Shown here: positions 1 to 64,000 of the stretch, in pieces
How positions within the stretch are numbered: position 1 is the stretch's first letter
How the letters are laid out: each line of letters opens with the position of its first letter
Origin: Bradyrhizobium sp. BR13661
Lineage (GTDB): Bacteria > Pseudomonadota > Alphaproteobacteria > Rhizobiales > Xanthobacteraceae
Length of the DNA stretch: 64,000 nucleotides
Direction: 5' to 3'
Assembly (NCBI RefSeq): GCF_029892425.1
Contig: NZ_JARXWB010000003.1
Location: 248,001-312,000 of the forward strand
Notes under the pieces: model-generated
What the model saw: only the letters and a program-made list of their open reading frames with translations
Database searches by the model: none
What the model was told of the DNA's origin: nothing
Made by a program: the position numbers and the translations under genes

Positions 1-262
1 CAAACGCCAGGATCGCGACAATGGTCGGGACCACGATCGCGAGCATGATGAAGACGGAATCGACCAGGATGGTGCTGTTGGCAGCAGCCACCGGCCCTTG
101 TGGATCGAGCAGGTTCATCGGCAAGCCACTAGCGATTGGGAGACCCCGCCGGAAAGCGTAACGCGAAAGATGCTCCTGCCGCAAACGCGGTTGCGTGAAG
201 ACGGTTCCGAACACTCGCCGCTCAACCGGCACCCCATCCCGCCCGGCGGCATGCAATTCCAT
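1..262 (-). CDS. cyoA: Cytochrome bo3 ubiquinol oxidase subunit II, N-terminal part (partial)
   Basis: About 87 codons of the N terminus read off the left edge. LLDPQGPVAAAN followed by the hydrophobic run FIMLAIVVPTIVAILAF resembles the start of mature CyoA and its first membrane helix. CyoA is the CuA-less subunit II of the haem-copper quinol oxidase in the inner membrane. The longest start is the ATG at 262, just after an in-frame TGA; GTG 232 and ATG 118 are alternatives, but ATG 118 would remove the whole leader. CyoA is normally a lipoprotein with a Cys shortly before LLDPQ. Here the equivalent stretch reads ASGLPMN with no Cys, so lipidation looks absent. Family assignment is by recognition of this short segment only. 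Confidence 0.72.
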   Translation of the reverse strand, partial: MELHAAGRDGVPVERRVFGTVFTQPRLRQEHLSRYAFRRGLPIASGLPMNLLDPQGPVAAANSTILVDSVFIMLAIVVPTIVAILAF

Positions 263-352
263 GCGATGTCAATGACATCCACGCGCAACGGCCGGCCTTC
301 TCACCTCCGCGCTCCATTGCTAGTTTGCACGAAAATATCGGGATGAAACGAC

Positions 353-1165
353 ATGCAGGGCCCTGAGGACGATGCCGGCCTCGCCGGCAAGGTTGCGCTG
401 ATCAGCGGCGGCGGCGCCGCGGGCGATGGCATCGGCAACGGCCGCGCTGCAGCAATTTTGCTCGCCCGCGCGGGAGCCAAAGTGCTGGTCGCCGATCGCG
501 ACCTCAAGCTCGCCGAACGCACCGTCGAGATGATCGCGGCCGAAGGCGGCACGGCTGCGGCACATGGCGGCGATGTCACCAGCGAGACCGATTGCAAGAC
601 GCTGGTCGAAGCCGCACTCGATCGCTGGGGCCGGCTCGACTTCCTCGACAACAATGTCGGCATCGGCAGCCGTGGTAGCGTGGTCGACGAGGCGCCCGAG
701 CAATATCGCCGCGTCATGCAGGTCAATGTCGAGACCATGTTCCTGCTGTCGAAGCACGCGATCCCCGCCATGATCAAGACCGCGAGGGGCGGCGCGATCG
801 TCAACATCTCCTCGATCTCGGCGCTGCGGCCGCGTGGGCTCACGAGCTACACGACCTCGAAGGCCGCGATCATCGGCCTGACGCGCGCGATGGCGGTCGA
901 TCACGGCCGCGACAATATCCGCGTCAACTGCATCTGCCCGGGACCGATGTACACGCCGATGGTCTATGCCCGCGGCATGAGCGAGCAGGCACGCGCCCAG
1001 CGCGCCAACGCGTCCGTGCTGAAGACCGAAGGCACCGGCTGGGACGTCGGCCATGCCGTCAAATTCCTGCTCAGCAACTTTGCCCGCTACATCACCGGCC
1101 AGGTGCTGGTGGTCGACGGCGGCGTGACACTGCAAGCTCCCGAACGCGAGTCGCAAGAACATTAG
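353..1165 (+). CDS. SDR family NAD(P)-dependent oxidoreductase
   Basis: A 270-residue classical-type short-chain dehydrogenase. The cofactor loop is unusually long: GGGAAGDGIGNGRA around residues 19-32, instead of the usual TGxxxGIG. The structural NNxG motif is NNVG (100-103). Catalytic residues are Ser153/154, Tyr166 and Lys170 (YTTSK). The C terminus (TGQVLVVDGG) is typical. It is the first gene of a tight three-gene cluster with a carboxymuconolactone decarboxylase-like gene 14 bp downstream and a second SDR with the same loop type. The 90 bp before it separate it from the divergent cyoA and should hold both promoters. The substrate is unknown; the neighbours suggest catabolism of a cyclic or aromatic compound. 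Confidence 0.9.
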   Translation: MQGPEDDAGLAGKVALISGGGAAGDGIGNGRAAAILLARAGAKVLVADRDLKLAERTVEMIAAEGGTAAAHGGDVTSETDCKTLVEAALDRWGRLDFLDNNVGIGSRGSVVDEAPEQYRRVMQVNVETMFLLSKHAIPAMIKTARGGAIVNISSISALRPRGLTSYTTSKAAIIGLTRAMAVDHGRDNIRVNCICPGPMYTPMVYARGMSEQARAQRANASVLKTEGTGWDVGHAVKFLLSNFARYITGQVLVVDGGVTLQAPERESQEH

Positions 1166-1179
1166 AGGAAACACGAAAA

Positions 1180-1734
1180 ATGGCCCGCCTGCCCTATCTC
1201 GAGGCCGACCAGGTCGCGCCCGAATATCGCGACATGCTCAAGCGCAACACCAATCTGCACAAGCTGCTGGTCAACTCGCCCGAGATGGCGCGCGCCTTCA
1301 ACGGCATCGGCAGCTATATCCGCTTCAAGAGCAAGCTCGATCCGCGCCTCCGCGAGCTCGCCATCCTCCAGGTCGGCTGGATGGAGCGGTCGGAATACGA
1401 ATTCACCCATCACGTGAAGATCGGCAAGGAATTCGGCGTCACCGACGAAGACATTGCCGGCCTGATGGCGGAGACCGAGGGAAAACCGTCGAAGCTGGAG
1501 CCGCTCGCCAAGGCCATCCTGAAGGGCGCCCGTGAGATGGTGCGCGAGCTCGCGATGTCGGAGGTGACCTTCGCCGAGATCAAGACACATCTCTCCGACG
1601 AGCACATGGTCGACCTTGTGCTGACCATCGCCTTCTATTGCGGTGTCGTGCGTGTACTCGCCACCATGAAGATCGACAATGAGCCCACTTACAAAGAGGT
1701 ACTCCAGCAGTACCCTATCCCGGGAGTGAAGTGA
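1180..1734 (+). CDS. Carboxymuconolactone decarboxylase family protein
   Basis: A 184-residue all-helical CMD/AhpD-superfamily protein. The core LRELAILQVGW followed by SEYEFTHHVKIGKEFGV (about residues 58-87) is the family signature, with Glu74 and His77/His78 as likely active-site or proton-transfer residues. The CxxC of peroxidase-active AhpD is absent, so a decarboxylase or lyase-like role is more likely than alkylhydroperoxidase. It lies between two SDR genes: 14 bp after the first and one base before the ATG of the next, so all three are almost certainly co-transcribed. The natural substrate cannot be told from the sequence. Confidence 0.88.
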   Translation: MARLPYLEADQVAPEYRDMLKRNTNLHKLLVNSPEMARAFNGIGSYIRFKSKLDPRLRELAILQVGWMERSEYEFTHHVKIGKEFGVTDEDIAGLMAETEGKPSKLEPLAKAILKGAREMVRELAMSEVTFAEIKTHLSDEHMVDLVLTIAFYCGVVRVLATMKIDNEPTYKEVLQQYPIPGVK

Positions 1735-1735
1735 C

Positions 1736-2536
1736 ATGCGCCTCAAGGACAAGGTTGCGATCGTCGTCGGCGCCGGCCAGAGCCCCGGCGAAGGCATGGG
1801 TAATGGCCGCGCCACCGCGCTCACCTTTGCGCGGGAGGGCGCCAAGGTGCTCTGCGTCGATCATCATCTGGAATCGGCGCAGGAGACCGTCGATCTGATC
1901 ACAGCGGCGCACGGCACGGCCGCAGCCTTCAAGGCCGATGTGACCAAATCCACCGACATCAAGGCGATGGTCGCAGACGGGATATCGCGCTGGGGTCGCA
2001 TCGACGTGCTGCACAACAATGTCGGCGTCAGCCTCGCCGGCGGCGATGCCGAGCTGCTGGCGATCACCGAGGAAGCCTTCGATCGCGTTGTCGCCATCAA
2101 CCTGAAGAGCTGCATCTTGGCGGCCAAGGAAGTGATCCCGATCATGCGCGCGCAGAAGAGCGGCGCCATCATCAACATCTCCTCGATGGCGGCGATCACG
2201 ACCTATCCTTACGTCGCCTACAAGGCGACGAAGTCGGCCATGATCGCCTTCACCGAGCAGCTCGCCTACCAGAACGCCGAATACGGCATCCGCGCCAACG
2301 TCATCCTGCCCGGCCTGATGAACACGCCGATGGCCGTCGACACCCGCGCCCGCGAGTGGCACAAGACCCGCGCCGAAGTCGAGGCCGAACGCGACAGCAA
2401 GGTGCCGCTGCGCAAGAAGATGGGAACGGGATGGGACGTCGCCAACGCCGCGCTGTTCCTGGCATCGGACGAGGCGAATTTCATCACGGGTGTGACGCTG
2501 CCGGTGGATGGCGGGGCGAGCGTGCGGCGGGGGTAA
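1736..2536 (+). CDS. SDR family oxidoreductase, paralogue of the first SDR
   Basis: A 266-residue short-chain dehydrogenase. The ATG follows the TGA of the upstream gene after one base, implying translational coupling. The cofactor loop is GAGQSPGEGMGNGRA (about 12-26), the same extended GNGRA type as the gene at 353-1165. Other motifs are NNVG (94-97), the catalytic Ser149/150, and Tyr162/Lys166 (YKATK). Both SDRs also share TGWDV near the C terminus, so they look like a duplicated pair that may act on successive intermediates of one pathway. An oxidoreductase activity is well supported; the substrate is not. Confidence 0.9.
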   Translation: MRLKDKVAIVVGAGQSPGEGMGNGRATALTFAREGAKVLCVDHHLESAQETVDLITAAHGTAAAFKADVTKSTDIKAMVADGISRWGRIDVLHNNVGVSLAGGDAELLAITEEAFDRVVAINLKSCILAAKEVIPIMRAQKSGAIINISSMAAITTYPYVAYKATKSAMIAFTEQLAYQNAEYGIRANVILPGLMNTPMAVDTRAREWHKTRAEVEAERDSKVPLRKKMGTGWDVANAALFLASDEANFITGVTLPVDGGASVRRG

Positions 2537-2580
2537 GGTCTTTCCGCCTCTCCCCGCACGCGGGAAGAGACAAAGCTGCA

Positions 2581-3906
2581 TCAGTGCGTCACCCGCCAGA
2601 TCGTGCCGCCCGTATCCTCCGAGATCAGCAGCGCGCCATCCTTGGCGACCGCTATTCCCACCGGCCGCCCCCACACCTGAGAGTCGTTGACGACAAAGCC
2701 CGTGGCGAAATCCTCGTACTCGCCAGTCGGCTTGCCGTCTTTCATCCTGATACGGATCACCTTGTAGCCGGTGCGCTTCGAGCGGTTCCATGAGCCGTGC
2801 TCGGCGGCGAAGGCGTCGCCCTGATATTCCGATGGAAACAGCGCACCCTGATAGAAGGTCATGCCGAGCGAGGCAGAATGCGGCTGCAACAGCACATCGG
2901 GCACCGTGATCTTGTCCTTGAGGTCCGGACGCGCATCGGCGTGACGCGGATCTTCGTTTGCGCCGATGTAGAACCACGGCCAGCCATAGAAGCCACCCTC
3001 CTTCACGCTGGTCACATAGTCGGGCACGAGATCGTCGCCAAGGCCGTCGCGCTCATTGGTCGAGCACCAGGGCAGGCCGGTCTGCGGCTGGATCGCGAGG
3101 CCAACACAGTTGCGGATGCCGGTGGCATAGAGCTTGCGATCCTTGCCTTCAGGAGTGAAGGACAGCACCACGGCGCGCTCGGCCTCGTAGCCCCAGGACG
3201 CACCGAGCGCCTGCGTACGCGACCACGCCTCGAGCCCGCCCGGTGGGTTCCCCATGCCTTCGGCGACATTGCTGGCCGAGCCGACCGACACCAGCATGCG
3301 CTTGCCATCAGGCGTGAACACGACGTCGCGAGTGGAATGGCCCGATCCCTGCGCCAGGTTCGCCACCACGACATCGGGCTTGGCCGACGCCTTCAGGTCC
3401 CCAACGCGATACGGGAAACGAACGACGTTGTTGATGTTGGCGACATAGACCCATTGCGGATTGTCACCGTTCGGGAAGAACGCGATGCCGAAGGGCCGGT
3501 TGAGCCCGCTGGCAAACACCTCGTTTGAGACGACCTTGGCGTCCTCCCCAAGCCGCAGCACGCGGATGCGCCCGGGCCCGGTCTCGGCAACGAAAATATC
3601 GCCATTCGGCGCGACGCGCAGCACGCGTGGATCGGACAGGCCGTCGGCCAGCAGCTCGATCTTGAATCCCTGAGGCACGAGCGGCGTGGCGCTGCCGCGC
3701 GATGTGACGCGCGTGGGATTGGAGACCGACGGCGAGGCGCCAGGTTTGGCCAGATCCTGCGGGCGGATCAGCCTGACGGTGCCGGGCCTGTCGGCCTGCC
3801 AGCTGCCATAGGCATCCTTGCCCTGCAGCACAGATTCGGCCTGCACGCCGGCGCAGGCGACCATCAGCCACGCTGGCACCACCATCAGCGAAACATGGAT
3901 CTTCAC
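2581..3906 (-). CDS. Periplasmic PQQ-dependent sugar (sorbosone) dehydrogenase family protein
   Basis: A 441-residue exported protein. A signal peptide (VVPAWLMVACAGVQAES) is followed by a beta-propeller of the soluble glucose/L-sorbosone dehydrogenase type: PQGFKIELLADGLSDPRVL, PNGDIFVAETGPGRIRVL, GLNRPFGIAFFP and GSWNRSKRTGYKVIRIR are characteristic blade segments. Members of this family bind PQQ and Ca2+ and oxidise aldoses or sugar lactones in the periplasm, although many are uncharacterised. It is convergent with the SDR cluster (stop to stop 44 bp) and divergent from puuD. Family membership is firm; the substrate is unknown. Confidence 0.86.
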   Translation of the reverse strand: MKIHVSLMVVPAWLMVACAGVQAESVLQGKDAYGSWQADRPGTVRLIRPQDLAKPGASPSVSNPTRVTSRGSATPLVPQGFKIELLADGLSDPRVLRVAPNGDIFVAETGPGRIRVLRLGEDAKVVSNEVFASGLNRPFGIAFFPNGDNPQWVYVANINNVVRFPYRVGDLKASAKPDVVVANLAQGSGHSTRDVVFTPDGKRMLVSVGSASNVAEGMGNPPGGLEAWSRTQALGASWGYEAERAVVLSFTPEGKDRKLYATGIRNCVGLAIQPQTGLPWCSTNERDGLGDDLVPDYVTSVKEGGFYGWPWFYIGANEDPRHADARPDLKDKITVPDVLLQPHSASLGMTFYQGALFPSEYQGDAFAAEHGSWNRSKRTGYKVIRIRMKDGKPTGEYEDFATGFVVNDSQVWGRPVGIAVAKDGALLISEDTGGTIWRVTH

Positions 3907-4088
3907 GTCGCCTTCCTCCCGGACTTTACCTGCCGCATCCCACGTCAGCTCATGCCCGCACGATGTGCATTTGATCTAACCCATCGTACTGGAAAATGGC
4001 GCGGATCGGTGCAACAGATTATGAGGGCACGGCCGCAGGTTGCGGTCATCAAAGCTGCGGCATCGGCGGCGCGATTGATGGGGTGATC

Positions 4089-5282
4089 ATGTGGGGATCG
4101 ATCATATCGGAATGGGCGAGCCTGCTGTTGCGCTGGCTGCACGTGGTCGCGGCGGTCGCCTGGATCGGGAGTTCGTTCTATTTCATCGCCCTCGACCTCG
4201 GCCTCAAGCCCAAGGGCGACCTGCCAGATGGCGTGCTAGGCGAAGCCTGGCAGGTGCATGGCGGCGGCTTCTACCGGATCATGAAGTATCTGGTGGCACC
4301 TGCCCAAATGCCGGACGAGCTGACCTGGTTCAAATGGGAGGCCTACACCACCTGGCTGTCCGGCTTCGCGCTGATGGTGGTGGTGTATTATCTCGATGCC
4401 GATCTGTTCCTGGTCGACAAGTCGATCCTCGACCTCACGCCATTCCAGGCCGGACTGTTCAGCTTCGGCAGCCTTGCGCTGGCGTGGCTGCTCTACGAGG
4501 CAGCCTGCCGCAGCGGGCTTGCACAGCGCGAGCTGCCTTTTGCCATCGGCGGCTATCTGTTCCTGGTCGTGTTGACCTTCGCGTTCACCCATGTGCTGAG
4601 CGGTCGCGGCGCCTTCAACCAGATCGGCGCCCTGATCGGCACCATCATGGTCGCCAATGTCTTCACGGTGATCATCCCGAACCAGAAGAAGATCGTGGCT
4701 AGCCTGATCGCGGGACAGGCGCCGGATCCGAAGCTCGGCAAGACCAGCAAGGAGCGCTCGGTCCACAACAACTATCTGACGCTCCCCGTGGTCGTGCTGA
4801 TGATCAGCAACCACTACCCCCTGCTCTACGCGACGCGCTTCAACTGGATCATCGTCGCGATCGTGCTGGCGCTGGGGCCGGTGATCCGCCATTTCTTCAA
4901 CGAGGGTCATGCCGGGCGCAAATCGCCGTGGTGGGTGTGGGGCGTCGCCGCAGCAGGCGCGATCGCGATCCTTTTCCTTTCCGCGGCCGGTCCGCGGGAT
5001 GTGAAGACGGGCGCGCTGTCGGCACAGCCGACGATCGCCAATGTCGAGGAGATCGTGATGTCCCGCTGCAGCATGTGCCACGCGGCCGAGCCGGTGTGGG
5101 CGGGCATCGTGACCGCGCCCAAGGGCATCTTGCTCGACGCGCCCGAGCACATCCACCGCAATATCCGCCTGATCGGGCGCGTGGCTGCGTGGTCGACGGC
5201 GATGCCGCCGGGCAATATCACCGAAATGACCAGCGAGGAGCGCGCTGTCCTCGCCGCCTATATCAGCGAGCAGGATCGCTGA
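4089..5282 (+). CDS. puuD: Urate hydroxylase PuuD (membrane protein with C-terminal cytochrome c domain)
   Basis: About 397 residues. From ATG 4089 (MWGSIISEWASLLLRWLHVV) the protein has a series of membrane helices and conserved family stretches such as VAAVAWIGSSFYFIALD, GEAWQVHGGGFYRI and NHYPLLYATRFNWI. It ends in a c-type haem domain with RCSMCHAAEP (CxxCH), where the last haem ligand is probably in the MPPGN loop. PuuD converts urate to 5-hydroxyisourate, passing electrons to the cytochrome domain. The frame stays open 31 codons upstream (to 3996), but the residues added are not membrane-like, so 4089 is preferred. No other ureide gene is next to it. Confidence 0.9.
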   Translation: MWGSIISEWASLLLRWLHVVAAVAWIGSSFYFIALDLGLKPKGDLPDGVLGEAWQVHGGGFYRIMKYLVAPAQMPDELTWFKWEAYTTWLSGFALMVVVYYLDADLFLVDKSILDLTPFQAGLFSFGSLALAWLLYEAACRSGLAQRELPFAIGGYLFLVVLTFAFTHVLSGRGAFNQIGALIGTIMVANVFTVIIPNQKKIVASLIAGQAPDPKLGKTSKERSVHNNYLTLPVVVLMISNHYPLLYATRFNWIIVAIVLALGPVIRHFFNEGHAGRKSPWWVWGVAAAGAIAILFLSAAGPRDVKTGALSAQPTIANVEEIVMSRCSMCHAAEPVWAGIVTAPKGILLDAPEHIHRNIRLIGRVAAWSTAMPPGNITEMTSEERAVLAAYISEQDR

Positions 5283-5428
5283 TCACAACGCGCCGCCGCA
5301 TTTCGCGGAATGAAATTCCTGATCTCCCGCCGATTTGAAAATGACTTGCGCGCCCATCCGGCGTAGACAGGGCGAGGGCCGCTTTTGCGGTCTCATGTCA
5401 GTTTGCAATCTTTGCCGGGGAAATCACA

Positions 5429-6286
5429 GTGGCCCTCAAGAACGTCATCGGTATCGACCACGCCGTGGTCATGGTGAAGGACCTCGACAGCGCCGCCGAA
5501 AACTATCGGAAGCTCGGCTTCACCCTGTCGCCGCGCGGCACCCACAGCGCGCATATGGGCACCGGCAACTACACCATCATGTTCGACCCCGATTATATGG
5601 AACTGCTCGGCGTGCTGGTGGCGACCGAGCACAATGCGCCGGCACGCGCCTTTGTCGAGCGTCACGGCGAAGGTATCGAACGTATCGCCTTCACGGCGAT
5701 CGATTCAACTGAAGGCGCCGAGGAAATTCGCGCGCGCGGCTTCACGCCGATCGGCCCGACCGATTTCGAGCGGCCGGTGACGCTGCCTGATGGCACCGTC
5801 TCGGCGGCTAAATTCCGCACCTTCATGTGGCCGACCGCGGAAGCGCCCGGCGGCGTGCGCATCTTCGCCTGTCAGCACAAGACCCGCGAGACGGTGTGGA
5901 TCCCCGAACTGATGAGGCACGCCAATGCGGCGAAGCGGATCAGGGAAGCCCTGATCGCGACGCCCGAGCCTGCGAAGGACGCCGCGCATCTTGCTCGCCT
6001 GATCGATCGTGAACCGAAGGCAGAAGCCGACGGCGCCGTGACAGTGACATCGGGCGGTGACCGCGCGGACTTCGTCTATCTGACGCTGGACCAGCTCGGC
6101 AAACGCTATCCAGGCGTGCCGCTCGCGGGTCTCTCCGAGCGCGGCGGCGCGGCACTGGTGCTCGTCAGCGGCGATCTCGCAGCAACCGAACAGGCCCTCG
6201 GCGCGGCGGCTGTCCGCAGTGGAGCTGCGATCGTCGTGCCGCCGGCCAAGGCCAACGGCACGCTGCTCGCCTTCATTGCCGGCTGA
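5429..6286 (+). CDS. VOC family (glyoxalase-like) protein
   Basis: A 285-residue protein starting at GTG 5429, nine bases after a GGGG ribosome-binding stretch. The N-terminal IGIDHAVVMVKDLDSAAENYRKLGF is the classic first beta-alpha unit of vicinal-oxygen-chelate domains, with the metal-ligand His in DH. A second half-domain contains MELLGV and FACQHKTRETVW. The C-terminal third (from about residue 190) adds a degenerate second VOC-like segment. Such proteins are metal-dependent lyases, dioxygenases or isomerases. No conserved operon partner is seen, so the reaction is open. Confidence 0.82.
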   Translation: MALKNVIGIDHAVVMVKDLDSAAENYRKLGFTLSPRGTHSAHMGTGNYTIMFDPDYMELLGVLVATEHNAPARAFVERHGEGIERIAFTAIDSTEGAEEIRARGFTPIGPTDFERPVTLPDGTVSAAKFRTFMWPTAEAPGGVRIFACQHKTRETVWIPELMRHANAAKRIREALIATPEPAKDAAHLARLIDREPKAEADGAVTVTSGGDRADFVYLTLDQLGKRYPGVPLAGLSERGGAALVLVSGDLAATEQALGAAAVRSGAAIVVPPAKANGTLLAFIAG

Positions 6287-6365
6287 CTTTGAACCACTTC
6301 TTTAACGCGCGTTTACCTGATGGCCCTAGGATTCCCGGCAGTCCAAGCCGCCCGAGGCCACGCGC

Positions 6366-6641
6366 ATGTTCAAAGAAGGATCGCCGATCGCATATGACGC
6401 TCCGGCCGAGCTGAAGAAGTGGCCGTCGCTGAAGGGCGAGCGACAGAAGGATCGCGGTCCGCCGTATCTGGTTTACAACGGCACGCTCGCCGACTGCGTC
6501 CGCGAGCTGATGGGCAAGCCCATCAAAGGCATCTCGCTCTACGACATCATGACGAAGCCGCAAGCAGCCTTCGACCACGCCGTGCTGTCGCCCGGCGATG
6601 CCGCCGAGATCGCGATGCGCAAGGACTTTCCCAAAGCGTAA
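6366..6641 (+). CDS. Conserved hypothetical protein, 91 aa
   Basis: A 91-residue soluble protein, MFKEGSPIAYDAPAELKKWP at the N terminus, with no signal peptide, membrane segment or motif that I recognise. Composition is normal for a real alphaproteobacterial gene (mixed charged and hydrophobic, one Cys). It stands alone: about 80 bp after the VOC gene and 190 bp before the lytic transglycosylase. The ATG follows a short non-coding leader. It is likely a genuine lineage-specific gene of unknown role. Confidence 0.6.
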   Translation: MFKEGSPIAYDAPAELKKWPSLKGERQKDRGPPYLVYNGTLADCVRELMGKPIKGISLYDIMTKPQAAFDHAVLSPGDAAEIAMRKDFPKA

Positions 6642-6831
6642 GCGCCGAGACCGTTCGCACGTCACATTTGCCCGTAGATCCGCGGGACTGACGGTGCTTG
6701 TTCTCTTATTGGACTCCCGTACTAACACCTGCCCTATCGCGGAATCGCAGCTTCGCCGCAATTGCGGTTAAGAAGTCCTTGTCACCGGCGCGCGCTGGTC
6801 GTTCCCCCACAGTTCGAGGACTCCAACCGAG

Positions 6832-7782
6832 ATGCGATTTCTCGTCGCGGCTTGCGCTGCGTTCCTGATTCTGATGTGCGACGTCAGCTCGGAGCCGACA
6901 TGGCAGACCTCTTCTGTCGACGAGGCCGCGCCCAAGACCGATCGCGGCCCCTCATTCGTCCCCCTCGTTGAATTGTTCCTCGCAAGCGTGCAGGCCATTG
7001 AGCTTGCCAATGCGCGCGCGTCCTACGAGGAGACGATCGAACCGGCGCGTGCGGTCGAAACGACCGTGCAGGGGCCGCCCTCACCGACTGAGCAATTCTG
7101 CCGTGCCCTCAAGGAAGCGGCCGAAGAGAGCGGCATTCCCGTGCCGTTCTTCGCCCGCCTGCTCTGGCAGGAGAGCCGCTTCAAATCCAACGAGGTCAGC
7201 CAGGCCGGCGCGCAAGGCGTCGCGCAGTTCATGCCGGAGACCGCCGCCGAAGTCGGTCTCGACGATCCCTTCGATCCCATCAAGGCGCTGCCGGCCTCTG
7301 CAAAGTTCCTGCGCAAGCTTCGCGATGATTTCGGCAATCTCGGCCTCGCCGCGGCCGCCTACAACGCGGGCCCCGGTCGGATCCAGAAATGGCTTGCCAG
7401 GGAGAGCGAGCTGCCGCGCGAGACGCGCGATTATGTCCGCATCATCACCGGCACCAAAGCCGAAGACTGGATCGAGCGCTCGGAAGCGCTCGCGATCCGC
7501 ATCGACCTGCCGCGCGAAGCGCCCTGCGAAGGTGTCGGCAGCCTGTCCAAGACCAGGGACGTCGCCTGGGTGCCCGCGAACCTCACGCCGTCGACCGCCT
7601 CCATCATCCGCAAGGCCGAGCAGCTGGCGGCGCGGCTCGCAGCAAACCGCACCCGCAAGCGCCTCGTGGCCCTGCTCCACAAGAACAGCCATGGCAAGGC
7701 CCGCAGCATGATCGCAGCGCGCGCGAAGGGGGCGAAGGGGCGCGCCATCCACCTCGCATCGCGCGAGCGAACCTCCAGCTAA
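6832..7782 (+). CDS. Lytic transglycosylase (SLT domain)
   Basis: A 316-residue exported protein. An N-terminal hydrophobic leader (MRFLVAACAAFLILMC) is followed by a linker and a goose-lysozyme-like SLT domain at about 85-215. Family motifs are LLWQESRF (catalytic Glu114), GAQGVAQFMPETA and LAAAAYNAGPGRI. The enzyme cleaves peptidoglycan glycan strands to 1,6-anhydromuropeptides in the periplasm. The Cys at the end of the leader is not in a clear lipobox. The C-terminal ~100 residues are basic, Ala/Arg/Lys-rich and less conserved. It is a stand-alone gene with no secretion-system genes beside it, so housekeeping wall turnover is most likely. Confidence 0.92.
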   Translation: MRFLVAACAAFLILMCDVSSEPTWQTSSVDEAAPKTDRGPSFVPLVELFLASVQAIELANARASYEETIEPARAVETTVQGPPSPTEQFCRALKEAAEESGIPVPFFARLLWQESRFKSNEVSQAGAQGVAQFMPETAAEVGLDDPFDPIKALPASAKFLRKLRDDFGNLGLAAAAYNAGPGRIQKWLARESELPRETRDYVRIITGTKAEDWIERSEALAIRIDLPREAPCEGVGSLSKTRDVAWVPANLTPSTASIIRKAEQLAARLAANRTRKRLVALLHKNSHGKARSMIAARAKGAKGRAIHLASRERTSS

Positions 7783-8122
7783 CTCGGACGGGCTTCTCGT
7801 GGTCGGCCACCGGCTGATCCCATCGCCTGATATTTTGAACGAAAACAACCCCATGCACAGTAGCCGGCGCCAGCCGGATCAAGGACTTGCGCGGGGACGA
7901 CTACGGAATGTCCGAAATTCCGTTTGACCCGTCGGGCAAAACAGCGGCATAATGGCATCATCGCAAAGGCCGTCGGCATCCCGCGCTTAAGGCGGGCGCC
8001 CTCGACCTGGCTCCGCGAAAACTCCTCATCGACATACTTCTCATCGACATCAAGACATCTCAACCACCGCACGGCAGGCGCGGAGCGAACTCGCGCGCCT
8101 TCGCCGGCAAAGGACACATCGC
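7783..8122. other. 340-bp intergenic region with short repeats
   Basis: No convincing gene. It holds an imperfect palindrome around 7922-7940 (TTTGACCCG facing CGGGCAAA), of a kind often seen between Bradyrhizobium genes. It also holds an 11-bp direct repeat CTCATCGACAT at 8025-8035 and 8040-8050 just before the next gene, which could be a regulator site. AAAGGA at about 8108-8113 is the likely ribosome-binding site of the gene at 8123. Confidence 0.45.
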
Positions 8123-8719
8123 ATGATGACATCCCTGACCAGCACCGAAACAATGCCCATCGCGGCCGGCGATCACGCCGCGATCATCGCAAGCCCAAAA
8201 GTAAAACTCCGCCGCAAGGGCGTCGTGATCGTCCATCCTGACAAGAAAGCCGGCGAGACCCTGCTCGCCGAAGCGCTCGGCGCCGCCGACAGCGACGCGC
8301 TGCATGGCCTGTTGAGCCAGCTGATGAAAGCGAGCGCGGTTGGGCGCAGGCCGGACCAGGGCAATTTCTCGTTCATGGTCTCGACGCTGAAAAGCATCGC
8401 GCCCAGGGACTCGCTCGAAGCCATGCTGGCGGCGCAGATGCTGAGCATCCACGTCGCCTCGATGCGCTGCGCCTGCCGCCTCGCCTGCACCGACGACGTG
8501 ACGCAGCAGGAGAGCCTGACGCGCGCGCTGACCCGGCTGTCGCGCACCTTCTCGGCGCAGATGGAGGCCCTGAACCGTCACCGCAGCAATGGCGCCTGCG
8601 CGATCACGGTGCAAAATCTGTCGGTGCAGGACGGCGGCAAGGCCGTCGTGGGCCACTTCACGCAGCATGCGGGCCTGATCGCCGCCCAGCCGGGCCTGGT
8701 GGACGCCGTCACCGCATGA
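8123..8719 (+). CDS. Hypothetical protein, 198 aa, coupled to a small HGG-motif protein
   Basis: A 198-residue cytoplasmic protein of unknown function. The middle is helical (EAMLAAQMLSIHVASMRCACRLA) and the C terminus has an unusual beta-like segment (TVQNLSVQDGGKAVVGHFTQH). No enzyme motif is recognised. Its stop overlaps the ATG of the next gene by four bases (ATGA at 8716-8719), so the pair is translationally coupled. The arrangement, and the HGG/GAPKGN motif in the partner, is reminiscent of gene pairs seen in phage-derived segments. That link is only an inference. Confidence 0.65.
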   Translation: MMTSLTSTETMPIAAGDHAAIIASPKVKLRRKGVVIVHPDKKAGETLLAEALGAADSDALHGLLSQLMKASAVGRRPDQGNFSFMVSTLKSIAPRDSLEAMLAAQMLSIHVASMRCACRLACTDDVTQQESLTRALTRLSRTFSAQMEALNRHRSNGACAITVQNLSVQDGGKAVVGHFTQHAGLIAAQPGLVDAVTA

Positions 8720-8979
8720 GCCACGTCCGCAACACCGGGGCGATGCAGGCGAGCCAGCGATGCGGCGCCACCACGCGCAGCGGCGCGCCCTGCCGGGCAC
8801 CGGCCCTGCGCGGCAAGGTTCGCTGCCGCATGCATGGCGGGGCCCGGCGATCGGGCGCGCCGAAGGGAAACCGGAATGCGCGCAAGCACGGCCTGTTCAC
8901 GCAAGCGGCCATCGCCGAACGGAGGCAGGTGGGACTTTTGCTCGAGCAGGCGCAAGAGCTGCTGGAGAAGATGACGTGA
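8716..8979 (+). CDS. Small basic HGG-motif protein
   Basis: An 87-residue, very basic protein. CGATTRSGAPCRAPAL followed by CRMHGGARRSGAPKGNRNAR and KHG is a recognisable signature with paired Cys/His residues (CGATTRSGAPC ... CRMHGG) that could bind zinc. The GAPKGNxNAxKHG tail recurs in small bacterial and phage proteins of unknown role. It overlaps the upstream gene by ATGA and is presumably made together with it. DNA or RNA binding is plausible from the charge but not shown. Confidence 0.68.
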   Translation: MSHVRNTGAMQASQRCGATTRSGAPCRAPALRGKVRCRMHGGARRSGAPKGNRNARKHGLFTQAAIAERRQVGLLLEQAQELLEKMT

Positions 8980-9111
8980 TCAGCCACTGAGCCTTACTGC
9001 CCCTCCCCCGACTCCACCACAATTTGCGCGAGCGTGTGAACTATTTCACACGGCCGCCTCGGCTGGTCTCGCTAGCTTGGGCCGGTCTCGGTGAAACAGG
9101 CGGAGGGTGTC

Positions 9112-12100
9112 ATGGAGGCATTGAACCTTTCACAGGTGCTTTGGGAGGAGCGACGCGCGCTCGCAGGCGCAGCTCTGGAGTTCGAGCGAAACGGCAACGG
9201 CTCGCCAAAGCAACCAGAGCCGCCGAAGCAGTCAGACCTGCCAAAGCCGACACCCACGACCTCGTCGAAAGCGGCTTATCTCATCACCAACCCACCGCCC
9301 AAAATCCCGCCGCCGACCGCCGCGGTCCCCGACGATCTCCTGAAAGTCTACCGGGCACTGAACGCCGACGATCGCTGGGCTCTGTGCCTGTCCGGCGGCG
9401 GGATCCGTAGCGCGTCGTTCGCGCTCGGCATCCTGCAGAGAATTGCGGCGCTGAGGCTCGCGTCAAAACGCCCAGGCGAGGAAGCCGGCTCGGCTCTGAC
9501 ACAGTTCGAGTATCTGTCGACCGTATCTGGAGGTGGTTATATCGGCAGCTGGCTGTCCGCCTGGCTCTGCCGGGAGCGCAAGGCAGGTGCCCCGAATCCC
9601 GTGGTTTCGGCACTCAACGAGCGGTGCACCGTCGGTCAAGTCAGGGATCACGAGGAAGCAGAGCCGGTTTCCAACCTCCGGCGCAACTCCCACTTCCTTG
9701 CTCCAAGCTTCTCGTCGATCTCTCCCGACCTATGGAGTGATGTTGCGGGCGTCCTGCGCAACCTGTTTCTGAACTGGGTCCTGCTCGTCCCGCCGATGAT
9801 CCTTGCGGTGCTCGTCACCAAAGCACTCTCCTTTGCCGTCATCGACGCCCACAAGATCACAACCGATAATACGTCGGGCTGGTTTCTGGGTCTGATGATC
9901 GTACCGACCCTCTGCTTCCTGATGTCCCTGTCATTCTCCGCCGCGAACCGTCCCGCGCGCGGATGCATCAATGTGCCGCAGCCGCGGTTCCTCCTTTGCG
10001 ATCTCGCCCCCTTCCTCATCGGGGCGGCCTTGCTGGTTTTCGTGCTGCAAAGCGAATACGGCCTGTCGACCCTTACGAGGGTGACCGATACCCTCGGATT
10101 CAAATTCGGCACGCAGGACAAAGGAGCTCAATTCTACGTCCACGTGGTCATGCGCGGGGCTATCCTTGGCGTTTTGTTCTTCTTCTTGTCCTGGGTGCTG
10201 GCGCGCGCGTGGCCGTTTGTTTTTGGAAGGTCGGCCCAGCAATCGCTCGCGAACCGTCCCAAACATCCATGGATCGATCTTTTCGCCTGGTGCGTCGCCG
10301 GCGCGGCTTTTGGCCTGCTGAGCGCGACAGGACTCGCCTTGCTCTGGTATTACAGCCCACCGGGCGCCGACGCCGCGGCAGCGCGCTTTGCCTGCGTGCT
10401 CGGGCTGCCCTGGATCGTGCTGGCGCGCATCGTCGCCGACGTCATCTATATCTCGTTTGCCGAATTCCTGTCCGAGGTCGACGTGGGCCTCGAATTCCAG
10501 GCGCGCTCGAGCGGCTTCTTCACCCTGGCCTATATCGGCTGGCTGCTGTGGTTCGGACTCGTGCTCGGCGCACCGCCTGCCGCAGAATTGATCAAGAGCC
10601 ATCTTGGCGCCGCATCCGTCCCCTCGCTGGCGGCCGGCGGAGGACTTTCCGGACTGATTTCCGTCGTCCTGGGCGCGAGCTCAAAGACCAAGGCCGCCGC
10701 CGAACAGGTGTCGGGCCTTCGTCAATATCTCAGCCTCAACACGATCGCAGCGATCGCAGCCGCCATTTTCGCAGCCTCCCTGGTCGCTCTGCTGTCCATC
10801 GGCTGGGACACGGCTTTCAGCGCGTTCGAAGCCGGCGCCGATCATATGCCCTGGGACATCGTGCTCTGGGCCGGAGTCTTGCTCGTGCTGCTGATCACCG
10901 CAGCCTCCCTCGTGCTCAGCATCAACCGCTACTCGCTCCATAGCATTTACCGGAATCGCCTGGTGCGCGCCTTCCTGGGAGCTTCACGCCGCGAGAGAGA
11001 CCGCGACAAGACCAAGAATGCCTTTACCGATTTCGACAGCAGCGACAGCCCGTATCTGCACGAGCTGTGGGAGCACGACGTTCAACCGCGAGGCGCGCAT
11101 TGGAAGCCGTTCCACGTCATCAACGCGGCGCTCAACCTCGTGTCATCCAAGAACCTGGCATGGCAGGAACGGATGGCAGCGCCGTTCACGTTCTCGCCTC
11201 TGCATTGCGGCAGCGGCAGCGCGGTATTTTCCGATGGCGCGTATCGCACGACCTATGCCACGGCCACGCAGCCGCATCCTTACGGCGGACCGCCGCTTGG
11301 CCTGACGGTCGGGACCGCCATGGCGATCTCGGGCGCTGCCGTCAGCCCGAGCATGGGTTACAATTCATCGCCAGGCGTCGCCTTCCTGATGGCGCTGTTC
11401 AACGTGCGCCTCGGCTGGTGGCTGGCCAACCCGCGCGGCGACAATACCGACTACGCAAGGACCAAGCCGCGGTTCGCGCTCCGGCCGTTCTTCATGGAGA
11501 TGTTCGGTCTGACCAGCGAGACCGAGCGCTGGGTCTACCTGACCGACGGCGGGCATTTTGAAAATCTCGGTCTCTACGAAATGGTTCGCCGGCGCTGCCG
11601 CGTGATCGTGGTCAGCGACGCCGGCTGCGATCCCGACTACTCCTTCGACGACCTCGGAAATGCGCTCCGCAAGATATGGATCGATCTCGGCGTGCGGATC
11701 GACCTGCACGGCCTCGACCTCCTGAAGAAGCGCTTCAAGGAACGCCCGACCCCGGCTGAGCAAGCGCCGTACTGGGCGGTCGGCGATATTCTCTATAGCG
11801 ATGCCGATGGCGGCCAATCGCAGGACGGCCTGCTGCTGTATTTCAAGTCCGGCCTGCACGGCACCGAGCCCATGGGGGTCCTCAGCTATGCAATCGCCCA
11901 CAAGACCTTCCCGCACGAATCGACGCTGAACCAGTTTTTCTCGGAATCGCAATTCGAGAGCTACCGCGCACTCGGTTACGAGATCGCTGACCGCGCGTTC
12001 AAATCCGTAGAGGGAGTTTCGGACGACGCGACGAGCGGACCGCTCCCCACGTTCCTTTCGATCGTGGAGAAGCTCAAGGAGAAGTTGAAGAAAGAACTGG

Positions 12101-12186
12101 AGCCAGACGAAGCCAAACGCACCTGTTGTCGTACTGCCGGGATAACAGAATCGTCCCTTCCACACTCAACAAGTGCTGGGAAGTGA
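9112..12186 (+). CDS. Large patatin-like phospholipase with internal membrane segments
   Basis: About 1024 residues. ATG 9112 is preferred over GTG 9091 because GGAGGG sits at 9102-9107. An N-terminal patatin half carries the oxyanion loop LCLSGGGIRSASFALG and the nucleophile elbow STVSGGGYIGSW. The middle of the protein (about 200-630) is a series of hydrophobic helices. The C-terminal part restores the catalytic Asp (YLTDGGHFENLGLYE), so the lipase fold is split by a membrane region. Predicted role: membrane lipid acyl hydrolase. The last codons (HSTSAGK and stop) lie inside a 58-bp repeat shared with the response-regulator locus at 14.55 kb, so the C terminus may have been remodelled. Confidence 0.85.
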   Translation: MEALNLSQVLWEERRALAGAALEFERNGNGSPKQPEPPKQSDLPKPTPTTSSKAAYLITNPPPKIPPPTAAVPDDLLKVYRALNADDRWALCLSGGGIRSASFALGILQRIAALRLASKRPGEEAGSALTQFEYLSTVSGGGYIGSWLSAWLCRERKAGAPNPVVSALNERCTVGQVRDHEEAEPVSNLRRNSHFLAPSFSSISPDLWSDVAGVLRNLFLNWVLLVPPMILAVLVTKALSFAVIDAHKITTDNTSGWFLGLMIVPTLCFLMSLSFSAANRPARGCINVPQPRFLLCDLAPFLIGAALLVFVLQSEYGLSTLTRVTDTLGFKFGTQDKGAQFYVHVVMRGAILGVLFFFLSWVLARAWPFVFGRSAQQSLANRPKHPWIDLFAWCVAGAAFGLLSATGLALLWYYSPPGADAAAARFACVLGLPWIVLARIVADVIYISFAEFLSEVDVGLEFQARSSGFFTLAYIGWLLWFGLVLGAPPAAELIKSHLGAASVPSLAAGGGLSGLISVVLGASSKTKAAAEQVSGLRQYLSLNTIAAIAAAIFAASLVALLSIGWDTAFSAFEAGADHMPWDIVLWAGVLLVLLITAASLVLSINRYSLHSIYRNRLVRAFLGASRRERDRDKTKNAFTDFDSSDSPYLHELWEHDVQPRGAHWKPFHVINAALNLVSSKNLAWQERMAAPFTFSPLHCGSGSAVFSDGAYRTTYATATQPHPYGGPPLGLTVGTAMAISGAAVSPSMGYNSSPGVAFLMALFNVRLGWWLANPRGDNTDYARTKPRFALRPFFMEMFGLTSETERWVYLTDGGHFENLGLYEMVRRRCRVIVVSDAGCDPDYSFDDLGNALRKIWIDLGVRIDLHGLDLLKKRFKERPTPAEQAPYWAVGDILYSDADGGQSQDGLLLYFKSGLHGTEPMGVLSYAIAHKTFPHESTLNQFFSESQFESYRALGYEIADRAFKSVEGVSDDATSGPLPTFLSIVEKLKEKLKKELEPDEAKRTCCRTAGITESSLPHSTSAGK

Positions 12187-12201
12187 AGTGCATTATGGGC
12201 C
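12144..12201 (+). repeat. 58-bp repeat, copy A
   Basis: This segment aligns without gaps to 14552-14609 (constant offset 2408 bp). I count about 47 of 58 identical bases, and 35 of 39 over the right part (12163-12201). The core is AAGTGCTGGGAAGTGAAGTG. Copy A overlaps the 3' end of the large patatin gene and is followed within 60 bp by the convergent exchanger gene. Copy B leads directly into the response-regulator ATG. Confidence 0.8.
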
Positions 12202-12260
12202 GAGCCCGTCGCTCTGGCGCAAGACGAAGCACCCGTCCCACCTGCAGGCACCTCCCGCCC

Positions 12261-13364
12261 CTACACCGGACCATGGGAGCCCGGCGGCACCATATACAGT
12301 GTCATCGCGAAAATGGCGTAGATGCACAGCAGGAGCGCACCGACGAACCAGGCTGAGCGTCCGCCATTGGTGACGAAGGATGCGACGACGGCGGCGATCA
12401 TGACCATGGTCACCGCACCCGGCCAGAATTGCAGGTCCATCGGCTTTGGGCCAGCGACATAGCTGAGCAGCACCAGCACGGGGGCGACGAACAGGGCGAT
12501 CTGGGACGCGCTGCCCAATGCGATGCTGACGCTCATGTCGAGCCTGTCGCGGCGAGCCGCGGAAAATGCAACCGCCATTTCGGCGGCGGCACCGACAAGG
12601 GCAACCACGATGAAGCCGACGAACGCCGGCGTCATGCCGAGGGTCTCGGCCGCCTTCTGCACCGACTCGACGAAGATCTCGCTGACGAGCGCGACCAGCA
12701 CCGTCACCGCCAGCAGTGTCGGAACGGCCACCGCGATCGGCAGCGCCGGCCCGCCCGCCTCGCCGTGCTCGCCACTGGCGAACAGCTCCTTGTGCGTGCG
12801 CAGCGAGAACAGCAGGCTGAGACCGTAGGCAACGATGAGGAGAACGGCCAGCGCCGCACTCAGTCGATGAACCGCGGCCTCCATGCCGGGAAAGTTGAGG
12901 TCCGCCACCGCGGATGGCGACAGCAACGCGATCGTCGCCATCAGCAGCAACGCCGAATGCAGCCGTCCACCCGCACGATTATACTCCTGCACGTGATGCT
13001 TCAGTCCGCCCAGCAGCAGCGATGCCCCCAGCATGAACAGCGCATTGGTGACGATCGCGCCGGCGATCGACGCCTTGACCAGCATGTACTCACCGGCGCG
13101 CAGGGCCGCCACCGCGATGATCAGCTCGGTCAGATTGCCGAGCGTCGCATTCAACAGCCCACCGACGGCGTCTCCCGTCCTTTCGGCAACGGCTTCGGTG
13201 GCGTGGCTGAGCAGGCTAGCGAGCGGAACGATGGCGATCACGGCCAGCACGAACAGGAGTGTGTGCGCTTCCGGCACGACATGCGCGGCGACGATCACCA
13301 CCGGAACGAAAACCAGCAACCACAGCAACGGGCTGTGCCTGACTTCCTCGATCAGTGCGTTCAT
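12261..13364 (-). CDS. cax: Calcium/proton exchanger (CaCA family)
   Basis: A 367-residue polytopic membrane protein with about eleven hydrophobic segments. It has the two inverted CaCA alpha-repeat motifs with their acidic residues: GNLTELIIAVAAL in the first half and VGAAAEMAVAFSAARR in the second. The family exchanges Ca2+ (or Na+/K+ in ChaA) for protons across the inner membrane. It is the last gene of a minus-strand run: FixK-like regulator, 86-aa protein, exchanger. A FixK-type box (TTGATCTACCTCAA, 13411-13424) sits about 50 bp before its ATG, suggesting oxygen-responsive or FixK-dependent control. Confidence 0.88.
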   Translation of the reverse strand: MNALIEEVRHSPLLWLLVFVPVVIVAAHVVPEAHTLLFVLAVIAIVPLASLLSHATEAVAERTGDAVGGLLNATLGNLTELIIAVAALRAGEYMLVKASIAGAIVTNALFMLGASLLLGGLKHHVQEYNRAGGRLHSALLLMATIALLSPSAVADLNFPGMEAAVHRLSAALAVLLIVAYGLSLLFSLRTHKELFASGEHGEAGGPALPIAVAVPTLLAVTVLVALVSEIFVESVQKAAETLGMTPAFVGFIVVALVGAAAEMAVAFSAARRDRLDMSVSIALGSASQIALFVAPVLVLLSYVAGPKPMDLQFWPGAVTMVMIAAVVASFVTNGGRSAWFVGALLLCIYAIFAMTLYMVPPGSHGPV

Positions 13365-13410
13365 GATGCATCTCCCCGACCCGAGCGTGGCGTCGGCGAT
13401 CGGCCGGTTA

Positions 13411-13424
13411 TTGATCTACCTCAA
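13411..13424 (-). promoter_or_regulatory. FixK/FNR-type box upstream of the exchanger gene
   Basis: TTGATCTACCTCAA matches TTGA-N6-TCAA exactly. It is centred about 54 bp upstream of the exchanger ATG and overlaps the stop codon of the preceding 86-aa gene. It could be bound by the FixK-like protein encoded 300 bp away. Confidence 0.6.
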
Positions 13425-13681
13425 CAGGCCGTGCCGGGCGGCGGCACCCTTCCGCGCCCCTCACCCGGTTCGAGCTGCTCGACCGCCATCCTGCAAATCT
13501 GCCCGGGGTCGCGAACGCCGGCATTGGCGATCTCGATGATCCGCCTTGCGACAATCTCGGAAACGGGATCATCGCGGTCGACAAGATTCAGCGCGCGAAG
13601 GGTCTTGCCGTAAGCGATGTTGAGTTGCGCGACCGTCTCTGGCGGCACCGAGGAGCCACGCAACAATCGACGAAGCGTCAT
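13421..13681 (-). CDS. Small conserved hypothetical protein, 86 aa
   Basis: An 86-residue soluble protein (MTLRRLLRGSSVPPETVAQL at the N terminus). A helical middle (LRALNLVDRDDPVSEIVARRIIEIANAG) continues into VRDPGQICRMAVEQL. I recognise it only as a type of small protein that recurs in Bradyrhizobium; no function is known to me. It lies between the FixK-like gene (about 50 bp upstream) and the exchanger on the same strand, so it is probably co-transcribed with the regulator. Confidence 0.65.
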   Translation of the reverse strand: MTLRRLLRGSSVPPETVAQLNIAYGKTLRALNLVDRDDPVSEIVARRIIEIANAGVRDPGQICRMAVEQLEPGEGRGRVPPPGTAC

Positions 13682-13731
13682 TTTGCCATCCTCCCCCTCG
13701 GACGTGGACCGCGCCGCTCGCGCTGAGCGCG

Positions 13732-14397
13732 TCAGCCGTCCAGTTCGACCAGTCCGTCGCGGTCGAGCAACTCGATCGATCGCTGGGTCGTCCCTTCGAA
13801 CCGCAGCAATTCCCTGTCCCGCAGGATCGAAAGGGTTCGCGAGACGGTCTCCAGGGTCAGTCCGAGATAGTCCGCGATGTCGCGGCGGCTCATCGGCAAT
13901 GTCAGCCTGTCGGGATGACCCAGCCGCTCGTCCATCTCGACAAGGAACGCGGACACCTTTTCGAGCGACGTCTTGCGGCCCAGCAAAAGCATGTGGCTCT
14001 CGGCATGCCGGAGATTTTGAGTGACCATGCCGATCAGCGCCTTGGTGCTGATCTCATGGCCCGAAAGCGCCTCCAGCAAGCTGCTACGCTTGATGATACG
14101 AACGTCCGTCTGGACGACAGCATCCGCAGTGAACCGGTGAGTTGGGCCATTTTCGAAGCCGAACATGTCACCCGGCACGTGAAACGCGTTGATCTGCCGG
14201 CGTCCATCCATCAGCAGCTTGTAAGTCCGCACGGTACCGGAGGTAATTTGGTAGACGTATTCCGCCTCTTCGCCCTCGCCGAAAATCTCGGCCCCCCTCC
14301 GATACCGGAACTCGCTCGCGAAGACGCGCTCGCCCGCGAGCTCTGCCAGATGTCCGTCAATCGGACGGTCGCTCGCCCTGTTGGTTCTCACCAGCAT
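13732..14397 (-). CDS. Crp/Fnr family transcriptional regulator, FixK type
   Basis: A 221-residue regulator. An N-terminal cyclic-nucleotide-like beta-roll (about 25-120) is followed by a long dimer helix and a winged HTH at 169-190 (MSRRDIADYLGLTLETVSRT). Glu183, Ser186 and Arg187 are the FNR-type base-contacting residues. There is no cysteine in the whole protein, so it is not an oxygen-sensing FNR or FnrN. It fits the FixK class, whose activity is set by its expression. A FixK-type box (14449-14462) lies about 52 bp before the ATG, suggesting autoregulation or control by another FixK. The direct targets probably include the downstream exchanger. Confidence 0.88.
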   Translation of the reverse strand: MLVRTNRASDRPIDGHLAELAGERVFASEFRYRRGAEIFGEGEEAEYVYQITSGTVRTYKLLMDGRRQINAFHVPGDMFGFENGPTHRFTADAVVQTDVRIIKRSSLLEALSGHEISTKALIGMVTQNLRHAESHMLLLGRKTSLEKVSAFLVEMDERLGHPDRLTLPMSRRDIADYLGLTLETVSRTLSILRDRELLRFEGTTQRSIELLDRDGLVELDG

Positions 14398-14448
14398 TTT
14401 TGTTCCTCCCGACGTTGTCGCATCCTAGCTCCGGGAAAAACAGGCAGG

Positions 14449-14462
14449 TTGATCCAGCGCAA
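14449..14462 (-). promoter_or_regulatory. FixK-type box upstream of the FixK-like gene
   Basis: TTGATCCAGCGCAA fits the FixK pattern TTG(A/C)-N6-(T/G)CAA. It is centred about 58 bp before the regulator ATG (14397), close to the distance of the other box from the exchanger start. Confidence 0.55.
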
Positions 14463-14551
14463 TTTGAACATAGGGTCGCGGCGAGACTGGAGAGAGCGAA
14501 CACCGTGCGGCGTGCACGCGAGCCGTGCAGCCCCAAGTACACTCCACCGGG

Positions 14552-14609
14552 AACAGAACAGCCCCCCTCGCACTTAACAAATGCTGGGAAGTGAGGTGCA
14601 TCATGGGCC
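14552..14609 (+). repeat. 58-bp repeat, copy B (leader of the response regulator)
   Basis: The partner of 12144-12201. In the + frame both copies encode LNKCWEV, then K or R, then CIMG; of the four differences in the well-conserved part, three are synonymous and one is Lys/Arg. On the other strand both encode MHxTSQHLLS. The copy ends on the ATG of the response regulator (14603), so it is either a conserved leader or an N-terminal extension of that protein. Confidence 0.78.
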
Positions 14610-14959
14610 AATCAAAGCCGATCAGGCCGACCGCGATCGTCGTCGAAGATGATGACATCCAACGCGAGATGCTGACGCTGCTGCTCGAAGAGAGCGATTT
14701 CGAGGTGCTACAGTGCGAGGATGCCGAGACCGCGGCCCTGGCGCTGAAGATGAAGCACCCGACATTGATGGTCACCGACATCAATCTGGTCGGGGAGATG
14801 GACGGCGTGGATCTCGCGCACTATGCTAAGCAGCACAACGCCGACATGCGGATTATCGTCATCTCGGGCCGTCCGCTGCCGCGGCCGTTGCCACCTGGCG
14901 CAAAGTTCTTCAACAAACCCGTCTACCCGACTGCGCTTCTGGCCGAAGCCCTCCAATAA
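14603..14959 (+). CDS. Single-domain response regulator (CheY-like receiver)
   Basis: A 118-residue receiver domain. The acidic pocket is Asp16/Asp17 (VVEDDD), the phospho-acceptor Asp59 (VTDINL) and Lys105 (FFNKPVYP). There is no output domain. Such proteins act as phosphate shuttles or bind partners directly. The frame extends upstream to 14525 through a conserved LNKCWEVRCIMG segment shared with the repeat at 12.15 kb, so translation may begin earlier than 14603. No histidine kinase lies next to it. About 200 bp upstream, on the other strand, is the FixK-like gene. Confidence 0.85.
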   Translation: MGQSKPIRPTAIVVEDDDIQREMLTLLLEESDFEVLQCEDAETAALALKMKHPTLMVTDINLVGEMDGVDLAHYAKQHNADMRIIVISGRPLPRPLPPGAKFFNKPVYPTALLAEALQ

Positions 14960-15206
14960 ACTGTCTTCCGGCTGTCGTCTCGCCCGTTGATGAGCGTGCG
15001 ATCGTCCGCTCCGCGCCCATCTCGTTGTTCAATGCGGGCTCGCGATGGAACAGTCGAGCGCATTTAGCGCAGCAATTCCAGCGCGAGGAACTTCCAATAG
15101 AACGGCGGCTTACGGCTTATGTTTGCGGCAGCGCCGGACGCGCGGGCATCCCATTTGCGACTGCGCATGTCACTTATCGGAAGCTTTAGGCTTTGGCGCC
15201 ATCCTT
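14960..15206. other. Intergenic region between the receiver gene and the terminator
   Basis: About 250 bp without a convincing gene. A 67-codon frame at 15045-15248 runs into the terminator hairpin and is not credible as a protein. Nothing else was recognised. Confidence 0.4.
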
Positions 15207-15234
15207 AAAAAAGGCCCCGCTGTGCGGGGCCTTT
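15207..15234 (-). terminator. Rho-independent terminator for the minus-strand stress-protein operon
   Basis: GGCCCCGC / GCGGGGCC form a GC-rich stem with a TGT loop. On the minus strand the hairpin is followed by a run of T, about 25-50 bp after the stop of the gene at 15256. Confidence 0.85.
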
Positions 15235-15255
15235 GTCTTCGACACTGACGGCGGC

Positions 15256-15882
15256 TTAACGTCGCACACCCGTCCCGTAAAGCTCGCGCTCGCGGCCGAT
15301 ATCCTCCGGAGACAACGGCGGGCTTGCCGCATCGAAGTCGTTCCAGCCGGTCTTCTGCCAAGCTGAGCTGCGCTCCTGAAGGTTGACGGAGCTCTCCTGG
15401 AGAAGGGCATCGAGACGTGCGCGATCGCTTTCGGGCACCTTCGCAGTCACGAGCGTACCACCGCGACGAACGCCTTCCGCATAGCGCGAAGCATCTTCCT
15501 TCGAGACGCCGGCTTCGGTGAGCGCGCCGACGATGCCGCCCGTGGCCGCGCCGGCGGCCGCACCAACCGCCGTAGCGGCAAGCCATCCCGCAGCCACGAC
15601 CGGCCCGAGGCCCGGAATGGCAAGGAGACCCAGACCAGCGAGGAGGCCCGCCGCGCCGCCGAGTCCGGCGCCGATACCGGCACCCTTACCGGCCCCTTCG
15701 GCCCGGTCGTCCACGCCGTCGCGGTCGCGGTCAACCTTGCCGCTCTTTGAACCGTACCAATTGTCGGAATTGTTGGCGACGATGCTGATATCGCTATGCG
15801 GCACGCCAGCGCTCTCGAGCCGGCCGACGGCCCGCTCCGCGTCGGAGTAATTATCGTAGAGGCGAGAAATGGTGGTTGTCAT
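15256..15882 (-). CDS. General stress protein-like protein with glycine-zipper membrane segment
   Basis: A 208-residue protein. The N terminus TTISRLYDNYSDAERAVGRL followed by GVPHSDISIVAN is the ferredoxin-like unit of the YflT/GSP17M-type stress proteins (a small domain predicting ligand or partner binding). A short charged stretch (DRDRDGVDD) precedes a long Gly/Ala-rich region (about 65-125: GKGAGIGAGLGGAAGLLAGLG and more) that resembles a glycine-zipper membrane insert. It then returns to a second domain half (EAGVSKEDASRYAEGVRRGG). It is 12 bp downstream of the small secreted protein gene and shares its transcript, ending at the terminator at 15.2 kb. A stress or envelope role is inferred. 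Confidence 0.75.
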   Translation of the reverse strand: MTTTISRLYDNYSDAERAVGRLESAGVPHSDISIVANNSDNWYGSKSGKVDRDRDGVDDRAEGAGKGAGIGAGLGGAAGLLAGLGLLAIPGLGPVVAAGWLAATAVGAAAGAATGGIVGALTEAGVSKEDASRYAEGVRRGGTLVTAKVPESDRARLDALLQESSVNLQERSSAWQKTGWNDFDAASPPLSPEDIGRERELYGTGVRR

Positions 15883-15894
15883 GCTATCTGCTCC

Positions 15895-16215
15895 TTATTT
15901 CGTGGAATTGACGTTGCCTTGGAAATCGACGCTGACGTCGGTCTTCGTGCCGGCCTTGTCGGCCTTGCCGCGCCAGACGCCTTCGTTGTCCTTCTGCAGG
16001 CCGGAGACGTTGGAATATCCCGCCCCCTCGATCCGCGATTTCGCCTGGCCCTCGGTGAAGCTGTTGCGGCCCGAAACCGGAGCGTTCGAATTGTTCTGAT
16101 CCGAGCTGTTGACGGCATTGTTGCCCGGCCCGCTTTGTGCGGGCTGCGACTGGGCGCCCGCGGGCGCCGACGCGAGCAGCAACAAGGTTGCGGCCAGCAA
16201 AGCTATACGTGACAT
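15895..16215 (-). CDS. Small secreted protein of unknown function
   Basis: About 106 residues from ATG 16215, which has GGAG a few bases upstream. The open frame continues to 16296, but the added residues precede the signal peptide and are unlikely to be used. A signal peptide (MSRIALLAATLLLLASAPAG, cleavage near AGA-QS) is followed by a low-complexity Asn/Ser/Gln stretch. A small domain follows: FTEGQAKSRIEGAGYSNVSG and KDNEGVWRGKADKAGTK with a VSVDFQGNV end, reminiscent of PepSY-like or BON-like beta-alpha units. It is the first gene of a two-gene operon with the stress protein. Confidence 0.72.
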   Translation of the reverse strand: MSRIALLAATLLLLASAPAGAQSQPAQSGPGNNAVNSSDQNNSNAPVSGRNSFTEGQAKSRIEGAGYSNVSGLQKDNEGVWRGKADKAGTKTDVSVDFQGNVNSTK

Positions 16216-16359
16216 GTCGTGGTCTCCTGCAAATGATTGTGCCGGCGACAACAATCGGGGATCGGATTGGTTGCTAGCGCCATTTCCCTTCTCCAACTAT
16301 TGGCACAAACGTTCCGATCGTGTAACGGCACGAAAAACCTTGCCGGGGACGGAACGCCG

Positions 16360-17619
16360 ATGACAGCGGCTGCCGATGATGAAGCGGGACGCGATGTGGA
16401 ACATGGCCCAAGCGCGCTGATTTTTGCGCTGGTGGCGCTCGCCTGCGGGCACATGCTGTCGACCTTGCTGCGCACCATCCCGGCGCTCAGCCTCGACCTG
16501 ATGGCGGCGGATTTCCACGTGCAGCCGCAGGCGTTGGGGAGCCTCACCTCGGTCTATCATTTTGCCTTTGCAGCCTCGCAGATCCCGGTCGGCGCGGCGA
16601 TGGATCGCTTCGGCGTGCGGCCGGTGTCGCTGAGCCTGCTTGCGGGAACCGTGGTCGGCGCGATCGCGTCGGGCTTTGCGACGGGGCCTGAGAGTTTTGC
16701 GTTCGGGCAGTTGCTGCTGGGCATCGCCACATCGGGCATGCTGATGTGCCCGATGACACTGGCGGCCAAGCAATTGTCGGCGGCGCGCTTCGGCCTGTGG
16801 TCGGGCGCGATCCTGTCGATCGGAAATATCGGCATGCTGTTGTCGTCGAGCCCGCTCGCCTTCGTCGTCGACCAATATGGCTGGCGCGCCGGATTCTGGA
16901 TCGCGGCAGCAGGCGGCCTTGTGGTCGCGCTCGCGGTGGTCGTGCTGGTGCCGAACCAGCCGGCCGAGCACAAGGACGATTCTTCGCCGCTGTCGCAGAT
17001 GAGCGAAGTGCTGCGGCTTGGCTTCTCGCGCCCGTTGCGCGGGCTGATCGCGCTGGCGCTGGTGTCGCTGGCGACCTCGCTGGTGCTGCGCGGCTTGTGG
17101 GGCGGACCGTGGCTGATGCAGGTCAAGGGCCTGTCGCGGGTCGAGGCCGGCAACCAGCTCGGCGCCTACACGCTGGCGATGATCGCGGGTCCGCTCTTGA
17201 TGGGCATGGTCGATCGCAAGGTCGGCCGCCGCCGGGAGCTGGTGGCCGCCACGCACACGGTCGCGGCGACGCTGGTCGTGCTGATGGCGCTGGGCGCGCC
17301 GCATTATGCGGTTGCATGGCTGTTCGGCGTAACGGTCATGCCGCCGCAATATGACCTCGTGCTGTTCGTGCTGATTGGCCTTGCCACCTCCGCCCAGCCG
17401 CTGCTGTTCGGCATGTGCCGGCAACTGGTGGACGCGCAGACCGCAGGCAAGGCGCTGGCGGCGGTGAACCTAGCCTTCTTCCTCGGCACCGCGCTGATGC
17501 AGTCGGTCACCGGCGCGGTGGCGGCTTTCGCGGGGCTGCCGGCGGTGCTGCTGTTCATGGCGGCGATGCTGCTGGTGGGGGTGATGATCTTTTTGACTTA
17601 CACGTCGGCGACTTCGTAG
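16360..17619 (+). CDS. MFS transporter
   Basis: About 419 residues from ATG 16360; the open frame continues to 16237 but is non-membrane there. Twelve hydrophobic segments in two six-helix halves are visible. The first inter-helix loop carries the MFS signature GAAMDRFGVRPV (normally GxLaDrxGrr), and VDRKVGRRRELV occupies the equivalent loop of the second half. It is an inner-membrane secondary transporter of unknown substrate. The gene runs toward two M20 hydrolases, so the load might be a peptide or N-acyl compound. Its stop codon lies in a perfect palindrome (17615-17636). Confidence 0.85.
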   Translation: MTAAADDEAGRDVEHGPSALIFALVALACGHMLSTLLRTIPALSLDLMAADFHVQPQALGSLTSVYHFAFAASQIPVGAAMDRFGVRPVSLSLLAGTVVGAIASGFATGPESFAFGQLLLGIATSGMLMCPMTLAAKQLSAARFGLWSGAILSIGNIGMLLSSSPLAFVVDQYGWRAGFWIAAAGGLVVALAVVVLVPNQPAEHKDDSSPLSQMSEVLRLGFSRPLRGLIALALVSLATSLVLRGLWGGPWLMQVKGLSRVEAGNQLGAYTLAMIAGPLLMGMVDRKVGRRRELVAATHTVAATLVVLMALGAPHYAVAWLFGVTVMPPQYDLVLFVLIGLATSAQPLLFGMCRQLVDAQTAGKALAAVNLAFFLGTALMQSVTGAVAAFAGLPAVLLFMAAMLLVGVMIFLTYTSATS

Positions 17620-17636
17620 GGTGGGCCCACCCTACG
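17615..17636. repeat. Perfect 22-bp palindrome at the MFS stop codon
   Basis: CGTAGGGTGGG is followed directly by its exact reverse complement. The arms with GTAGGGTGGG are of the kind found as scattered intergenic repeats in several bacterial genomes. It could fold into a hairpin between the MFS gene and the peptidase gene, though it lacks a T-run. Confidence 0.75.
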
Positions 17637-17661
17637 AGTCCGCGCATCAAAGGAATGCCTC

Positions 17662-18870
17662 ATGCCCGTCGACACCAAAGCCGCCACCGACCGCCTCATG
17701 CGCTTCCTCGCCGTGGAAGGCGTCACCGGACAGGAGGCGGCGATCGGGCGCGAGCTCACCGCCGCGCTGAAGGAAAGCGGCGTGCCTGAAAAGGCGATCC
17801 GGCTCGACGATGCCAACACCCGCATTCCCGTGCCGACCGAAACCGGCAACCTCATCGTCGACCTGCCCGGCCGCGGCGCGCTGCACAACCAGCCGCGCAT
17901 CATGTTCATGACCCATATGGACACCGTGCCGCTCTGCGCCGGCGCGAGGCCAAAGAAATCCGGCCGCAAGATCGTCAACGAGGCCAGGACCGCGCTCGGC
18001 GGCGATAACAGATGCGGCTGCGGCGTGCTGGTGACGCTTGCCGCCGAGCTCGAGAAGCAGAAGCTCGATCATCCGCCGATCACGCTCTTGTTCTGCGTGC
18101 GCGAGGAGAGCGGGCTCTACGGCGCGCGCCACGTCAAGCTCGCCGAGCTCGGCTCGCCGGTGATGGCGTTCAACTATGACGGCGGTCCCGCCTCCAACGT
18201 CACCATCGGCGCGGTTGGCGCCGACCGCTGGTCGGTGGAGATCTTCGGCCGCGCCTCGCATGCCGGCGTCGCGCCCGAGCGCGGCATCTCCTCCACGATG
18301 ATCATGGCGCTGGCGCTTGCCGACGTGAAGGCCGGCGGCTGGTTCGGCAAGGTGGTGAAGGGCAAGGGCGCGAGCGCGCGGATGGGCACCAGCAATGTCG
18401 GCCCCGTCACCGGCGGCGACGGCCGCCCCGCGGGCGACGCCACCAATGTCGTCACCGACTACGTGCATGTGCGCGGCGAAAGCCGCAGCCATGACGGAAA
18501 ATTCTTCAAGGAGATCACCAAGGCCTACAAGACCGCGTTCGAGAAGGCGGCGAAGAAAGTGACGAATACGCAAGGCAAGTCCGGCAAGGTCAAGTTCAAG
18601 GCCGAGACCGACTATTATCCGTTCCGGATGAAGGAGAACCTGCCGGTGGTGAAGCGCGCGATCGAGGCCGTCTCCGCGGTCGGCGGCACGCCGAATGTCC
18701 GCGCCGCCAATGGCGGGTTGGACGCCAACTGGATGGTTCGCCACGGCATTCCGACCGTGACCTTCGGCGCGGGGCAGAACGAGGCGCACACGATCGACGA
18801 GTGGATCAATCTCGACGAATATGACCGGGCGTGTGCGCTGGCCGTGCAGCTCGCGACGATGCGTAACTGA
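17662..18870 (+). CDS. M20 family metallopeptidase (PepT/tripeptidase-like)
   Basis: A 402-residue zinc-dependent exopeptidase. Metal-site motifs are FMTHMDTVPL (His/Asp), GGDNRCGCGVL (bridging Asp), VREESGLYGAR (catalytic Glu and metal Glu), and the late His in NEAHTIDEW. The dimerisation insert contains RASHAGVAPERG. The motif set is nearer to PepT/YqjE-type aminopeptidases than to the ArgE/DapE group. A second M20 protein starts 18 bp downstream, suggesting joint use in peptide or N-acyl amino-acid breakdown. Confidence 0.85.
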   Translation: MPVDTKAATDRLMRFLAVEGVTGQEAAIGRELTAALKESGVPEKAIRLDDANTRIPVPTETGNLIVDLPGRGALHNQPRIMFMTHMDTVPLCAGARPKKSGRKIVNEARTALGGDNRCGCGVLVTLAAELEKQKLDHPPITLLFCVREESGLYGARHVKLAELGSPVMAFNYDGGPASNVTIGAVGADRWSVEIFGRASHAGVAPERGISSTMIMALALADVKAGGWFGKVVKGKGASARMGTSNVGPVTGGDGRPAGDATNVVTDYVHVRGESRSHDGKFFKEITKAYKTAFEKAAKKVTNTQGKSGKVKFKAETDYYPFRMKENLPVVKRAIEAVSAVGGTPNVRAANGGLDANWMVRHGIPTVTFGAGQNEAHTIDEWINLDEYDRACALAVQLATMRN

Positions 18871-18888
18871 AACGAGAGACGCCGCGCC

Positions 18889-20037
18889 TTGACCCCCGAA
18901 TTGCATCAAAAACTCACCGCGTGGCGCCAGCATCTGCATGCGCATCCCGAACTGTCGCTGCAGGAGAAGGCGACCGCCGCCTTCGTGCAGGAGCGGCTCA
19001 CCGAGCTCGGCATTCCCTTTGAAGCGGGAATCGGCGGCCACGGCGTGGTCGCGACGCTGACGCGCGGATCGGCCGAGGGGCGCGTCGGCTTGCGGGCCGA
19101 CATGGACGCGCTGCCGATCACGGAAGATACCGCGCTCAACTATGCCTCGAAGACCCCTGGCGTGATGCACGCCTGCGGACATGACGGGCACACCGCCTCG
19201 CTGCTCGGTGCGGCGGCGCTGCTGGCGGCCGATACCAGCTGGAGCGGCACCGTCGATTTCATCTTCCAGCCGGCCGAGGAAGGCTTTGGCGGCTCGCGCG
19301 CGATGGTCGCGGCCGGGCTGTTCGAGCGCTTCCCGATGGATCGCGTGTTTGGCTTTCACAACTGGCCGGGCCTGGAAGCCGGCACCATCGCGGTCCATGA
19401 CGGCGCGGTGATGGCCTCGGGCGGACGCGTCACCATCACCATCGAGGGCCATGCGGGCCACGCCGGCATGCCGCATCTGACACGCGATCCCGTGATGGCG
19501 GCCGGCCATCTGATCGTGGCGATGCAATCGATCGTGTCGCGCAGTGTCGATCCGCTCGACACCGCCGTGCTCTCGCTGTCGGCGATCGAGGGCGGCACCG
19601 CGGCCAACCAGATCGCGGGCAAGGTCGTGATCCGCGGCACGCTGCGGCATCACCGCAATCACGTGAAGGACATCATCCTCGCGCGCATCGGCGAGATCTG
19701 CGCCGGCATTGCCACGAGCTTCGACGTCAAGGTGACGCCCGATATCGTGATGGGCGTCGGCGTGACCGCCAACTCGCCCGAGGAAGCCGGCCTCGCACGC
19801 ATCGCCGCGGACAAGGTGAAGGCAAAACTCAGAAGCGATCTCGCACCGAGCATGGCCGGCGAAGACTTCGCGTTCTACCTCCAGCAGCGCCCCGGCGCGT
19901 TCGTGTGGATCGGCAACGGACCCTTGCGCGACGGCGCCGAGCTGCACGGCCCCCGCTACGATTTCAACGACGCGATTCTTCCCGTGGCATCGAGCTGGAT
20001 GGCGGAAGTCGCCAAGACGGCGCTGTCGGCGAACTAG
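18889..20037 (+). CDS. M20 family amidohydrolase (hippurate hydrolase/aminoacylase type)
   Basis: A 382-residue protein with a TTG start (18889) behind a GAGAG ribosome-binding stretch. The motifs are those of the M20D amidohydrolases: LHAHPELSLQEKATAAFV, RADMDALPI, MHACGHDGHTASLLGAA (metal-binding Cys/His), FQPAEEGFGGSRAM (catalytic Glu pair) and the late metal-ligand region PSMAGEDFAFYLQ. The family removes acyl groups from N-acyl amino acids or splits amidated compounds. It forms an operon with the M20 peptidase upstream (18 bp gap). Confidence 0.88.
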   Translation: MTPELHQKLTAWRQHLHAHPELSLQEKATAAFVQERLTELGIPFEAGIGGHGVVATLTRGSAEGRVGLRADMDALPITEDTALNYASKTPGVMHACGHDGHTASLLGAAALLAADTSWSGTVDFIFQPAEEGFGGSRAMVAAGLFERFPMDRVFGFHNWPGLEAGTIAVHDGAVMASGGRVTITIEGHAGHAGMPHLTRDPVMAAGHLIVAMQSIVSRSVDPLDTAVLSLSAIEGGTAANQIAGKVVIRGTLRHHRNHVKDIILARIGEICAGIATSFDVKVTPDIVMGVGVTANSPEEAGLARIAADKVKAKLRSDLAPSMAGEDFAFYLQQRPGAFVWIGNGPLRDGAELHGPRYDFNDAILPVASSWMAEVAKTALSAN

Positions 20038-20157
20038 CCGGAACCTCCTGACCTTTGCTGCGGCAATGGCCGCCGGCGCGACGGGTTGCGCTGCGGATTG
20101 GTGCGCGTGCGCTTGACGCACGGCGTCGGAGCAGGTTTAATCAATATCAACAACAAT

Positions 20158-20174
20158 TGTTCGCATTCCGAACA
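20158..20174. promoter_or_regulatory. Palindromic operator upstream of the symporter operon
   Basis: TGTTCG-CATTC-CGAACA is a perfect 6-5-6 inverted repeat 65 bp before the symporter ATG. The shape (GTTCG-N5-CGAAC) resembles IclR-family operators. No IclR gene is in the window, so the regulator would act from elsewhere. Confidence 0.55.
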
Positions 20175-20238
20175 TTTCGCCATTGGCAACTGCGGGCTGA
20201 CAACACCGCGTCCACGGCCACCAGAGGAAACGTCACCG

Positions 20239-21666
20239 ATGCAAGCCATCCTCACCGGCGACAGCACGCTCGTCATCGCGATGATCGTCGCCTACATCGC
20301 CTTCACCTCCTGGCTCACGCTGAAGCTGCGCAGCCGGACCAGCGATCAGTTCATGACCGCCTCGCGCGCGATGCCGGCCGTGGTCGTCGGCGTGCTGATG
20401 ATGAGCGAATTCGTCGGCGCCAAATCGACCGTCGGCACGGCGCAGGAAGCGTTCCAGTCGGGCATGGCCGCCGGATGGGCCGTGCTCGGCGCCTCGATCG
20501 GCTTCCTGCTGTTCGGAATGCTGATGGTGAAGAAGCTCTACGCCTCCGGCGAATACACCATCTCGGCGGCGATCGCGCAGAAATACGGCAAGTCGACCAT
20601 GCTCACGGTGTCCGTGATCATGATCTACGCGCTGCTGCTGGTGAATGTCGGCAATTACGTCAGCGGCGCGGCTGCGATCGCCGCCTCGCTGCATGTCAGC
20701 CTGCCGGTTGCGATGTGCATCATCGCCGTCGTCTCGACCTTCTACTACGTGTTCGGCGGATTGAAGGGTGTCGCCTGGGTGACGATCCTGCACAGCGCCT
20801 TCAAGGTCGTCGGCATCATCATCATCTTCACGGTCGCGATGTCGCTGACCGGCGGCATCGCGCCGATCCAGGCCAAGCTGCCGGCCTATTATTTCTCGTG
20901 GGACGGCAAGATCGGCTTCGCGACCATCTTCGCCTGGACTTTCGGCACCGTCGGCGCGATCTTCTCGACGCAGTTCATCGTGCAGGCGATCTCCTCGACG
21001 CCAAGCGCCGACGACGCCCGCAAAGCGACCTATTATGCGGCCGCGTTCTGCCTGCCGCTCGGTCTGCTGCTCGCGCTGATCGGCGTCGCCGCGAGATATC
21101 TCTATCCTGATATGAACAGCCTCTACGCGCTGCCGGTGTTCCTTGAAAAAATGCCGCCGCTGGCCTCCGCCTTCGTGACGACCTCGCTGGTCGCCTCGAT
21201 CTTCGTCAGCGTCTGCACCGTGGCGCTCGCGATCGCTTCGCTGGTCGTGCGCGACTTCTACGTCCCCTATTGGAAGCCGACGCCGGAGCGCGAGCTGAAG
21301 ATGACGCGCGTGTTCTCGGTTCTGATCGCGATCGTGCCGCTGATCTTCGTGTTCTTCATCCCGGAGATCCTGAAACTGTCGTTCTTCACGCGCGCGCTGC
21401 GGCTATCGATCACGATGGTGGCGATGCTGGGCTTCTATCTACCACTGTTCGCCAGCAACCGCGGCGCCACCGCCGGCCTGATCGGCGCGGCCGTCTCGAC
21501 CACGGTCTGGTACGTGCTCGGCAATCCCTTCGGCATCGACAACATGTACATCGCCGCGGTGACGCCGCTCGTGGTGATGGCGATCGAGCGCCTGGTGATG
21601 GGCCACGCACCTGCCGCCCCGCAGGCCGCGCAACCCAATGCGTTCGTTGAGAGGACGTCGACATGA
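20239..21666 (+). CDS. Sodium:solute symporter (SSS family)
   Basis: About 475 residues from ATG 20239; an open extension to 20086 crosses the operator and is rejected. There are around thirteen hydrophobic helices. SSS features include SRAMPAVVVGVLMMSEFVGA in the second helix region, GLKGVAWVTILHS and a Ser/Thr-rich sodium-site helix. The last codons overlap the next gene by ATGA (21663-21666). The adjacent sialidase-like protein and SDR suggest the substrate is a sugar acid or a modified sugar, but this is inference. Confidence 0.85.
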   Translation: MQAILTGDSTLVIAMIVAYIAFTSWLTLKLRSRTSDQFMTASRAMPAVVVGVLMMSEFVGAKSTVGTAQEAFQSGMAAGWAVLGASIGFLLFGMLMVKKLYASGEYTISAAIAQKYGKSTMLTVSVIMIYALLLVNVGNYVSGAAAIAASLHVSLPVAMCIIAVVSTFYYVFGGLKGVAWVTILHSAFKVVGIIIIFTVAMSLTGGIAPIQAKLPAYYFSWDGKIGFATIFAWTFGTVGAIFSTQFIVQAISSTPSADDARKATYYAAAFCLPLGLLLALIGVAARYLYPDMNSLYALPVFLEKMPPLASAFVTTSLVASIFVSVCTVALAIASLVVRDFYVPYWKPTPERELKMTRVFSVLIAIVPLIFVFFIPEILKLSFFTRALRLSITMVAMLGFYLPLFASNRGATAGLIGAAVSTTVWYVLGNPFGIDNMYIAAVTPLVVMAIERLVMGHAPAAPQAAQPNAFVERTST

Positions 21667-22868
21667 CCATCGGTACCGAGGTCGCGATTGTCGACATCGA
21701 GATCACGGCCGACGGCACTGTTCGCGAAGTGCCCGGCGATCCTGATAGGTTCGATGCCTTCATTCCCTCGCCTTGCGTGCAGAACCACGCAGCCAATCTG
21801 ATGCCGCTCGCGGGTGGCGATCTCGCCTGCGTCTGGTTCGGCGGCACGCAGGAAGGCATGTCCGACATCTCGGTGTATTTCTCACGGCTGCCGCGCGGCG
21901 CGACGCAGTGGACGCGCGCCGAAAAGCTGTCCGACGATCCCGGCCGTTCCGAGCAGAACCCGGTGCTGTTTCCTGCCCCCGACGGCACACTGTGGCTGAT
22001 GTGGACGGCGCAGCTCGCGGGCAACCAGGACACCGCCATCATCCGCCGCCGCCTCTCCCGCGACAACGGCAAGAGCTGGGGTCCGATCGAGACGTTGTTC
22101 CCCGAGCATCGCGGCCGTGGCACCTTCATCCGCCAGCCGATCCTCGTGCTCGACAATGGCGATTGGCTGCTCCCGGTGTTCTATTGCCACAGCACGCCGG
22201 GCAAGAAATGGAACGGCGACGAAGACACCAGCGCGGTGAAGCTCTCGTCCGACGCCGGCAAGACCTGGCGCGATATCGAGGTATCAGGCAGCCGCGGCTG
22301 CGTGCATATGAGCATCGCGCGCCTCGACGACGGCTCGCTGATCGCGATGTACCGCAGCCGCTGGGCCGACAACATCTACCAGAGCCGCTCGACCGATCAC
22401 GGCCGCAGCTGGTCGGCGCCGACGCCGACTGCGCTCCCCAACAACAATTCCTCGATCCAGCTGACGCGGCTCGACAATGGCCACCTCGCGCTGGTCTTCA
22501 ACGATTCCAGCGCAAAGAATGCGACCGGGCGCCGCCTCTCGCTCTATGACGAAATCGAGGACGACCTTCCGCCCGTACTCGCCGGCGACGGCGGCAAGTC
22601 GGACGGACGCACCGCGTTCTGGGGCGCGCCGCGGGCGCCGATGACCTTGTCGATCTCGACCGACGGTGGAAAGAGCTGGCGCAAACGCAACGTCGAGATC
22701 GGCGACGGCTATTGCATGACCAACAATTCGCGGGACCAGACTAATCGCGAGCTGTCCTATCCGTCCGTCAAGCAGACCGCCGACGGCGCGATCCATATGG
22801 CCTTTACCTTCCATCGCCGCGCGATCAAATATGTCCGCGTCAGCGAACCATGGGTGATGCGGGGCTGA
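21663..22868 (+). CDS. Sialidase-like (BNR/Asp-box) protein
   Basis: A 401-residue six-bladed beta-propeller of the exo-sialidase superfamily. Four Asp-boxes are visible: SRDNGKSWG, SSDAGKTWR, STDHGRSWS and STDGGKSWR. It has no signal peptide, so it is probably cytoplasmic and acts on an imported compound. This is unusual for a sialidase and argues for a hydrolase or isomerase of a related sugar. The start overlaps the symporter stop by four bases, and the SDR gene follows within a few bases, making a three-gene uptake and conversion operon. Confidence 0.8.
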   Translation: MTIGTEVAIVDIEITADGTVREVPGDPDRFDAFIPSPCVQNHAANLMPLAGGDLACVWFGGTQEGMSDISVYFSRLPRGATQWTRAEKLSDDPGRSEQNPVLFPAPDGTLWLMWTAQLAGNQDTAIIRRRLSRDNGKSWGPIETLFPEHRGRGTFIRQPILVLDNGDWLLPVFYCHSTPGKKWNGDEDTSAVKLSSDAGKTWRDIEVSGSRGCVHMSIARLDDGSLIAMYRSRWADNIYQSRSTDHGRSWSAPTPTALPNNNSSIQLTRLDNGHLALVFNDSSAKNATGRRLSLYDEIEDDLPPVLAGDGGKSDGRTAFWGAPRAPMTLSISTDGGKSWRKRNVEIGDGYCMTNNSRDQTNRELSYPSVKQTADGAIHMAFTFHRRAIKYVRVSEPWVMRG

Positions 22869-22872
22869 GGTG

Positions 22873-23553
22873 ATGGACAAGAGGCCGCACGCGCTCGTCA
22901 CCGGCGCCAGTTCGGGTATCGGCGCTGCGATCGTCGAGCGCCTGCTGCGCGACGGCTGGCGGGTGACCGGGATCAGCCGGCGACCTGTCACGTTCGATCA
23001 TCCGGCGTTCGCGCATGTGTCGCTCGATCTCGCTAATGTCGATGCGATTGCTGCTGCCGTCGCTGATCTCACGCCGACCGCGCTGGTTCACGCGGCCGGC
23101 ATGCTCAAAGTCGCCCCGCTCGGATCGCTGGACCACGACGACGGTGCTGCGATGTGGCGGCTGCATGTCGACGCCGCCGGGCGTCTCGCCGACGCGCTGG
23201 CACCGATTCTGCCGCAAGGCGGGCGCATCGTCTTCATCGGCAGCCGCACCGCATCGGGCGCAGCTGGCCGCGGTCAATACGCCGCGACGAAGGCGGCGCT
23301 GGTCGCAATGGCGCGGTCCTGGGCGAGCGAGCTCGCGCCACGCGGTATCACTGTCAACGTGGTTGCGCCGGCCGCGACCGAGACGCCGATGCTAAAGGAC
23401 CCGACGCGCGCCAACGTCACACCAAAACTGCCGCCGCTCGGCCGCTTCATTCGGCCGGAGGAAGTCGCTGCCGCCGTGGCGTTCCTGCTCTCGGCGGATG
23501 CTGCCGCCATCACCGGACAGCAGCTCGTCATCTGCGGCGGCAGCTCCCTCTGA
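22873..23553 (+). CDS. SDR family oxidoreductase
   Basis: About 226 residues. GTG 22870 and ATG 22873 are adjacent possible starts, two to four bases after the stop of the sialidase-like gene. The cofactor motif TGASSGIGAAI is canonical, with AAGML in the NNAG position. The catalytic Ser is in FIGSRTASG and Tyr/Lys in YAATK. The end VICGGSSL replaces the usual VDGG. As the last gene of the symporter operon it probably oxidises or reduces the sugar-like compound handled by its neighbours. Confidence 0.85.
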   Translation: MDKRPHALVTGASSGIGAAIVERLLRDGWRVTGISRRPVTFDHPAFAHVSLDLANVDAIAAAVADLTPTALVHAAGMLKVAPLGSLDHDDGAAMWRLHVDAAGRLADALAPILPQGGRIVFIGSRTASGAAGRGQYAATKAALVAMARSWASELAPRGITVNVVAPAATETPMLKDPTRANVTPKLPPLGRFIRPEEVAAAVAFLLSADAAAITGQQLVICGGSSL

Positions 23554-23756
23554 GCCAGGGCGCGTCCTCGTCAAGCGGCAAGTTGTGCAGCCGTTGCTGC
23601 ATCTCTCCGATCACATCACCTCGCTGGGTACGGTCATCAAACTAGCAAGGAGACGTCATCGTTGCGTCAAGTGGCGACGAATAGGATTGCCGCCGTTCGG
23701 TGGGCCAATTCTGACCTCACTGAGTTCCTATCTCACTAAATAACAGGGAGGGCGAA

Positions 23757-25541
23757 GTGGCACGAAACCTTCGTAACTATTTTCTGTCGACCGGCGCGAT
23801 CGCGAGTGTGCTCGCTTCTCAGATCCTTTTCCCACAGGCAAGCCGCGCGGACGACGATCACCACCGCGTCAGGCACGTGCTTCTCCTGAGCATCGATGGC
23901 TTGCACCAGCACGATCTCGCGACCTGCCTGCAAAGCGGCGCCTGCCCGACCCTCGCGAAGCTCGCGGGCCACGGCCTCACCTATACCAACGCGCGGACGA
24001 CAACGCCCTCCGATTCGTTCCCCGGCTTGCTCGCGCAACTGACGGGTGGAACACCGAAAACGACCGGCGTCTATTATGACGACAGCTACGATCGCACCCT
24101 GTTCTCGCCGGACGGAAAATTCCCCGCTGTCGCGACCGGTTGCAGCGGCAATGCGGGAACCGAAGTCGTGCTGGACGAGTCGCTCGATTTCGACTCGACC
24201 AAATTGTTCAGCGGGGGCATCGACCCGGCCTTCCTGCCTCAGCAGCGCCATGCCGACGGCAGCTGCACCAAGGTGTTCCCGCACGATTTCCTCAAGGTCA
24301 ACACGATCTTCGGTGTCGCTCACAAAGCCGGCCTGCAGACGGCATGGTCCGACAAGCATCCGGCCTACGACATCGCGAACGGCCCGTTCGTCGGCACGCC
24401 CAATATCGACGAGCTCTACACACCCGAGATCAACTCGAACATCACCACCGCAACCCCGCCGGGACCTTCCTCGGCAAACGGCGTTGATCTCGCCGGCCCC
24501 GCCGGCAAATGCGACGCGACGAACTCGACGCTGGCGTTCGGCAACAAAGCACCGGTGCAATATGTCGACTGCGCACCGACCCAAGAGGCCTATGACGACA
24601 TCAAGGTCAACGCGGTCATCAACTGGATCAACGGAAAACGCGCCGAAGGCCAGCCCTGGACCGGCCGGGCGCCGGCGATTTTCGGCATGAACTTCCAGGC
24701 GGTCAGCGTCGGCGAGAAGCTGGTGGCCGGCGGTTACGACGCACAACTCGCGCAGAAGCCGATCCTCGCCCATGCCATCGCGCACACCGACGCCTCGATC
24801 AAGCGCATGGTCGATGCGTTGAAGGCACGGGACCTGCTCGAGGACACGCTGATCATCGTGTCGGCAAAGCACGCCCAGTCGCCGATCGATCCCACCAAGC
24901 TGCAGATGGAAGCCAAGGCGACCCAGGCCCCGGACCACACGGTGGTGGATCCGGGCAGCGTCATCAACGCGCCTGTCGACCAGACCTTCTCCGCGTTCAC
25001 CAACCCGAACAGTGGCAGCCAATATGCGCAAGGCGGCCACCTGCAGACGGACGACGTTGGTATCGTCTGGCTTCAACCCAACACGCCGGCAGATGTGAAG
25101 CAGGCCGTGATCAGCCTGCACAACAATGCCATTCCGATCCACGCCGGCACGCTGCCGCCAGGAACGATCTTCGGCTCCAACATCGTCTCGGGTGACGCGC
25201 TTGCCGATATCTTCGGCGACCCCCGCGTGCCCGGCTCGATCGCCGCCGCCAGAGCGCCCGACATCTTCATCCAGCCCGACCACGGTGTGATCTATTCGGG
25301 CAGCAAGAAGAAGATTGCCGAGCACGGTGGCGGGACGCTCGACGACACCCATGTGGCCCTGCTTGTCGCGGGACCTTCCGTCGAAGGCGGGAAGGTCAAC
25401 GAGCTCGTGCATACGACCCAGATCGCGCCGACCATCCTGCGCGCCCTTGGGCTTCCCACCCGCGCGCTGGACTCCGTCCGGCAAGAAGGCACCCGCGTTC
25501 TTCCCGAACTCTTCGAGCACGGTGACAGGGACGACGACTAG
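23757..25541 (+). CDS. Secreted alkaline phosphatase/phosphodiesterase superfamily protein
   Basis: A 594-residue exported protein starting at GTG 23757 behind GGGAGGGCGAA. A signal peptide (to about ASRADDDHH) is followed by the metal-binding Asp in LLLSIDGLHQHDL. The nucleophile Thr/Ser is in TTTPSDSFPGL, and later metal ligands are in SAKHAQSPID and DTHVALLVAGPS. This is the layout of type I phosphodiesterase/nucleotide pyrophosphatase enzymes, which hydrolyse phosphodiester or phosphonate bonds in the periplasm. It stands alone, 200 bp after the SDR gene. The opposite strand has an equally long open frame that has no family features and is a shadow. Confidence 0.85.
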   Translation: MARNLRNYFLSTGAIASVLASQILFPQASRADDDHHRVRHVLLLSIDGLHQHDLATCLQSGACPTLAKLAGHGLTYTNARTTTPSDSFPGLLAQLTGGTPKTTGVYYDDSYDRTLFSPDGKFPAVATGCSGNAGTEVVLDESLDFDSTKLFSGGIDPAFLPQQRHADGSCTKVFPHDFLKVNTIFGVAHKAGLQTAWSDKHPAYDIANGPFVGTPNIDELYTPEINSNITTATPPGPSSANGVDLAGPAGKCDATNSTLAFGNKAPVQYVDCAPTQEAYDDIKVNAVINWINGKRAEGQPWTGRAPAIFGMNFQAVSVGEKLVAGGYDAQLAQKPILAHAIAHTDASIKRMVDALKARDLLEDTLIIVSAKHAQSPIDPTKLQMEAKATQAPDHTVVDPGSVINAPVDQTFSAFTNPNSGSQYAQGGHLQTDDVGIVWLQPNTPADVKQAVISLHNNAIPIHAGTLPPGTIFGSNIVSGDALADIFGDPRVPGSIAAARAPDIFIQPDHGVIYSGSKKKIAEHGGGTLDDTHVALLVAGPSVEGGKVNELVHTTQIAPTILRALGLPTRALDSVRQEGTRVLPELFEHGDRDDD

Positions 25542-25651
25542 GCAACGCTCATCAGGTCAGAGTTTTGCGTCTGCTGAAAGCGTGGCCGGCGGCTGTATCT
25601 CAGCCGCCGGTCATCAGCGTCTGTTCGAACCCAGAGTAGGCAAGCCCCAGT

Positions 25652-28600
25652 TCACGACTCGTCGAGAAGCTCCAGCAATTCCTCGACCCGCTCGAACGGG
25701 GCATCGCGCATCGGGCTGTGATAGACGACGCGATCGCCGTCGCGTTGCAGCGTCTTTCCCTTGGACTTCCGCAGCCGTCCCGGCAGGAACGTCGCAGCCA
25801 CCGCACTTTGCCCGACGTCGAGCCGGATGATGCCCCGGCGCTTGCAATCCAGTCTCAGCCGCGCCGCCGCAAAGAAGTCACGGGCGGCCTGCGGCAAGGG
25901 CCCGAAGCGGCGAGAGGTCTCTTCCTCGAGATCTTCGAGATCGTCCTCGCTGGCGCAGCGCGCGGCACGGGCGTAGAGCTCCAGCCGCACGGGCGCGGAT
26001 TGCACGTAGCTCGCGGGCAGCATGTCCGCGACCGGCAGGTTGAGATCGGGCACCCACACCACGGACATGCCGTCATCGACCTTCTCCGAGGCCATCTTGA
26101 GGAGATGGCTGTAGAGGATGGGTCCGAAGACGTGGACGTGGCCGGATTGCTGCTCGGTGAACAGATCGCCCGCGCCGCGGAGATCGAGGTCGCGCTCGCT
26201 GATGGCAAAGCCCGCGCCGGGCCGGCTGAACTCTTCCAGCACGGCAAGCCGCTTCGAGGATTGCACCGAGGCCGACTCGGTCAGGAGATGGGCAAAGGCG
26301 CGGATGCCGCCACGGCCGACGCGTCCGCGCAGCTGGTGCAGCTGGGCGAGGCCGAAATTTTCCGGCCAGCACACCACGATGGTGTTGGCGCGCGGGATGT
26401 CGAGGCCGCTCTCGACGATGTTGGTGGCCAGCAGCACGTCCGCCTTGCCCTCGACGAAGGTCATCATGCGCTCGTCGATCTCGTCGGCCGGCAATTTGCC
26501 GTGCAGGCAGACGATCTTGAGATCGGGCGCCACCGCCTGCACCCGCGCCAGCATTGGCTCCAGATCCTGGATGCGCGGACAGATCAGAAAGCTCTGCCCA
26601 TGCCGCCGCTGCTCGCGCAGCAAGGCCGAGGCGATCGCGGCATCCGACAGCGGCGCGATCCTGGTCGCGACCGGGAGCCGATGTACCGGCGGCGAGGCAA
26701 TGACGCTGAGATCCCTGAAGCCGGCAAGGCCCGCGGCCAGCGTGCGTGGGATCGGCGTGGCGCTCATCCAGAGCGTATGGGCATTTTTCGCAAGCCCGGA
26801 CAGCTTGGCCTTCTCGGCCGCACCGAAATGCTGCTCCTCGTCGATGATGACGAGACCGAGATCATCGAACTTCACGTCCTTCGAAGTGAGCGCCTGGGTG
26901 CCGACCACCACCTTGATCCGGCCGCTGCGCAAGCCTTCCCTGGTGTCGCGCACTTCCGCGCCAGAGGCCGCACGCGACAGGCTGCCTACCTCGATATCGA
27001 GGGGCGCAAAGCGCTTGCGGAAGGTCGCGAGGTGCTGCCGGGCCAATACGGTCGTCGGCACCGCGATCGCCACCTGCTTGCCCGAGAGCACCGCGGCTGC
27101 CGCAGCGCGCAGCGCCACCTCGGTCTTGCCGAAGCCGACGTCGCCGCAGATCACGCGGTCCATGGGATGGCCGGATGCGAGATCGTCCAGCACGTCGTTG
27201 ATGGCCTTGGCCTGATCGATGGTCGTGAAATAGGGAAAGCGCGCGACGAATTTTTCGTAAGGCGCTCCCGGCGGCACCAGCTTGGCCGCCTTGCGCCGCT
27301 TGCGCTGGCTGATGTGCCTGGCGAGCACCTTGCCGGCGGACTGGATCTCCTGCTCCGCCTCGCCGCGGCGGGCCCACCAGGTGCTGCCATCCGCCTTGTC
27401 GAGTGCGAGCTTGCCTTGCTCTGTCGCGTAGGGCCACATCAGTGCCAGATCAGGCGGCGGCACCAGGACCGCGTTGTCGCCGGCGAAGGACAGGCGGACC
27501 AGCTCGCGCATGGCGCCGCCGCCCGTATTGACGGTCTGCAGGCCGTCGAGCACGCCGATGCCGCGCTGGAGATGCACGACCACCGTGCCCTGCTCCGGCA
27601 CGTCGGCGTGATCGAACGCCGCGCTCCAGCTGCGCGCCATCGGCTGCGGATGATGCGCGCGGCTGCCAAGCACGTCGGTTGCCGTCAGGACGACGGCAGG
27701 CTTCTTGCCTGGAATGACGAAGCCGGCGTCGAGATCGGCGAGCAGCGCCACGTCGCGTTGGCTCGCGGCCTCGGCCTCCGCCCAATCCGCGACGCGCTCC
27801 GCGCGCACGCCGCTCATCCGCTCGATTGCGCGCAAATCTTCCTCGATCGCGGCGACGAGGATGAAGCGCGAACCGTCGTGCCTGACGTCCTCGACGAAGG
27901 CGCGCAGGGCTTTCCTCGCGGATGACAGCTTGGAGAATTCCGGCATCGGCTGGAACGGCGAGGTGCGCGCCAGCACCTTGATGCCACGCGTGGCCTGCTT
28001 CCAGTCGGATCGACCGAGATATTCCCGCTCCCTGTCCGCGCGGCCCCCGGCCTCCTCGATCGTGCTCAGCCAGGCATCGGCATGCACGGGAACGCCGGCA
28101 TCCGCGATCCACTTGGCCTTGCCGCAATAGTCGAACAACGTCGCGCGCTTGGCGCGCGCGCCCGACAGGGCTGTTCGTTCCGACATGGGATCGACGAGAA
28201 GCTCTTTGGTCTCGAAGATGATCTCGTGCGCGTGCGGGTCGAACGCCACGATCCGCTTGATCGCGCGCCCGGAATGTTCGACCCGGAACGGACCCAGCGC
28301 ACCTGCGGGAAAGATTTCAAAAGTCTGGCCGTGAAAAAGGGCGCCACCCGGATAATCCGGCTCATCATCGAGATCGTAGCCCAGCTCTTCCAAGCGAACG
28401 CGAAGCTCGCTTTCGGAGAAGGCACCACCGACCTTCAGGCTGGTATTCAGACGCAACAGGCTCGCAGGCGCGGGCAAGCGCTCCATCACGGCTTCGGCCG
28501 TGGTGACCAGAAAGATCGGCTGCTTCGATTTGGCGAGGCGCCGCAGCACCGAGGCGCGGCGGCCAGCGATCTCGCGCGACGGTTCCAGCTGATCGAACGG

Positions 28601-28987
28601 CAGCGTGTTCAGCCGCGGAAATACCAGGACTTCGCAGGACGGATCGAGCGCATGAATGACGCTGCCGAGCCGCTCCGCCCGGTTCTCGCTCTCGGCGAGG
28701 AACACGAGGCCGCTGCGGCCGGAGTCCTTCCACTGCGCCAGCAGATGCAGCGCCATCATGCCCAGCGGCGACGACGAGGAGATCACGGCGCGCGGCTTGC
28801 CCTTGCCCGGCTTTGGCGAAGACGTGTTCGGCGAACGCCTGCTTGTCGGGCTCTTCGCCGGCAAGCGTTTCTTGGGCGAACTCTTGACTGGCGCGCTCTT
28901 CTTGAGCGAGCTTTTGGCTGCTGGCCGCAATATCTTGGAATGACGCACGTGAATCCGTTTCTCGTCGCAGGCAATCGTCAATGCCAC
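25652..28987 (-). CDS. Mfd-like DEAD/DEAH helicase (transcription-repair coupling factor paralogue)
   Basis: A 1111-residue protein from GTG 28987. It begins with about 70 residues of Lys/Pro/Ser-rich tail (KSSPKKRLPAKSPTSRRS), followed by a UvrB-homology module (about 70-390). A CarD-like RNA-polymerase interaction domain starts near 460 (VVVHLQRGIGVLDGLQTV). A RecG-like helicase follows, with Walker A GDVGFGKTEVAL near 612-625, IIDEEQHFG near 713 and WMSATPIPRTL. A TRCF C-terminal domain starts near 1000. All Mfd parts are present, but the sequence is divergent from housekeeping Mfd and has the extra basic N terminus, so it is probably a second copy. The C-terminal TRCF domain could control UvrA access. 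Confidence 0.82.
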   Translation of the reverse strand: MALTIACDEKRIHVRHSKILRPAAKSSLKKSAPVKSSPKKRLPAKSPTSRRSPNTSSPKPGKGKPRAVISSSSPLGMMALHLLAQWKDSGRSGLVFLAESENRAERLGSVIHALDPSCEVLVFPRLNTLPFDQLEPSREIAGRRASVLRRLAKSKQPIFLVTTAEAVMERLPAPASLLRLNTSLKVGGAFSESELRVRLEELGYDLDDEPDYPGGALFHGQTFEIFPAGALGPFRVEHSGRAIKRIVAFDPHAHEIIFETKELLVDPMSERTALSGARAKRATLFDYCGKAKWIADAGVPVHADAWLSTIEEAGGRADREREYLGRSDWKQATRGIKVLARTSPFQPMPEFSKLSSARKALRAFVEDVRHDGSRFILVAAIEEDLRAIERMSGVRAERVADWAEAEAASQRDVALLADLDAGFVIPGKKPAVVLTATDVLGSRAHHPQPMARSWSAAFDHADVPEQGTVVVHLQRGIGVLDGLQTVNTGGGAMRELVRLSFAGDNAVLVPPPDLALMWPYATEQGKLALDKADGSTWWARRGEAEQEIQSAGKVLARHISQRKRRKAAKLVPPGAPYEKFVARFPYFTTIDQAKAINDVLDDLASGHPMDRVICGDVGFGKTEVALRAAAAAVLSGKQVAIAVPTTVLARQHLATFRKRFAPLDIEVGSLSRAASGAEVRDTREGLRSGRIKVVVGTQALTSKDVKFDDLGLVIIDEEQHFGAAEKAKLSGLAKNAHTLWMSATPIPRTLAAGLAGFRDLSVIASPPVHRLPVATRIAPLSDAAIASALLREQRRHGQSFLICPRIQDLEPMLARVQAVAPDLKIVCLHGKLPADEIDERMMTFVEGKADVLLATNIVESGLDIPRANTIVVCWPENFGLAQLHQLRGRVGRGGIRAFAHLLTESASVQSSKRLAVLEEFSRPGAGFAISERDLDLRGAGDLFTEQQSGHVHVFGPILYSHLLKMASEKVDDGMSVVWVPDLNLPVADMLPASYVQSAPVRLELYARAARCASEDDLEDLEEETSRRFGPLPQAARDFFAAARLRLDCKRRGIIRLDVGQSAVAATFLPGRLRKSKGKTLQRDGDRVVYHSPMRDAPFERVEELLELLDES

Positions 28988-29175
28988 GCGCCGCCGAACT
29001 CATGTCGATTCGGTTGCGAATGGTCATGCATATGGGACGAGGCGCGCGATCGCACGCCCACCCCGAAATCCTCGTGCGACTCAGACATCGCCGGCTAACG
29101 CAAAAGGCGCGAGGAAAGCCGCCAGTCGTCTAGCAGACGCGCTGGATCATTTCCACTGCTGTCATCAGGTCGCGA

Positions 29176-30372
29176 CTAAATGATCCCGCCCTGCCGCAGC
29201 GCTGCAATTTCAGCCTTGTCGTAGCCGAGTTCCGCCAGCACGGAATCAGTGTGCTCACCGAGCGTCGGCGGACGCGCAGCGATCTCGCCGGGCGTTTCCG
29301 ACAGCCGGACGGCAGCACGCGCAACGGGGGCCTGCTTCGGCAGACCGGGATAGTCGACATCCTGCAAAAAGCCGGCGGCGCGAATGTGCGGATGATCGAG
29401 GGCCTGCTGCGGACTCAAGACAGGCCCGGCCGGAATCATCGCCTTGCCGAGCGTGTCGACCGCCTCCTGCGTGGTACGCTCGGCGCACCAGCGCGCCATG
29501 CGCTCGCTGATGATGGGGCCGTTGTTGCCGCGGCTGATGTCGTCGGCGAAACGCGGATCGTTCAGCCAAAGCTCTTCCTCGCCCATGAGCCTCGCCCAGC
29601 GCTTGAACAGCGGATGGCCGGTGACCTGACACAGCACCCAGCCGTCCCTGGTGCGATAGATGTCCACCGGCGCGGCGGTCTGCCCGAGATTTCCCGTCGG
29701 AACGCGATTGGCTGAGATCACGGCCTGCTCGATCAGCGTCGCATTGGTGAAGGACAAAGCGGTCGCCAGCAGCGCGCCCTCGACGATCTGCCCGCGCCCG
29801 GATTTGCCGCGCTCGATCAGGGCTGCGAGCGTCCCGAACGCGCAGTGCAGCGCGGTGCCGAAATCGACCCAGTTCACCGCCGCGCGATAAGGCGGATTGC
29901 CGGCGCCGGTCATGTAGACCGCGCCGGACATCACCTGCCCGACGCCGTCGAAGCCAACGCGGTCGGACCACGGTCCCGGTCCGCCGAACGCGGTTGCCGT
30001 CGTCAGGATGATGTCCGGCTTGATGACCTTCAGCGAATCATAGTCGAGCTTCATCGCGAGAAGCGTCTGCGGCGGCAGATTGGCGACGACGACATCCGCC
30101 GTCTTGATCAGCCGGCGCATCACCTCCTGGCCCTCGGGCTTCATCGGATCGAGCGTGATGCACTTCTTGTTGCGGTTGACCTGGAGGAACAGCGCGCCCT
30201 CGCCGCCTGCGCCGACCGGTGCAACGAAGCGATCCTCGCTGCCGTCGCGCTTTTCGACCCTGATGACCTCGGCACCGAACTCGGCCAGCAATGTCGCGCA
30301 ATAGGGCCCCGCGATATAGCGCCCGAAATCGAGGACGCGCACGCCTTCCAGAACTCCCCCCATCGACCTCAT
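29176..30372 (-). CDS. CaiB/BaiF family CoA-transferase
   Basis: A 398-residue class III CoA-transferase. It has the N-terminal signature VLDFGRYIAGPYCATLLAEF followed by GAEVIRVEKRDG, and the central catalytic Asp170 in NWVDFGTALHCAFGTLAAL, the position of Asp169 in formyl-CoA transferase. GRGQIVEGALLATAL and PAGPVLSPQQALDHPHIRA are further family blocks. The enzyme moves CoA between carboxylic acids via a covalent aspartyl anhydride. A VOC-family gene is divergent from it, and the pair may belong to degradation of an aromatic or branched acid. Confidence 0.9.
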   Translation of the reverse strand: MRSMGGVLEGVRVLDFGRYIAGPYCATLLAEFGAEVIRVEKRDGSEDRFVAPVGAGGEGALFLQVNRNKKCITLDPMKPEGQEVMRRLIKTADVVVANLPPQTLLAMKLDYDSLKVIKPDIILTTATAFGGPGPWSDRVGFDGVGQVMSGAVYMTGAGNPPYRAAVNWVDFGTALHCAFGTLAALIERGKSGRGQIVEGALLATALSFTNATLIEQAVISANRVPTGNLGQTAAPVDIYRTRDGWVLCQVTGHPLFKRWARLMGEEELWLNDPRFADDISRGNNGPIISERMARWCAERTTQEAVDTLGKAMIPAGPVLSPQQALDHPHIRAAGFLQDVDYPGLPKQAPVARAAVRLSETPGEIAARPPTLGEHTDSVLAELGYDKAEIAALRQGGII

Positions 30373-30536
30373 TCCTTATCTGTTTCCGGCCAGATTACAG
30401 GGAATGACCGTCACGGCAAGGTGTGCAGCGCACACGATCCTTTGCCTTCAAGATGTGATTGGCGAAGTGTTTCGGCTCGCGGAAATTCTGCTCTAGTATG
30501 CGGGCTCTCCGTCCCTCCAGCGAGAAGCGCACATCA

Positions 30537-31424
30537 ATGCCGCAACAATTCGACAGGTCCGCAGAAGATCTCGGCAACGCCATCCATTTCGAGCACGTCA
30601 ACATCCAGGTTCCTGACCAGCGCCTCGCGACGCTATTCTACGTCACCGGCCTCGGGCTGACGCGCGATCCCTATCTGATGGTGTCCGACACCAACATGTG
30701 GATCAACGTCGGACGAAGCCAGTTTCATCTGCCCAGCGGCAAGCCGCAGGTGCTGCGCGGCCATACCGGGCTCGTCATCGAAGGACGCGAGGCGCTGCTG
30801 GCGCGATTGGCTTCGGTCAAAGGCAAGCTCGAAGGCACGGCCTTCAAATATGCCGAGCACAACGACTATGTCGAGGCGACCTGCCCTTGGGGCAACCGCA
30901 TTCGCGTCCACGAACCCGACGCCGCGCGCTTCGGACGCATCACGCTCGGCATTCCCTATGTCGAGTTCGACGTCCCGGCCGGATCGGCAGAGGCGATCTG
31001 CGCGTTCTATCCTGACATCATGGGCATGCCGGCGGCGTTGCGCAACGGCGACGGCAAGGTTGTCGCGGTGAAGACCGGCCGCAACCAGCATCTCCTGTTC
31101 CGCGAGACCGATCGGCCGCAGCCCGCTTACGACGGCCACCATGTGCAGATGTACATCACCGATTTTTCCGGTCCCTACCGCAAGCTGCTGGCGCGCGATT
31201 TGATCTCGCGCGAGGACAATCAGTATCAATACCGCTTCTGCGACATCGTCGAGCTCGACAGCGGCAAGCCTCTCTTCACGGTGGAGCATGAGGTGCGCAG
31301 CGCAACGCATCCGATGTTCATGCGGCCGATGGTCAATCGCAACCCCGTGGTCAACAACCGCAACTACGCCTACGGCCACGACCAGGCATCGTGGGCCATG
31401 GGGCCGGATCAATACGAGGGGTAG
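30537..31424 (+). CDS. VOC family protein
   Basis: About 295 residues from ATG 30537; the open frame to 30459 adds no conserved residues. IHFEHVNIQVPDQRLATLFY (residues 17-36) is the first VOC module with its His ligand. A second module has GIPYVEFDVPAGSAEAICAFY, and HHVQMYITDF carries another metal-site His. The fold fits a two-domain glyoxalase/extradiol-type enzyme. It is divergently placed to the CaiB CoA-transferase with about 160 bp between. The tRNA-like fragment at 31433 begins 9 bp after its stop, so it is the last gene before the mobile region. Confidence 0.83.
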   Translation: MPQQFDRSAEDLGNAIHFEHVNIQVPDQRLATLFYVTGLGLTRDPYLMVSDTNMWINVGRSQFHLPSGKPQVLRGHTGLVIEGREALLARLASVKGKLEGTAFKYAEHNDYVEATCPWGNRIRVHEPDAARFGRITLGIPYVEFDVPAGSAEAICAFYPDIMGMPAALRNGDGKVVAVKTGRNQHLLFRETDRPQPAYDGHHVQMYITDFSGPYRKLLARDLISREDNQYQYRFCDIVELDSGKPLFTVEHEVRSATHPMFMRPMVNRNPVVNNRNYAYGHDQASWAMGPDQYEG

Positions 31425-31432
31425 GGAGCACC

Positions 31433-31469
31433 TGGCTGGGGGCGGGAGGGATCGAACCTCCGAATGGCG
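31433..31469 (-). repeat. tRNA-Gln-like 3' end fragment 1 (candidate attachment site)
   Basis: On the minus strand this reads CATTC, then the T-arm GGAGG-TTCGATC-CCTCC, then an acceptor strand ending CCCCAGCCA. That is the 3' third of a tRNA resembling tRNA-Gln (CATTC variable loop, CCCCAG-CCA end). No D or anticodon arm precedes it. There is one extra G/C relative to fragment 2. Fragments like this are left where islands integrate into tRNA genes. Confidence 0.6.
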
Positions 31470-31614
31470 AAATCAAGACCAGTTTGATGATTCAACGATT
31501 TCAGGGCGCGTTTGGAAGAAAGGCGAAAAGTCTCCTCTCCTGAGCCCAAAATCCGATCATTACAGATCAACCGCTGACAGCGAAAAATCCAACCGCGAGC
31601 GCGTCAGGGGCGGT

Positions 31615-31658
31615 GGGCAAATCTTGGCCAAATCTTGGGCAAATCATTGCCAAGTTGA
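31615..31658. repeat. 11-bp tandem repeats (candidate integrase arm sites)
   Basis: Four adjacent 11-bp units: GGGCAAATCTT, GGCCAAATCTT, GGGCAAATCAT and the weaker TGCCAAGTTGA. The period equals about one helical turn, as in tyrosine-recombinase arm-type sites. It is about 150 bp inside the tRNA-like fragment. Confidence 0.7.
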
Positions 31659-31757
31659 CCGCAAGGCCAGCCAAGAACTGCCTCATTGAGCTAACTCAAG
31701 CTGCTCCGACGATCCTAGGCTATTCAAAGCATTCGTAGGACCGTTGATCAAAAAGAC

Positions 31758-32759
31758 ATGGCGCTCAATATGCGTGGCCCCGCAATGTTTGCTATCGCCG
31801 CCCTGTTTACGCTCGCTGCAGGCGGATATCTCTACTGGACGCAAGTGATGGCGGTGCAAACCCCTGTCGGGCTTGCGACCGCCAATGGCCGCATCGAAGT
31901 GACGCGCGTCGACATCGCCTCCAAATTGCCCGGACGGGTGGCGCAAGTGCTCGTCAAGGAAGGTGATGCCGTCCAGAAGGGCGAGCTGATCGCCGCGCTC
32001 GATACCATGGAGCTGCGCGCGCAACTTGCCGGCGCCAAGGCCGCGGTTCAGCGCGCCGCAGCCTCCACTACCCATGCCGAGGCCGACATCAACATCCGGA
32101 AGGCGGAGTACGACCTCGCCGAGATCGAGACGCAGCGCGCGACGCGTCTTGAGCAGACGTCCGCCGGAACCAGGGCCGATCTCGAACGGCGCCGCGCACA
32201 AAGCCTCGTCGCTGCCGCACAAATCGAGGGTGCGCGCGCGGCGATGGTCGAAGCCAATGCGGCCAGGGAGGCCGCCGACGCCCAGGTCGCGCAGATCGAG
32301 GCGACGCTCAGCGATTCGGAATTGCACACGCCGGTGTCCGGCCGCGTCGAGTACAAGCTGGTGCAGGCCGGCGAGGTGGTCGCTGCGGGCGGCCGCGTGG
32401 TCACCATCCTCGACCTTTCCGACGTCTACATGACCGTCTTCCTGCCGACCGGCGAGAGCGGCCGGATCGCGCTCGGCTCGCAGGCGCGTATCGTGCTCGA
32501 CTCGGTTCCGAACGCCGTGTTCCCCGCCACTGTCTCCTTCGTCGCTGCCGAGGCGCAGTTCACGCCGAAGACGGTCGAGACGCAGAACGAGCGGCAGAAG
32601 CTCATGTACCGCGTCAAGCTCACCATCGACCCGAAGCTGCTGGACAGCTACCGGGACTACGTCAAAGCCGGCCTCAGCGGCAACGCCTATGTCCAGGTGA
32701 CTCCGAACGCGACTTGGCCCGCCTGGCTGGCCATCCGGCTGCCCAATGTCGCCGGCTGA
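31758..32759 (+). CDS. HlyD-family membrane fusion protein (YhiI-like) of the RbbA operon
   Basis: A 333-residue periplasmic adaptor. One N-terminal membrane anchor (MFAIAALFTLAAGGYLYW) is followed by a lipoyl-like half (NGRIEVTRVDIASKLPGRVA, VKEGDAVQKGELIAALD). A long alpha-helical hairpin spans about 90-185. The second lipoyl half (LHTPVSGRVEYKLVQAGEVV) and a beta-barrel end complete it. The next gene starts inside its last codons (14-bp overlap). The gene order HlyD, double ABC-ATPase/permease, ABC-2 permease is that of the enterobacterial yhiI-rbbA-yhhJ operon. Confidence 0.87.
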   Translation: MALNMRGPAMFAIAALFTLAAGGYLYWTQVMAVQTPVGLATANGRIEVTRVDIASKLPGRVAQVLVKEGDAVQKGELIAALDTMELRAQLAGAKAAVQRAAASTTHAEADINIRKAEYDLAEIETQRATRLEQTSAGTRADLERRRAQSLVAAAQIEGARAAMVEANAAREAADAQVAQIEATLSDSELHTPVSGRVEYKLVQAGEVVAAGGRVVTILDLSDVYMTVFLPTGESGRIALGSQARIVLDSVPNAVFPATVSFVAAEAQFTPKTVETQNERQKLMYRVKLTIDPKLLDSYRDYVKAGLSGNAYVQVTPNATWPAWLAIRLPNVAG

Positions 32760-35484
32760 GCCTTTCGCGGTTGAAGTCAGCGAGGTTACCTACCGCTATG
32801 GCAAGGTAACGGCGCTGGCCGACATCGGCCTGTCCGTCCGCGCCGGCAACGCCACGGCGCTGGTCGGGCCCGACGGCGTCGGCAAATCGACCCTGCTCGC
32901 GCTGATCGCCGGCGTACGCCGCTTGCAGGCCGGCAGCATCCGGACACTTGGCGGCGACATCGCCTCGCGCACGCACCGCGACGACATCATGGCGCGCATC
33001 GCCTATATGCCGCAGGGCCTCGGGCGCAATCTCTATCCGAGCCTATCGGTCGCCGAGAACATCGATTATTTCGGCCGCCTGTTCGGCCAGTCGGCGACCG
33101 AGCGCGCGGCGCGCATCAAGCAATTGTTGAGAGCGACCGGCCTTACTCCGTTTCCCGACCGGCCGGCCGGCAATCTTTCGGGCGGCATGAAGCAGAAGCT
33201 GTCGCTGTGCTGCACGCTGATCCACGATCCCGACCTGCTCATCCTCGACGAACCGACCACCGGCGTCGACCCCTTGTCGCGGCGGCAGTTCTGGCGGCTG
33301 ATCGACGACATTCGCGCCCAGCGTCCGCAGCTCACGGTGTTGGTCTCCACCGCCTATATGGAAGAAGCCGAGCGCTTCGATCACGTCGTCGCGATCGACG
33401 CCGGCCGCGTGCTGGCGCAGGGCGCACCCGCCGAGCTCCTGAGGCTGACCGGAACTCAGCATTTCGAGCAGACCTATGTCGCGCTGCACGGCGGCAGCGT
33501 CGCGGCCGAGACGGTGCCCATCGCGCCTTTGCCACCGAGCGCTGACGGCAAGCCGGCCATCGTGGCTGAGGGGCTGACGCGCCGGTTCGGCGATTTCGTC
33601 GCCGTCGATCATGTCAGCTTCAGCATCCGGCGTGGCGAGATCTTCGGGTTTCTCGGCTCGAACGGCTGCGGCAAGACCACGACGATGAAGATGCTCACCG
33701 GCCTGTTGGACATCAGCGACGGACGCGCCGAGCTGCTCGGACGTCCCGTCGAGGCGGGCGACCTTTCCACCCGCCTGCGCGTCGGCTACATGTCACAGGG
33801 CTTCTCGCTCTACGAGGAGCTGACGGTCCGCAAGAATCTCGAGCTGCATGCGCGCCTCTATCGTATTGCGGAAGCGGAGGTGAAGCAGGTTGCCGACCGC
33901 GCTCTGGAACATTTCGGCCTGGTCGAGGCGGCGAACAGCAAGCCGCCGAGCCTGCCGCTTGGGATGCGGCAGCGGCTGCAGCTTGCCGCCGCATGCCTGC
34001 ATCGCCCCGAGGTGATGATCCTCGACGAGCCGACCTCCGGGGTCGATCCCGCCGCGCGCGACATGTTCTGGCGCCTGCTTGGCGAGTTGTCCCGGCGCGA
34101 CGGCGTGACCATCTTCGTGTCGACGCATTTCATGAACGAGGCCGAGCGCTGCGACCGCGTTTCCCTCATGCACGCCGGCAAGGTGCTTGCAATCGGCACG
34201 CCGGAAGAGCTGCGGCAGGCCAAGCACACTGCCAGCCTGGAGGACGCTTTTATCGCCTATCTCGAAGAGGCCGATCCCGACGGGACGGTCGATGAAGGGG
34301 CGCACGCGGTCTGGATGAATTCGGCGGCAGCCCGTCCGCTGCCGACTGCCAGCCTGCGGGCATCGCTGCGCCGCATGTGGGCATTCAGCTACCGCGAGAT
34401 GCGCGAACTGCTGCGCGATTGGGTGCGACTGGGCTTTGCGCTGCTCGGTCCGCTGCTGCTGCTTCTGACCTTTGGATACGGCATCACCTTCGACGTGGAG
34501 AACCTGTCTTTCGCAGTGCTCGATCGCGACCATAGCGCCGACAGCCGGCAATTGGTCGAGAGCTTCGCCGCCTCGCGCTATTTCAGACAGATGACGCCCC
34601 TGCACAGCGAGACGGAGGTCGATCGCCGTCTGCGCACCGGCGATCTGCGCCTGGTGATCGACATCCCGCCCGGCTACGGCCGCGATCTCGTCGCCGGCCA
34701 CCAGCCCGAGGTCGCCTTCTTCCTCGACGGTGCCACGCCCTTCCGCGCCGAGACGACGCGCAATTACGTGGACGGCATCGTGCTTTCCTATGTCGAGGAC
34801 CTCGCGCGGCGCACCCGCGGCGCGGTGCCGGACCTGGTGGCGGCCTCGCTCGAGCCGCGTTTTCGCTACAACCAGGATTTCCGCAGCGTGTTCGCGCTCA
34901 CCCCCGGACTGGTCATGATCTTCATGGTGCTGTTCCCGTCAATGCTCGCTGCCCTCGGCGTGGTGCGCGAGCGCGAGCTCGGATCGATCACCAATCTCTA
35001 CGCCTCGCCGGCGACGGTCGCGGAATTCCTGCTCGGCAAGCAGCTACCCTACATTCTCTTCAGCTGCGCAAGCTTCGTCAGCCTGCTGGTGCTGGCGAGC
35101 CTTGCTTTCGGCGTGATCGTCAAGGGCTCGGTTGCCGCGCTCGCGCTCGGCGGCCTGCTCTATGTCTTCGCCTCTACTGCCTTCGGCATTCTCGTGTCCG
35201 TCTTCGTGCGCAGTCAGGTCGCCGCGATCATCGTCACCGCCATCGTCAGCACCGTCCCGGCGATCAATTTCTCCGGCTACCTCTACCCGGCCGCCGCCCT
35301 GCAGGGCAGCGGTCGCTTCATCGGCATGAGCTTTCCGTCGCTCTGGTTCCAGAACATTTCGCTGGGCACCATCACCAAGGCGCGCGGCTTCGTCGAGCTC
35401 TATCCGAACCATCTCATCCTGCTCGCCTTCGGTCTTGCCTATCTCGTGGCGGCGAGCCTCTTGTTACGCAAACAGGACGGCTGA
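32746..35484 (+). CDS. rbbA: RbbA-type fused double ABC-ATPase/ABC-2 permease
   Basis: 912 residues, close to the 911 of E. coli RbbA. ABC domain 1 (about 7-235) has Walker A GPDGVGKST (41-49), signature NLSGGMKQKL and Walker B LLILDEP. ABC domain 2 (about 275-500) has GSNGCGKTT, a weaker signature (SLPLGMRQRLQLA) and MILDEPTSGVD. A C-terminal ABC-2 permease (about 540-912) has one helix, a large periplasmic loop, then five helices. RbbA was described as a ribosome-associated ATPase and is also a putative efflux transporter; transport is the simpler reading here because the HlyD and permease partners are present. Overlaps the HlyD gene by 14 bp. Confidence 0.87.
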   Translation: MSPAEPFAVEVSEVTYRYGKVTALADIGLSVRAGNATALVGPDGVGKSTLLALIAGVRRLQAGSIRTLGGDIASRTHRDDIMARIAYMPQGLGRNLYPSLSVAENIDYFGRLFGQSATERAARIKQLLRATGLTPFPDRPAGNLSGGMKQKLSLCCTLIHDPDLLILDEPTTGVDPLSRRQFWRLIDDIRAQRPQLTVLVSTAYMEEAERFDHVVAIDAGRVLAQGAPAELLRLTGTQHFEQTYVALHGGSVAAETVPIAPLPPSADGKPAIVAEGLTRRFGDFVAVDHVSFSIRRGEIFGFLGSNGCGKTTTMKMLTGLLDISDGRAELLGRPVEAGDLSTRLRVGYMSQGFSLYEELTVRKNLELHARLYRIAEAEVKQVADRALEHFGLVEAANSKPPSLPLGMRQRLQLAAACLHRPEVMILDEPTSGVDPAARDMFWRLLGELSRRDGVTIFVSTHFMNEAERCDRVSLMHAGKVLAIGTPEELRQAKHTASLEDAFIAYLEEADPDGTVDEGAHAVWMNSAAARPLPTASLRASLRRMWAFSYREMRELLRDWVRLGFALLGPLLLLLTFGYGITFDVENLSFAVLDRDHSADSRQLVESFAASRYFRQMTPLHSETEVDRRLRTGDLRLVIDIPPGYGRDLVAGHQPEVAFFLDGATPFRAETTRNYVDGIVLSYVEDLARRTRGAVPDLVAASLEPRFRYNQDFRSVFALTPGLVMIFMVLFPSMLAALGVVRERELGSITNLYASPATVAEFLLGKQLPYILFSCASFVSLLVLASLAFGVIVKGSVAALALGGLLYVFASTAFGILVSVFVRSQVAAIIVTAIVSTVPAINFSGYLYPAAALQGSGRFIGMSFPSLWFQNISLGTITKARGFVELYPNHLILLAFGLAYLVAASLLLRKQDG

Positions 35485-35485
35485 A

Positions 35486-36613
35486 ATGACCCGCTGGCTC
35501 TCCAACGTGTTCCGCCTCGGCGTCAAGGAGCTCGCGAGTCTCGCAAGTGACATGGTACTGGCGTTCTTCGTGGTCTATTCCTTCTCGTTCAGCGTCTATA
35601 GCGAGTCGACGGGGATCACGACCGACGTCAACAACGCGCCGATCGCCATCGTCGATTCCGATCGTTCGGTGCTGTCCACCCGCATCGCCGACGCGCTGCT
35701 ACAGCCCTATTTCCGCCGTCCCGTCCCGGTCGACCGTTCTGCCGTCGACCACCTCATGGATGAAGGTCAGTATGCCTTCGTGCTCGACATCCCGCCACGG
35801 TTCCAGGCCGATGTGCTGAACGGACGTGATCCGGCGGTGCAACTCAACATCGACGCTACGGCCATGACACAGGCCGCAGTCGGCGCCGGCTACGTGTCCT
35901 CGATCCTGCAGCAGGAGACGACGAACTACCTGCATTCCCGCGGCATCGCGCGCGAACTGCCGGTGCGCAGCGTCGAACGCGCCTTCTTCAATCCGAACCT
36001 GGAAGGCTTCTGGCATTTGGCGATCAATGCGCTGGTGGAGAACCTGACCATGCTGACCATCCTGCTGGTCGGCGCGGCGGTCATTCGCGAGCGCGAGCGG
36101 GGCACCATCGAACATCTCCTGGTCATGCCTGTCCGCGCGCACGAGATCGCCGCCGGAAAGATCTGGGCCAATGCGCTGGTGGTGGCGTTCTTCGGCACGT
36201 TGTCGCTGCTCATCGTGATCAAGGGCGTATTGCACGTGCCGATCGTGGGCTCGATCCCGCTATTCGTTGCCGGCATGGTGCTCTATCTTTTCGCCATCGC
36301 TTCGCTCGGCATCCTCCTTGCGACCATTGCCAACACCATGCCGCAGTTCGCGCTGCTCGCAATCCCGGTGTTCCTCATCCTCAACATGCTGTCGGGCGGG
36401 GCCTCTCCGCTCGAAGCCATGCCGGAGCCGCTCCGGGTCGCGATTCAGGTTTCGCCGGCCGTGCATTTCGTGCAATTCACGCAGTCGGTGTTGTGTCGGG
36501 GCGCCGGCATCGACCAGATCTGGCCGCATCTCGTCGCGATTGTCGTGCTTGGCGCAATCTTCCTGGCGGTCGCGCTTGCCCGTTTCCGCCGGATGCTGGC
36601 ACGGGTGCAGTAG
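35486..36613 (+). CDS. ABC-2 type permease (YhhJ-like)
   Basis: About 375 residues from ATG 35486, one base after the stop of the RbbA-like gene. The open frame to 35435 overlaps that gene and is not needed. The topology is one N-terminal helix, a periplasmic domain (about 45-180, with NNAPIAIVDSDRS), then five to six helices. It carries the ABC-2 family block RERERGTIEHLLVMPV and FAIASLGILLATIANTMPQF. It pairs with the permease half of the preceding protein to make a complete exporter. The cargo is unknown. Confidence 0.87.
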   Translation: MTRWLSNVFRLGVKELASLASDMVLAFFVVYSFSFSVYSESTGITTDVNNAPIAIVDSDRSVLSTRIADALLQPYFRRPVPVDRSAVDHLMDEGQYAFVLDIPPRFQADVLNGRDPAVQLNIDATAMTQAAVGAGYVSSILQQETTNYLHSRGIARELPVRSVERAFFNPNLEGFWHLAINALVENLTMLTILLVGAAVIRERERGTIEHLLVMPVRAHEIAAGKIWANALVVAFFGTLSLLIVIKGVLHVPIVGSIPLFVAGMVLYLFAIASLGILLATIANTMPQFALLAIPVFLILNMLSGGASPLEAMPEPLRVAIQVSPAVHFVQFTQSVLCRGAGIDQIWPHLVAIVVLGAIFLAVALARFRRMLARVQ

Positions 36614-36793
36614 TTCGGCGACATCAAGGGCTTTGCGCGCATCGGTCAATCGCGATGCCAACTCGCCGGTAGACTGAGCGAGCTGACCGGCGTTAAGCTC
36701 CCCGCAGAGACCTCGTGCACGAAAGCTGCAGCCCATGAAAACCGGAGCGAACCGATTCCCCAGCTGATATTCGGCCTGGCCTATCTGCTGATC

Positions 36794-37879
36794 GTGACCC
36801 GCTTCATCTGGCCGCTGCAATTGCCGCTCTCGATCAAGATCCTGATGGCTGCGCTCGCGCTGGTCGCGTTGCAGTTTCACCGGTGGAGCAAGCTGTCGTC
36901 GGGCTCGGTGTTCTCGCCGGAGTTTCCCCGCCCGGTGGTTGCCCTCTTCAACTGGGCGTTCGGCACAATCGTCCTGCTCGCGCTGCTGCAGCTGGCGCTC
37001 GATGTCGGGCTTCTCATGGGAATGCTGATCCATGGTGGCATCGTGGGCGCCCCCGATGGCGTGCGCTATGGATTGGCTCTGCTGGCTGCCGTCGTGGCCG
37101 CGATCGGCGTCCAGCAGGCGATGCGGATTCCGCCGCTGAAAGACATCGAAATCGGTATCCGCGGGCTCCCGCCGCAATTTGACGGATACACCGTTCTGCA
37201 ACTGACCGATCTGCACATCAGCCGCCTATTCCCTGCATCCTGGGCGCGTGCCGTCGTCGAACGATCGAACAAGCTCGGCGTCGACCTGATTGCGATCACC
37301 GGGGACCTGATCGACGGCACCGTCGATGCGCGGCGCCCCGACATCGAGCCATTGCGGGACTTGAGAGCGATCGATGGCGTCTACGTGATCTCCGGCAATC
37401 ACGAATACATTTTCGGCTACGACAAATGGATGGCGCAGTTCTTCGAACTTGGCCTGTTGTCGCTCGAAAACAAGTGCATCGTTCTTGATCGCGACGGCGG
37501 CAAACTGGTTTTCGCCGGCATCACGGACCGGGCGTCACGTCACAGGGAGTATCCGGCGCGAGACCTCGCCGCGGTCCTTGCAGGCATCCCCGAAGGCGCC
37601 CCTGTCATCCTGCTCGATCACCAGCCGAGCGATGCGCGGCACGCCGCGAAGCTCGGCGTGACCCTGCAACTGTCCGGGCATACACATGGCGGACTGATTG
37701 TCGGGATCGACCGATTGGCGGCACCCGCCAATGCCGGTTACGTGTCGGGCCGCTACGATGTCGAGGGAATGACGCTCTACGTGAACAACGGCACCGCGCT
37801 CTGGCCGGGCTTCGCGCTGCGGCTCGGTCGCCCTTCCGAACTGACCCGGATCACCCTACGCCCGGTGGACGCCAGCTGA
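36794..37879 (+). CDS. Membrane-anchored metallophosphoesterase
   Basis: 361 residues from GTG 36794. Hydrophobic helices fill the first ~120 residues. A calcineurin-like domain follows: LQLTDLHISRL (DxH), ITGDLIDGT (GDxxD), ISGNHEYIFG (GNHE), LDHQPS and LSGHTHGGL (GHTH). All five metal-site motifs are intact. YkoQ/YaeI-type family members act at the membrane, for example on lipid-A precursors or other phosphoesters. The frame is open further upstream and would add another membrane helix (PIPQLIFGLAYLLIV), but there is no ATG, GTG or TTG there in frame. The true start is uncertain or the 5' end is damaged. Confidence 0.8.
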   Translation: MTRFIWPLQLPLSIKILMAALALVALQFHRWSKLSSGSVFSPEFPRPVVALFNWAFGTIVLLALLQLALDVGLLMGMLIHGGIVGAPDGVRYGLALLAAVVAAIGVQQAMRIPPLKDIEIGIRGLPPQFDGYTVLQLTDLHISRLFPASWARAVVERSNKLGVDLIAITGDLIDGTVDARRPDIEPLRDLRAIDGVYVISGNHEYIFGYDKWMAQFFELGLLSLENKCIVLDRDGGKLVFAGITDRASRHREYPARDLAAVLAGIPEGAPVILLDHQPSDARHAAKLGVTLQLSGHTHGGLIVGIDRLAAPANAGYVSGRYDVEGMTLYVNNGTALWPGFALRLGRPSELTRITLRPVDAS

Positions 37880-37930
37880 TCCTGACCGTTCCGTTTCGGT
37901 GGACGGAGTTGGTGGCGAATGGGTGTGGCC

Positions 37931-37959
37931 TGGCTGGGGCGGGAGGGATCGAACCTCTC
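37931..37959 (-). repeat. tRNA-Gln-like 3' end fragment 2 (candidate attachment site)
   Basis: Same orientation as fragment 1 and about 6.5 kb to its right. On the minus strand it is a T-arm (GAGG-TTCGATC-CCTC core) and an acceptor strand ending CGCCCCAGCCA. The shared stretch with fragment 1 is about 29 bases with one G indel. No anticodon arm is present. Confidence 0.6.
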
Positions 37960-38003
37960 AAGAAAGGCCCATAGCACAGGGGTTTCTTTAACCGGAATCC
38001 CGG

Positions 38004-38027
38004 CTTTGATTCCATCTTTGATTCATT
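38004..38027. repeat. 12-bp tandem repeat (candidate integrase arm sites)
   Basis: CTTTGATTCCAT is followed directly by CTTTGATTCATT, about 45 bp inside tRNA-like fragment 2. It parallels the tandem blocks at 31.6 and 43.65 kb. Confidence 0.55.
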
Positions 38028-38682
38028 TTTGTTTGCCCCGACCCACTGGATAATAGTTGGTCGGCCGCGTTCAGGCGGCGACACTCTGACACATTCTGAC
38101 ACCCCGGACTCAGCAAACCTTACATGCGCAGCCCTCTGGTGCCCCGCCGCAACCACCGTCAGCCCCGAGTTCAAAACAAGCACTGCGGTCATAGCTGATG
38201 ATCTAAAGCCCGCTCCAGTTCGAATCACACCGGGCGAAGCGAGCCGGCTACTACGTCGTCACCTGCGCAACCGTCGCCATCGCGGGCGTTCGTTCATTTC
38301 CAGGTAACGTCGGATCAGGCGTTCAAGCTATCTCGCGCCCTGGCTGTGGCTGCGGAGAATGCGGCTAAAATCCTTGCATCAACCGAGACGTAGTGGCGCT
38401 GCTTCGCCAGTCCCCTTTCCAGGGCAGGCGTGCCCTGACGTGATCGATGCCGGAGATGACGACGGCGGTTGGTCCTGACACCAATTGCGGTGGGTTCAAA
38501 ACTGCAAATCCACAGGAAATCGGATATTCAACTCTAGATTCTGCTTGTTTACACGCCACTCGCTTGGCTTGCAGACACGAATCGCCTTATGATGTTCGGC
38601 TGGCTCGCGGCATGGCCATCTAGGAGATGCCCTCTTGCGCGGCCGAACTTACTTAAAAACATAGTGTAGGGCCTGACCGGCC

Positions 38683-38690
38683 AAGGAGGT
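38683..38690 (+). promoter_or_regulatory. Strong ribosome-binding site of the MBL/E2-E1-JAB/patatin operon
   Basis: AAGGAGGT lies three bases before ATG 38694 and directly abuts GTG 38691. The near-perfect anti-SD match favours ATG 38694 as the start. Confidence 0.75.
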
Positions 38691-38693
38691 GTG

Positions 38694-39854
38694 ATGTTCG
38701 CGGATGTAAAGGGACCTTCCTTCATTTTCTGGCCTGTCGGCTGCGGCGACAGCACGACCGTCGTCGTCAGCGAAACCGAAGTCATGCAGATCGATCTGAA
38801 CGACAAGGTTATGGCCGAGGAGGACGACAACGAGCACATTCCGCTTGTGGATGAACTCGTGGCGAAGCTGCCGCAACGCGACGGCAAGCCCTACTTGTCC
38901 TGCTTTGTGCTGACGCATCCCGACCAAGACCACTGCCGCGGCTTCGAGGATCTTCTCAAGCGGGTCGTGATCGGTGAGCTTTGGCACAGCCCGCACATCT
39001 TCCGGGAGTACGAGGACGAAAAGGTCCTGTGCAAGGATGCCGAGGTGTTTCGCGAGGAAGCCCGTCGCCGCGCCACGAAAACCATCAAGGCCGGCGGCGA
39101 TCCCGGCGCCGGCAATCGCGTGCGGGTTATCGGCTACAGCTCGCTGTTCGAGCCCGGCGAACGCTATCACAACCTTCCTGAGGAATTCCGCACCCGCCCC
39201 GGTTCGGAGATCACCATTCTCGATGGCGCCGCCGTCGGCGACCGCTTCCATGCCTTCATTCACGGGCCGTTCAAGGAGGGTGAAGCTGATGCCCGAAACG
39301 AGACCAGCGTGGCGATGCGCGTGATCATCGGCTCCCAGGATCATCCGATGTATGGGCTCTTCCTTGGCGACGTCTCCTACCCGACCCTGATGCAAATCTT
39401 CGAGCAGACGCACGCTCACAACAATGACGCCATGTTGAACTGGAACGTGCTGCTTTCTCCGCATCACTGCTCGAAAAAAGTCATGTACGAAGACGATGTC
39501 CTCCAGCAGGACGCCATGGACGAATTGGCGGCACCTCAGCTCGACATCGGTTATATCGTTGCGAGTTCGCCGGAATTCCCTGCCTCAAATTCCTCTGGTG
39601 ACAACCCGCCCCACGTCAAGGCGAGGAATCGCTATGAGGAGATCGTCAATACCGCGTTCCTGTGCACCGGTGAGTACAGCACGCCCGAGAATCTGCGGCC
39701 GATTATCTTCAGCGTGAATGAAAACGGCGTCTTCCTTGACGATGACGACTATGAAGTGTCGGATGATGCGCGCAAAACGTTGGCAGCCGCTGTCGCGGCG
39801 GCTCGCGGCCGCACGGCGCCCCCGACCGTCAAAGTGGGTTTCGGGCGCGAATGA
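38694..39854 (+). CDS. ComEC-like metallo-beta-lactamase-fold protein, first gene of a ubiquitin-like defence operon
   Basis: About 386 residues, no signal peptide. FIFWPVGCGDSTTVVV is the first strand pair of ComEC/Rec2-type MBL domains. LTHPDQDHCRGF (His75, Asp77, Asp79, His80) is the HxDxDH form of the metal motif, with Asp for the usual second His as in ComEC. LFLGDVSYP and LLSPHHCSKK supply the later metal ligands. The C-terminal ~100 residues are acidic and not recognised. The fold can hydrolyse phosphodiester bonds, so nuclease or nucleotide hydrolase activity is possible. The stop overlaps the next ATG by four bases. It occupies the place where a nucleotidyltransferase would sit in type II CBASS. 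Confidence 0.82.
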   Translation: MFADVKGPSFIFWPVGCGDSTTVVVSETEVMQIDLNDKVMAEEDDNEHIPLVDELVAKLPQRDGKPYLSCFVLTHPDQDHCRGFEDLLKRVVIGELWHSPHIFREYEDEKVLCKDAEVFREEARRRATKTIKAGGDPGAGNRVRVIGYSSLFEPGERYHNLPEEFRTRPGSEITILDGAAVGDRFHAFIHGPFKEGEADARNETSVAMRVIIGSQDHPMYGLFLGDVSYPTLMQIFEQTHAHNNDAMLNWNVLLSPHHCSKKVMYEDDVLQQDAMDELAAPQLDIGYIVASSPEFPASNSSGDNPPHVKARNRYEEIVNTAFLCTGEYSTPENLRPIIFSVNENGVFLDDDDYEVSDDARKTLAAAVAAARGRTAPPTVKVGFGRE

Positions 39855-42094
39855 AATCCGAGGGGCAGGCTTGGGCACTCCAGCAACTTGCCGACGTCGT
39901 CCAGGCTTCCTCCGGTTCTCTCGAGGTGATCGACTCCGTCGAGCCGACCGAAGACGGAGAAGCCGTACTCGTTACCCTTTCGGTGGATTGTTCCGGATAC
40001 CCGCGTAAGCCAGGCGGGATTCCTTTCAGGGCTCGTGAACGCCTGCTTCTCAAGATTCCAGCAAATTTTCCTCTGGAGGTGCCGCGCCTGGACTTCGCGC
40101 ACAAGCGCTACGGCGACTTCTCGCACGTGCAATGGGGCAGTTATATCTGCCTTTATCAGGCGACCGACAGTGAGTGGCAGCCGGAAGACGGCCTCTTCGG
40201 CTACATGCAGCGCGTCGACGACTGGCTTCGTGCTGCCGCCGCGAATGAGCTCGATCCGGCGGGGATGCCGCTGCATCCACCCGTCACTTACGCGGTCAGC
40301 AGCCTGAAGATTGTCCCCACGCAGAACACGCCGGTCGTCGAACCGCCGTTTTGGGCGGGCTACGCGAAGATCACCCGCGAGAACGAGAACCGTATAGAAC
40401 TCGGCGAATGGATCGAAAACTCTGGCACTGTGCCCGATGGCCGTTTGGTCGCTGTTGTGCTCCTCCCGACCGGGATGCCGCACGAGTATCCCAAGTCGGT
40501 CTCCGGGCTTCTCGACGAGTTGATTGCCCGGGGTGTCCCGATCCAGGTCATCCGGCTGATGATTCAGCTGGGCGTGCTCAGAGGCGAAAGCGGTCAGCCG
40601 CTCATCTTCATTCTGGGCGCCGCCATGCGTGGGATCGCTGGCGGCCAGCGTCTTCAACATTTGGCTGCATGGCGGATCGATGTGCAGCGTGTCGATGAAA
40701 TGCGCGCGGCTATTAGGGCCTCTACCGACGATAATCCCAGTGACGTCACCGAATTCTATGAGTGGGCTGCGAAGGCAACAATTGAATGGTGCGGTGTTCT
40801 TGAGGACCGACCTGAAATCGTCACCAGACGAGACGCCGAAAGCGCTTCAGCCTGGTGGGCGGGCCGTCATGTCGTTCTTCTCGGATGCGGGGCGATTGGC
40901 AGCGCGGTCGCCATGCTGCTTGCTCGGGCCGGCGTGGCCAAACTGCAGCTCTACGACAAGGACGTCGTCAAGCCGGGTGTTCTGGTCAGGCAGCTGTTCG
41001 ACCGATATCAGATCGGCGCCAATAAAGCGAAGGCAACGGCCCAGAACGTCCGTTATGCCAACTATGGCGTCGAGGCGCTCTCGTCACCCGCAGATATCGT
41101 GATATTGCTTGAAGTCCCGGAGCGCCGCGCGGACATCCTGGCCGCTGACGTGATCATCAACGCGACCGCTTCGACAATGGTCGGGACTTCGCTGGAGAAG
41201 CAGTTCAGGACCTGGCCAAAGATCCATCCGCCGATCATCTCAATGGCTCTGGGCCACAAGGCGGACCAGGGTCTGATGACGATGGCTGTGCAAGCGGTGC
41301 CGGGCATCACGCTGGACCTCGACCGACGCGCCAAGATAGCGCTGTCGAATCTTGCCAAGGGAAAGCACGTGCTCGACGAGTTCTGGCCGGTGAGCCCCGA
41401 CCGGACCCGTCTGTTTCAGCCCGAGCCAGGCTGTTCCAGTCCGACGTTCCGCGGCTCTGCCGCTGACGTGATGGCGCTCACCGCTCTGATGACGAACGTC
41501 GCGAGCAGATGGCTGGCAAATCCCTCGCATGTGGCTGCGCGAGCCCGGTCCTTCGACCTGACAGGTCAGCGTACCGGCGCGCTCAACGAGTTTGAGTTCG
41601 AGTGGCCTATGGACATTGTTCTCGTCGATGGCCGGAACGGTTACCAGATTCGTGTCACGCAGGCCGCGCTTGCAGGAATGCGAGCATGGATGCGCAGGTC
41701 AGAGCGGGTTAACGGCCGACGCGTGGAGACCGGTGGAATCCTGTTTGGCCACGCGGACGAATTCCTGAAAATCCTCTGGGTCGATGAAATCAGCGGGCCG
41801 CCGCCGGACAGCCTTCAATCTCCCACCGCATTTGTCTGCGGCACCGCGGGCGTTTCTGAAATGAACGCCGAAAAGACCAAGAGGACACGAAAATCCGTCG
41901 CATTCGTCGGCATGTGGCACACGCACCCGGGAGGAATCCCCCTCCCCAGCGACACCGACTACAGCGCGATGGCAAATCTTCTCACGAGCGAGGAATTCCA
42001 GGCCAAGCGCTTCTTGATGATCATCGTCGGGGCAGACTCATCGCGGCCCCTTATTTCGGGAACGGTCTTTGAGCGAGCCGATTACCAACAGTAG
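39851..42094 (+). CDS. E2-E1-JAB fusion: ubiquitin-like conjugation and deconjugation protein
   Basis: 747 residues, three enzymes in one chain. Residues 1-~135 form an E2/UBC-like fold: the proline-rich FPLEVPRLDF is followed by SYICLYQATDSEW with Cys100 as the likely catalytic Cys. A linker domain follows (about 135-340). Residues ~345-600 form a ThiF/E1 adenylation domain: VVLLGCGAIGSAVA (GxGxxG 355-360), YDKDVV (Asp379/Asp381), Arg390, and a candidate catalytic Cys518 in PEPGCSSPT. Residues ~605-747 form a JAB/JAMM peptidase: Glu636, His700-x-His702, Ser710 and Asp713 complete the motif. The order matches CBASS Cap2 (E2-E1) joined to Cap3 (JAB). No ubiquitin-like protein is encoded nearby. 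It overlaps both neighbours. Confidence 0.9.
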   Translation: MKSEGQAWALQQLADVVQASSGSLEVIDSVEPTEDGEAVLVTLSVDCSGYPRKPGGIPFRARERLLLKIPANFPLEVPRLDFAHKRYGDFSHVQWGSYICLYQATDSEWQPEDGLFGYMQRVDDWLRAAAANELDPAGMPLHPPVTYAVSSLKIVPTQNTPVVEPPFWAGYAKITRENENRIELGEWIENSGTVPDGRLVAVVLLPTGMPHEYPKSVSGLLDELIARGVPIQVIRLMIQLGVLRGESGQPLIFILGAAMRGIAGGQRLQHLAAWRIDVQRVDEMRAAIRASTDDNPSDVTEFYEWAAKATIEWCGVLEDRPEIVTRRDAESASAWWAGRHVVLLGCGAIGSAVAMLLARAGVAKLQLYDKDVVKPGVLVRQLFDRYQIGANKAKATAQNVRYANYGVEALSSPADIVILLEVPERRADILAADVIINATASTMVGTSLEKQFRTWPKIHPPIISMALGHKADQGLMTMAVQAVPGITLDLDRRAKIALSNLAKGKHVLDEFWPVSPDRTRLFQPEPGCSSPTFRGSAADVMALTALMTNVASRWLANPSHVAARARSFDLTGQRTGALNEFEFEWPMDIVLVDGRNGYQIRVTQAALAGMRAWMRRSERVNGRRVETGGILFGHADEFLKILWVDEISGPPPDSLQSPTAFVCGTAGVSEMNAEKTKRTRKSVAFVGMWHTHPGGIPLPSDTDYSAMANLLTSEEFQAKRFLMIIVGADSSRPLISGTVFERADYQQ

Positions 42095-43271
42095 TCCGCT
42101 GCCGAAGCGGCCGTTTATCGGACTCGCCATGTCCGGCGGCGGCGCACGGGCAATCGCGTTCCATCTCGGCTGTTTGCGGGCGCTCCATGACAGAGGTCTG
42201 CTGGACGAGGTGAAGGTTCTCTCCACGGTGTCGGGAGGCAGCGTGATCGGCGCCTGTTACGCCTACAGTGCTGATGATTTCGTGACCTTCGACCGGAAGC
42301 TCACCGGGCTGCTCCGGAGCGGCATCCAGCGGAAAATCCTGGGAAAGCTGCTGACCAGTACGCAATGGGCGAAGATCCTCTTCACGCTGGTCGTAAGCGG
42401 ACTGCCAACCGCTCTTCTTTGGTGCCTTTCAACAATGCTGGCCGTGTTGCGAACCCTCACCGGCATTCCTACGCGGCGCATCGAGTATAGCCTTGCGGTC
42501 CTGTGGCAATCGCTACCGGTCTGGGGCAGCCTGACGACGGCGTTCGAGCTAGCCTTAACCGAGCTCTTTGGGTCCAAGACCGTCCGCGACGTCGCGCGCC
42601 CAGGTTTGAGCGTCGTCATCAATGCCTGTGACCTGAAGACAGGAACCGCATTCCGTTTTGGCTCGCAACGGTCGGGAGGTTGGCGTTACGGGAAGATTGT
42701 TGGACCGGCTCCAACCGTCGCAAAGGCCGTGGCGGCATCGGCCGCCTTCCCCATCATCCTGCCGCCGCTTATCGAGTCTTTCCAGTTCAGCAAAGCCGGC
42801 AGCACTCAAACCCAGACAGTCGTCCTGACCGATGGCGGCGTGTTCGACAATCTGGGAGTTTCCGTCCTGGAGCCTGGACGAGACGGCGATATCACCGACA
42901 CATATCCGGTGACGCACATTATCAGTCTCAATGCCGGACCGGGCCAGCTCGACGGAGGCGATCATCCCTTCTGGTGGATCGGCCGCGTTGCAAAATCCTT
43001 TGAAGCGGTGCATCGCAAATCGCAAGACCACGTTTACTCCCGGCTTCATCGTCACGTGGAAACAGGCGAGCTGGACGGTTTTGGAATGGTCTACCTTGGT
43101 CAGCAGGATCACCGACTTCCGTACCGTCCGCCCGACCTGGTCACTCGCGACGAAGTCCGCGAGTATCCAACAGACTTCGCGCCCATCTCAGCAAAAGACC
43201 TTGCGTTGTTGAGCAGAAGAGGCGAACAGCTCACGCACATCATCATCGATCGATATCTGCCGCAGCTGTAG
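42069..43271 (+). CDS. Patatin-like phospholipase, probable effector of the operon
   Basis: 400 residues. The TTG at 42069 lies inside the end of the E2-E1-JAB gene (26-bp overlap). ATG 42129 would cut away the first beta strand (FIGLAMSGGG), so TTG is preferred. Motifs: GGGARAIAFHLG (oxyanion loop), STVSGGSVIG (nucleophile near Ser55) and LTDGGVFDNLG (catalytic Asp). A hydrophobic stretch (about 95-140) suggests membrane contact. CBASS CapV is also a patatin that degrades membrane phospholipid after activation, so an abortive-infection effector role is the leading idea. Translational coupling to the fusion gene supports joint function. Confidence 0.87.
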   Translation: MSEPITNSSPLPKRPFIGLAMSGGGARAIAFHLGCLRALHDRGLLDEVKVLSTVSGGSVIGACYAYSADDFVTFDRKLTGLLRSGIQRKILGKLLTSTQWAKILFTLVVSGLPTALLWCLSTMLAVLRTLTGIPTRRIEYSLAVLWQSLPVWGSLTTAFELALTELFGSKTVRDVARPGLSVVINACDLKTGTAFRFGSQRSGGWRYGKIVGPAPTVAKAVAASAAFPIILPPLIESFQFSKAGSTQTQTVVLTDGGVFDNLGVSVLEPGRDGDITDTYPVTHIISLNAGPGQLDGGDHPFWWIGRVAKSFEAVHRKSQDHVYSRLHRHVETGELDGFGMVYLGQQDHRLPYRPPDLVTRDEVREYPTDFAPISAKDLALLSRRGEQLTHIIIDRYLPQL

Positions 43272-43750
43272 ATGGCGAGCTCCATCCTGGTGTTGTTCTT
43301 GTTTGCCCTGGCTCGACACGAGCCCGGTGCGTTCGGCGCGCTTCCGGCCGGGTCTTTCACCCCTTTTTCTCGGTAGTCGGAAGATGTGGCGCGACCCGGG
43401 TGCGTTCGGACCCCTCAAGGAATAATCTACAGCTGCGTTCTTTGGACGAGCGTTCCGCAGTCCTTGTTGCAAGACTGGAACGCTTGCGTTCGTGGCCAGC
43501 GGGCGATAGCCGGTGCCGACGGCCAGGCATCGAAGCTGCGGCCACTACAATGTCAAGGTAGGCCGAGACACCAATTCTCGTGTGAAATCAAAACGAAGAG
43601 GCCGGTAGAAGTGCGAATCTGAGCGTGAACGGAGCTGGAACAGAGCGGATTTGCTGTTGACGTGCTGTTGACCGGTCGGCGAGTCAACTCTGGCCGTTCT
43701 GATTGTTGCTTTGAGGTAATCACCACGCGAGTTTGTGGGTTTGCCCTCCG
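43272..43750. other. Gene-free right edge of the defence-like module
   Basis: About 480 bp with no recognisable gene. It has the repeated word GGTGCGTTCGG (near 43328 and 43399) and an 11-bp tandem repeat at 43651-43672. The broken MBL gene to the right starts to lose similarity at about 43750, which may be the junction. Confidence 0.5.
43651..43672. repeat. 11-bp tandem repeat (candidate integrase arm sites)
   Basis: TTGCTGTTGAC is followed by GTGCTGTTGAC, period 11, close to the right edge of the defence-like module. No tRNA-like fragment was found beside this one. Confidence 0.6.
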
Positions 43751-43751
43751 T

Positions 43752-44178
43752 CGTCGCCGGCCGCGTCAACGCGCCGTCATTCTGGAACACCTGACCGCCG
43801 CTGATGTGATCGGCGTGCGCGTGAGACGACGTACTGCACCGGCACGTTGAAGCGGCGCTTGATTTCGTCCTTCAACCAGGTCGCGGTGCAGGTCATCGCC
43901 AGATCGATGACCAGTGCGCCCTCGTTGGCCACCAGCACAAGGCCGCTATGCACGGCGAGCCCCACGCCTGTGGTGTGGCGATAGAGATTGCCCTTGATTT
44001 GCTCCAGCCCGCGCGGGTTGTCCGGGCAATCCGCGCCGGTGAAATCCGGCAACAGCGGCCGGTTGGCGTACTGCGCGCGATCGAGCGCAATGCCGTCATC
44101 AGCGGCGAACGCGTTGGCGTGCCACATCGCGCCCGCCGCGATGACCAGCGCGGCGACGATAGAATTGGAGACGCTCAT
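43752..44178 (-). pseudogene. Metallo-beta-lactamase-fold hydrolase, frameshifted and 3'-truncated
   Basis: The first ~115 codons are normal: a signal peptide (MSVSNSIVAALVIAAGAMWH) and the start of an MBL domain (GLEQIKGNLYRHTTGVGLAV, VLVANEGALVIDLAM). At about 43825-43832 the frame shifts just before the metal motif. The shifted frame continues SHAHADHISGGQVFQNDGAL and then loses all MBL character near 43750. The gene therefore carries one indel and lacks its C-terminal two thirds, as expected if the island to the left replaced them. Confidence 0.8.
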
Positions 44179-44219
44179 GATGTCCTCCGTAAGGGCAGAA
44201 CAATGCAGGCTCTGTCGGC

Positions 44220-45475
44220 TCAGATCTTGTAGAAGCCTCCGCCGGTCGCGACAAAGCCGCCGCTCACGCGCAACGAGTCGATCGCGCCGTGTTGCTCAAT
44301 CGGAGCGACACCGGCGCCGTTGGTCTTCACGCCACCCGTGATTTCAATTTCGCGGGCCGATCCGCCGGGCTTGATGCTCAGTGCGATGGCAGAGAGGCTG
44401 ATAACGACGCCCTTGACCAGCGACGGGCCGGTGCCGCCGAACGTCTCGATGCCGCGATGCACGACAAGTTTGCCGATCGGCTGGCCGATCTGGATGCCAA
44501 CGGCGCCGTCCGCATGCGTGATGACACGATCGAACTCCGCAAGGTTCACCGTGCCGGTATAAACATTGAAGCCGCGCGCGCCCTGGCCGAAGGTCTCTAT
44601 CGGCGCGTTGACCTTCAGTTCATGCACGATGCCGAAATTCACGAAGCCGATGCCGCTCGGGCCATGCGAGGTGATCTTCGCCTCGGCGGTCCAGCGATCG
44701 ACCACGCCCCAGTTGTCGAGCACCATGTTGTTGACGCCATAGGTCACGACCGGACCGCGATTGCGCACGACATCGACGTAAGCGCCGTAGACCGTGAAGA
44801 CACCGCCGGTGATCTGGTCCGCCGTGCCGGGCGCGATGCCGCCGTCGCTGTAGACCGCATTGGTCTCCAGCCGCCGCACGTTGAGCCGGCCGGCCTTGTC
44901 GCCGCCGCCGCTGACGAAGATGCCGCTGCCGCGAACCGGCGCGCCGTCGCGGCCAGCTGACAGGCCGACGAGGTCGGCGCTGACAATTACGCCGGTGTCC
45001 TGCTGCATGTTCCACAGCGTGAAGGCGCCGTTGATGACATGGACGCCGTAACCGTGCGGGCGTTCTTTCTCGCCGCGGGCGTCGGCGGCGATGATGTCGA
45101 GGCCGTTGACGTCGACATGCCGCGCACCTTGTCGCGCGCCAAGATCTGAACGCAGCCGGTCGTCGTGACGCTGCGCAATTCGATCCGCCCAAGGCTCTCG
45201 ACCGAAGTGTCGTTAAAGATCGCGCGCTTGTTCACGGTGGCGTCGAGCCGGATGTTGTGGAGCCTGTTGTCGGATGACAATTGCAGCCCGTCGGTCCCGG
45301 CCGCGAAGGTAATGGCCGCGGCGTCACCGTCGCCGCGCAATGACTGGCCAGGCGCAAGCCGGATCGATGGCGCATTGGTCAAGCCGCCGCGGAGCACGAC
45401 GTGATGGGCCGCCTTGTCCTTGGTCGCCGCAATCAGCTCATCCACCGTGGTAACGGTTTTCTCTTGGCTATTCAT
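44220..45475 (-). pseudogene. Beta-helix-like repetitive protein, frameshifted
   Basis: Two minus-strand frames belong together. Codons from 45475 encode VDELIAATKDKAAHHVVLRG and LAPGQSLRGDGDAAAITFAAG up to DKVRG. From about 45120 the reading continues one frame over (RHVDVNGLDIIAADARGEKE) into the 262-residue frame ending at 44220. The repeated short strands with Gly/Asn/Val turns (GGVFTVYGAYVDVVRNRG, VNNMVLDNWGVVDRW) suggest a right-handed beta-helix of the pectin-lyase type. The function is unknown. It is 42 bp upstream of the broken MBL gene on the same strand, so they were probably an operon. Confidence 0.72.
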
Positions 45476-45502
45476 GTTGTCGCCCTCCCTTGCATTGCTA
45501 TC

Positions 45503-46190
45503 TTACTTGAAATTGTATCGACGCGTGTGTGCCATCGCAAAAAATGGCTTGTTCTTCGACTCTCCGCACCGGCACAGCGTAGCGCGGTTACGTATCTCGT
45601 ATTCAAAGCCATCCGCCGAAACGACAGCTATTCCGCCGCGTAACCAGAGCGGCCCGCTGCAGCCTTCCGGGGATCTTCGACAAGCCCTATTGAAACGGGC
45701 AGATGGGGCTCCAGGGCCCTTCGGGTTGCTTTGTCCCAGGCCACCAGTCGACCGGCCGGACAATTTCCCGCCTGCCGGATAAACATAGCCCGTACATGTG
45801 GATCATCGGTGTGCCCGACTTGATTCCACACCTTGCCGTGCGGGTCGCAAAAGCGCCCGAAGGCGCAGAGCTGCTCGGCATCCATGAGCGCCATGGTGGG
45901 GCCATCAAAAACCTTCGCCTGATCGACGTAAGGCTCACGGCTGGCGGTTTCCGTGCCATCAAAACCGACCTTGGCATGCGTGCCATCGCAGAAGGGCTTT
46001 TTCTTCGACTAACCGCATCGGCATAGCGAGTATTTCTCCTGCGCCCGGATCGGTTCGCCCTGTTTCCAGAGTTCAGAACCAGCATCGCGATCGGTGACGA
46101 TCGTCTGGGTAGCGAGCGGCACATTGCCGGTGACGACGTACGGGCCATCTTTCGAAATGACCAGGCGAGCCTCAGCCTTTGCCCGGACAT
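45503..46190 (-). pseudogene. Dual-CDGSH iron-sulfur protein, broken by an amber codon and two frameshifts
   Basis: Minus-strand translation gives EARLVISKDGPYVVTGNVPL, then the first CDGSH site YSLCRCG-stop-SKKKPFCDGTH. The stop is TAG at 46009-46011. The middle (KVWNQVGHTDDPHVRAMF, NCPAGRLVAWD) is intact. A frame change near 45670 leads to GPLWLRGGIAVVSADGFEYE and a second site LCRCGESKNKPF. There an A-run at 45539-45544 shifts the frame before CDGTH. No start codon is found at the 5' end. Three lesions make function very unlikely. Members of this family hold 2Fe-2S clusters through Cys3His. Confidence 0.82.
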
Positions 46191-46669
46191 AAGCGCCTCA
46201 TATTGAAATATTACGAAACAACTGCAGAAGATCGACAGGGATCAGCCGAGCGGCTGCCGCTTTGGAAGTTTTCGTCCTCCCTTGTTTGGGCAATACCGGC
46301 TGAACAAAAGGATGCGATCCGCTGATTTCCAAGGGGTGCTCGATTTTCGACTTTTACAACAGTATCCGGGCTAAAGCGGACATCGTTCTGGATCGCGACC
46401 AAGTCCGGAAGTGACCCCAACTGCGACATTGACCGCGCGTTGCGGATCGATACCATGATAGAAGAATATTTTGCGCCTCCGAAGCACGTTGAGAAAATAA
46501 ATCTATCGCTCCGAAGTGAAATAATAATACGGTACTATCGTCTCGCTGAGTGAAACGCCCTATTTGACTGAGCAAGAGAAAGCCAAACCGCGGGTTACCA
46601 TTCAGGCAATTCTCGGATGGCTATTTCGACGACTGATCCGGTTCAATCGACAAAGGATGGGAGTGTGAT
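46191..46669. other. AT-richer intergenic region
   Basis: About 480 bp between the CDGSH pseudogene and the HHH-protein gene. It is visibly richer in A/T than most of the window, with no gene recognised. GGATGGGAG just before 46670 serves the next gene as ribosome-binding site. Confidence 0.5.
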
Positions 46670-47146
46670 ATGAAGATCAAAACGTTGGTGCTAGCGTTTG
46701 CCGTGGCCCTGTCGGGCTTGGGCCTGACAACTCAGGCGATGTCGCAGAGCCAGCAGCAGGTCATGAGTGACTGCGCCAAGGAATGGGATGCCTTAAAAGC
46801 GGCAAACAAGACGGGTGGAAAGAGCTATCAGGATTTCAACAAGGATTGTTTAAGCAAGGGTAAGGCTGCCGAAAAGCCTGCCGCAGTCACGACGCCTGCA
46901 ACGGCGGCACCAGCCGCGGCCACTGCCTCGAAGACTCCTGCGCCTGCGGCGGCCACCAAGAAAGTGAACTTGAACACAGCCACCGCGGCGGATCTGGACG
47001 GTCTTCCCCAGATCGGCGTAGCACGTTCAAAGGCTATCATCGAAGCTCGCGCGAAAGGACCATTCAAGAACTGGGATGATTTTGTGGCGCGAAAAGTGGT
47101 TCCTTCGAACGCTGAAGCGGCAATCAAGGATCTCGTTAGCTTTTGA
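46670..47146 (+). CDS. Secreted helix-hairpin-helix protein (ComEA-like domain)
   Basis: 158 residues. A signal peptide (MKIKTLVLAFAVALSGLGL...) is followed by a short Cys-containing segment (SDCAKEWDALKAANKTGG, FNKDCLSK), an Ala/Pro/Thr linker (about 65-95), and a C-terminal HhH domain: KVNLNTATAADLDGLPQIG followed by VARSKAIIEARAKGPF. This domain binds DNA in ComEA, but many stand-alone copies have no proven role. The paired Cys residues could form a disulfide in the periplasm. The gene is intact although its surroundings are pseudogenes. It is followed 39 bp later by the YidB gene. Confidence 0.83.
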   Translation: MKIKTLVLAFAVALSGLGLTTQAMSQSQQQVMSDCAKEWDALKAANKTGGKSYQDFNKDCLSKGKAAEKPAAVTTPATAAPAAATASKTPAPAAATKKVNLNTATAADLDGLPQIGVARSKAIIEARAKGPFKNWDDFVARKVVPSNAEAAIKDLVSF

Positions 47147-47185
47147 ACCTAATTCAGATCGATTCCATGGAATTGGAGATGCATA

Positions 47186-47545
47186 ATGGGAATCTTCGAT
47201 AGTCTCGGCAGTGCCGTAAAAGGACTTGCTGGTGCAGCAGAGGCGACGGCTCTTCCAGGTCTGTTGTCTGCGGCTCTCGCGCATACGAGCTTGGGAAATA
47301 TGCAGGGTCTGCTGGATAAGCTTCAGCAGACCGGGCTTGGACCGCAAGTATCGTCGTGGCTCGGGGAGGGCAGCAATTTGCCGATCACGGTTGACCAGCT
47401 TAAGGCGGCATTGGGTAACGAGCAAATCCAACAGCTAGCCGCGCATTTTGGTTTGCCGCTGGACAAGGTTTTGGAGACCGTTGCCGAAAATCTTCCAACC
47501 ATCGTGGACAGGTTGAGCCCGAACGGCAAATTGGAGGCAGCTTAG
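47186..47545 (+). CDS. YidB family (DUF937) protein
   Basis: 119 residues. MGIFDSLGSAVKGLAG is followed by a run of helices with the DUF937/YidB pattern LGNMQGLLDKLQQTGLGPQV, SSWLGEGSNLPITVDQLKAA and LAAHFGLPLDKVLETVAENLP. The function of the family is not established. It is probably co-transcribed with the HHH-protein gene, ending at the strong terminator at 47576-47610. GGAG precedes the ATG. Confidence 0.82.
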   Translation: MGIFDSLGSAVKGLAGAAEATALPGLLSAALAHTSLGNMQGLLDKLQQTGLGPQVSSWLGEGSNLPITVDQLKAALGNEQIQQLAAHFGLPLDKVLETVAENLPTIVDRLSPNGKLEAA

Positions 47546-47575
47546 GTTATCGCTGTCGAGCCTCCGACGAATTGT

Positions 47576-47610
47576 GACCTCAGCGGCCCCTCACGCTGAG
47601 GTCATTTTTT
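47576..47610 (+). terminator. Rho-independent terminator after the YidB gene
   Basis: GACCTCAGCG and CGCTGAGGTC form a 10-bp perfect stem with an eight-base loop, followed by ATTTTTT. It lies 30 bp after the YidB stop codon. Confidence 0.92.
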
Positions 47611-47630
47611 GGTGGTACCGGTCTTCTCTA

Positions 47631-48056
47631 TTATTTTTTCAGCAAGTCGCGAATTTCCGCGAGCAACTTTTCAGTCACTGTTGGTGCAGGAGGTACGAAG
47701 GTACGGCGGGTTGGGTTTCCTCCTTCTTCTTCAATCTGTCGATGTCCTGAATCACGATAAACAGAACGAACGCGATAATCAGAAAGTTCAACGTCGCTGT
47801 AATGAAACTGCCGTAAGCGAGGACTGCACCAGCTTTCTTCGCGTCAACGAGCGGCAACCCAGTTTTAACTGCGGCGCGGAGCGGCGGTAGTAGTTAGAAA
47901 AATCTAGAACTCCATGATAGCGCCGATCACGGTCGTTGTGATGTCACCTACAACAGATGATACAATCGCACCGAAGTGCAGCGCCGATTATGACACGCCG
48001 ACCGCAAGATCGACGACATTGCCGCGCAACGCAACTTTTTTGAATTCTTCAAGCAT
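47631..48056 (-). pseudogene. mscL: Large-conductance mechanosensitive channel, multiply frameshifted
   Basis: The minus strand begins MLEEFKKVALRGNVVDLAVGV, the MscL N terminus. Small insertions follow (near the position of IIGAAFGAIVSSVVGD), then a shift near DFSNYY. A normal segment, [18 protein letters not shown] and [20 protein letters not shown], makes up the second membrane helix. A last shift splits PAVP from [19 protein letters not shown] and the stop at 47631. At least four indels are needed to restore the frame, so no channel can be made. The ORF at 47675-47857 is only the middle part. A functional mscL may exist elsewhere in the genome. Confidence 0.88.
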
Positions 48057-48309
48057 CTGTCCCCCTTCTAAGTTTGCGCATTGCCCAGAAAAATCATGGT
48101 GGTTAGGACGAATCGAGCCATCTCGTTCAATCCAAACTTTTTTATGTTGTCTATTGCAGGACCCTCACGGTGGTCAGGTTGGGTTCGCGCGTGGCATGTT
48201 TACACAAAGGTCGGGTTTTTCTCTTGGTTCAATATTTTAGCGATCCGGCGCAGATAACGATCGCAACGATGGCAGAACGTTGGCCCGCTGCACCACCAAA
48301 CGCCGACAA
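48057..48309. other. Intergenic region before the hut cluster
   Basis: About 250 bp between the mscL remnant and the end of hutG. Nothing recognised. It marks the change from AT-richer decayed DNA back to ordinary GC-rich coding DNA. Confidence 0.4.
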
Positions 48310-49119
48310 TCAAGACGCGATCGCATGTCGATCACTGCGGGCAAGCGCATCGAGAGCGGCGAGGACGGCACCGAGATGCGAGCGTGTGCGTGCAGCGACA
48401 TCGGGCAGATAGTCCCAAGGCGACGCCTCCCGCATATAAGAAAGTTGCGCGAGTTCCATCTGAATCGCATGCACGCCGTTCTTCGGATGTCCGTAATGGC
48501 GCGTTGTCCACCCGCCACGGAACCTGCCGTTGACGATGCTCGTGAAGCCGTCTGCCCTCACGCAAACGTCGCGAACCGCAGCTTCGATCACGGGATGGCA
48601 AGACGTCGTGTTGTTGGTGCCTATATTGAAGTCGGGCAGTAACCCATCGAACAGGAAAGGGATGCGACTGCGGATCGAGTGGCAATCGTAGAGAATAGCG
48701 ACGCCGTGGCGCGCCTTTACCCGCGCGATTTCGGCGGCCAGCGCCGCATGGTAAGGCGCATGGTATTTCAATCTGCGGCGCTCTATCTCTTCCGGGCCCG
48801 GCTCCACACCCGCCCGATAAATCGGACGGCCGTCAAAATCGGTAAGCGGACAAAGCCCAGTCGTATTCTGACCTGGGTAAAGGCTCGCACCCGAGGGATC
48901 GCGGTTTGCGTCGATCACGTAGCGATGGAATGTAGCCCGCACGATAGTTACGCCGGGAAGGAGGCCCTCGTAGAGGCGCGGCACGTGCCAGTCCGTATCT
49001 GTGATCCCAAGACCGGTTTTGTTAAGATGGCGCGCGACCTCGTCTTCGATGAACGTGCCGGGATGCGGCATGCCAAGGATAATTGGACCATCGCCTTGAT
49101 GAACCTCAACGGGTGTCAC
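48310..49119 (-). CDS. hutG: N-formylglutamate deformylase
   Basis: 269 residues from GTG 49119. The family blocks are present: LGMPHPGTFIED, LYEGLLPGVTIVRATFHRYV followed by IDANRDPSG, and ILYDCHSIRSRIPFLFDG (metal and substrate region), with PDFNIGTN after it. It removes formate from N-formylglutamate, the last step of the five-step histidine route that uses HutF. This fits the presence of hutF next door. It is the final gene of the minus-strand hut series, about 165 bp after hutF. Confidence 0.92.
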   Translation of the reverse strand: MTPVEVHQGDGPIILGMPHPGTFIEDEVARHLNKTGLGITDTDWHVPRLYEGLLPGVTIVRATFHRYVIDANRDPSGASLYPGQNTTGLCPLTDFDGRPIYRAGVEPGPEEIERRRLKYHAPYHAALAAEIARVKARHGVAILYDCHSIRSRIPFLFDGLLPDFNIGTNNTTSCHPVIEAAVRDVCVRADGFTSIVNGRFRGGWTTRHYGHPKNGVHAIQMELAQLSYMREASPWDYLPDVAARTRSHLGAVLAALDALARSDRHAIAS

Positions 49120-49285
49120 GACACAGCCTCCATTGCTTCATGAATGACGCCTTCTTGCGACGCGTGCCCGATGCAGGGCGGATACCTTGGCGGCTGCATC
49201 CAAAATCTCAAAAATGTCTACGCACTGCGTGCGCCATTCTCGTTTGCCGGTTCTCGTGTTCGGACACAGCAATTCGGCTGTAAGC

Positions 49286-50650
49286 CTAGATCCGCGCTCT
49301 CAGTTTCGTCATTGTCGTTCGGTAGCGCCCGACGATGTCCTCGCGACGAATATGGCGGCCGCCCTTCACCAGATGCCGGCCTGCCGACCAAACGTCACAG
49401 ATCATTCTGTCATCACCCGCAAAGACGAAGCTGTCCAACACTTCGTCGCCGGTCTTGCCTGCCAGGTCCAGCGCCTCGCCATCCAGCGCCAAAAGATCAC
49501 CAAGCGCGCCAGGACGTATGGCGCCTGACCGGCGTCCGGCAGCTTTGGCACCTCCACCAACGGCCCTCTCGAACAACGCACGACCGGTCGAGTACTCAGC
49601 CGTTCCCAACATTGCCCGTCCGCGATCACGCAACCGTTGTGAGTATTCAAGCGTTCGCAACTCCTCCGACAAAGCGATGCGGACATTTGAATCGGAGCCG
49701 ATACCGAAGTGACCGCCTGCGCCTAGATAATTCACGCCATCGAAAATGCCGTCGCCGAGGTTCGACTCCGTGATAGGACAAAGGCCAACTACCGCGCCGC
49801 TCGCGGCGAGGCGTTGGGTTTCGTCCGGAAGGAGCTGGGTGCAATGAATGAGGCACCAGCGCTCGTCGACGGCGTGATTGGTCAGCAGCCACTCTGCAGG
49901 TCGAGCGCCTAGATACGCCCTGACCTCTTCGACCTCAGCAACCTGTTCGGCAAGGTGAATGTGAAGTGGGGAGTCTGGCGCAAGCGACGCGGCAAACGCG
50001 AGATCCTCTGGTCCCACTGCCCTGAGGGAGTGGGGTGCTACGCCGATCCGGCAATCCGCAGGTAGTTCGGCAAGGGAGGATCGCGCCCCGTCGAGCAATT
50101 TGACGAACTGCTCCGGCGAGCAACCAAAGCGGATCTGCCCGGCTCCTAGCGGTCGGCGATCACAACCTCCATAGCGGTAAAGTACTGGCAACAACGTCAA
50201 ACCGATGCCGGTCTCGGCAGCCGCCGCCGCAATTCTGCAGGACAGCTCGGCGAGATTGGCGTAGGGCGTGCCACCCGGCTGGTGATGAATGTAGTGGAAT
50301 TCGGCCACCGCGGCATATCCCGCCTCCAGCATTTCCATCTGGACGCAGCCTGTGATGGCTTCGATGTCGTCTGGCGTTAGATGATCCAGGAACCGATACA
50401 TCAGCTTTCGCCATGTCCAGAACGTGTCGCGCGGGTCTGGTCCGCGCCGTTCGGTCATCCCTGCCGCCGCCCGCTGGAACGCATGGCTGTGCAAATTCAC
50501 TGGCGCCGGCAGCAGAATCGCTATTCGTTGGCCTTCGGGCGGAGAGTCAGGCACGACGGCGTCTATCGTGCCACTTGTGCCGATCTCGACACGCACGCCC
50601 GTCCGCCAGCCGTCGGCCAACAACGCCTGCCGAGCCCAAAGAACAGTCAT
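49286..50650 (-). CDS. hutF: Formimidoylglutamate deiminase
   Basis: A 454-residue amidohydrolase. The metal motif is NLHSHAFQRAAAG (HxH). ERRGPDPRDTFWTWRKLMYRF is typical of HutF, along with VAEFHYIHHQPGG, HIHLAEQVAEV, WCLIHCTQL and GIGSDSNVRIAL. It converts N-formimidoyl-L-glutamate to N-formyl-L-glutamate plus ammonia, feeding HutG. It lies between hutI (about 56 bp upstream) and hutG in the same direction. Confidence 0.93.
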   Translation of the reverse strand: MTVLWARQALLADGWRTGVRVEIGTSGTIDAVVPDSPPEGQRIAILLPAPVNLHSHAFQRAAAGMTERRGPDPRDTFWTWRKLMYRFLDHLTPDDIEAITGCVQMEMLEAGYAAVAEFHYIHHQPGGTPYANLAELSCRIAAAAAETGIGLTLLPVLYRYGGCDRRPLGAGQIRFGCSPEQFVKLLDGARSSLAELPADCRIGVAPHSLRAVGPEDLAFAASLAPDSPLHIHLAEQVAEVEEVRAYLGARPAEWLLTNHAVDERWCLIHCTQLLPDETQRLAASGAVVGLCPITESNLGDGIFDGVNYLGAGGHFGIGSDSNVRIALSEELRTLEYSQRLRDRGRAMLGTAEYSTGRALFERAVGGGAKAAGRRSGAIRPGALGDLLALDGEALDLAGKTGDEVLDSFVFAGDDRMICDVWSAGRHLVKGGRHIRREDIVGRYRTTMTKLRARI

Positions 50651-50706
50651 CTACCCGGCCTTTCTATTCGGACGGACGTCTCGCGCGCGTCCGGAGTCTC
50701 GATCTG

Positions 50707-51963
50707 TCATAGCTGCAAGCGTGGGTGCCGAGGCGAGCCGGCGTTGACGACCTCGGTACATGGATTGTATCCCAAGGCATACGAGAGATCGGCAGGACGA
50801 TCGATCGCCCAGAGTGCGAAATCGGCGCGCTTGCCGACGGTGAGCGTTCCGATCTCCCTGGCAAGGCCAAGCGCGGCGGCGGCGTTGCGCGTAGCCCCGG
50901 CCAACGCCTCCTTGGGGGTGAGCCGGAACAGCGTGCATGCCATGTTCATGGCTGCCAGAAGCGATGGCATCGGCGACGTGCCGGGGTTGCAGTCGGTCGA
51001 GACGGCCATTCGTACCCCGGCGTCTCGCATGGCCTTGATGGGCGGTATGCGCGTCTCGCGTAGAAAATAAAACGCGCCCGGCAACAACACCGCAACTGTG
51101 CCCGCCTCAGCCATGGCGCGCACGCCGGCTACCGAAAGCCATTCGAGATGATCGGCCGACAGACCGCCGTAACGCGCCACCAGCGCCGCCCCGCCCTGGT
51201 CCGAAAGCTGCTCGGCGTGTAGCTTGACGGGCAGGCCCAGCGCTGTCGCTGCATCGAACACGCGTGCGGTCTCAGCCGGAGAGAAGGCGATCGTCTCGCA
51301 GAACGCATCGACGGCATCGACCAGTCCGTCCCGCGCCAGCGCCGGCAACATCTCGTTGCACACCAGGGTGACGTAGTCCTGTGCGCGGCCGTCGTATTCC
51401 GCCGGCACCGCGTGTGCGCCAAGGAAAGTCGAGCGCACCCGTACCGGCAACGACTCGCCGAGTGAACGCGCGGCGCGGAGCATGCGTGCTTCGGCTCCGA
51501 GCTCAAGGCCATAGCCAGACTTGATCTCGATCGTCGTGACGCCTTCCGCGAGCAGGCTTGTCACGCGCGGCAGACTGGCGATCCGCAACTCGTCCTCGTC
51601 AGCGGCGCGCGTAGCGCGCACGGTCGACAGTATCCCGCCGCCACGCCGGGCGATCTCCTCGTAAGGCACTCCGTTGAGCCGCGCCTCGAACTCGTCGCTG
51701 CGATTGCCCGCATAAACGATATGCGTGTGGCAATCGATGAGGCCTGGTGTCAGCCAATGGCCGCACCCGTCGTGCTCGACCGCCGCACGCTGCCGGACCG
51801 GCAGCGTCGCCCGCGCCCCGAACCAGGCGATCCGGCCATCGCGAACCGCAATGGCGCCGTCTCGGATCTCGCCGTAGCCAGTTCCTTCCATCGTCGCGAG
51901 ATTGACGTTGACCCACAGCGCATCCCAGTCCGATGCCGCTCCTTGCCTTTCGATCTCATCCAT
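50707..51963 (-). CDS. hutI: Imidazolonepropionase
   Basis: About 418 residues from ATG 51963. The frame is open to 51993, but the ATG at 51963 overlaps the hutD stop by eight bases and gives the usual N terminus. Motifs: [20 protein letters not shown] (metal HxH), [39 protein letters not shown] and [10 protein letters not shown]. It hydrolyses 4-imidazolone-5-propionate to formimidoylglutamate, the third step of histidine degradation. It is translationally coupled to hutD. Confidence 0.93.
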
Positions 51964-52621
51964 GGAGCAGACTCCCGGCATTGAGTTTAACAACCAGCAG
52001 CTGGGCCGGTGTCGCGTCTTGGCATTGGACGCTTACCGCCACCGAGCCGCTTCGGCTCGTATCGGGTCCCAGCGTCACCAGCGCCTCACCTGCCGACAGC
52101 GGCACACGCGCCGCAGCCGGTTTATTGTCATCCCGGCAATCGACCCGGCCGGAGATGCAGAACAATACGACAATATCGGACGCAACCAACGCCTTGCCCG
52201 ACACGCTCATCTTACGAAGCGTGTGCGAAAACCGCCCTCTCCGCGTCATGACGTTGAAGTCGACGACCGGCTCTCCTTCAAGCAAGTCAGCATCCACCGA
52301 CACGTCGCCGGCGAACCGGTACGGCTCGCTGTCTGGGCCGAGCACCACCTCCCGCACCTCGCCGGGCTGTCGTGTCACGAGCCGCAAGCCGCGTCCGGAA
52401 AGCACGACCAGCGTACGGTCGATGCCTGCGAAGGCCGAGAACGGTCCCGGCGCAGCGACGCGCGCGGTACTGATCCTCCAGTCGAACGTGCCGACCGTCG
52501 CACCGGGCGGGCCAATGGCGATCTCGGCCGTTTCGCCGCCGCCGTTCTTCCATGCCATGCGCCGGAAGGAGAATGGTTCAAGCTTGTGCATCGCTGCAAG
52601 ATCCAGCCGCTGTCGCAACAT
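51956..52621 (-). CDS. hutD: HutD family protein
   Basis: 221 residues from ATG 52621. A start at 52591 ([20 protein letters not shown]) gives a more usual N terminus. [21 protein letters not shown] is the HutD signature, followed by [19 protein letters not shown]. The fold is a bicupin. Its exact role is not settled; it has been proposed to limit or tune histidine catabolism. It lies between hutU (32 bp) and hutI (overlapping). Confidence 0.88.
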
Positions 52622-52653
52622 ATGTTAACGGGAACACGTCAATCCTCATCGCT

Positions 52654-53985
52654 TCACTTCAACATTGGCATGCGGAGACCGCGTTCCTTGGCGCACCTGA
52701 TCGCGAGTTCATAGCCGGCATCGGCATGACGCATGACGCCCGAACCGCAATCGTTGAACAGAACGCGTTCCAGGCGTCTTGCAGCGGCGTCAGTCCCGTC
52801 GGCGACGATGACCACGCCCGAGTGTTGCGAATAACCCATGCCGACACCACCTCCGTGATGCAGCGAGACCCAGGTAGCCCCGCCGGCCGTATTCAACAGA
52901 GCGTTGAGCAGCGGCCAGTCCGAGACTGCGTCTGTGCCGTCCTTCATCGCTTCCGTCTCGCGATTCGGGCTGGCCACCGATCCGGTGTCGAGATGGTCGC
53001 GGCCGATAACGATGGGCGCCTTGAGCTCGCCGGTCCGAACCATCTCGTTGAAAGCCAGCCCCGCGCGATGTCTTTCACCGAGCCCGAGCCAACAGATGCG
53101 GGCCGGCAACCCTTGGAACGCGATCCGCTCGCGCGCCATATCAAGCCAGCGATGTACGTGCGTGTTATCGGGAAACAGCTGCTTGACCTTGCGATCGGTC
53201 TTGTAGATGTCCTCGGGATCGCCGGACAGCGCCACCCAACGGAAGGGGCCCTTGCCCTCGCAAAACAGCGGGCGGATATAGGCCGGCACGAAGCCAGGGA
53301 AATCGAACGCGTTCCTGACGCCATGTTCGAGGGCCACCTGTCGGATGTTGTTACCGTAGTCGACAACCGGGATCCCCATCTTGAGAAAGTCAAGCATGGC
53401 CTGGACGTGAATCGCGCACGACTTGGCCGCTTCCGCCGTCAGCCGCGGATGCTCGTCGGGAAGACGCTGCGCGCTTTTCCACTGCTCGACCGTCCAGCCG
53501 ATCGGGAGATACCCGTTGATGAGATCATGCGCGGATGTCTGGTCGGTGACGAGATCCGGGCGCGGGCCACCGGTGCGGGCACGCCGCGCAAGTTCGGAGA
53601 ATACCTCGGCCGCATTGCCCAGCAGGCCGATCGATACAGCCTCCTTGCGCTCGCAGTGATGCTTGACCAACGCGAGGGCGTCGTCGAGGTCCTTCGCCTG
53701 TTTGTCGAGGTACCTCGTGCGAATGCGAAAATCGAGACTCGATTGCTGACATTCGACGGTGAGCGAGCAAGCACCAGCCAGCGTTGCTGCAAGCGGCTGT
53801 GCGCCGCCCATGCCCCCGAGGCCCGCGGTGAGAATCCATCGCCCAGCGAGGCTGCCTCCGAAATGCTGACGTCCAGCCTCGGCGAAGGTCTCGTAAGTGC
53901 CCTGAACAATGCCCTGACTACCGATGTAGATCCAGCTACCGGCCGTCATTTGGCCGTACATGAAGAGGCCCTTGCGATCGAGCTC
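52654..53985 (-). pseudogene. hutU: Urocanate hydratase, 5'-truncated
   Basis: The HutU sequence is normal from [16 protein letters not shown] through [16 protein letters not shown] (NAD-binding loop) to [34 protein letters not shown] and [17 protein letters not shown], ending as expected. What is missing is the first ~120 residues: at 53985 similarity stops and the upstream codons (to 54093) are unrelated. HutU is normally about 555 residues; this would be about 440. No other frame upstream restores the N terminus. The enzyme hydrates urocanate with a bound NAD+; without the N-terminal domain it is probably inactive. hutH is not seen. Confidence 0.85.
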
Positions 53986-54093
53986 TCTATGGGAAAGACT
54001 TGGTACGGTGAAACGCGACAGTCGTCCACCGCTTCTCCAAACTCTCCAAACTGTTTCCATTCCGGCCGACGAGCAGGGCATCTCCGCGGGCAC

Positions 54094-54401
54094 TGAATTT
54101 GTCGTGTTTGACGTCGAGGGTGCCGGTCGGGCATCTCAATATGCTACGATATGTGGTTCCCGGAAACGACCCGGTAGACGGCGGCGATGGCCGCGGAGGT
54201 GATCCTGCACCCGACGATGACGGACACAATCGATGGGGTGCCGAGCTGTCAATCGCAAGGGTCTCCGCAGCATGAACCGGTGGTACTTCTTCGGCATGAC
54301 GGTTGTGGCGAGCCGAGGCGCACCTGTTCTCCGGCCCGAGCGAGCCGGACCCGCAGGCTTCGTACCACTACCCCATCAGTCACAAGTCCATGGAGGTTCC
54401 C
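54094..54401. other. Junction between the cut hutU and the decarboxylase operon
   Basis: About 300 bp. It contains no hutU remainder and no recognised gene. It must hold the promoter for the plus-strand decarboxylase operon. The recombination point is probably at or just right of 53985. Confidence 0.5.
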
Positions 54402-57206
54402 ATGGCTCGCAGGCAACGGCGCAATCACGAAACCTCGCTCAATCGAGGACACAGCGTCTGGGAACTGCGAGGCGATAGTTGGATATCTCTCGCGGACGAC
54501 CTGAGCCGGATGAGCGAGTTGCCGCGTGACGGCGCCGAGTTCGCCGAGCGCAAGGAACGGGTCCACAAAACCCTTTCGATCCTGCGGCCGATTGAAAGCT
54601 ATTGGGCCTTCCCCGGCAGGAAGCTTTTCGAGGAGGTCGTGCAGTGGTTCGAGACGGGAGATCTGCACCGCACGCACACGGCGGTGCGTCACATCAACAG
54701 GATGCTTGCCAATCGCTCCTACCGTCACCAGTCGCTGTCCCTCAATTCCGACTCGGAAGGCCCGTCGGCGATCGAGACAGATGAGGAAGCACAGGCCCAG
54801 ATCAGCAAGCCCTATTTCGAGGTCCTGATTGTCGACGAGATGTCGGACGAGGAAGAGGAGGCCCTACGACGGCGGGTGCAGCGCAAGCAGCGACCGGACG
54901 ACGCCTTCATCTTCGACATCGTCATCGTGCCCAGCTTCGAGGACGCGCTGATCGCGACGCTGTTTAACTTCAATCTGCAGGCCTGCGTCATCCGCCACGG
55001 CTTTCCGTTCCGTTCCGAATACGAGCTCGACCTCTTGTGGAAGTTCCTCGATGATCTTGACGAGCATATCGAGCGCAAACCGGAATCGGAGCGCGGGCCG
55101 CTTCTCGGCCGCAAGATATCCGAGCTTCGTCCCGAGCTCGATCTCTATCTCGTCACCGACCTCAAGGCCGAGGAGGTCGCGGTCAAGGTCGGCGGCGTGT
55201 TCCGGCGCGTGTTTTTCCGCGAGGAGGACCACACCGAGCTCTATATGTCGATCATGCGCGGGGTCCAACAACGCTATCGTACTCCGTTCTTCTCGGCGTT
55301 GAAGGAATACTCCAAACAGCCGACTGGTGTCTTCCACGCTCTGCCGATCGCGCGCGCGAAATCGATCCTCAACTCCAACTGGATTCAGGACGTCGCCCAG
55401 TTCTACGGAACGAACCTTTTCATGGCCGAGACATCGGCTACCGCAGGCGGGCTCGATTCGCTGCTCGAACCCGTCGGCCCGCTAAAAAGCGCCCAGGAAG
55501 CGGCGGCACGCGCCTTTGGCGCCAAGCGGACGTACTTCGTCACCAACGGCACCTCGACCGCCAACAAAGTGGTCGTCCAGGCGCTGGTGAAGCCTGGCGA
55601 TATCGTGCTGATCGACCGCAACTGCCACAAATCCCACCATTACGGGATGGTGCTCAGCGGGGCCCAGGTTGCCTATCTCGACTCATATCCGCTCGACAGC
55701 TGCTCGATGTATGGTGCCGTGCCGATTACCGAGCTCAAGCGCGTCTTGCTCGCCTATCGTCGCGCCGGTTATCTGGCGCGCGTGAAGATGGTGCTCCTGA
55801 CGAACTGCACCTTCGACGGCATCGTTTACGATGTCGAGAGGGTGATGGAAGAGTGCTTGGCCATTAAGCCCGACTTGATCTTCCTCTGGGACGAAGCCTG
55901 GTTCGCATTCGCCCGGTTCCATCCCACCTATCGCCGGCGCACCGCGATGGCTGCGGCGTCCCGACTGTTCGAGCGGTTCACGGATCCCGCCTACGCGAGG
56001 AAATACGCCGATTTCGCGAAGGACCTGGATATTGAGCAGTGCGACGATGACACGAAGTTGCTCGAGAGCAGACTGCTCCCCGATCCGGCCAGGGCGCATG
56101 TGCGCGTCTATGCTACTCATTCGACCCACAAGACGCTGACCGCTCTGCGCCAGGGCTCGATGATCCACGTCTGGGACCAAGATTTCCGAGACAAGACGGA
56201 AGAGGCCTTCCACGAGGCCTACATGACCCATACCTCGACCTCGCCAAACTATCAAATCCTCGCCTCGCTCGATTTCGGCCGCAGACAGGTGGAGCTCGAA
56301 GGTTACGAACTGGTTCAGCGGCAGATTGAACTCGCCATGACATTGCGCGAGCAGATCGCGACCCACCCTCTCCTCAAAAAGCACTTCCATTTCCAGAACG
56401 TGGACGAACTCGTCCCGGCGGCTTATCGCGCTTCCGGAATCGAGAGCAACTACGAGCCGGCAACAGGCTGGGCCAATATGGAGACCGCGTGGCGGACTGA
56501 CGAGTTCGCGCTCGACCCTACCCGTCTGACGCTCTTCATCGGCAAGACCGGCATCGACGGAGACACCTTCAAGAACAAGTACTTGATGGACAAGTACGGT
56601 ATTCAGATCAACAAGACGTCGCGAAACACCGTGCTTTTCATCACCAATATCGGCACTACCAGATCGTCCGTCGCCTATCTCATCGAAGCTCTGGTGCAAA
56701 TTGCTAGGGAGATCGAAAGCAGTATAGCCGATCTCAGTGCGATCGAGCGGAAAATCCACGAGAAGCGCGTGCGCTCGCTGACGGAAGATCTTCCGCCGCT
56801 CCCTGACTTCTCGCATTTCCATCCCGCGTTCCGCCAGAGCGCCGCCGGCAACTTCGCCGCAACACCCGACGGCAACATCCGCAGGGCGTTCTTCCTCTCC
56901 TATGACGAAGAGAATTGCGAATATCTAACCCTCGCCGAAGTGCGGCGAGCCCTCGCCGCAGGACGGGAACTCGTCTCGGCGCTCTTCGTCATCCCGTACC
57001 CTCCGGGCTTTCCGATCCTCGTTCCGGGACAGGCGATTAGCGCGGACATCCTGACGTTTGTGGAAGCTCTCGACGTCCGCGAAATCCACGGATACCGACC
57101 CGAGATCGGCCTCCGGATATTCGCTGAGAAAGTGCTGCTGGCCGTCATCCAGCCCGGCGCCCCCGAAAACGTGAACGAGCAGCCCGCCATCCAAGTCGAC
57201 GCCTAA
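54402..57206 (+). CDS. Orn/Lys/Arg decarboxylase-type PLP enzyme
   Basis: About 934 residues from ATG 54402 (GGAGG at 54393-54397); an open frame to 54303 is not needed. The N terminus (about 1-140) is a family-unlike charged region. A response-regulator-like wing domain follows (FEVLIVDEMSDEEEEALRRR, DAFIFDIVIVPSF). The PLP fold then has FVTNGTSTANKVVVQALVKPG, DRNCHKSHHYGMVLSGA, FLWDEAWFAFARFHP and ATHSTHKTLTALRQGS with Lys577 as Schiff-base lysine. It probably decarboxylates ornithine, lysine, arginine or a related amino acid. It is much longer than the 710-750-residue enterobacterial enzymes. It is followed by an ATP-grasp ligase (33 bp). Confidence 0.88.
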   Translation: MARRQRRNHETSLNRGHSVWELRGDSWISLADDLSRMSELPRDGAEFAERKERVHKTLSILRPIESYWAFPGRKLFEEVVQWFETGDLHRTHTAVRHINRMLANRSYRHQSLSLNSDSEGPSAIETDEEAQAQISKPYFEVLIVDEMSDEEEEALRRRVQRKQRPDDAFIFDIVIVPSFEDALIATLFNFNLQACVIRHGFPFRSEYELDLLWKFLDDLDEHIERKPESERGPLLGRKISELRPELDLYLVTDLKAEEVAVKVGGVFRRVFFREEDHTELYMSIMRGVQQRYRTPFFSALKEYSKQPTGVFHALPIARAKSILNSNWIQDVAQFYGTNLFMAETSATAGGLDSLLEPVGPLKSAQEAAARAFGAKRTYFVTNGTSTANKVVVQALVKPGDIVLIDRNCHKSHHYGMVLSGAQVAYLDSYPLDSCSMYGAVPITELKRVLLAYRRAGYLARVKMVLLTNCTFDGIVYDVERVMEECLAIKPDLIFLWDEAWFAFARFHPTYRRRTAMAAASRLFERFTDPAYARKYADFAKDLDIEQCDDDTKLLESRLLPDPARAHVRVYATHSTHKTLTALRQGSMIHVWDQDFRDKTEEAFHEAYMTHTSTSPNYQILASLDFGRRQVELEGYELVQRQIELAMTLREQIATHPLLKKHFHFQNVDELVPAAYRASGIESNYEPATGWANMETAWRTDEFALDPTRLTLFIGKTGIDGDTFKNKYLMDKYGIQINKTSRNTVLFITNIGTTRSSVAYLIEALVQIAREIESSIADLSAIERKIHEKRVRSLTEDLPPLPDFSHFHPAFRQSAAGNFAATPDGNIRRAFFLSYDEENCEYLTLAEVRRALAAGRELVSALFVIPYPPGFPILVPGQAISADILTFVEALDVREIHGYRPEIGLRIFAEKVLLAVIQPGAPENVNEQPAIQVDA

Positions 57207-57239
57207 CTCAAGCCCACATGTCACATCCAAGGGGGACAC

Positions 57240-58697
57240 ATGGACATCATCAGAAACATCTCGGATCTTCGGCTGTTCTTCCACCGGAATGAGCGACCGA
57301 TCTATTTCATCAGCGCCACCAACTTTAACCTTCTCGGCATCGATCACTGGGTCAACAGGTTCCAATACATAAATTACATCGACTGCTTCGACGGCCGCCA
57401 CCCGAACGTATTCGTCCCGTCGGAGACGCCGCACCCGGAGTTTGAATCAATTGAGGACATCAACAACTACCTCCTCCAGCACAAAGAGGTCACCGACCTG
57501 ATCAACCGGCGCGGCGGCAAGCCGGTGGCCACGTTCCTGATGTTCGACGAGAAGACCGAAGAATTGGCCCAGGAACTGGGCCTCGAGGTCTGGTTCCCGT
57601 CGGCGAAACTGCGTCAGCGCTGCGACAACAAGATGGAGACCGTCCGCATCGGCAACAAGGCGGGCGTGCCCTCGGTGCCGAATGCTCTCGAGAAGGTGTC
57701 CAGCTGGCAGAACCTGATGAAGATCGCCAATCGGGCGGGTCTCGGCCACGACCTGGTCATCCAAACCGCCTTCGGCGATTCGGGACATACAACGTTCTTC
57801 ATCGCCAACGAGGACGACTTCAACAAGCACAAGGACGAGATCGTCGGCGAAGCCGAAGTCAAGATCATGAAGCGGATCAACTGCCGGGGCGCGACACTCG
57901 AGGCCTGCGCCACGCAGTCGGGAACGCTGGTCGGACCGCTGCTGACCGAGGTCGTCGGCGCCCGCGAACTCACGCCCTACAAGGGCGGCTGGTGCGGGAA
58001 CGAGGTGTTCCTGGGAGCCTTCCCTGACGGCGTGCGTGAGAAGGCTCGCGACATGGCGTTCCGTTTCGGTACCCAGCTCCTGGAGGAAGGATATCGGGGC
58101 TATTTCGACCTCGACTTTCTCATCGATCAGGACACGGGCGAGGTCTATCTGGGCGAGCTCAACCCACGTATCTGCGGCGCGAGCTCGATGACCAACCATG
58201 CGGCCTTCGCCTATGCGGACGCCCCGCTCTTCCTCTTCCATCTCCTTGAATTTTCGGGCGTTCCCTTCGAACTGAACGTTGCGGAGCTGAACGAGCGCTG
58301 GGCTAGGCCGGAATTCATCGATTCGTGGTCGCAGGTCGTCCTCAAATACACGGCGACCAATGTCGACCATGTGACCCACGCGCCGCCTTCCGGCATGTAC
58401 CGCATCAATGAGGATGGCTCGGCGGTCTCGTATCATCGCTTCGACACCAACCGACGTGCGATCGATTCCGAGCGCGAGGGCTTCTTCCTGCGGATCACCG
58501 GCGCCGGGGATTATCGCTACGAGGGCGCGGATCTCGGTATCCTAATCCTGCGCGGGCGAGCGATGGACGACCAGTTTCGCCTCAATGAAAGAGTCCATAA
58601 CTGGATCCGCGGCATCAGGCAGTACTACGGCGCTGCGCCTCTGGTCGCAGCTCAAATTGAAACGGCCCCGCAGGCGGGCTCCTTCAAGATCCTTTGA
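57240..58697 (+). CDS. ATP-grasp family ligase
   Basis: 485 residues with the ribosome-binding site AAGGGGG just before the ATG. The N-terminal domain (about 1-120) is a pre-ATP-grasp Rossmann-like unit. The ATP-grasp core spans about 130-340: GNKAGVPSVPNALEKVSSW, LVIQTAFGDSGHTTFFI (ATP-binding loop), VKIMKRINCRGATLEACATQ and YFDLDFLIDQDTGEVYLGEL-NPR (metal-binding Glu/Asn). A C-terminal domain (about 350-485) is unfamiliar. ATP-grasp enzymes join a carboxylate to an amine or thiol through an acyl phosphate. Between a decarboxylase and an Ntn-hydrolase it may ligate the diamine product to an acid. Confidence 0.85.
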   Translation: MDIIRNISDLRLFFHRNERPIYFISATNFNLLGIDHWVNRFQYINYIDCFDGRHPNVFVPSETPHPEFESIEDINNYLLQHKEVTDLINRRGGKPVATFLMFDEKTEELAQELGLEVWFPSAKLRQRCDNKMETVRIGNKAGVPSVPNALEKVSSWQNLMKIANRAGLGHDLVIQTAFGDSGHTTFFIANEDDFNKHKDEIVGEAEVKIMKRINCRGATLEACATQSGTLVGPLLTEVVGARELTPYKGGWCGNEVFLGAFPDGVREKARDMAFRFGTQLLEEGYRGYFDLDFLIDQDTGEVYLGELNPRICGASSMTNHAAFAYADAPLFLFHLLEFSGVPFELNVAELNERWARPEFIDSWSQVVLKYTATNVDHVTHAPPSGMYRINEDGSAVSYHRFDTNRRAIDSEREGFFLRITGAGDYRYEGADLGILILRGRAMDDQFRLNERVHNWIRGIRQYYGAAPLVAAQIETAPQAGSFKIL

Positions 58698-58710
58698 GCG
58701 ATTGTTAGCC

Positions 58711-59724
58711 GTGCAGTGCACATTCTCAGCGATCGTCGAAGACCACGCTGGCCCGAAGTGGCAAGGGCTCTTCAAGCACCATTGGAGCGGTTACCGCAGC
58801 TGGTTTCTCAGAAGCGCGGTCACCGAGCGTCCGAGCTATCTCGCCTGCCGGCGAGCGGTCGCTCAGCACATGCCCGAATGGCTGCCCGTCTGGGAAGCCT
58901 TGAGTGAATTGGCAGGCGGCGGCGACATCGAGGCCCGCTTCCTGTCCATGTGGAGTCCGCCGGCCTATATCGCTGGCTGTACGCAGACTATATGGGCGAG
59001 GAACGGTGTTTCCTCACTTGTTCGCAACTACGATTATCCTCCGAGCCTCTTGGAGGGAGCATGGCTCGCCACGCGCTGGACCGGACAGCGCGTCGTCGCG
59101 CTGAGCGATTGCCTTTGCGGGGTTCTCGACGGGATGAACGAATCCGGCCTCGCCGTCTCGCTTAGTTTCGGAGGGCGGCAGAACACGGGACCGGGCTTCG
59201 GAATTCCGGTCGTCTTGCGTTACATCCTCGAGGTCTGTCGCACGACGAAGGAAGCGGCAGCCGTGCTCGCGCGCGTCCCGATCCATATGACCTACAGCGT
59301 CACGCTACTCGATCGTCAGGGAGGGTCTGTGATGGTTTTCGTCGCTCCCGACCGGGAGGCGGAGATTCTGCCGGCGCGGCCGGTCGCCAACCATCAGCAC
59401 TCAATCGAATGGCCCGAGCACGCCAAGGCCACCCGCTCCCAAGAGCGGGAACGACAACTCTGCAAAGTCATGAGCGAGGCGAAGTCGATGGAAGATCTGC
59501 TTCAGTCCATGTTGCGTCCGCCGCTATACCAGACGGCCTACCAGCGCGGCTTCGGTACGCTCTACACGGCCGTCTACACGCCGATGGAAGATGCGGTCCA
59601 ACTCATCTGGCCGTCATACCGCTGGCGCCAGACGATCGACGATTTTCAGGAGGGCTCCCACACGGTCTCGTTTGCCGCCCGCCCTCCCGAAGCCGGCGTG
59701 CGGCGCGCGGTGGTCCCCAAATGA
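58711..59724 (+). CDS. C45 family autoproteolytic acyltransferase/hydrolase (Ntn fold)
   Basis: About 337 residues from GTG 58711, 13 bases after the ATP-grasp stop. The frame is open to ATG 58585, inside the upstream gene, which is a second possible start. YIAGCTQTIWARNGVSSLV followed by RNYDYPP is the AAT-like cleavage site: Gly-Cys-Thr as in fungal acyl-CoA:6-APA acyltransferase, with Cys90 (GTG numbering) becoming the N-terminal nucleophile. DCLCGVLDGMNESGLAVSLS is a further C45 block. Such enzymes cleave or transfer acyl groups on amides. It is the third gene of the decarboxylase operon. Confidence 0.83.
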   Translation: MQCTFSAIVEDHAGPKWQGLFKHHWSGYRSWFLRSAVTERPSYLACRRAVAQHMPEWLPVWEALSELAGGGDIEARFLSMWSPPAYIAGCTQTIWARNGVSSLVRNYDYPPSLLEGAWLATRWTGQRVVALSDCLCGVLDGMNESGLAVSLSFGGRQNTGPGFGIPVVLRYILEVCRTTKEAAAVLARVPIHMTYSVTLLDRQGGSVMVFVAPDREAEILPARPVANHQHSIEWPEHAKATRSQERERQLCKVMSEAKSMEDLLQSMLRPPLYQTAYQRGFGTLYTAVYTPMEDAVQLIWPSYRWRQTIDDFQEGSHTVSFAARPPEAGVRRAVVPK

Positions 59725-59961
59725 AACCGGAGCATCGAACGTGAATGCCGTCGTTCAACCGAGGAAAAATCGATCACAGTTAACGTCCTTGTTGAAATGA
59801 CGGGTTTTGTGACGCTTGCTCCGTTTACCTTCGTACGTATTCGGATCAAGTTACGATGGACGTGTCGGCCTCTATGCGAGCGTCGCCGCCCAGTTGTTCA
59901 TTACGTCTGGCCGCGTGTATTCTTTCGCTCCTGCTTGGTGGAGGCGGCATGGTTGATATCG
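59725..59961. other. Gene-free stretch after the C45 gene
   Basis: About 240 bp. Several short overlapping frames, none with family features. No terminator hairpin with a T-run was seen. Confidence 0.4.
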
Positions 59962-60330
59962 TTTCCCTTTGCGCCCCATCCGTTGTTGCTGCCGGACTCC
60001 GGGTACTCCGTTCGCCGGCTGTTCAATGCGGCCTGTCGCGTTGCCGATGTCGAACCCAATATTCTGCTCGAGATCCCGCCGCACGCATTGCTTGGCGCTC
60101 GCAGAGGCCGGGCAAGGGGGTGGCCATCATTCCGTCCGTACTGCGGACCGATCTGCACAGGCTGAAAATCGTTCGCGTCGTGCACCGGCGAAAAACCCTG
60201 CGGGACCGCCATGTCATCCAATGGGACAAGCGGCGTCCTATGCCCAGCTATGCTCAAGACTTTTGCGCGTCGCTCGCCGCCTATATGCGTGAGGCGTCCT
60301 TCGTCGCGGTAGCGGGCCAACCATCCCGTC
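59962..60330 (+). pseudogene. LysR-type regulator, C-terminal effector-domain fragment, frameshifted
   Basis: In one frame LLLPDSGYSVRRLFNAACRV and ADVEPNILLE match the middle of a LysR substrate-binding domain. In the next frame the reading continues as GVAIIPSVLRTDLHRLKIVR, VVHRRKTLRDRHVIQWDK and SYAQDFCASLAAYMREA, the typical end of such a domain. At least one indel separates the two (near 60080), and the DNA-binding N terminus is absent. It is a decayed remnant with no intact regulated neighbour identified. Confidence 0.72.
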
Positions 60331-60666
60331 TGCTTAGAGCCGATTGTCAAGGGCAACAGCATGGTTTTGAGCGTTGTACGACGTCGTCGGGTGCCTGTGT
60401 TCTCTGGGTGCTCATGCGGCACTTGATGGGGTCAGCTGGGTGCGGAGCGGCTCGGTTGAAATCGCAGTCGGTCGAAGGATCGGCCGCGCTACAGAATCGG
60501 CGCCATCATCCACTCCCTCCGTCGGGCGCCGCTCCCGCCTGGGAGCTCGTTTCGGCCTCCTGTCTAGTAGTATCTGCGGCAGCGCCAGCCGGAAAGGCCG
60601 GTTCTGGCCCGCGGGCGACCAACGGGACGTCGAGGCTACGACAGGACATCAGCGCTTCGCGGCGGG
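60331..60666. other. Gene-free stretch before the lut genes
   Basis: About 335 bp with no recognised gene or terminator. It lies at the point where the gene style changes from Bradyrhizobium-like to GC-richer lut/pnt DNA. Confidence 0.4.
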
Positions 60667-61314
60667 TCATGGCGTCGCGAGTACGATGTGCAGGTATTTT
60701 GGCCCGTGCGCACCCAGCACCAGGCTGCCCTCGATGTCGGTGGTGCCGCTGGCGCCGGTGATGATGTTCACGTTGCGCGGCGCCCTCTCGCCGGCGGCTG
60801 CTGCGGCGTAGTCTTCGAGGTGGGCGACGATCGTCCTTGCGTGCAGCAGCACCAAGTGGTGCAAGGGCAGAAAGTTGGCCAGGATCGGCGTCTCGGCACC
60901 CGAGTGAAAGACCAGCGACCCGGTTTCTGCGATGCCCCAGCACGCGACGCCCACCACCACCGCTTCGTCAGACGCGACCGACGGGTGCAGTTCGAAGCCG
61001 GTCCAGTCCAGCGCCCTCAACTCCGCGGCGGGCTGCAGTGCGATGGCCGGCCGCAGGCCGCAGGCGTCGAGGTAGCGGCGCACGGCGCCGGGCAGATCGA
61101 CCGCGCTGCCGATCCGGTCGACGGTAGCGGCCACCTTCGGTGTCGTGGCCCGCGCGGCGAAGACCGCAGGCAGATCGGCCGATGCGAGGATCGGCCGTAT
61201 CGAGGGCAGGTCAGCCAGCAGCGCCGCGGCGTCGCGCCCCACCTGGGCGGCATCGACACTGCGCGTGCCCAACCCGGCACGCACGGCTTCCAGGATGTTG
61301 TCGCGAACGCTCAT
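60667..61314 (-). CDS. lutC: Lactate utilisation protein C (LUD domain)
   Basis: 215 residues. MSVRDNILEAVRAGLG at the start and a LUD domain: ACWGIAETGSLVFHSG, LLHARTIVAHLEDYAA, NVNIITGASGTTDIEGSLVL and GAHGPKYLHIVL. LutC is the third component of the LutABC iron-sulfur L-lactate oxidase; it is soluble and has no cluster motif. The ATG overlaps the lutB stop by four bases, so lutB and lutC are translationally coupled on the minus strand. Confidence 0.9.
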   Translation of the reverse strand: MSVRDNILEAVRAGLGTRSVDAAQVGRDAAALLADLPSIRPILASADLPAVFAARATTPKVAATVDRIGSAVDLPGAVRRYLDACGLRPAIALQPAAELRALDWTGFELHPSVASDEAVVVGVACWGIAETGSLVFHSGAETPILANFLPLHHLVLLHARTIVAHLEDYAAAAAGERAPRNVNIITGASGTTDIEGSLVLGAHGPKYLHIVLATP

Positions 61315-62723
61315 GGCCGCCCCCGCGCGCCGTCGCGCATCATCGCCATGAAGGTGCGCTTCGCCGGCGCCGGGAAGTCGCGGTACGCCGTCCAGGCGCC
61401 GATGCCCGGCATGCCGCGGATCCAGCCACCGCGCTTGAACAGCCGCATCGCCCGCACCGCGATGGAAGCGCCCAGGTGGTACAGCCACGGCCGCGACGCG
61501 ACGAAGGTGAAGACGCCGAGCCCGAAGCGCATCGTGGCCGGCTCCAGTCCTTCGCGCCACGAGCGGTCGCGCCAGCCGCGCAGCAGTGTCGGCAGCGGAA
61601 TGTCCACCGGGCACACCTCCTGGCACTTGCCGTTCAGCGTGCAGGCGTGCACGGGCTCGCGCGAACTCTCCAGGCCGTCGAAGACCGGTGTCAGCACCGC
61701 GCCCATCGGGCCCGGGTAGGTCCCACCGTAAGCGTGGCCGCCGAGTTGGCGGAACACGACGCAGTGGTTCATGCAGGCGCCGCAACGGATGCAGCGCAGC
61801 ATGTCTTTGAGGCCCTCCTTCAGCATGCGCGTGCGGCCGTTGTCGACGAGCACGATGTGGAACTCCTCGGGCCCGTCACGGTCGCCCGGCTGCTTCGGGC
61901 CGCAGTGGAAGGTGGTGTATTGCGTGATGTCGGCGCCGGTGGCCGAGCGCACCAGCAGCCGCAGCATCGCGAATGCGTGCGCCATCGTCGGCACCAGCTT
62001 TTCGATGCCGGCGGTGACGATGTGCACGCGCGGCGGCGTCGTCGATAATTCGGCGTTGCCTTCGTTGGTGACGGTGCAGGTGGAGCCGGTGTCGGCGACG
62101 AGGAAGTTCGCGCCCGAGATAGAGACGTCGGCCGACAGGAACTTGTCGCGCAGCTCGCGCCGAGCGCTGTCGACCATCGCCTCGATGGTCTCGTCGGTGT
62201 GCGGCGCGCGATGCAGCTTCTTGAACATCTCGGACACCTGCTCGCGCGTGCGGTGCATCGCCGGCCAGACGATGTGGGAGGGCGTGTCGCCACCAAGCTG
62301 GACGATGTGCTCTGCGAGGTCGGTTTCGATGCGCTCGATGCCGGCTTCATCGAGCGCATGCGGCAGCCCGATCTCCTCGCCGAGCATCGACTTCACGCGC
62401 GTTACCCGTCGGGCCCCGGCCTGGCGGCACAGCTCGACGACGATGCGCGAGGCATCGCCGGCGGTCGCCGCCCAGTGCACGGTGGCTCCTGACGCGATGG
62501 CGTTGCGTTCGAACTCGACCAGGTAGTGGTCCATGTGATCGATGACGTGGCTCTTGATGCGCTTGCCGCGCTCGCGCGCCGCTTCGAACTGCGGGAAGTC
62601 GACCAGCGCCGCCGCACGCTTGCGTTCGGCGGTGCCGGTGGTGCGACCGATGGCGACCTTCAGCGTCGGGTCGGCGAGCGCGGCGTCAACGCGGGCCTTG
62701 AACGTCATGGGGGCTGTAGGCAT
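61311..62723 (-). CDS. lutB: Lactate utilisation iron-sulfur protein B
   Basis: 470 residues. The N-terminal LUD-like domain includes RVKSMLGEEIGLPHALDEAG, ETDLAEHIVQLGGDTPSHIV and SADVSISGANFLVADTGS. A ferredoxin-like segment follows with two 4Fe-4S motifs: CIRCGACMNHC and CTLNGKCQEVCP. The C terminus has membrane-near helices (GLGVFTFVASRPWLYHLG). LutABC oxidises L-lactate to pyruvate. It lies four bases after lutA and overlaps lutC. Confidence 0.93.
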   Translation of the reverse strand: MPTAPMTFKARVDAALADPTLKVAIGRTTGTAERKRAAALVDFPQFEAARERGKRIKSHVIDHMDHYLVEFERNAIASGATVHWAATAGDASRIVVELCRQAGARRVTRVKSMLGEEIGLPHALDEAGIERIETDLAEHIVQLGGDTPSHIVWPAMHRTREQVSEMFKKLHRAPHTDETIEAMVDSARRELRDKFLSADVSISGANFLVADTGSTCTVTNEGNAELSTTPPRVHIVTAGIEKLVPTMAHAFAMLRLLVRSATGADITQYTTFHCGPKQPGDRDGPEEFHIVLVDNGRTRMLKEGLKDMLRCIRCGACMNHCVVFRQLGGHAYGGTYPGPMGAVLTPVFDGLESSREPVHACTLNGKCQEVCPVDIPLPTLLRGWRDRSWREGLEPATMRFGLGVFTFVASRPWLYHLGASIAVRAMRLFKRGGWIRGMPGIGAWTAYRDFPAPAKRTFMAMMRDGARGRP

Positions 62724-62727
62724 CGGA

Positions 62728-63516
62728 TCACCTCTCCTCGCCGATGGCGGGCAACTCGGTCATTCCGGCCAGCACCTCGATGGCGTGGAACACACGCACC
62801 TTCGACCCGTTGCGGCTCAGCTTGCCGGCCATGTTCATCAGGCAGCCGAGGTCACCGCCGAGCAAAAGCTGCGCGCCGGTGTGTTCGATGGCCGCCGCCT
62901 TCTCGCTGACCACCGCGTTGGAGATTGCAGAGTACTTGACGCAGAACGTGCCGCCGAAGCCGCAGCAGACATCGTTGCCTTCCAGTGGCCTCATTTCGAG
63001 ACCGCCGACCGCGCCGAGCAACGCGCGCGGCTGGTCGTGCACACCCAGTTCACGCAGGCCGGAGCAGCTGTCGTGATAGGTCGCCGTGGCCGGCAACGTC
63101 ACGCCAGTCGGCCGGTAGTGCATCACATCGACGAGAAAGCTCATCAGCTCGAAGGTGCGCGCGCCGAGCCGGTGCGCGCGCTCGGCCCAGGCCGGATCGT
63201 CGGCCAGGGCCTCGGGGTAGTGTGCACGCGTCATCCCGACGCAGGAGCCCGAAGGCGCGACCACGTAGTCGTAGGGCTCGAAGAGTTCGATGAAGCGGCG
63301 CGCGAGTGCGGCGGCGTCCTTCGTGTCTCCGCTGTTGAACGCCGGCTGCCCACAACAGGTCTGCTGCATGGGTACCTCGACCTTGCAACCGGCGTCCTGC
63401 AGCAACTTCAGCGCCGCGAATCCCACGCTCGGCCGCATCGCGTCCGCCAGGCAGGTGACGAACAGTGCCACACGAGGCATCGATGACGGGGCCGACGAAA
63501 TCAGGGTATTGCTCAT
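62728..63516 (-). CDS. lutA: Lactate utilisation iron-sulfur protein A (CCG domain)
   Basis: About 262 residues from ATG 63516. The frame is open to 63735, but the added 73 codons do not resemble LutA. Two cysteine-rich CCG motifs are seen: QQTCCGQPAFNSG and NDVCCGFGGTFCVKY, with YHDSCSGLRELG between. These bind the redox clusters of heterodisulfide-reductase-like subunits. It is the first gene of lutA-lutB-lutC. The upstream 290 bp (63517-63807) separate it from pntB. Confidence 0.9.
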   Translation of the reverse strand: MSNTLISSAPSSMPRVALFVTCLADAMRPSVGFAALKLLQDAGCKVEVPMQQTCCGQPAFNSGDTKDAAALARRFIELFEPYDYVVAPSGSCVGMTRAHYPEALADDPAWAERAHRLGARTFELMSFLVDVMHYRPTGVTLPATATYHDSCSGLRELGVHDQPRALLGAVGGLEMRPLEGNDVCCGFGGTFCVKYSAISNAVVSEKAAAIEHTGAQLLLGGDLGCLMNMAGKLSRNGSKVRVFHAIEVLAGMTELPAIGEER

Positions 63517-63807
63517 GGGCACATTTCCGTTCGAGCTATGCTGATCCACCGCTTCGACCATCTCCTGGACGATCTTCGTCGCCTTCCGGAAGGCGACGGG
63601 TGTACGACAGTCGTTGGCACCGCGGATGACCGCCACATCGGCCGGGCCGGTTTCGCCGTCGAAGTCCTCCGGCGCTGCAGCGTCAGCGCGGCATCGTCGC
63701 CTTGACGCAACGCGCTGCCGCGCCGGATGATCCACGGATCGGTCCGGGGGCGGCGACCGCGTGCGTGCGAGCGCTCTCGGCTTTGTCGTGTCAAAGTACC
63801 CTCCGGC
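63517..63807. other. Region between lutA and pntB
   Basis: About 290 bp. In frame with lutA it encodes ADVAVIRGANDCRTPVAFRK and more, which I could not assign; it may be a fragment of another gene or simply non-coding. It should contain the lut promoter. Confidence 0.4.
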
Positions 63808-64000
63808 TCAGCCCATCAGGGCCGCCAACACCTCGTCGAGCATCTTCTTCGCATCGCCGAAGAGCATGCGGTTGTTCTCTTTGTAGAACAGCGGGTTGTC
63901 GATGCCCGCGTAGCCTGAAGCCATGCTGCGCTTCATCACGATGGAGGTCTTGGCCTTCCACACCTCGAGCACAGGCATGCCGGCGATGGGGCTTGCGGGA
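63808..64000 (-). CDS. pntB: NAD(P) transhydrogenase subunit beta, C-terminal end (partial)
   Basis: 64 codons enter from the right edge and end at TGA 63808. They read [19 protein letters not shown] followed by [20 protein letters not shown] and [17 protein letters not shown]. This is the NADP-binding C terminus of PntB, including the conserved PIAGMP and KRS(M)xxGYAG segments. PntAB couples proton flow to NADPH formation. The wording ([16 protein letters not shown]) is close to betaproteobacterial PntB, as far as I recall. No downstream partner is in view, because lutA follows. Confidence 0.9.

Follow-up and report, generated by a model that had tools for sequence, protein, structure and literature searches.

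A conserved gene set of OKR-fold decarboxylase, ATP-grasp enzyme and two hydrolases in Bradyrhizobium sp. BR13661 and relatives, possibly a GABA-linked amide module

Results

Layout and state of the BR13661 copy

The window is a stretch of 64,000 nucleotides of Bradyrhizobium sp. BR13661 (contig NZ_JARXWB010000003.1, positions 248,001 to 312,000). Three open reading frames follow each other on its plus strand (Table 1), separated by 33 bp (OKR to GRASP) and 13 bp (GRASP to C45), exactly as an earlier note made from the sequence alone had placed them. The family calls made there hold as well: OKR matched PF01276 with 254.6 bits (cut-off 27), GRASP matched NF005096 (PRK06524) with 770.7 bits (cut-off 684), and C45 matched both NF040521 with 173.7 bits (cut-off 85) and PF03417 with 104.4 bits (cut-off 23.2). 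The trio is not the full set, which usually comprises four genes; the fourth, a carbon-nitrogen hydrolase (CNH), is broken here and had been overlooked. The truncated hutU gene adjoining the CNH remnant had likewise escaped notice.

Table 1. Features of the gene set in the window.
Feature	Position	Strand	Family or description
CNH remnant	54012..54312 (about)	+	about the middle third of a carbon-nitrogen hydrolase gene, nitrilase superfamily
OKR, long-form OKR-fold PLP decarboxylase, 934 aa	54402..57206	+	PF01276
GRASP, PRK06524-family ATP-grasp enzyme, 485 aa	57240..58697	+	NF005096; probably amide ligase
C45-family Ntn-hydrolase, 337 aa, GTG start	58711..59724	+	NF040521, PF03417

In the unmended sequence the CNH remnant contains frame breaks and an in-frame stop. 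A tblastn search with the Acinetobacter CNH (288 aa) recovered residues 106-124, 123-150 and 142-205 separately, with frame changes between them; the best match lies at 54124-54312, and the first third and last part of the gene were not recognisable at the window locus. In the whole-genome search the remnant showed 70% identity over 48 residues with a TAG codon inside, and its DNA was 77.7% identical over 215 columns to a Cupriavidus locus (L002). The neighbouring hutU lacks its first 109 residues. A rearrangement would have removed the start of both genes; since CNH and hutU are cut at about the same junction, the promoter side of the operon is probably gone, and the set in BR13661 may be incomplete or only weakly expressed. 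Of 59 further genomes from the genus, not one had a strong match to the ATP-grasp enzyme, which suggests transfer from outside, and the set in BR13661 was probably acquired in this way. A phage origin was rejected as nothing matched among 50,697 phage records. The adjacent hut (histidine) and lactate genes are unlikely to be functionally tied to the set, as they lie on the opposite strand and genes of these kinds did not appear by name in the neighbour clusters scanned in relatives.

Overall, the BR13661 copy looks partly decayed. That it is a decaying relic making no product, a reading compatible with any function of the intact set elsewhere, is a tentative possibility: CNH is broken and recognisable just in its middle third, hutU is cut at about the same junction with probable loss of the promoter side, and the 59 genus mates lack a strong GRASP match, but OKR, GRASP and C45 have intact full-length reading frames that keep the checked residues, and divergence from Cupriavidus falls mostly on third codon positions, although this mainly reflects the time before the transfer.

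Conservation of the set across genomes

When 84,980 species genomes were scanned by a pattern-based method, 565 stretches encoding a relative of the ATP-grasp enzyme were obtained. The best 80 of these 565 were taken as named loci, and the named set is therefore skewed to close relatives. Greedy gene calling in high-GC loci gave antisense shadow clusters (e.g. cluster 2), and genes were therefore counted by tblastn of representatives. Among these best 80, C45 was present at 79 loci, CNH at 64 and OKR at 60, the OKR absences being lower bounds because at five OKR-less loci (L027, L028, L029, L037 and L067) less than 2 kb of sequence precedes GRASP. All four genes are present in Acinetobacter baylyi (L022) and in Delftia acidovorans (L017). 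At 78 of the 79 named loci with C45, this gene lies on the same strand and at most 300 bp after GRASP, a pairing far beyond chance. OKR, GRASP and C45 occurred jointly at 59 of the best 80 loci (at L039, which carries OKR, the sequence stops before C45) and in all 12 further regions outside the named loci that formed a first batch. The earlier note had called for a survey of the trio and had named rare co-occurrence as grounds against its proposal; rare co-occurrence clearly fails, and the set is strongly conserved. Locus L140 carries GRASP, CNH and C45 together without OKR, indicating that the core of ligase and hydrolases is independent of the decarboxylase. On one Rhizobium plasmid the set adjoins nifHDK. 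At L123 and L124, two distant loci, four proteins encoded nearby had no family matches. In line with the earlier note, which knew of no pathway with exactly these genes, a literature search for the set found no description; it is a conserved and widely shared set whose description was not found in the literature searched.

For residue conservation, alignment rows were dropped for coverage of 90% or less (85% or less for CNH), for internal stops or for lying on the other strand, leaving 52 of 61 loci with a match for OKR (window included), 51 of 63 for CNH and 75 of 80 for C45. Structure alignments comprised 46 of 80 GRASP rows and 43 of 75 C45 rows, hand-picked for spread.

The ligase and the two hydrolases

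The AlphaFold model of GRASP (pLDDT 88.5) matches the fold of biotin carboxylase, PurK and PylC with Z of about 21-22. E306, N308 and R310 are invariant in the 46 rows and the ELNPR motif is kept; Glu-x-Asn (E306, N308) is presumably the metal site, and both fold and site are those of an ATP-grasp enzyme. The annotated name of the family, biotin carboxylase, does not fit. The motif NPRIQVEH of pyruvate carboxylase aligns with NPRICGAS of GRASP, so that the Glu of QVEH, the catalytic base of biotin carboxylase, falls on Ala314, and Ala occupies this position in at least 90% of the 46 rows. We therefore rejected a biotin carboxylase, the carboxylation base being missing. GRASP is probably an amide ligase, whose substrate cannot be read from the fold because biotin carboxylase, PurK and PylC match it equally well.

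The C45 protein has the score, fold, nucleophile and conserved residues of a C45 Ntn-hydrolase. Its model (pLDDT 93.7) superimposes on isopenicillin N acyltransferase with Z 30.0 and an rmsd of 2.9 over 301 residues, and C90, R105, D108 and N227 are invariant in 43/43 rows. In the fold comparison with penicillin V acylase the alignment begins at residue 90 of the model and residue 1 of the chain; self-cleavage is predicted before Cys90. In CNH, residues E45, K115 and C148, which we take to be catalytic, are invariant in 51/51 rows. With the N-carbamoylputrescine amidase model CNH reached 77.9 bits, a weak match given the cut-off of 410, and it is equally close to formamidase models; its nearest solved structure is nitrilase homologue 2.

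Substrate pocket of the decarboxylase

Residues 4-913 of OKR match PDB 9n0n, a 'probable amino acid decarboxylase', over nearly the full length (839 bits). The PLP lysine, Lys577 in the motif STHK, is identical in 52/52 aligned decarboxylases, and Asn737 and Arg741 are likewise invariant in these rows. In the available text of PMC5607190, Glu526 of LdcI is the postulated substrate site of lysine decarboxylase; residue assignments for the substrate side chain were not found in the available texts of PMC4832331, PMC7866039 and PMC8983666. By alignment with LdcI, which is what places Asn737 in the putative pocket, Glu526 corresponds to Asn737 of OKR, i.e. the acidic residue of a basic-amino-acid decarboxylase is replaced by Asn, in the 52 aligned rows and in 18/18 further rows spanning the position. 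The curated models for lysine, arginine and ornithine decarboxylases are narrow, and missed cut-offs weigh accordingly; OKR scored 208 (cut-off 968), 181.5 (1056), 176.6 (1167), 163.7 (794), 148.4 (1310) and 107.7 (950), all below. An orphan long-form OKR paralogue of the genus adjoins a permease of the aspartate:alanine-exchanger type (Asp-Al_Ex) at 21 of 23 loci hand-picked from 69 genomes; the remaining two showed no AspT-type permease.

Neighbour genes in relatives

The earlier note had stated that no transporter or regulator is attached, which is correct within the window but does not extend to many relatives. All neighbour-gene figures are raw counts. Near the best 80 of the 565 relatives, GabT was found at 30 loci and succinate-semialdehyde dehydrogenase (SSADH) at 23, both at 50% identity or more; one or both lie near 31 of the 60 OKR-bearing loci, and the scanned representatives of both passed their curated models. 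A MocR-family regulator matched near 28 of the same 80 loci. One scanned member passed the PdxR model (429.9, cut-off 320) and stayed below the GabR model (294.3, cut-off 600), so that it is at most a putative GABA regulator. NAD-glutamate dehydrogenase occurs near some sets (one member of a 5-locus cluster was scanned), as do TRAP parts and a transporter of the sodium:sulfate-symporter family.

Eleven of the 20 OKR-less loci form an arginine-type variant with genes for a ketoarginine-type decarboxylase and a D-amino acid dehydrogenase; CNH and an agmatinase-family gene are each present at 9 of the 11. The scanned ureohydrolase of this variant passed the agmatinase model and may act as a guanidinobutyrase. 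A full arginine-type replacement was not seen at L018, L021, L023 and L049, four loci that lack OKR although ample sequence is available upstream. One OKR-less Cupriavidus locus carries a gene of the histone-deacetylase family, which includes acetylpolyamine amidohydrolases, and at L119 the set lies inside an ectoine operon.

Discussion

The reading that we favour, with a probability of about 0.36, is that the intact set is an amide module linked to GABA or another omega-amino acid. OKR would strip the alpha-carboxylate from an acidic amino acid, with glutamate or a glutamate derivative as the likeliest substrate and GABA or a GABA derivative as the product; in OKR-less relatives, arginine would be converted via ketoarginine and guanidinobutanal to guanidinobutyrate, feeding the same level. 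GRASP, whose fold and motifs are those of such a ligase, would activate a carboxylate with ATP and couple it to an amine, so that the omega-amino acid is either stored or kept from cyclising. C45 and CNH, with the fold of the former, the family of the latter and the catalytic residues of both in place, would hydrolyse such amides, and GABA would finally reach succinate via GabT and GabD, often adjoining in relatives. This reading draws on Asn737 in place of LdcI Glu526, the invariance of Asn737 and Arg741, the pairing of the orphan OKR with an Asp-Al_Ex permease, the GabT/SSADH context, the co-occurrence of the four genes and the arginine-type loci. Against it, forming an amide only to hydrolyse it is futile unless different bonds, different times or a protected intermediate are involved; the scanned MocR-family regulator fits the PdxR model and the scanned ureohydrolase the agmatinase model; the four OKR-less loci L018, L021, L023 and L049 lack a full arginine-type replacement; two of the 23 orphan loci have no AspT-type permease; GabT or SSADH lie near just half of the OKR loci and are equally expected after agmatine or putrescine catabolism; the arginine-type variant could point to arginine as the true family substrate; the ectoine-operon location of L119 is unexplained by GABA alone; and the relative Rv2531c has Ile at the position of Arg741. 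The fuller version, a previously undescribed GABA cycle in which OKR has switched from basic to acidic substrates, the ligase and two amidases conjugate and release the omega-amino acid and an arginine-to-GABA branch is exchangeable, is doubtful as a whole.

In the scheme that builds on the earlier note, OKR would turn a basic amino acid (arginine, ornithine or lysine) into a diamine or agmatine, GRASP would acylate this product and C45 would trim or exchange the acyl group; a catabolic form of it would resemble gamma-glutamylation and lead from agmatine or putrescine to GABA. OKR family membership, the arginine genes and agmatinase-family gene of the OKR-less variant, the histone-deacetylase-family gene at one Cupriavidus locus and the role of GabT/GabD in ending putrescine catabolism too are in its favour. 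Diamine or polyamine formation nevertheless finds little support, with Asn737 for Glu526 in 52/52 rows, even the best lysine, arginine and ornithine scores (208/968, 181.5/1056 and 176.6/1167) below cut-off, the orphan paralogue paired with an Asp/Ala-type exchanger and a context leaning towards GABA, and we consider the scheme rather unlikely. Asn737 might instead bind a ureido group or amide, as it would if OKR acted on a neutral side chain (citrulline or N-acyl-ornithine) and CNH were an N-carbamoylputrescine amidase, for which the weak match of CNH (77.9, cut-off 410) could speak; however, CNH is equally near to formamidase models, its nearest solved structure is nitrilase homologue 2 and the AspT-type exchanger beside the orphan OKR does not fit, which makes this reading very improbable.

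A protected intermediate is at the heart of another scheme, in which a gamma-glutamyl amide made by GRASP would be decarboxylated by OKR, and C45 (or CNH) would split the resulting gamma-aminobutyryl amide into GABA and the carrier amine. In butirosin synthesis, BtrJ and BtrK follow such a protect-decarboxylate logic with a substrate bound to a carrier protein. A neutral Asn together with an invariant Arg could fit an amide substrate, and the three genes stand together at 59 of the best 80 loci and in 12/12 further regions; yet GRASP and C45 are kept without OKR at the 11 arginine-type loci (with CNH at 9), as are GRASP, C45 and CNH at L140, and we regard the scheme as unlikely.

If the GABA cycle is true, a ligase family named 'biotin carboxylase' gains a function and the long-form OKR enzymes an activity class; if the latter take acidic substrates, their Orn/Lys/Arg decarboxylase labels and the polyamine predictions derived from them would be wrong for the group. 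With 565 relatives, the ligase family is widespread and has an amidase as its regular partner; still labelled 'biotin carboxylase', it awaits a function.

The set resembles several known systems in part. In the Puu putrescine pathway, too, amide ligation driven by ATP and amide hydrolysis flank a GABA-forming route ended by GabT/GabD. PuuA belongs to the glutamine-synthetase type of ligases and PuuD to the class I glutaminase-like hydrolases, whereas our set has an ATP-grasp ligase in place of a PuuA-type glutamine-synthetase fold, C45 enzymes and the OKR decarboxylase, and the scanned neighbours include a single FAD amine-type oxidoreductase, the D-amino acid dehydrogenase found with the arginine-type variant. 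In butirosin synthesis BtrJ, BtrK and BtrG are an ATP-grasp ligase, a PLP decarboxylase and a deprotecting amidase, i.e. the enzyme types found here; the four-gene set differs in having no carrier protein and catabolic neighbours, and BtrK has the alanine-racemase fold in contrast to the OKR fold. BtrK is named in the available text of PMC8503589. The MocR-controlled GABA utilisation regulons of Proteobacteria share a MocR-family regulator, GabT and GabD with the surroundings of the set; however, the main text of PMC5320631, in its available part, contains neither 'ATP-grasp' nor 'amidohydrolase' and mentions a glutamate decarboxylase just in passing, and the regulator scanned near the set fits the PdxR and not the GabR model. 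The long-form decarboxylase Rv2531c (PDB 9n0n, 9n0o and 9n0p), whose activity is given as not clarified in the available text of PMC12910592, is homologous to OKR over nearly the full length (839 bits) and shares Asn at the Glu526 position, but carries Ile in place of Arg741. Isopenicillin N acyltransferase shares the fold of the window C45 (Z 30) with the catalytic Cys in register, at a sequence identity of 12%; Tan, also of the C45 family, cleaves a beta-alanyl amide.

The gene set in the window and its broken fourth member

The three open reading frames, their strands and the gaps of 33 and 13 bp between them, described in the earlier note as encoding a diamine-forming Orn/Lys/Arg-type (OKR) decarboxylase, an ATP-grasp ligase and a C45 enzyme, were borne out on rechecking of the window, and Lys577 of the decarboxylase and Cys90 of the C45 protein had been placed correctly. 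By family models, the upstream gene encodes an OKR-fold decarboxylase (PF01276, 254.6 bits), the middle one a protein of the ATP-grasp family NF005096, labelled 'biotin carboxylase' (770.7 bits versus a cut-off of 684), and the last a C45 proenzyme (NF040521, 173.7 versus 85; also PF03417). This composition stands for the three genes; a fourth, encoding a carbon-nitrogen hydrolase of the nitrilase superfamily (CNH), is broken here and had been overlooked. A whole-genome search with a CNH query from an Acinetobacter relative gave a match directly upstream of the decarboxylase gene (70% over 48 residues, one stop), and the region of the remnant is 77.7% identical at the DNA level to a Cupriavidus locus over 215 alignment columns. 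Both CNH and the truncated hutU on the opposite strand lose their starts at about 53.99-54.01 kb, a pattern that an insertion or deletion at this point would be expected to leave; a second, intact hutU lies on another contig of the same genome.

Strong matches to the ATP-grasp protein were found in 0 of 59 other genomes of the genus, and the weak match in one of them (28% over about 200 residues) probably belongs to an unrelated ATP-grasp protein. Sampling 398 genomes of the phylum gave 11 with the gene at E 1e-60 or better (the window's own counted); the corresponding figures were 6 of 194 for the order of genome G475 and 3 of 148 for that of G106 (seed genome counted in each). Because of the broken CNH/hutU junction and this rarity, the set in the window looks acquired and partly decayed. 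The lactate-oxidation genes downstream of the trio look like unrelated neighbours.

Coordinates of features in the window and in related loci (L numbers)
Region	Feature	Position	Strand	Remark
Window	hutU, truncated	52654-54093	-	model match 110-545 of 545, without the first 109 model residues
Window	CNH remnant	~54012-54312	+	local tblastn hits in different frames, covering parts of residues 106-205 of 288
Window	OKR decarboxylase	54402-57206	+	
Window	ATP-grasp protein	57240-58697	+	
Window	C45 protein	58711-59724	+	
Window	lactate-oxidation genes	61311-63735	-	LutB-like gene and part resembling LdhH C-terminus
L031	racemase-arginase fusion	11797-13581		ornithine-racemase-like domain (390.7 bits, below curated 480) joined to arginase-like domain; also in relatives
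L119	four-gene set in ectoine/hydroxyectoine degradation operon	5633-19358		
L099	nifHDK and nifEN, trio, ABC transporter, amidase	9210-21198		
L104	ATP-grasp fragments	6804-8670		near transposase genes

Conservation and neighbourhoods of the set

Of 565 stretches found by a genome scan to encode an ATP-grasp relative, the best 80 were used as loci for counts. Co-occurrence of the trio, on which the earlier note had made its candidate pathway depend, is conserved among them: C45 is present in 79 loci and the decarboxylase in 60 (upstream in 47, downstream in 13), and CNH is found in 64. At the sole locus lacking C45 (L039), the contig edge falls inside or just past the ATP-grasp gene. Twelve further regions, including loci whose ATP-grasp protein is only 44-46% identical, all contain the complete trio, with a CNH match in ten (partial in L126), and five additional regions have C45 in five, the decarboxylase in four and CNH in three.

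Two of the neighbourhood types were tallied in the best 80 of 565. In context A, a MocR-family regulator and the GABA-to-succinate genes GabT and SSADH adjoin the four-gene set; in 31 of the 60 decarboxylase loci, GabT, SSADH or both are present with at least 50% identity. The GabT and SSADH representatives passed the curated model cut-offs, and the representative regulator passed that of PdxR and failed that of GabR. Context B comprises eleven decarboxylase-less loci (nine of them rhizobial, the other two from Thiothrix and Thiofilum) in which a permease, a 5-guanidino-2-oxopentanoate-type decarboxylase, an aldehyde dehydrogenase, a D-amino acid dehydrogenase and a racemase-arginase fusion take the decarboxylase's place, with an agmatinase-family gene in 9/11 and CNH in 9/11. 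Jointly, these genes could convert arginine to GABA. The fusion recurs at the end of this arginine-type variant. Five of the nine other decarboxylase-less loci begin near a contig edge, and the full arginine-type set is absent from L018, L021, L023 and L049 despite the presence of upstream DNA.

Residues and folds of the encoded proteins

The nearest solved relative of the decarboxylase is 9n0n (947 residues, 'probable amino acid decarboxylase'); 9N0O is listed as Rv2531c in a census, according to which the activity was not clarified by the structural study (PMC12910592). Glu526 of the lysine decarboxylase LdcI, a postulated substrate site (PMC5607190), aligned with Asn737 (HMMER; Glu526 located by back-counting from residue 552 as printed). 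All 52 of the 52 aligned set-borne decarboxylases carry Asn737, Arg741 and Asn742, as do all 18 further rows spanning the position. Among homologues of the ancestral arginine decarboxylase, a considerable number are described as unlikely to form polyamines (PMC8503589).

Long-form decarboxylases were matched at E 1e-60 or better in 69 of 146 genus genomes (the window's own counted), those other than the window's gene being 46-53% identical. Among 23 loci of such decarboxylases outside the trio (L135, the second one of the window's own genome, L136, L142 and L145-L164), an Asp-Al_Ex (AspT-type) permease directly adjoins the decarboxylase in 21 and a second lies nearby in 20; ATP-grasp, C45 and CNH genes were found in none of the 23. 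The three residues are kept in the four orphan decarboxylases of the genus that were read for them. Orphan and permease form a candidate pair for acidic amino-acid decarboxylation and exchange; the position beside a precursor-product exchanger of this type suggests an acidic substrate for the decarboxylase.

In fold, the predicted model of the ATP-grasp protein (pLDDT 88.5) is about as close to biotin carboxylase as to PurK and PylC. E306, N308 and R310 are retained, and Ala314 occupies the position of the carboxylases' catalytic Glu, which makes an amide ligase more likely than a carboxylase. The C45 model (pLDDT 93.7) resembles isopenicillin N acyltransferase (Z 30.0, rmsd 2.9, 301 residues), with Cys90 in register with the penicillin V acylase nucleophile. 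CNH retains E45, K115 and C148 in 51/51 rows; among solved structures, nitrilase homologue 2 is its best match by sequence, ahead of other proteins of the nitrilase family.

A putative amide module at the level of GABA

The gene set, folds, conserved residues and neighbourhoods observed directly here would fit a module in which an acidic amino acid is decarboxylated, or the arginine route is used in its place, the ATP-grasp enzyme forms an amide at the expense of ATP, C45 and CNH hydrolyse it, and GABA is disposed of via GabT and GabD. The substrates throughout, the sequence of the steps, the amide partner and the purpose of the amide (storage or protection) we infer. Where the decarboxylase is missing, ATP-grasp and C45 persist, as CNH usually does, which argues for a ligase-hydrolase core acting on a product that contexts A and B share. 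GABA is therefore preferred over the diamine proposed in the earlier note, a preference weakened by the regulator of PdxR type and the match to the agmatinase model. A full-text literature search of openly licensed papers (titles, abstract starts and term counts) returned no description of the set; one may possibly exist in other papers.

Other settings of the set

At L119, the neighbours within the ectoine/hydroxyectoine operon are DoeA, DoeB, an Lrp-type regulator, an aldehyde dehydrogenase, an aminotransferase and EutB, and the gene order of L120 is similar. On Rhizobium leguminosarum plasmids (L098, L099, L103), an ABC transporter comes after the trio, as does an amidase where one is annotated, with no CNH match at these three loci; at L099, the nif genes lie upstream. 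The decarboxylase is fragmented in L103 and L105 and annotated as two genes in L099, and in L105 a truncated C45 adjoins transposase genes. Other neighbours seen were TRAP parts, a sodium:sulfate-symporter-family transporter and an NAD-glutamate dehydrogenase. On a Sinorhizobium medicae plasmid (L104), the ATP-grasp gene persists only as broken fragments, adjoined by aldehyde dehydrogenase fragments.
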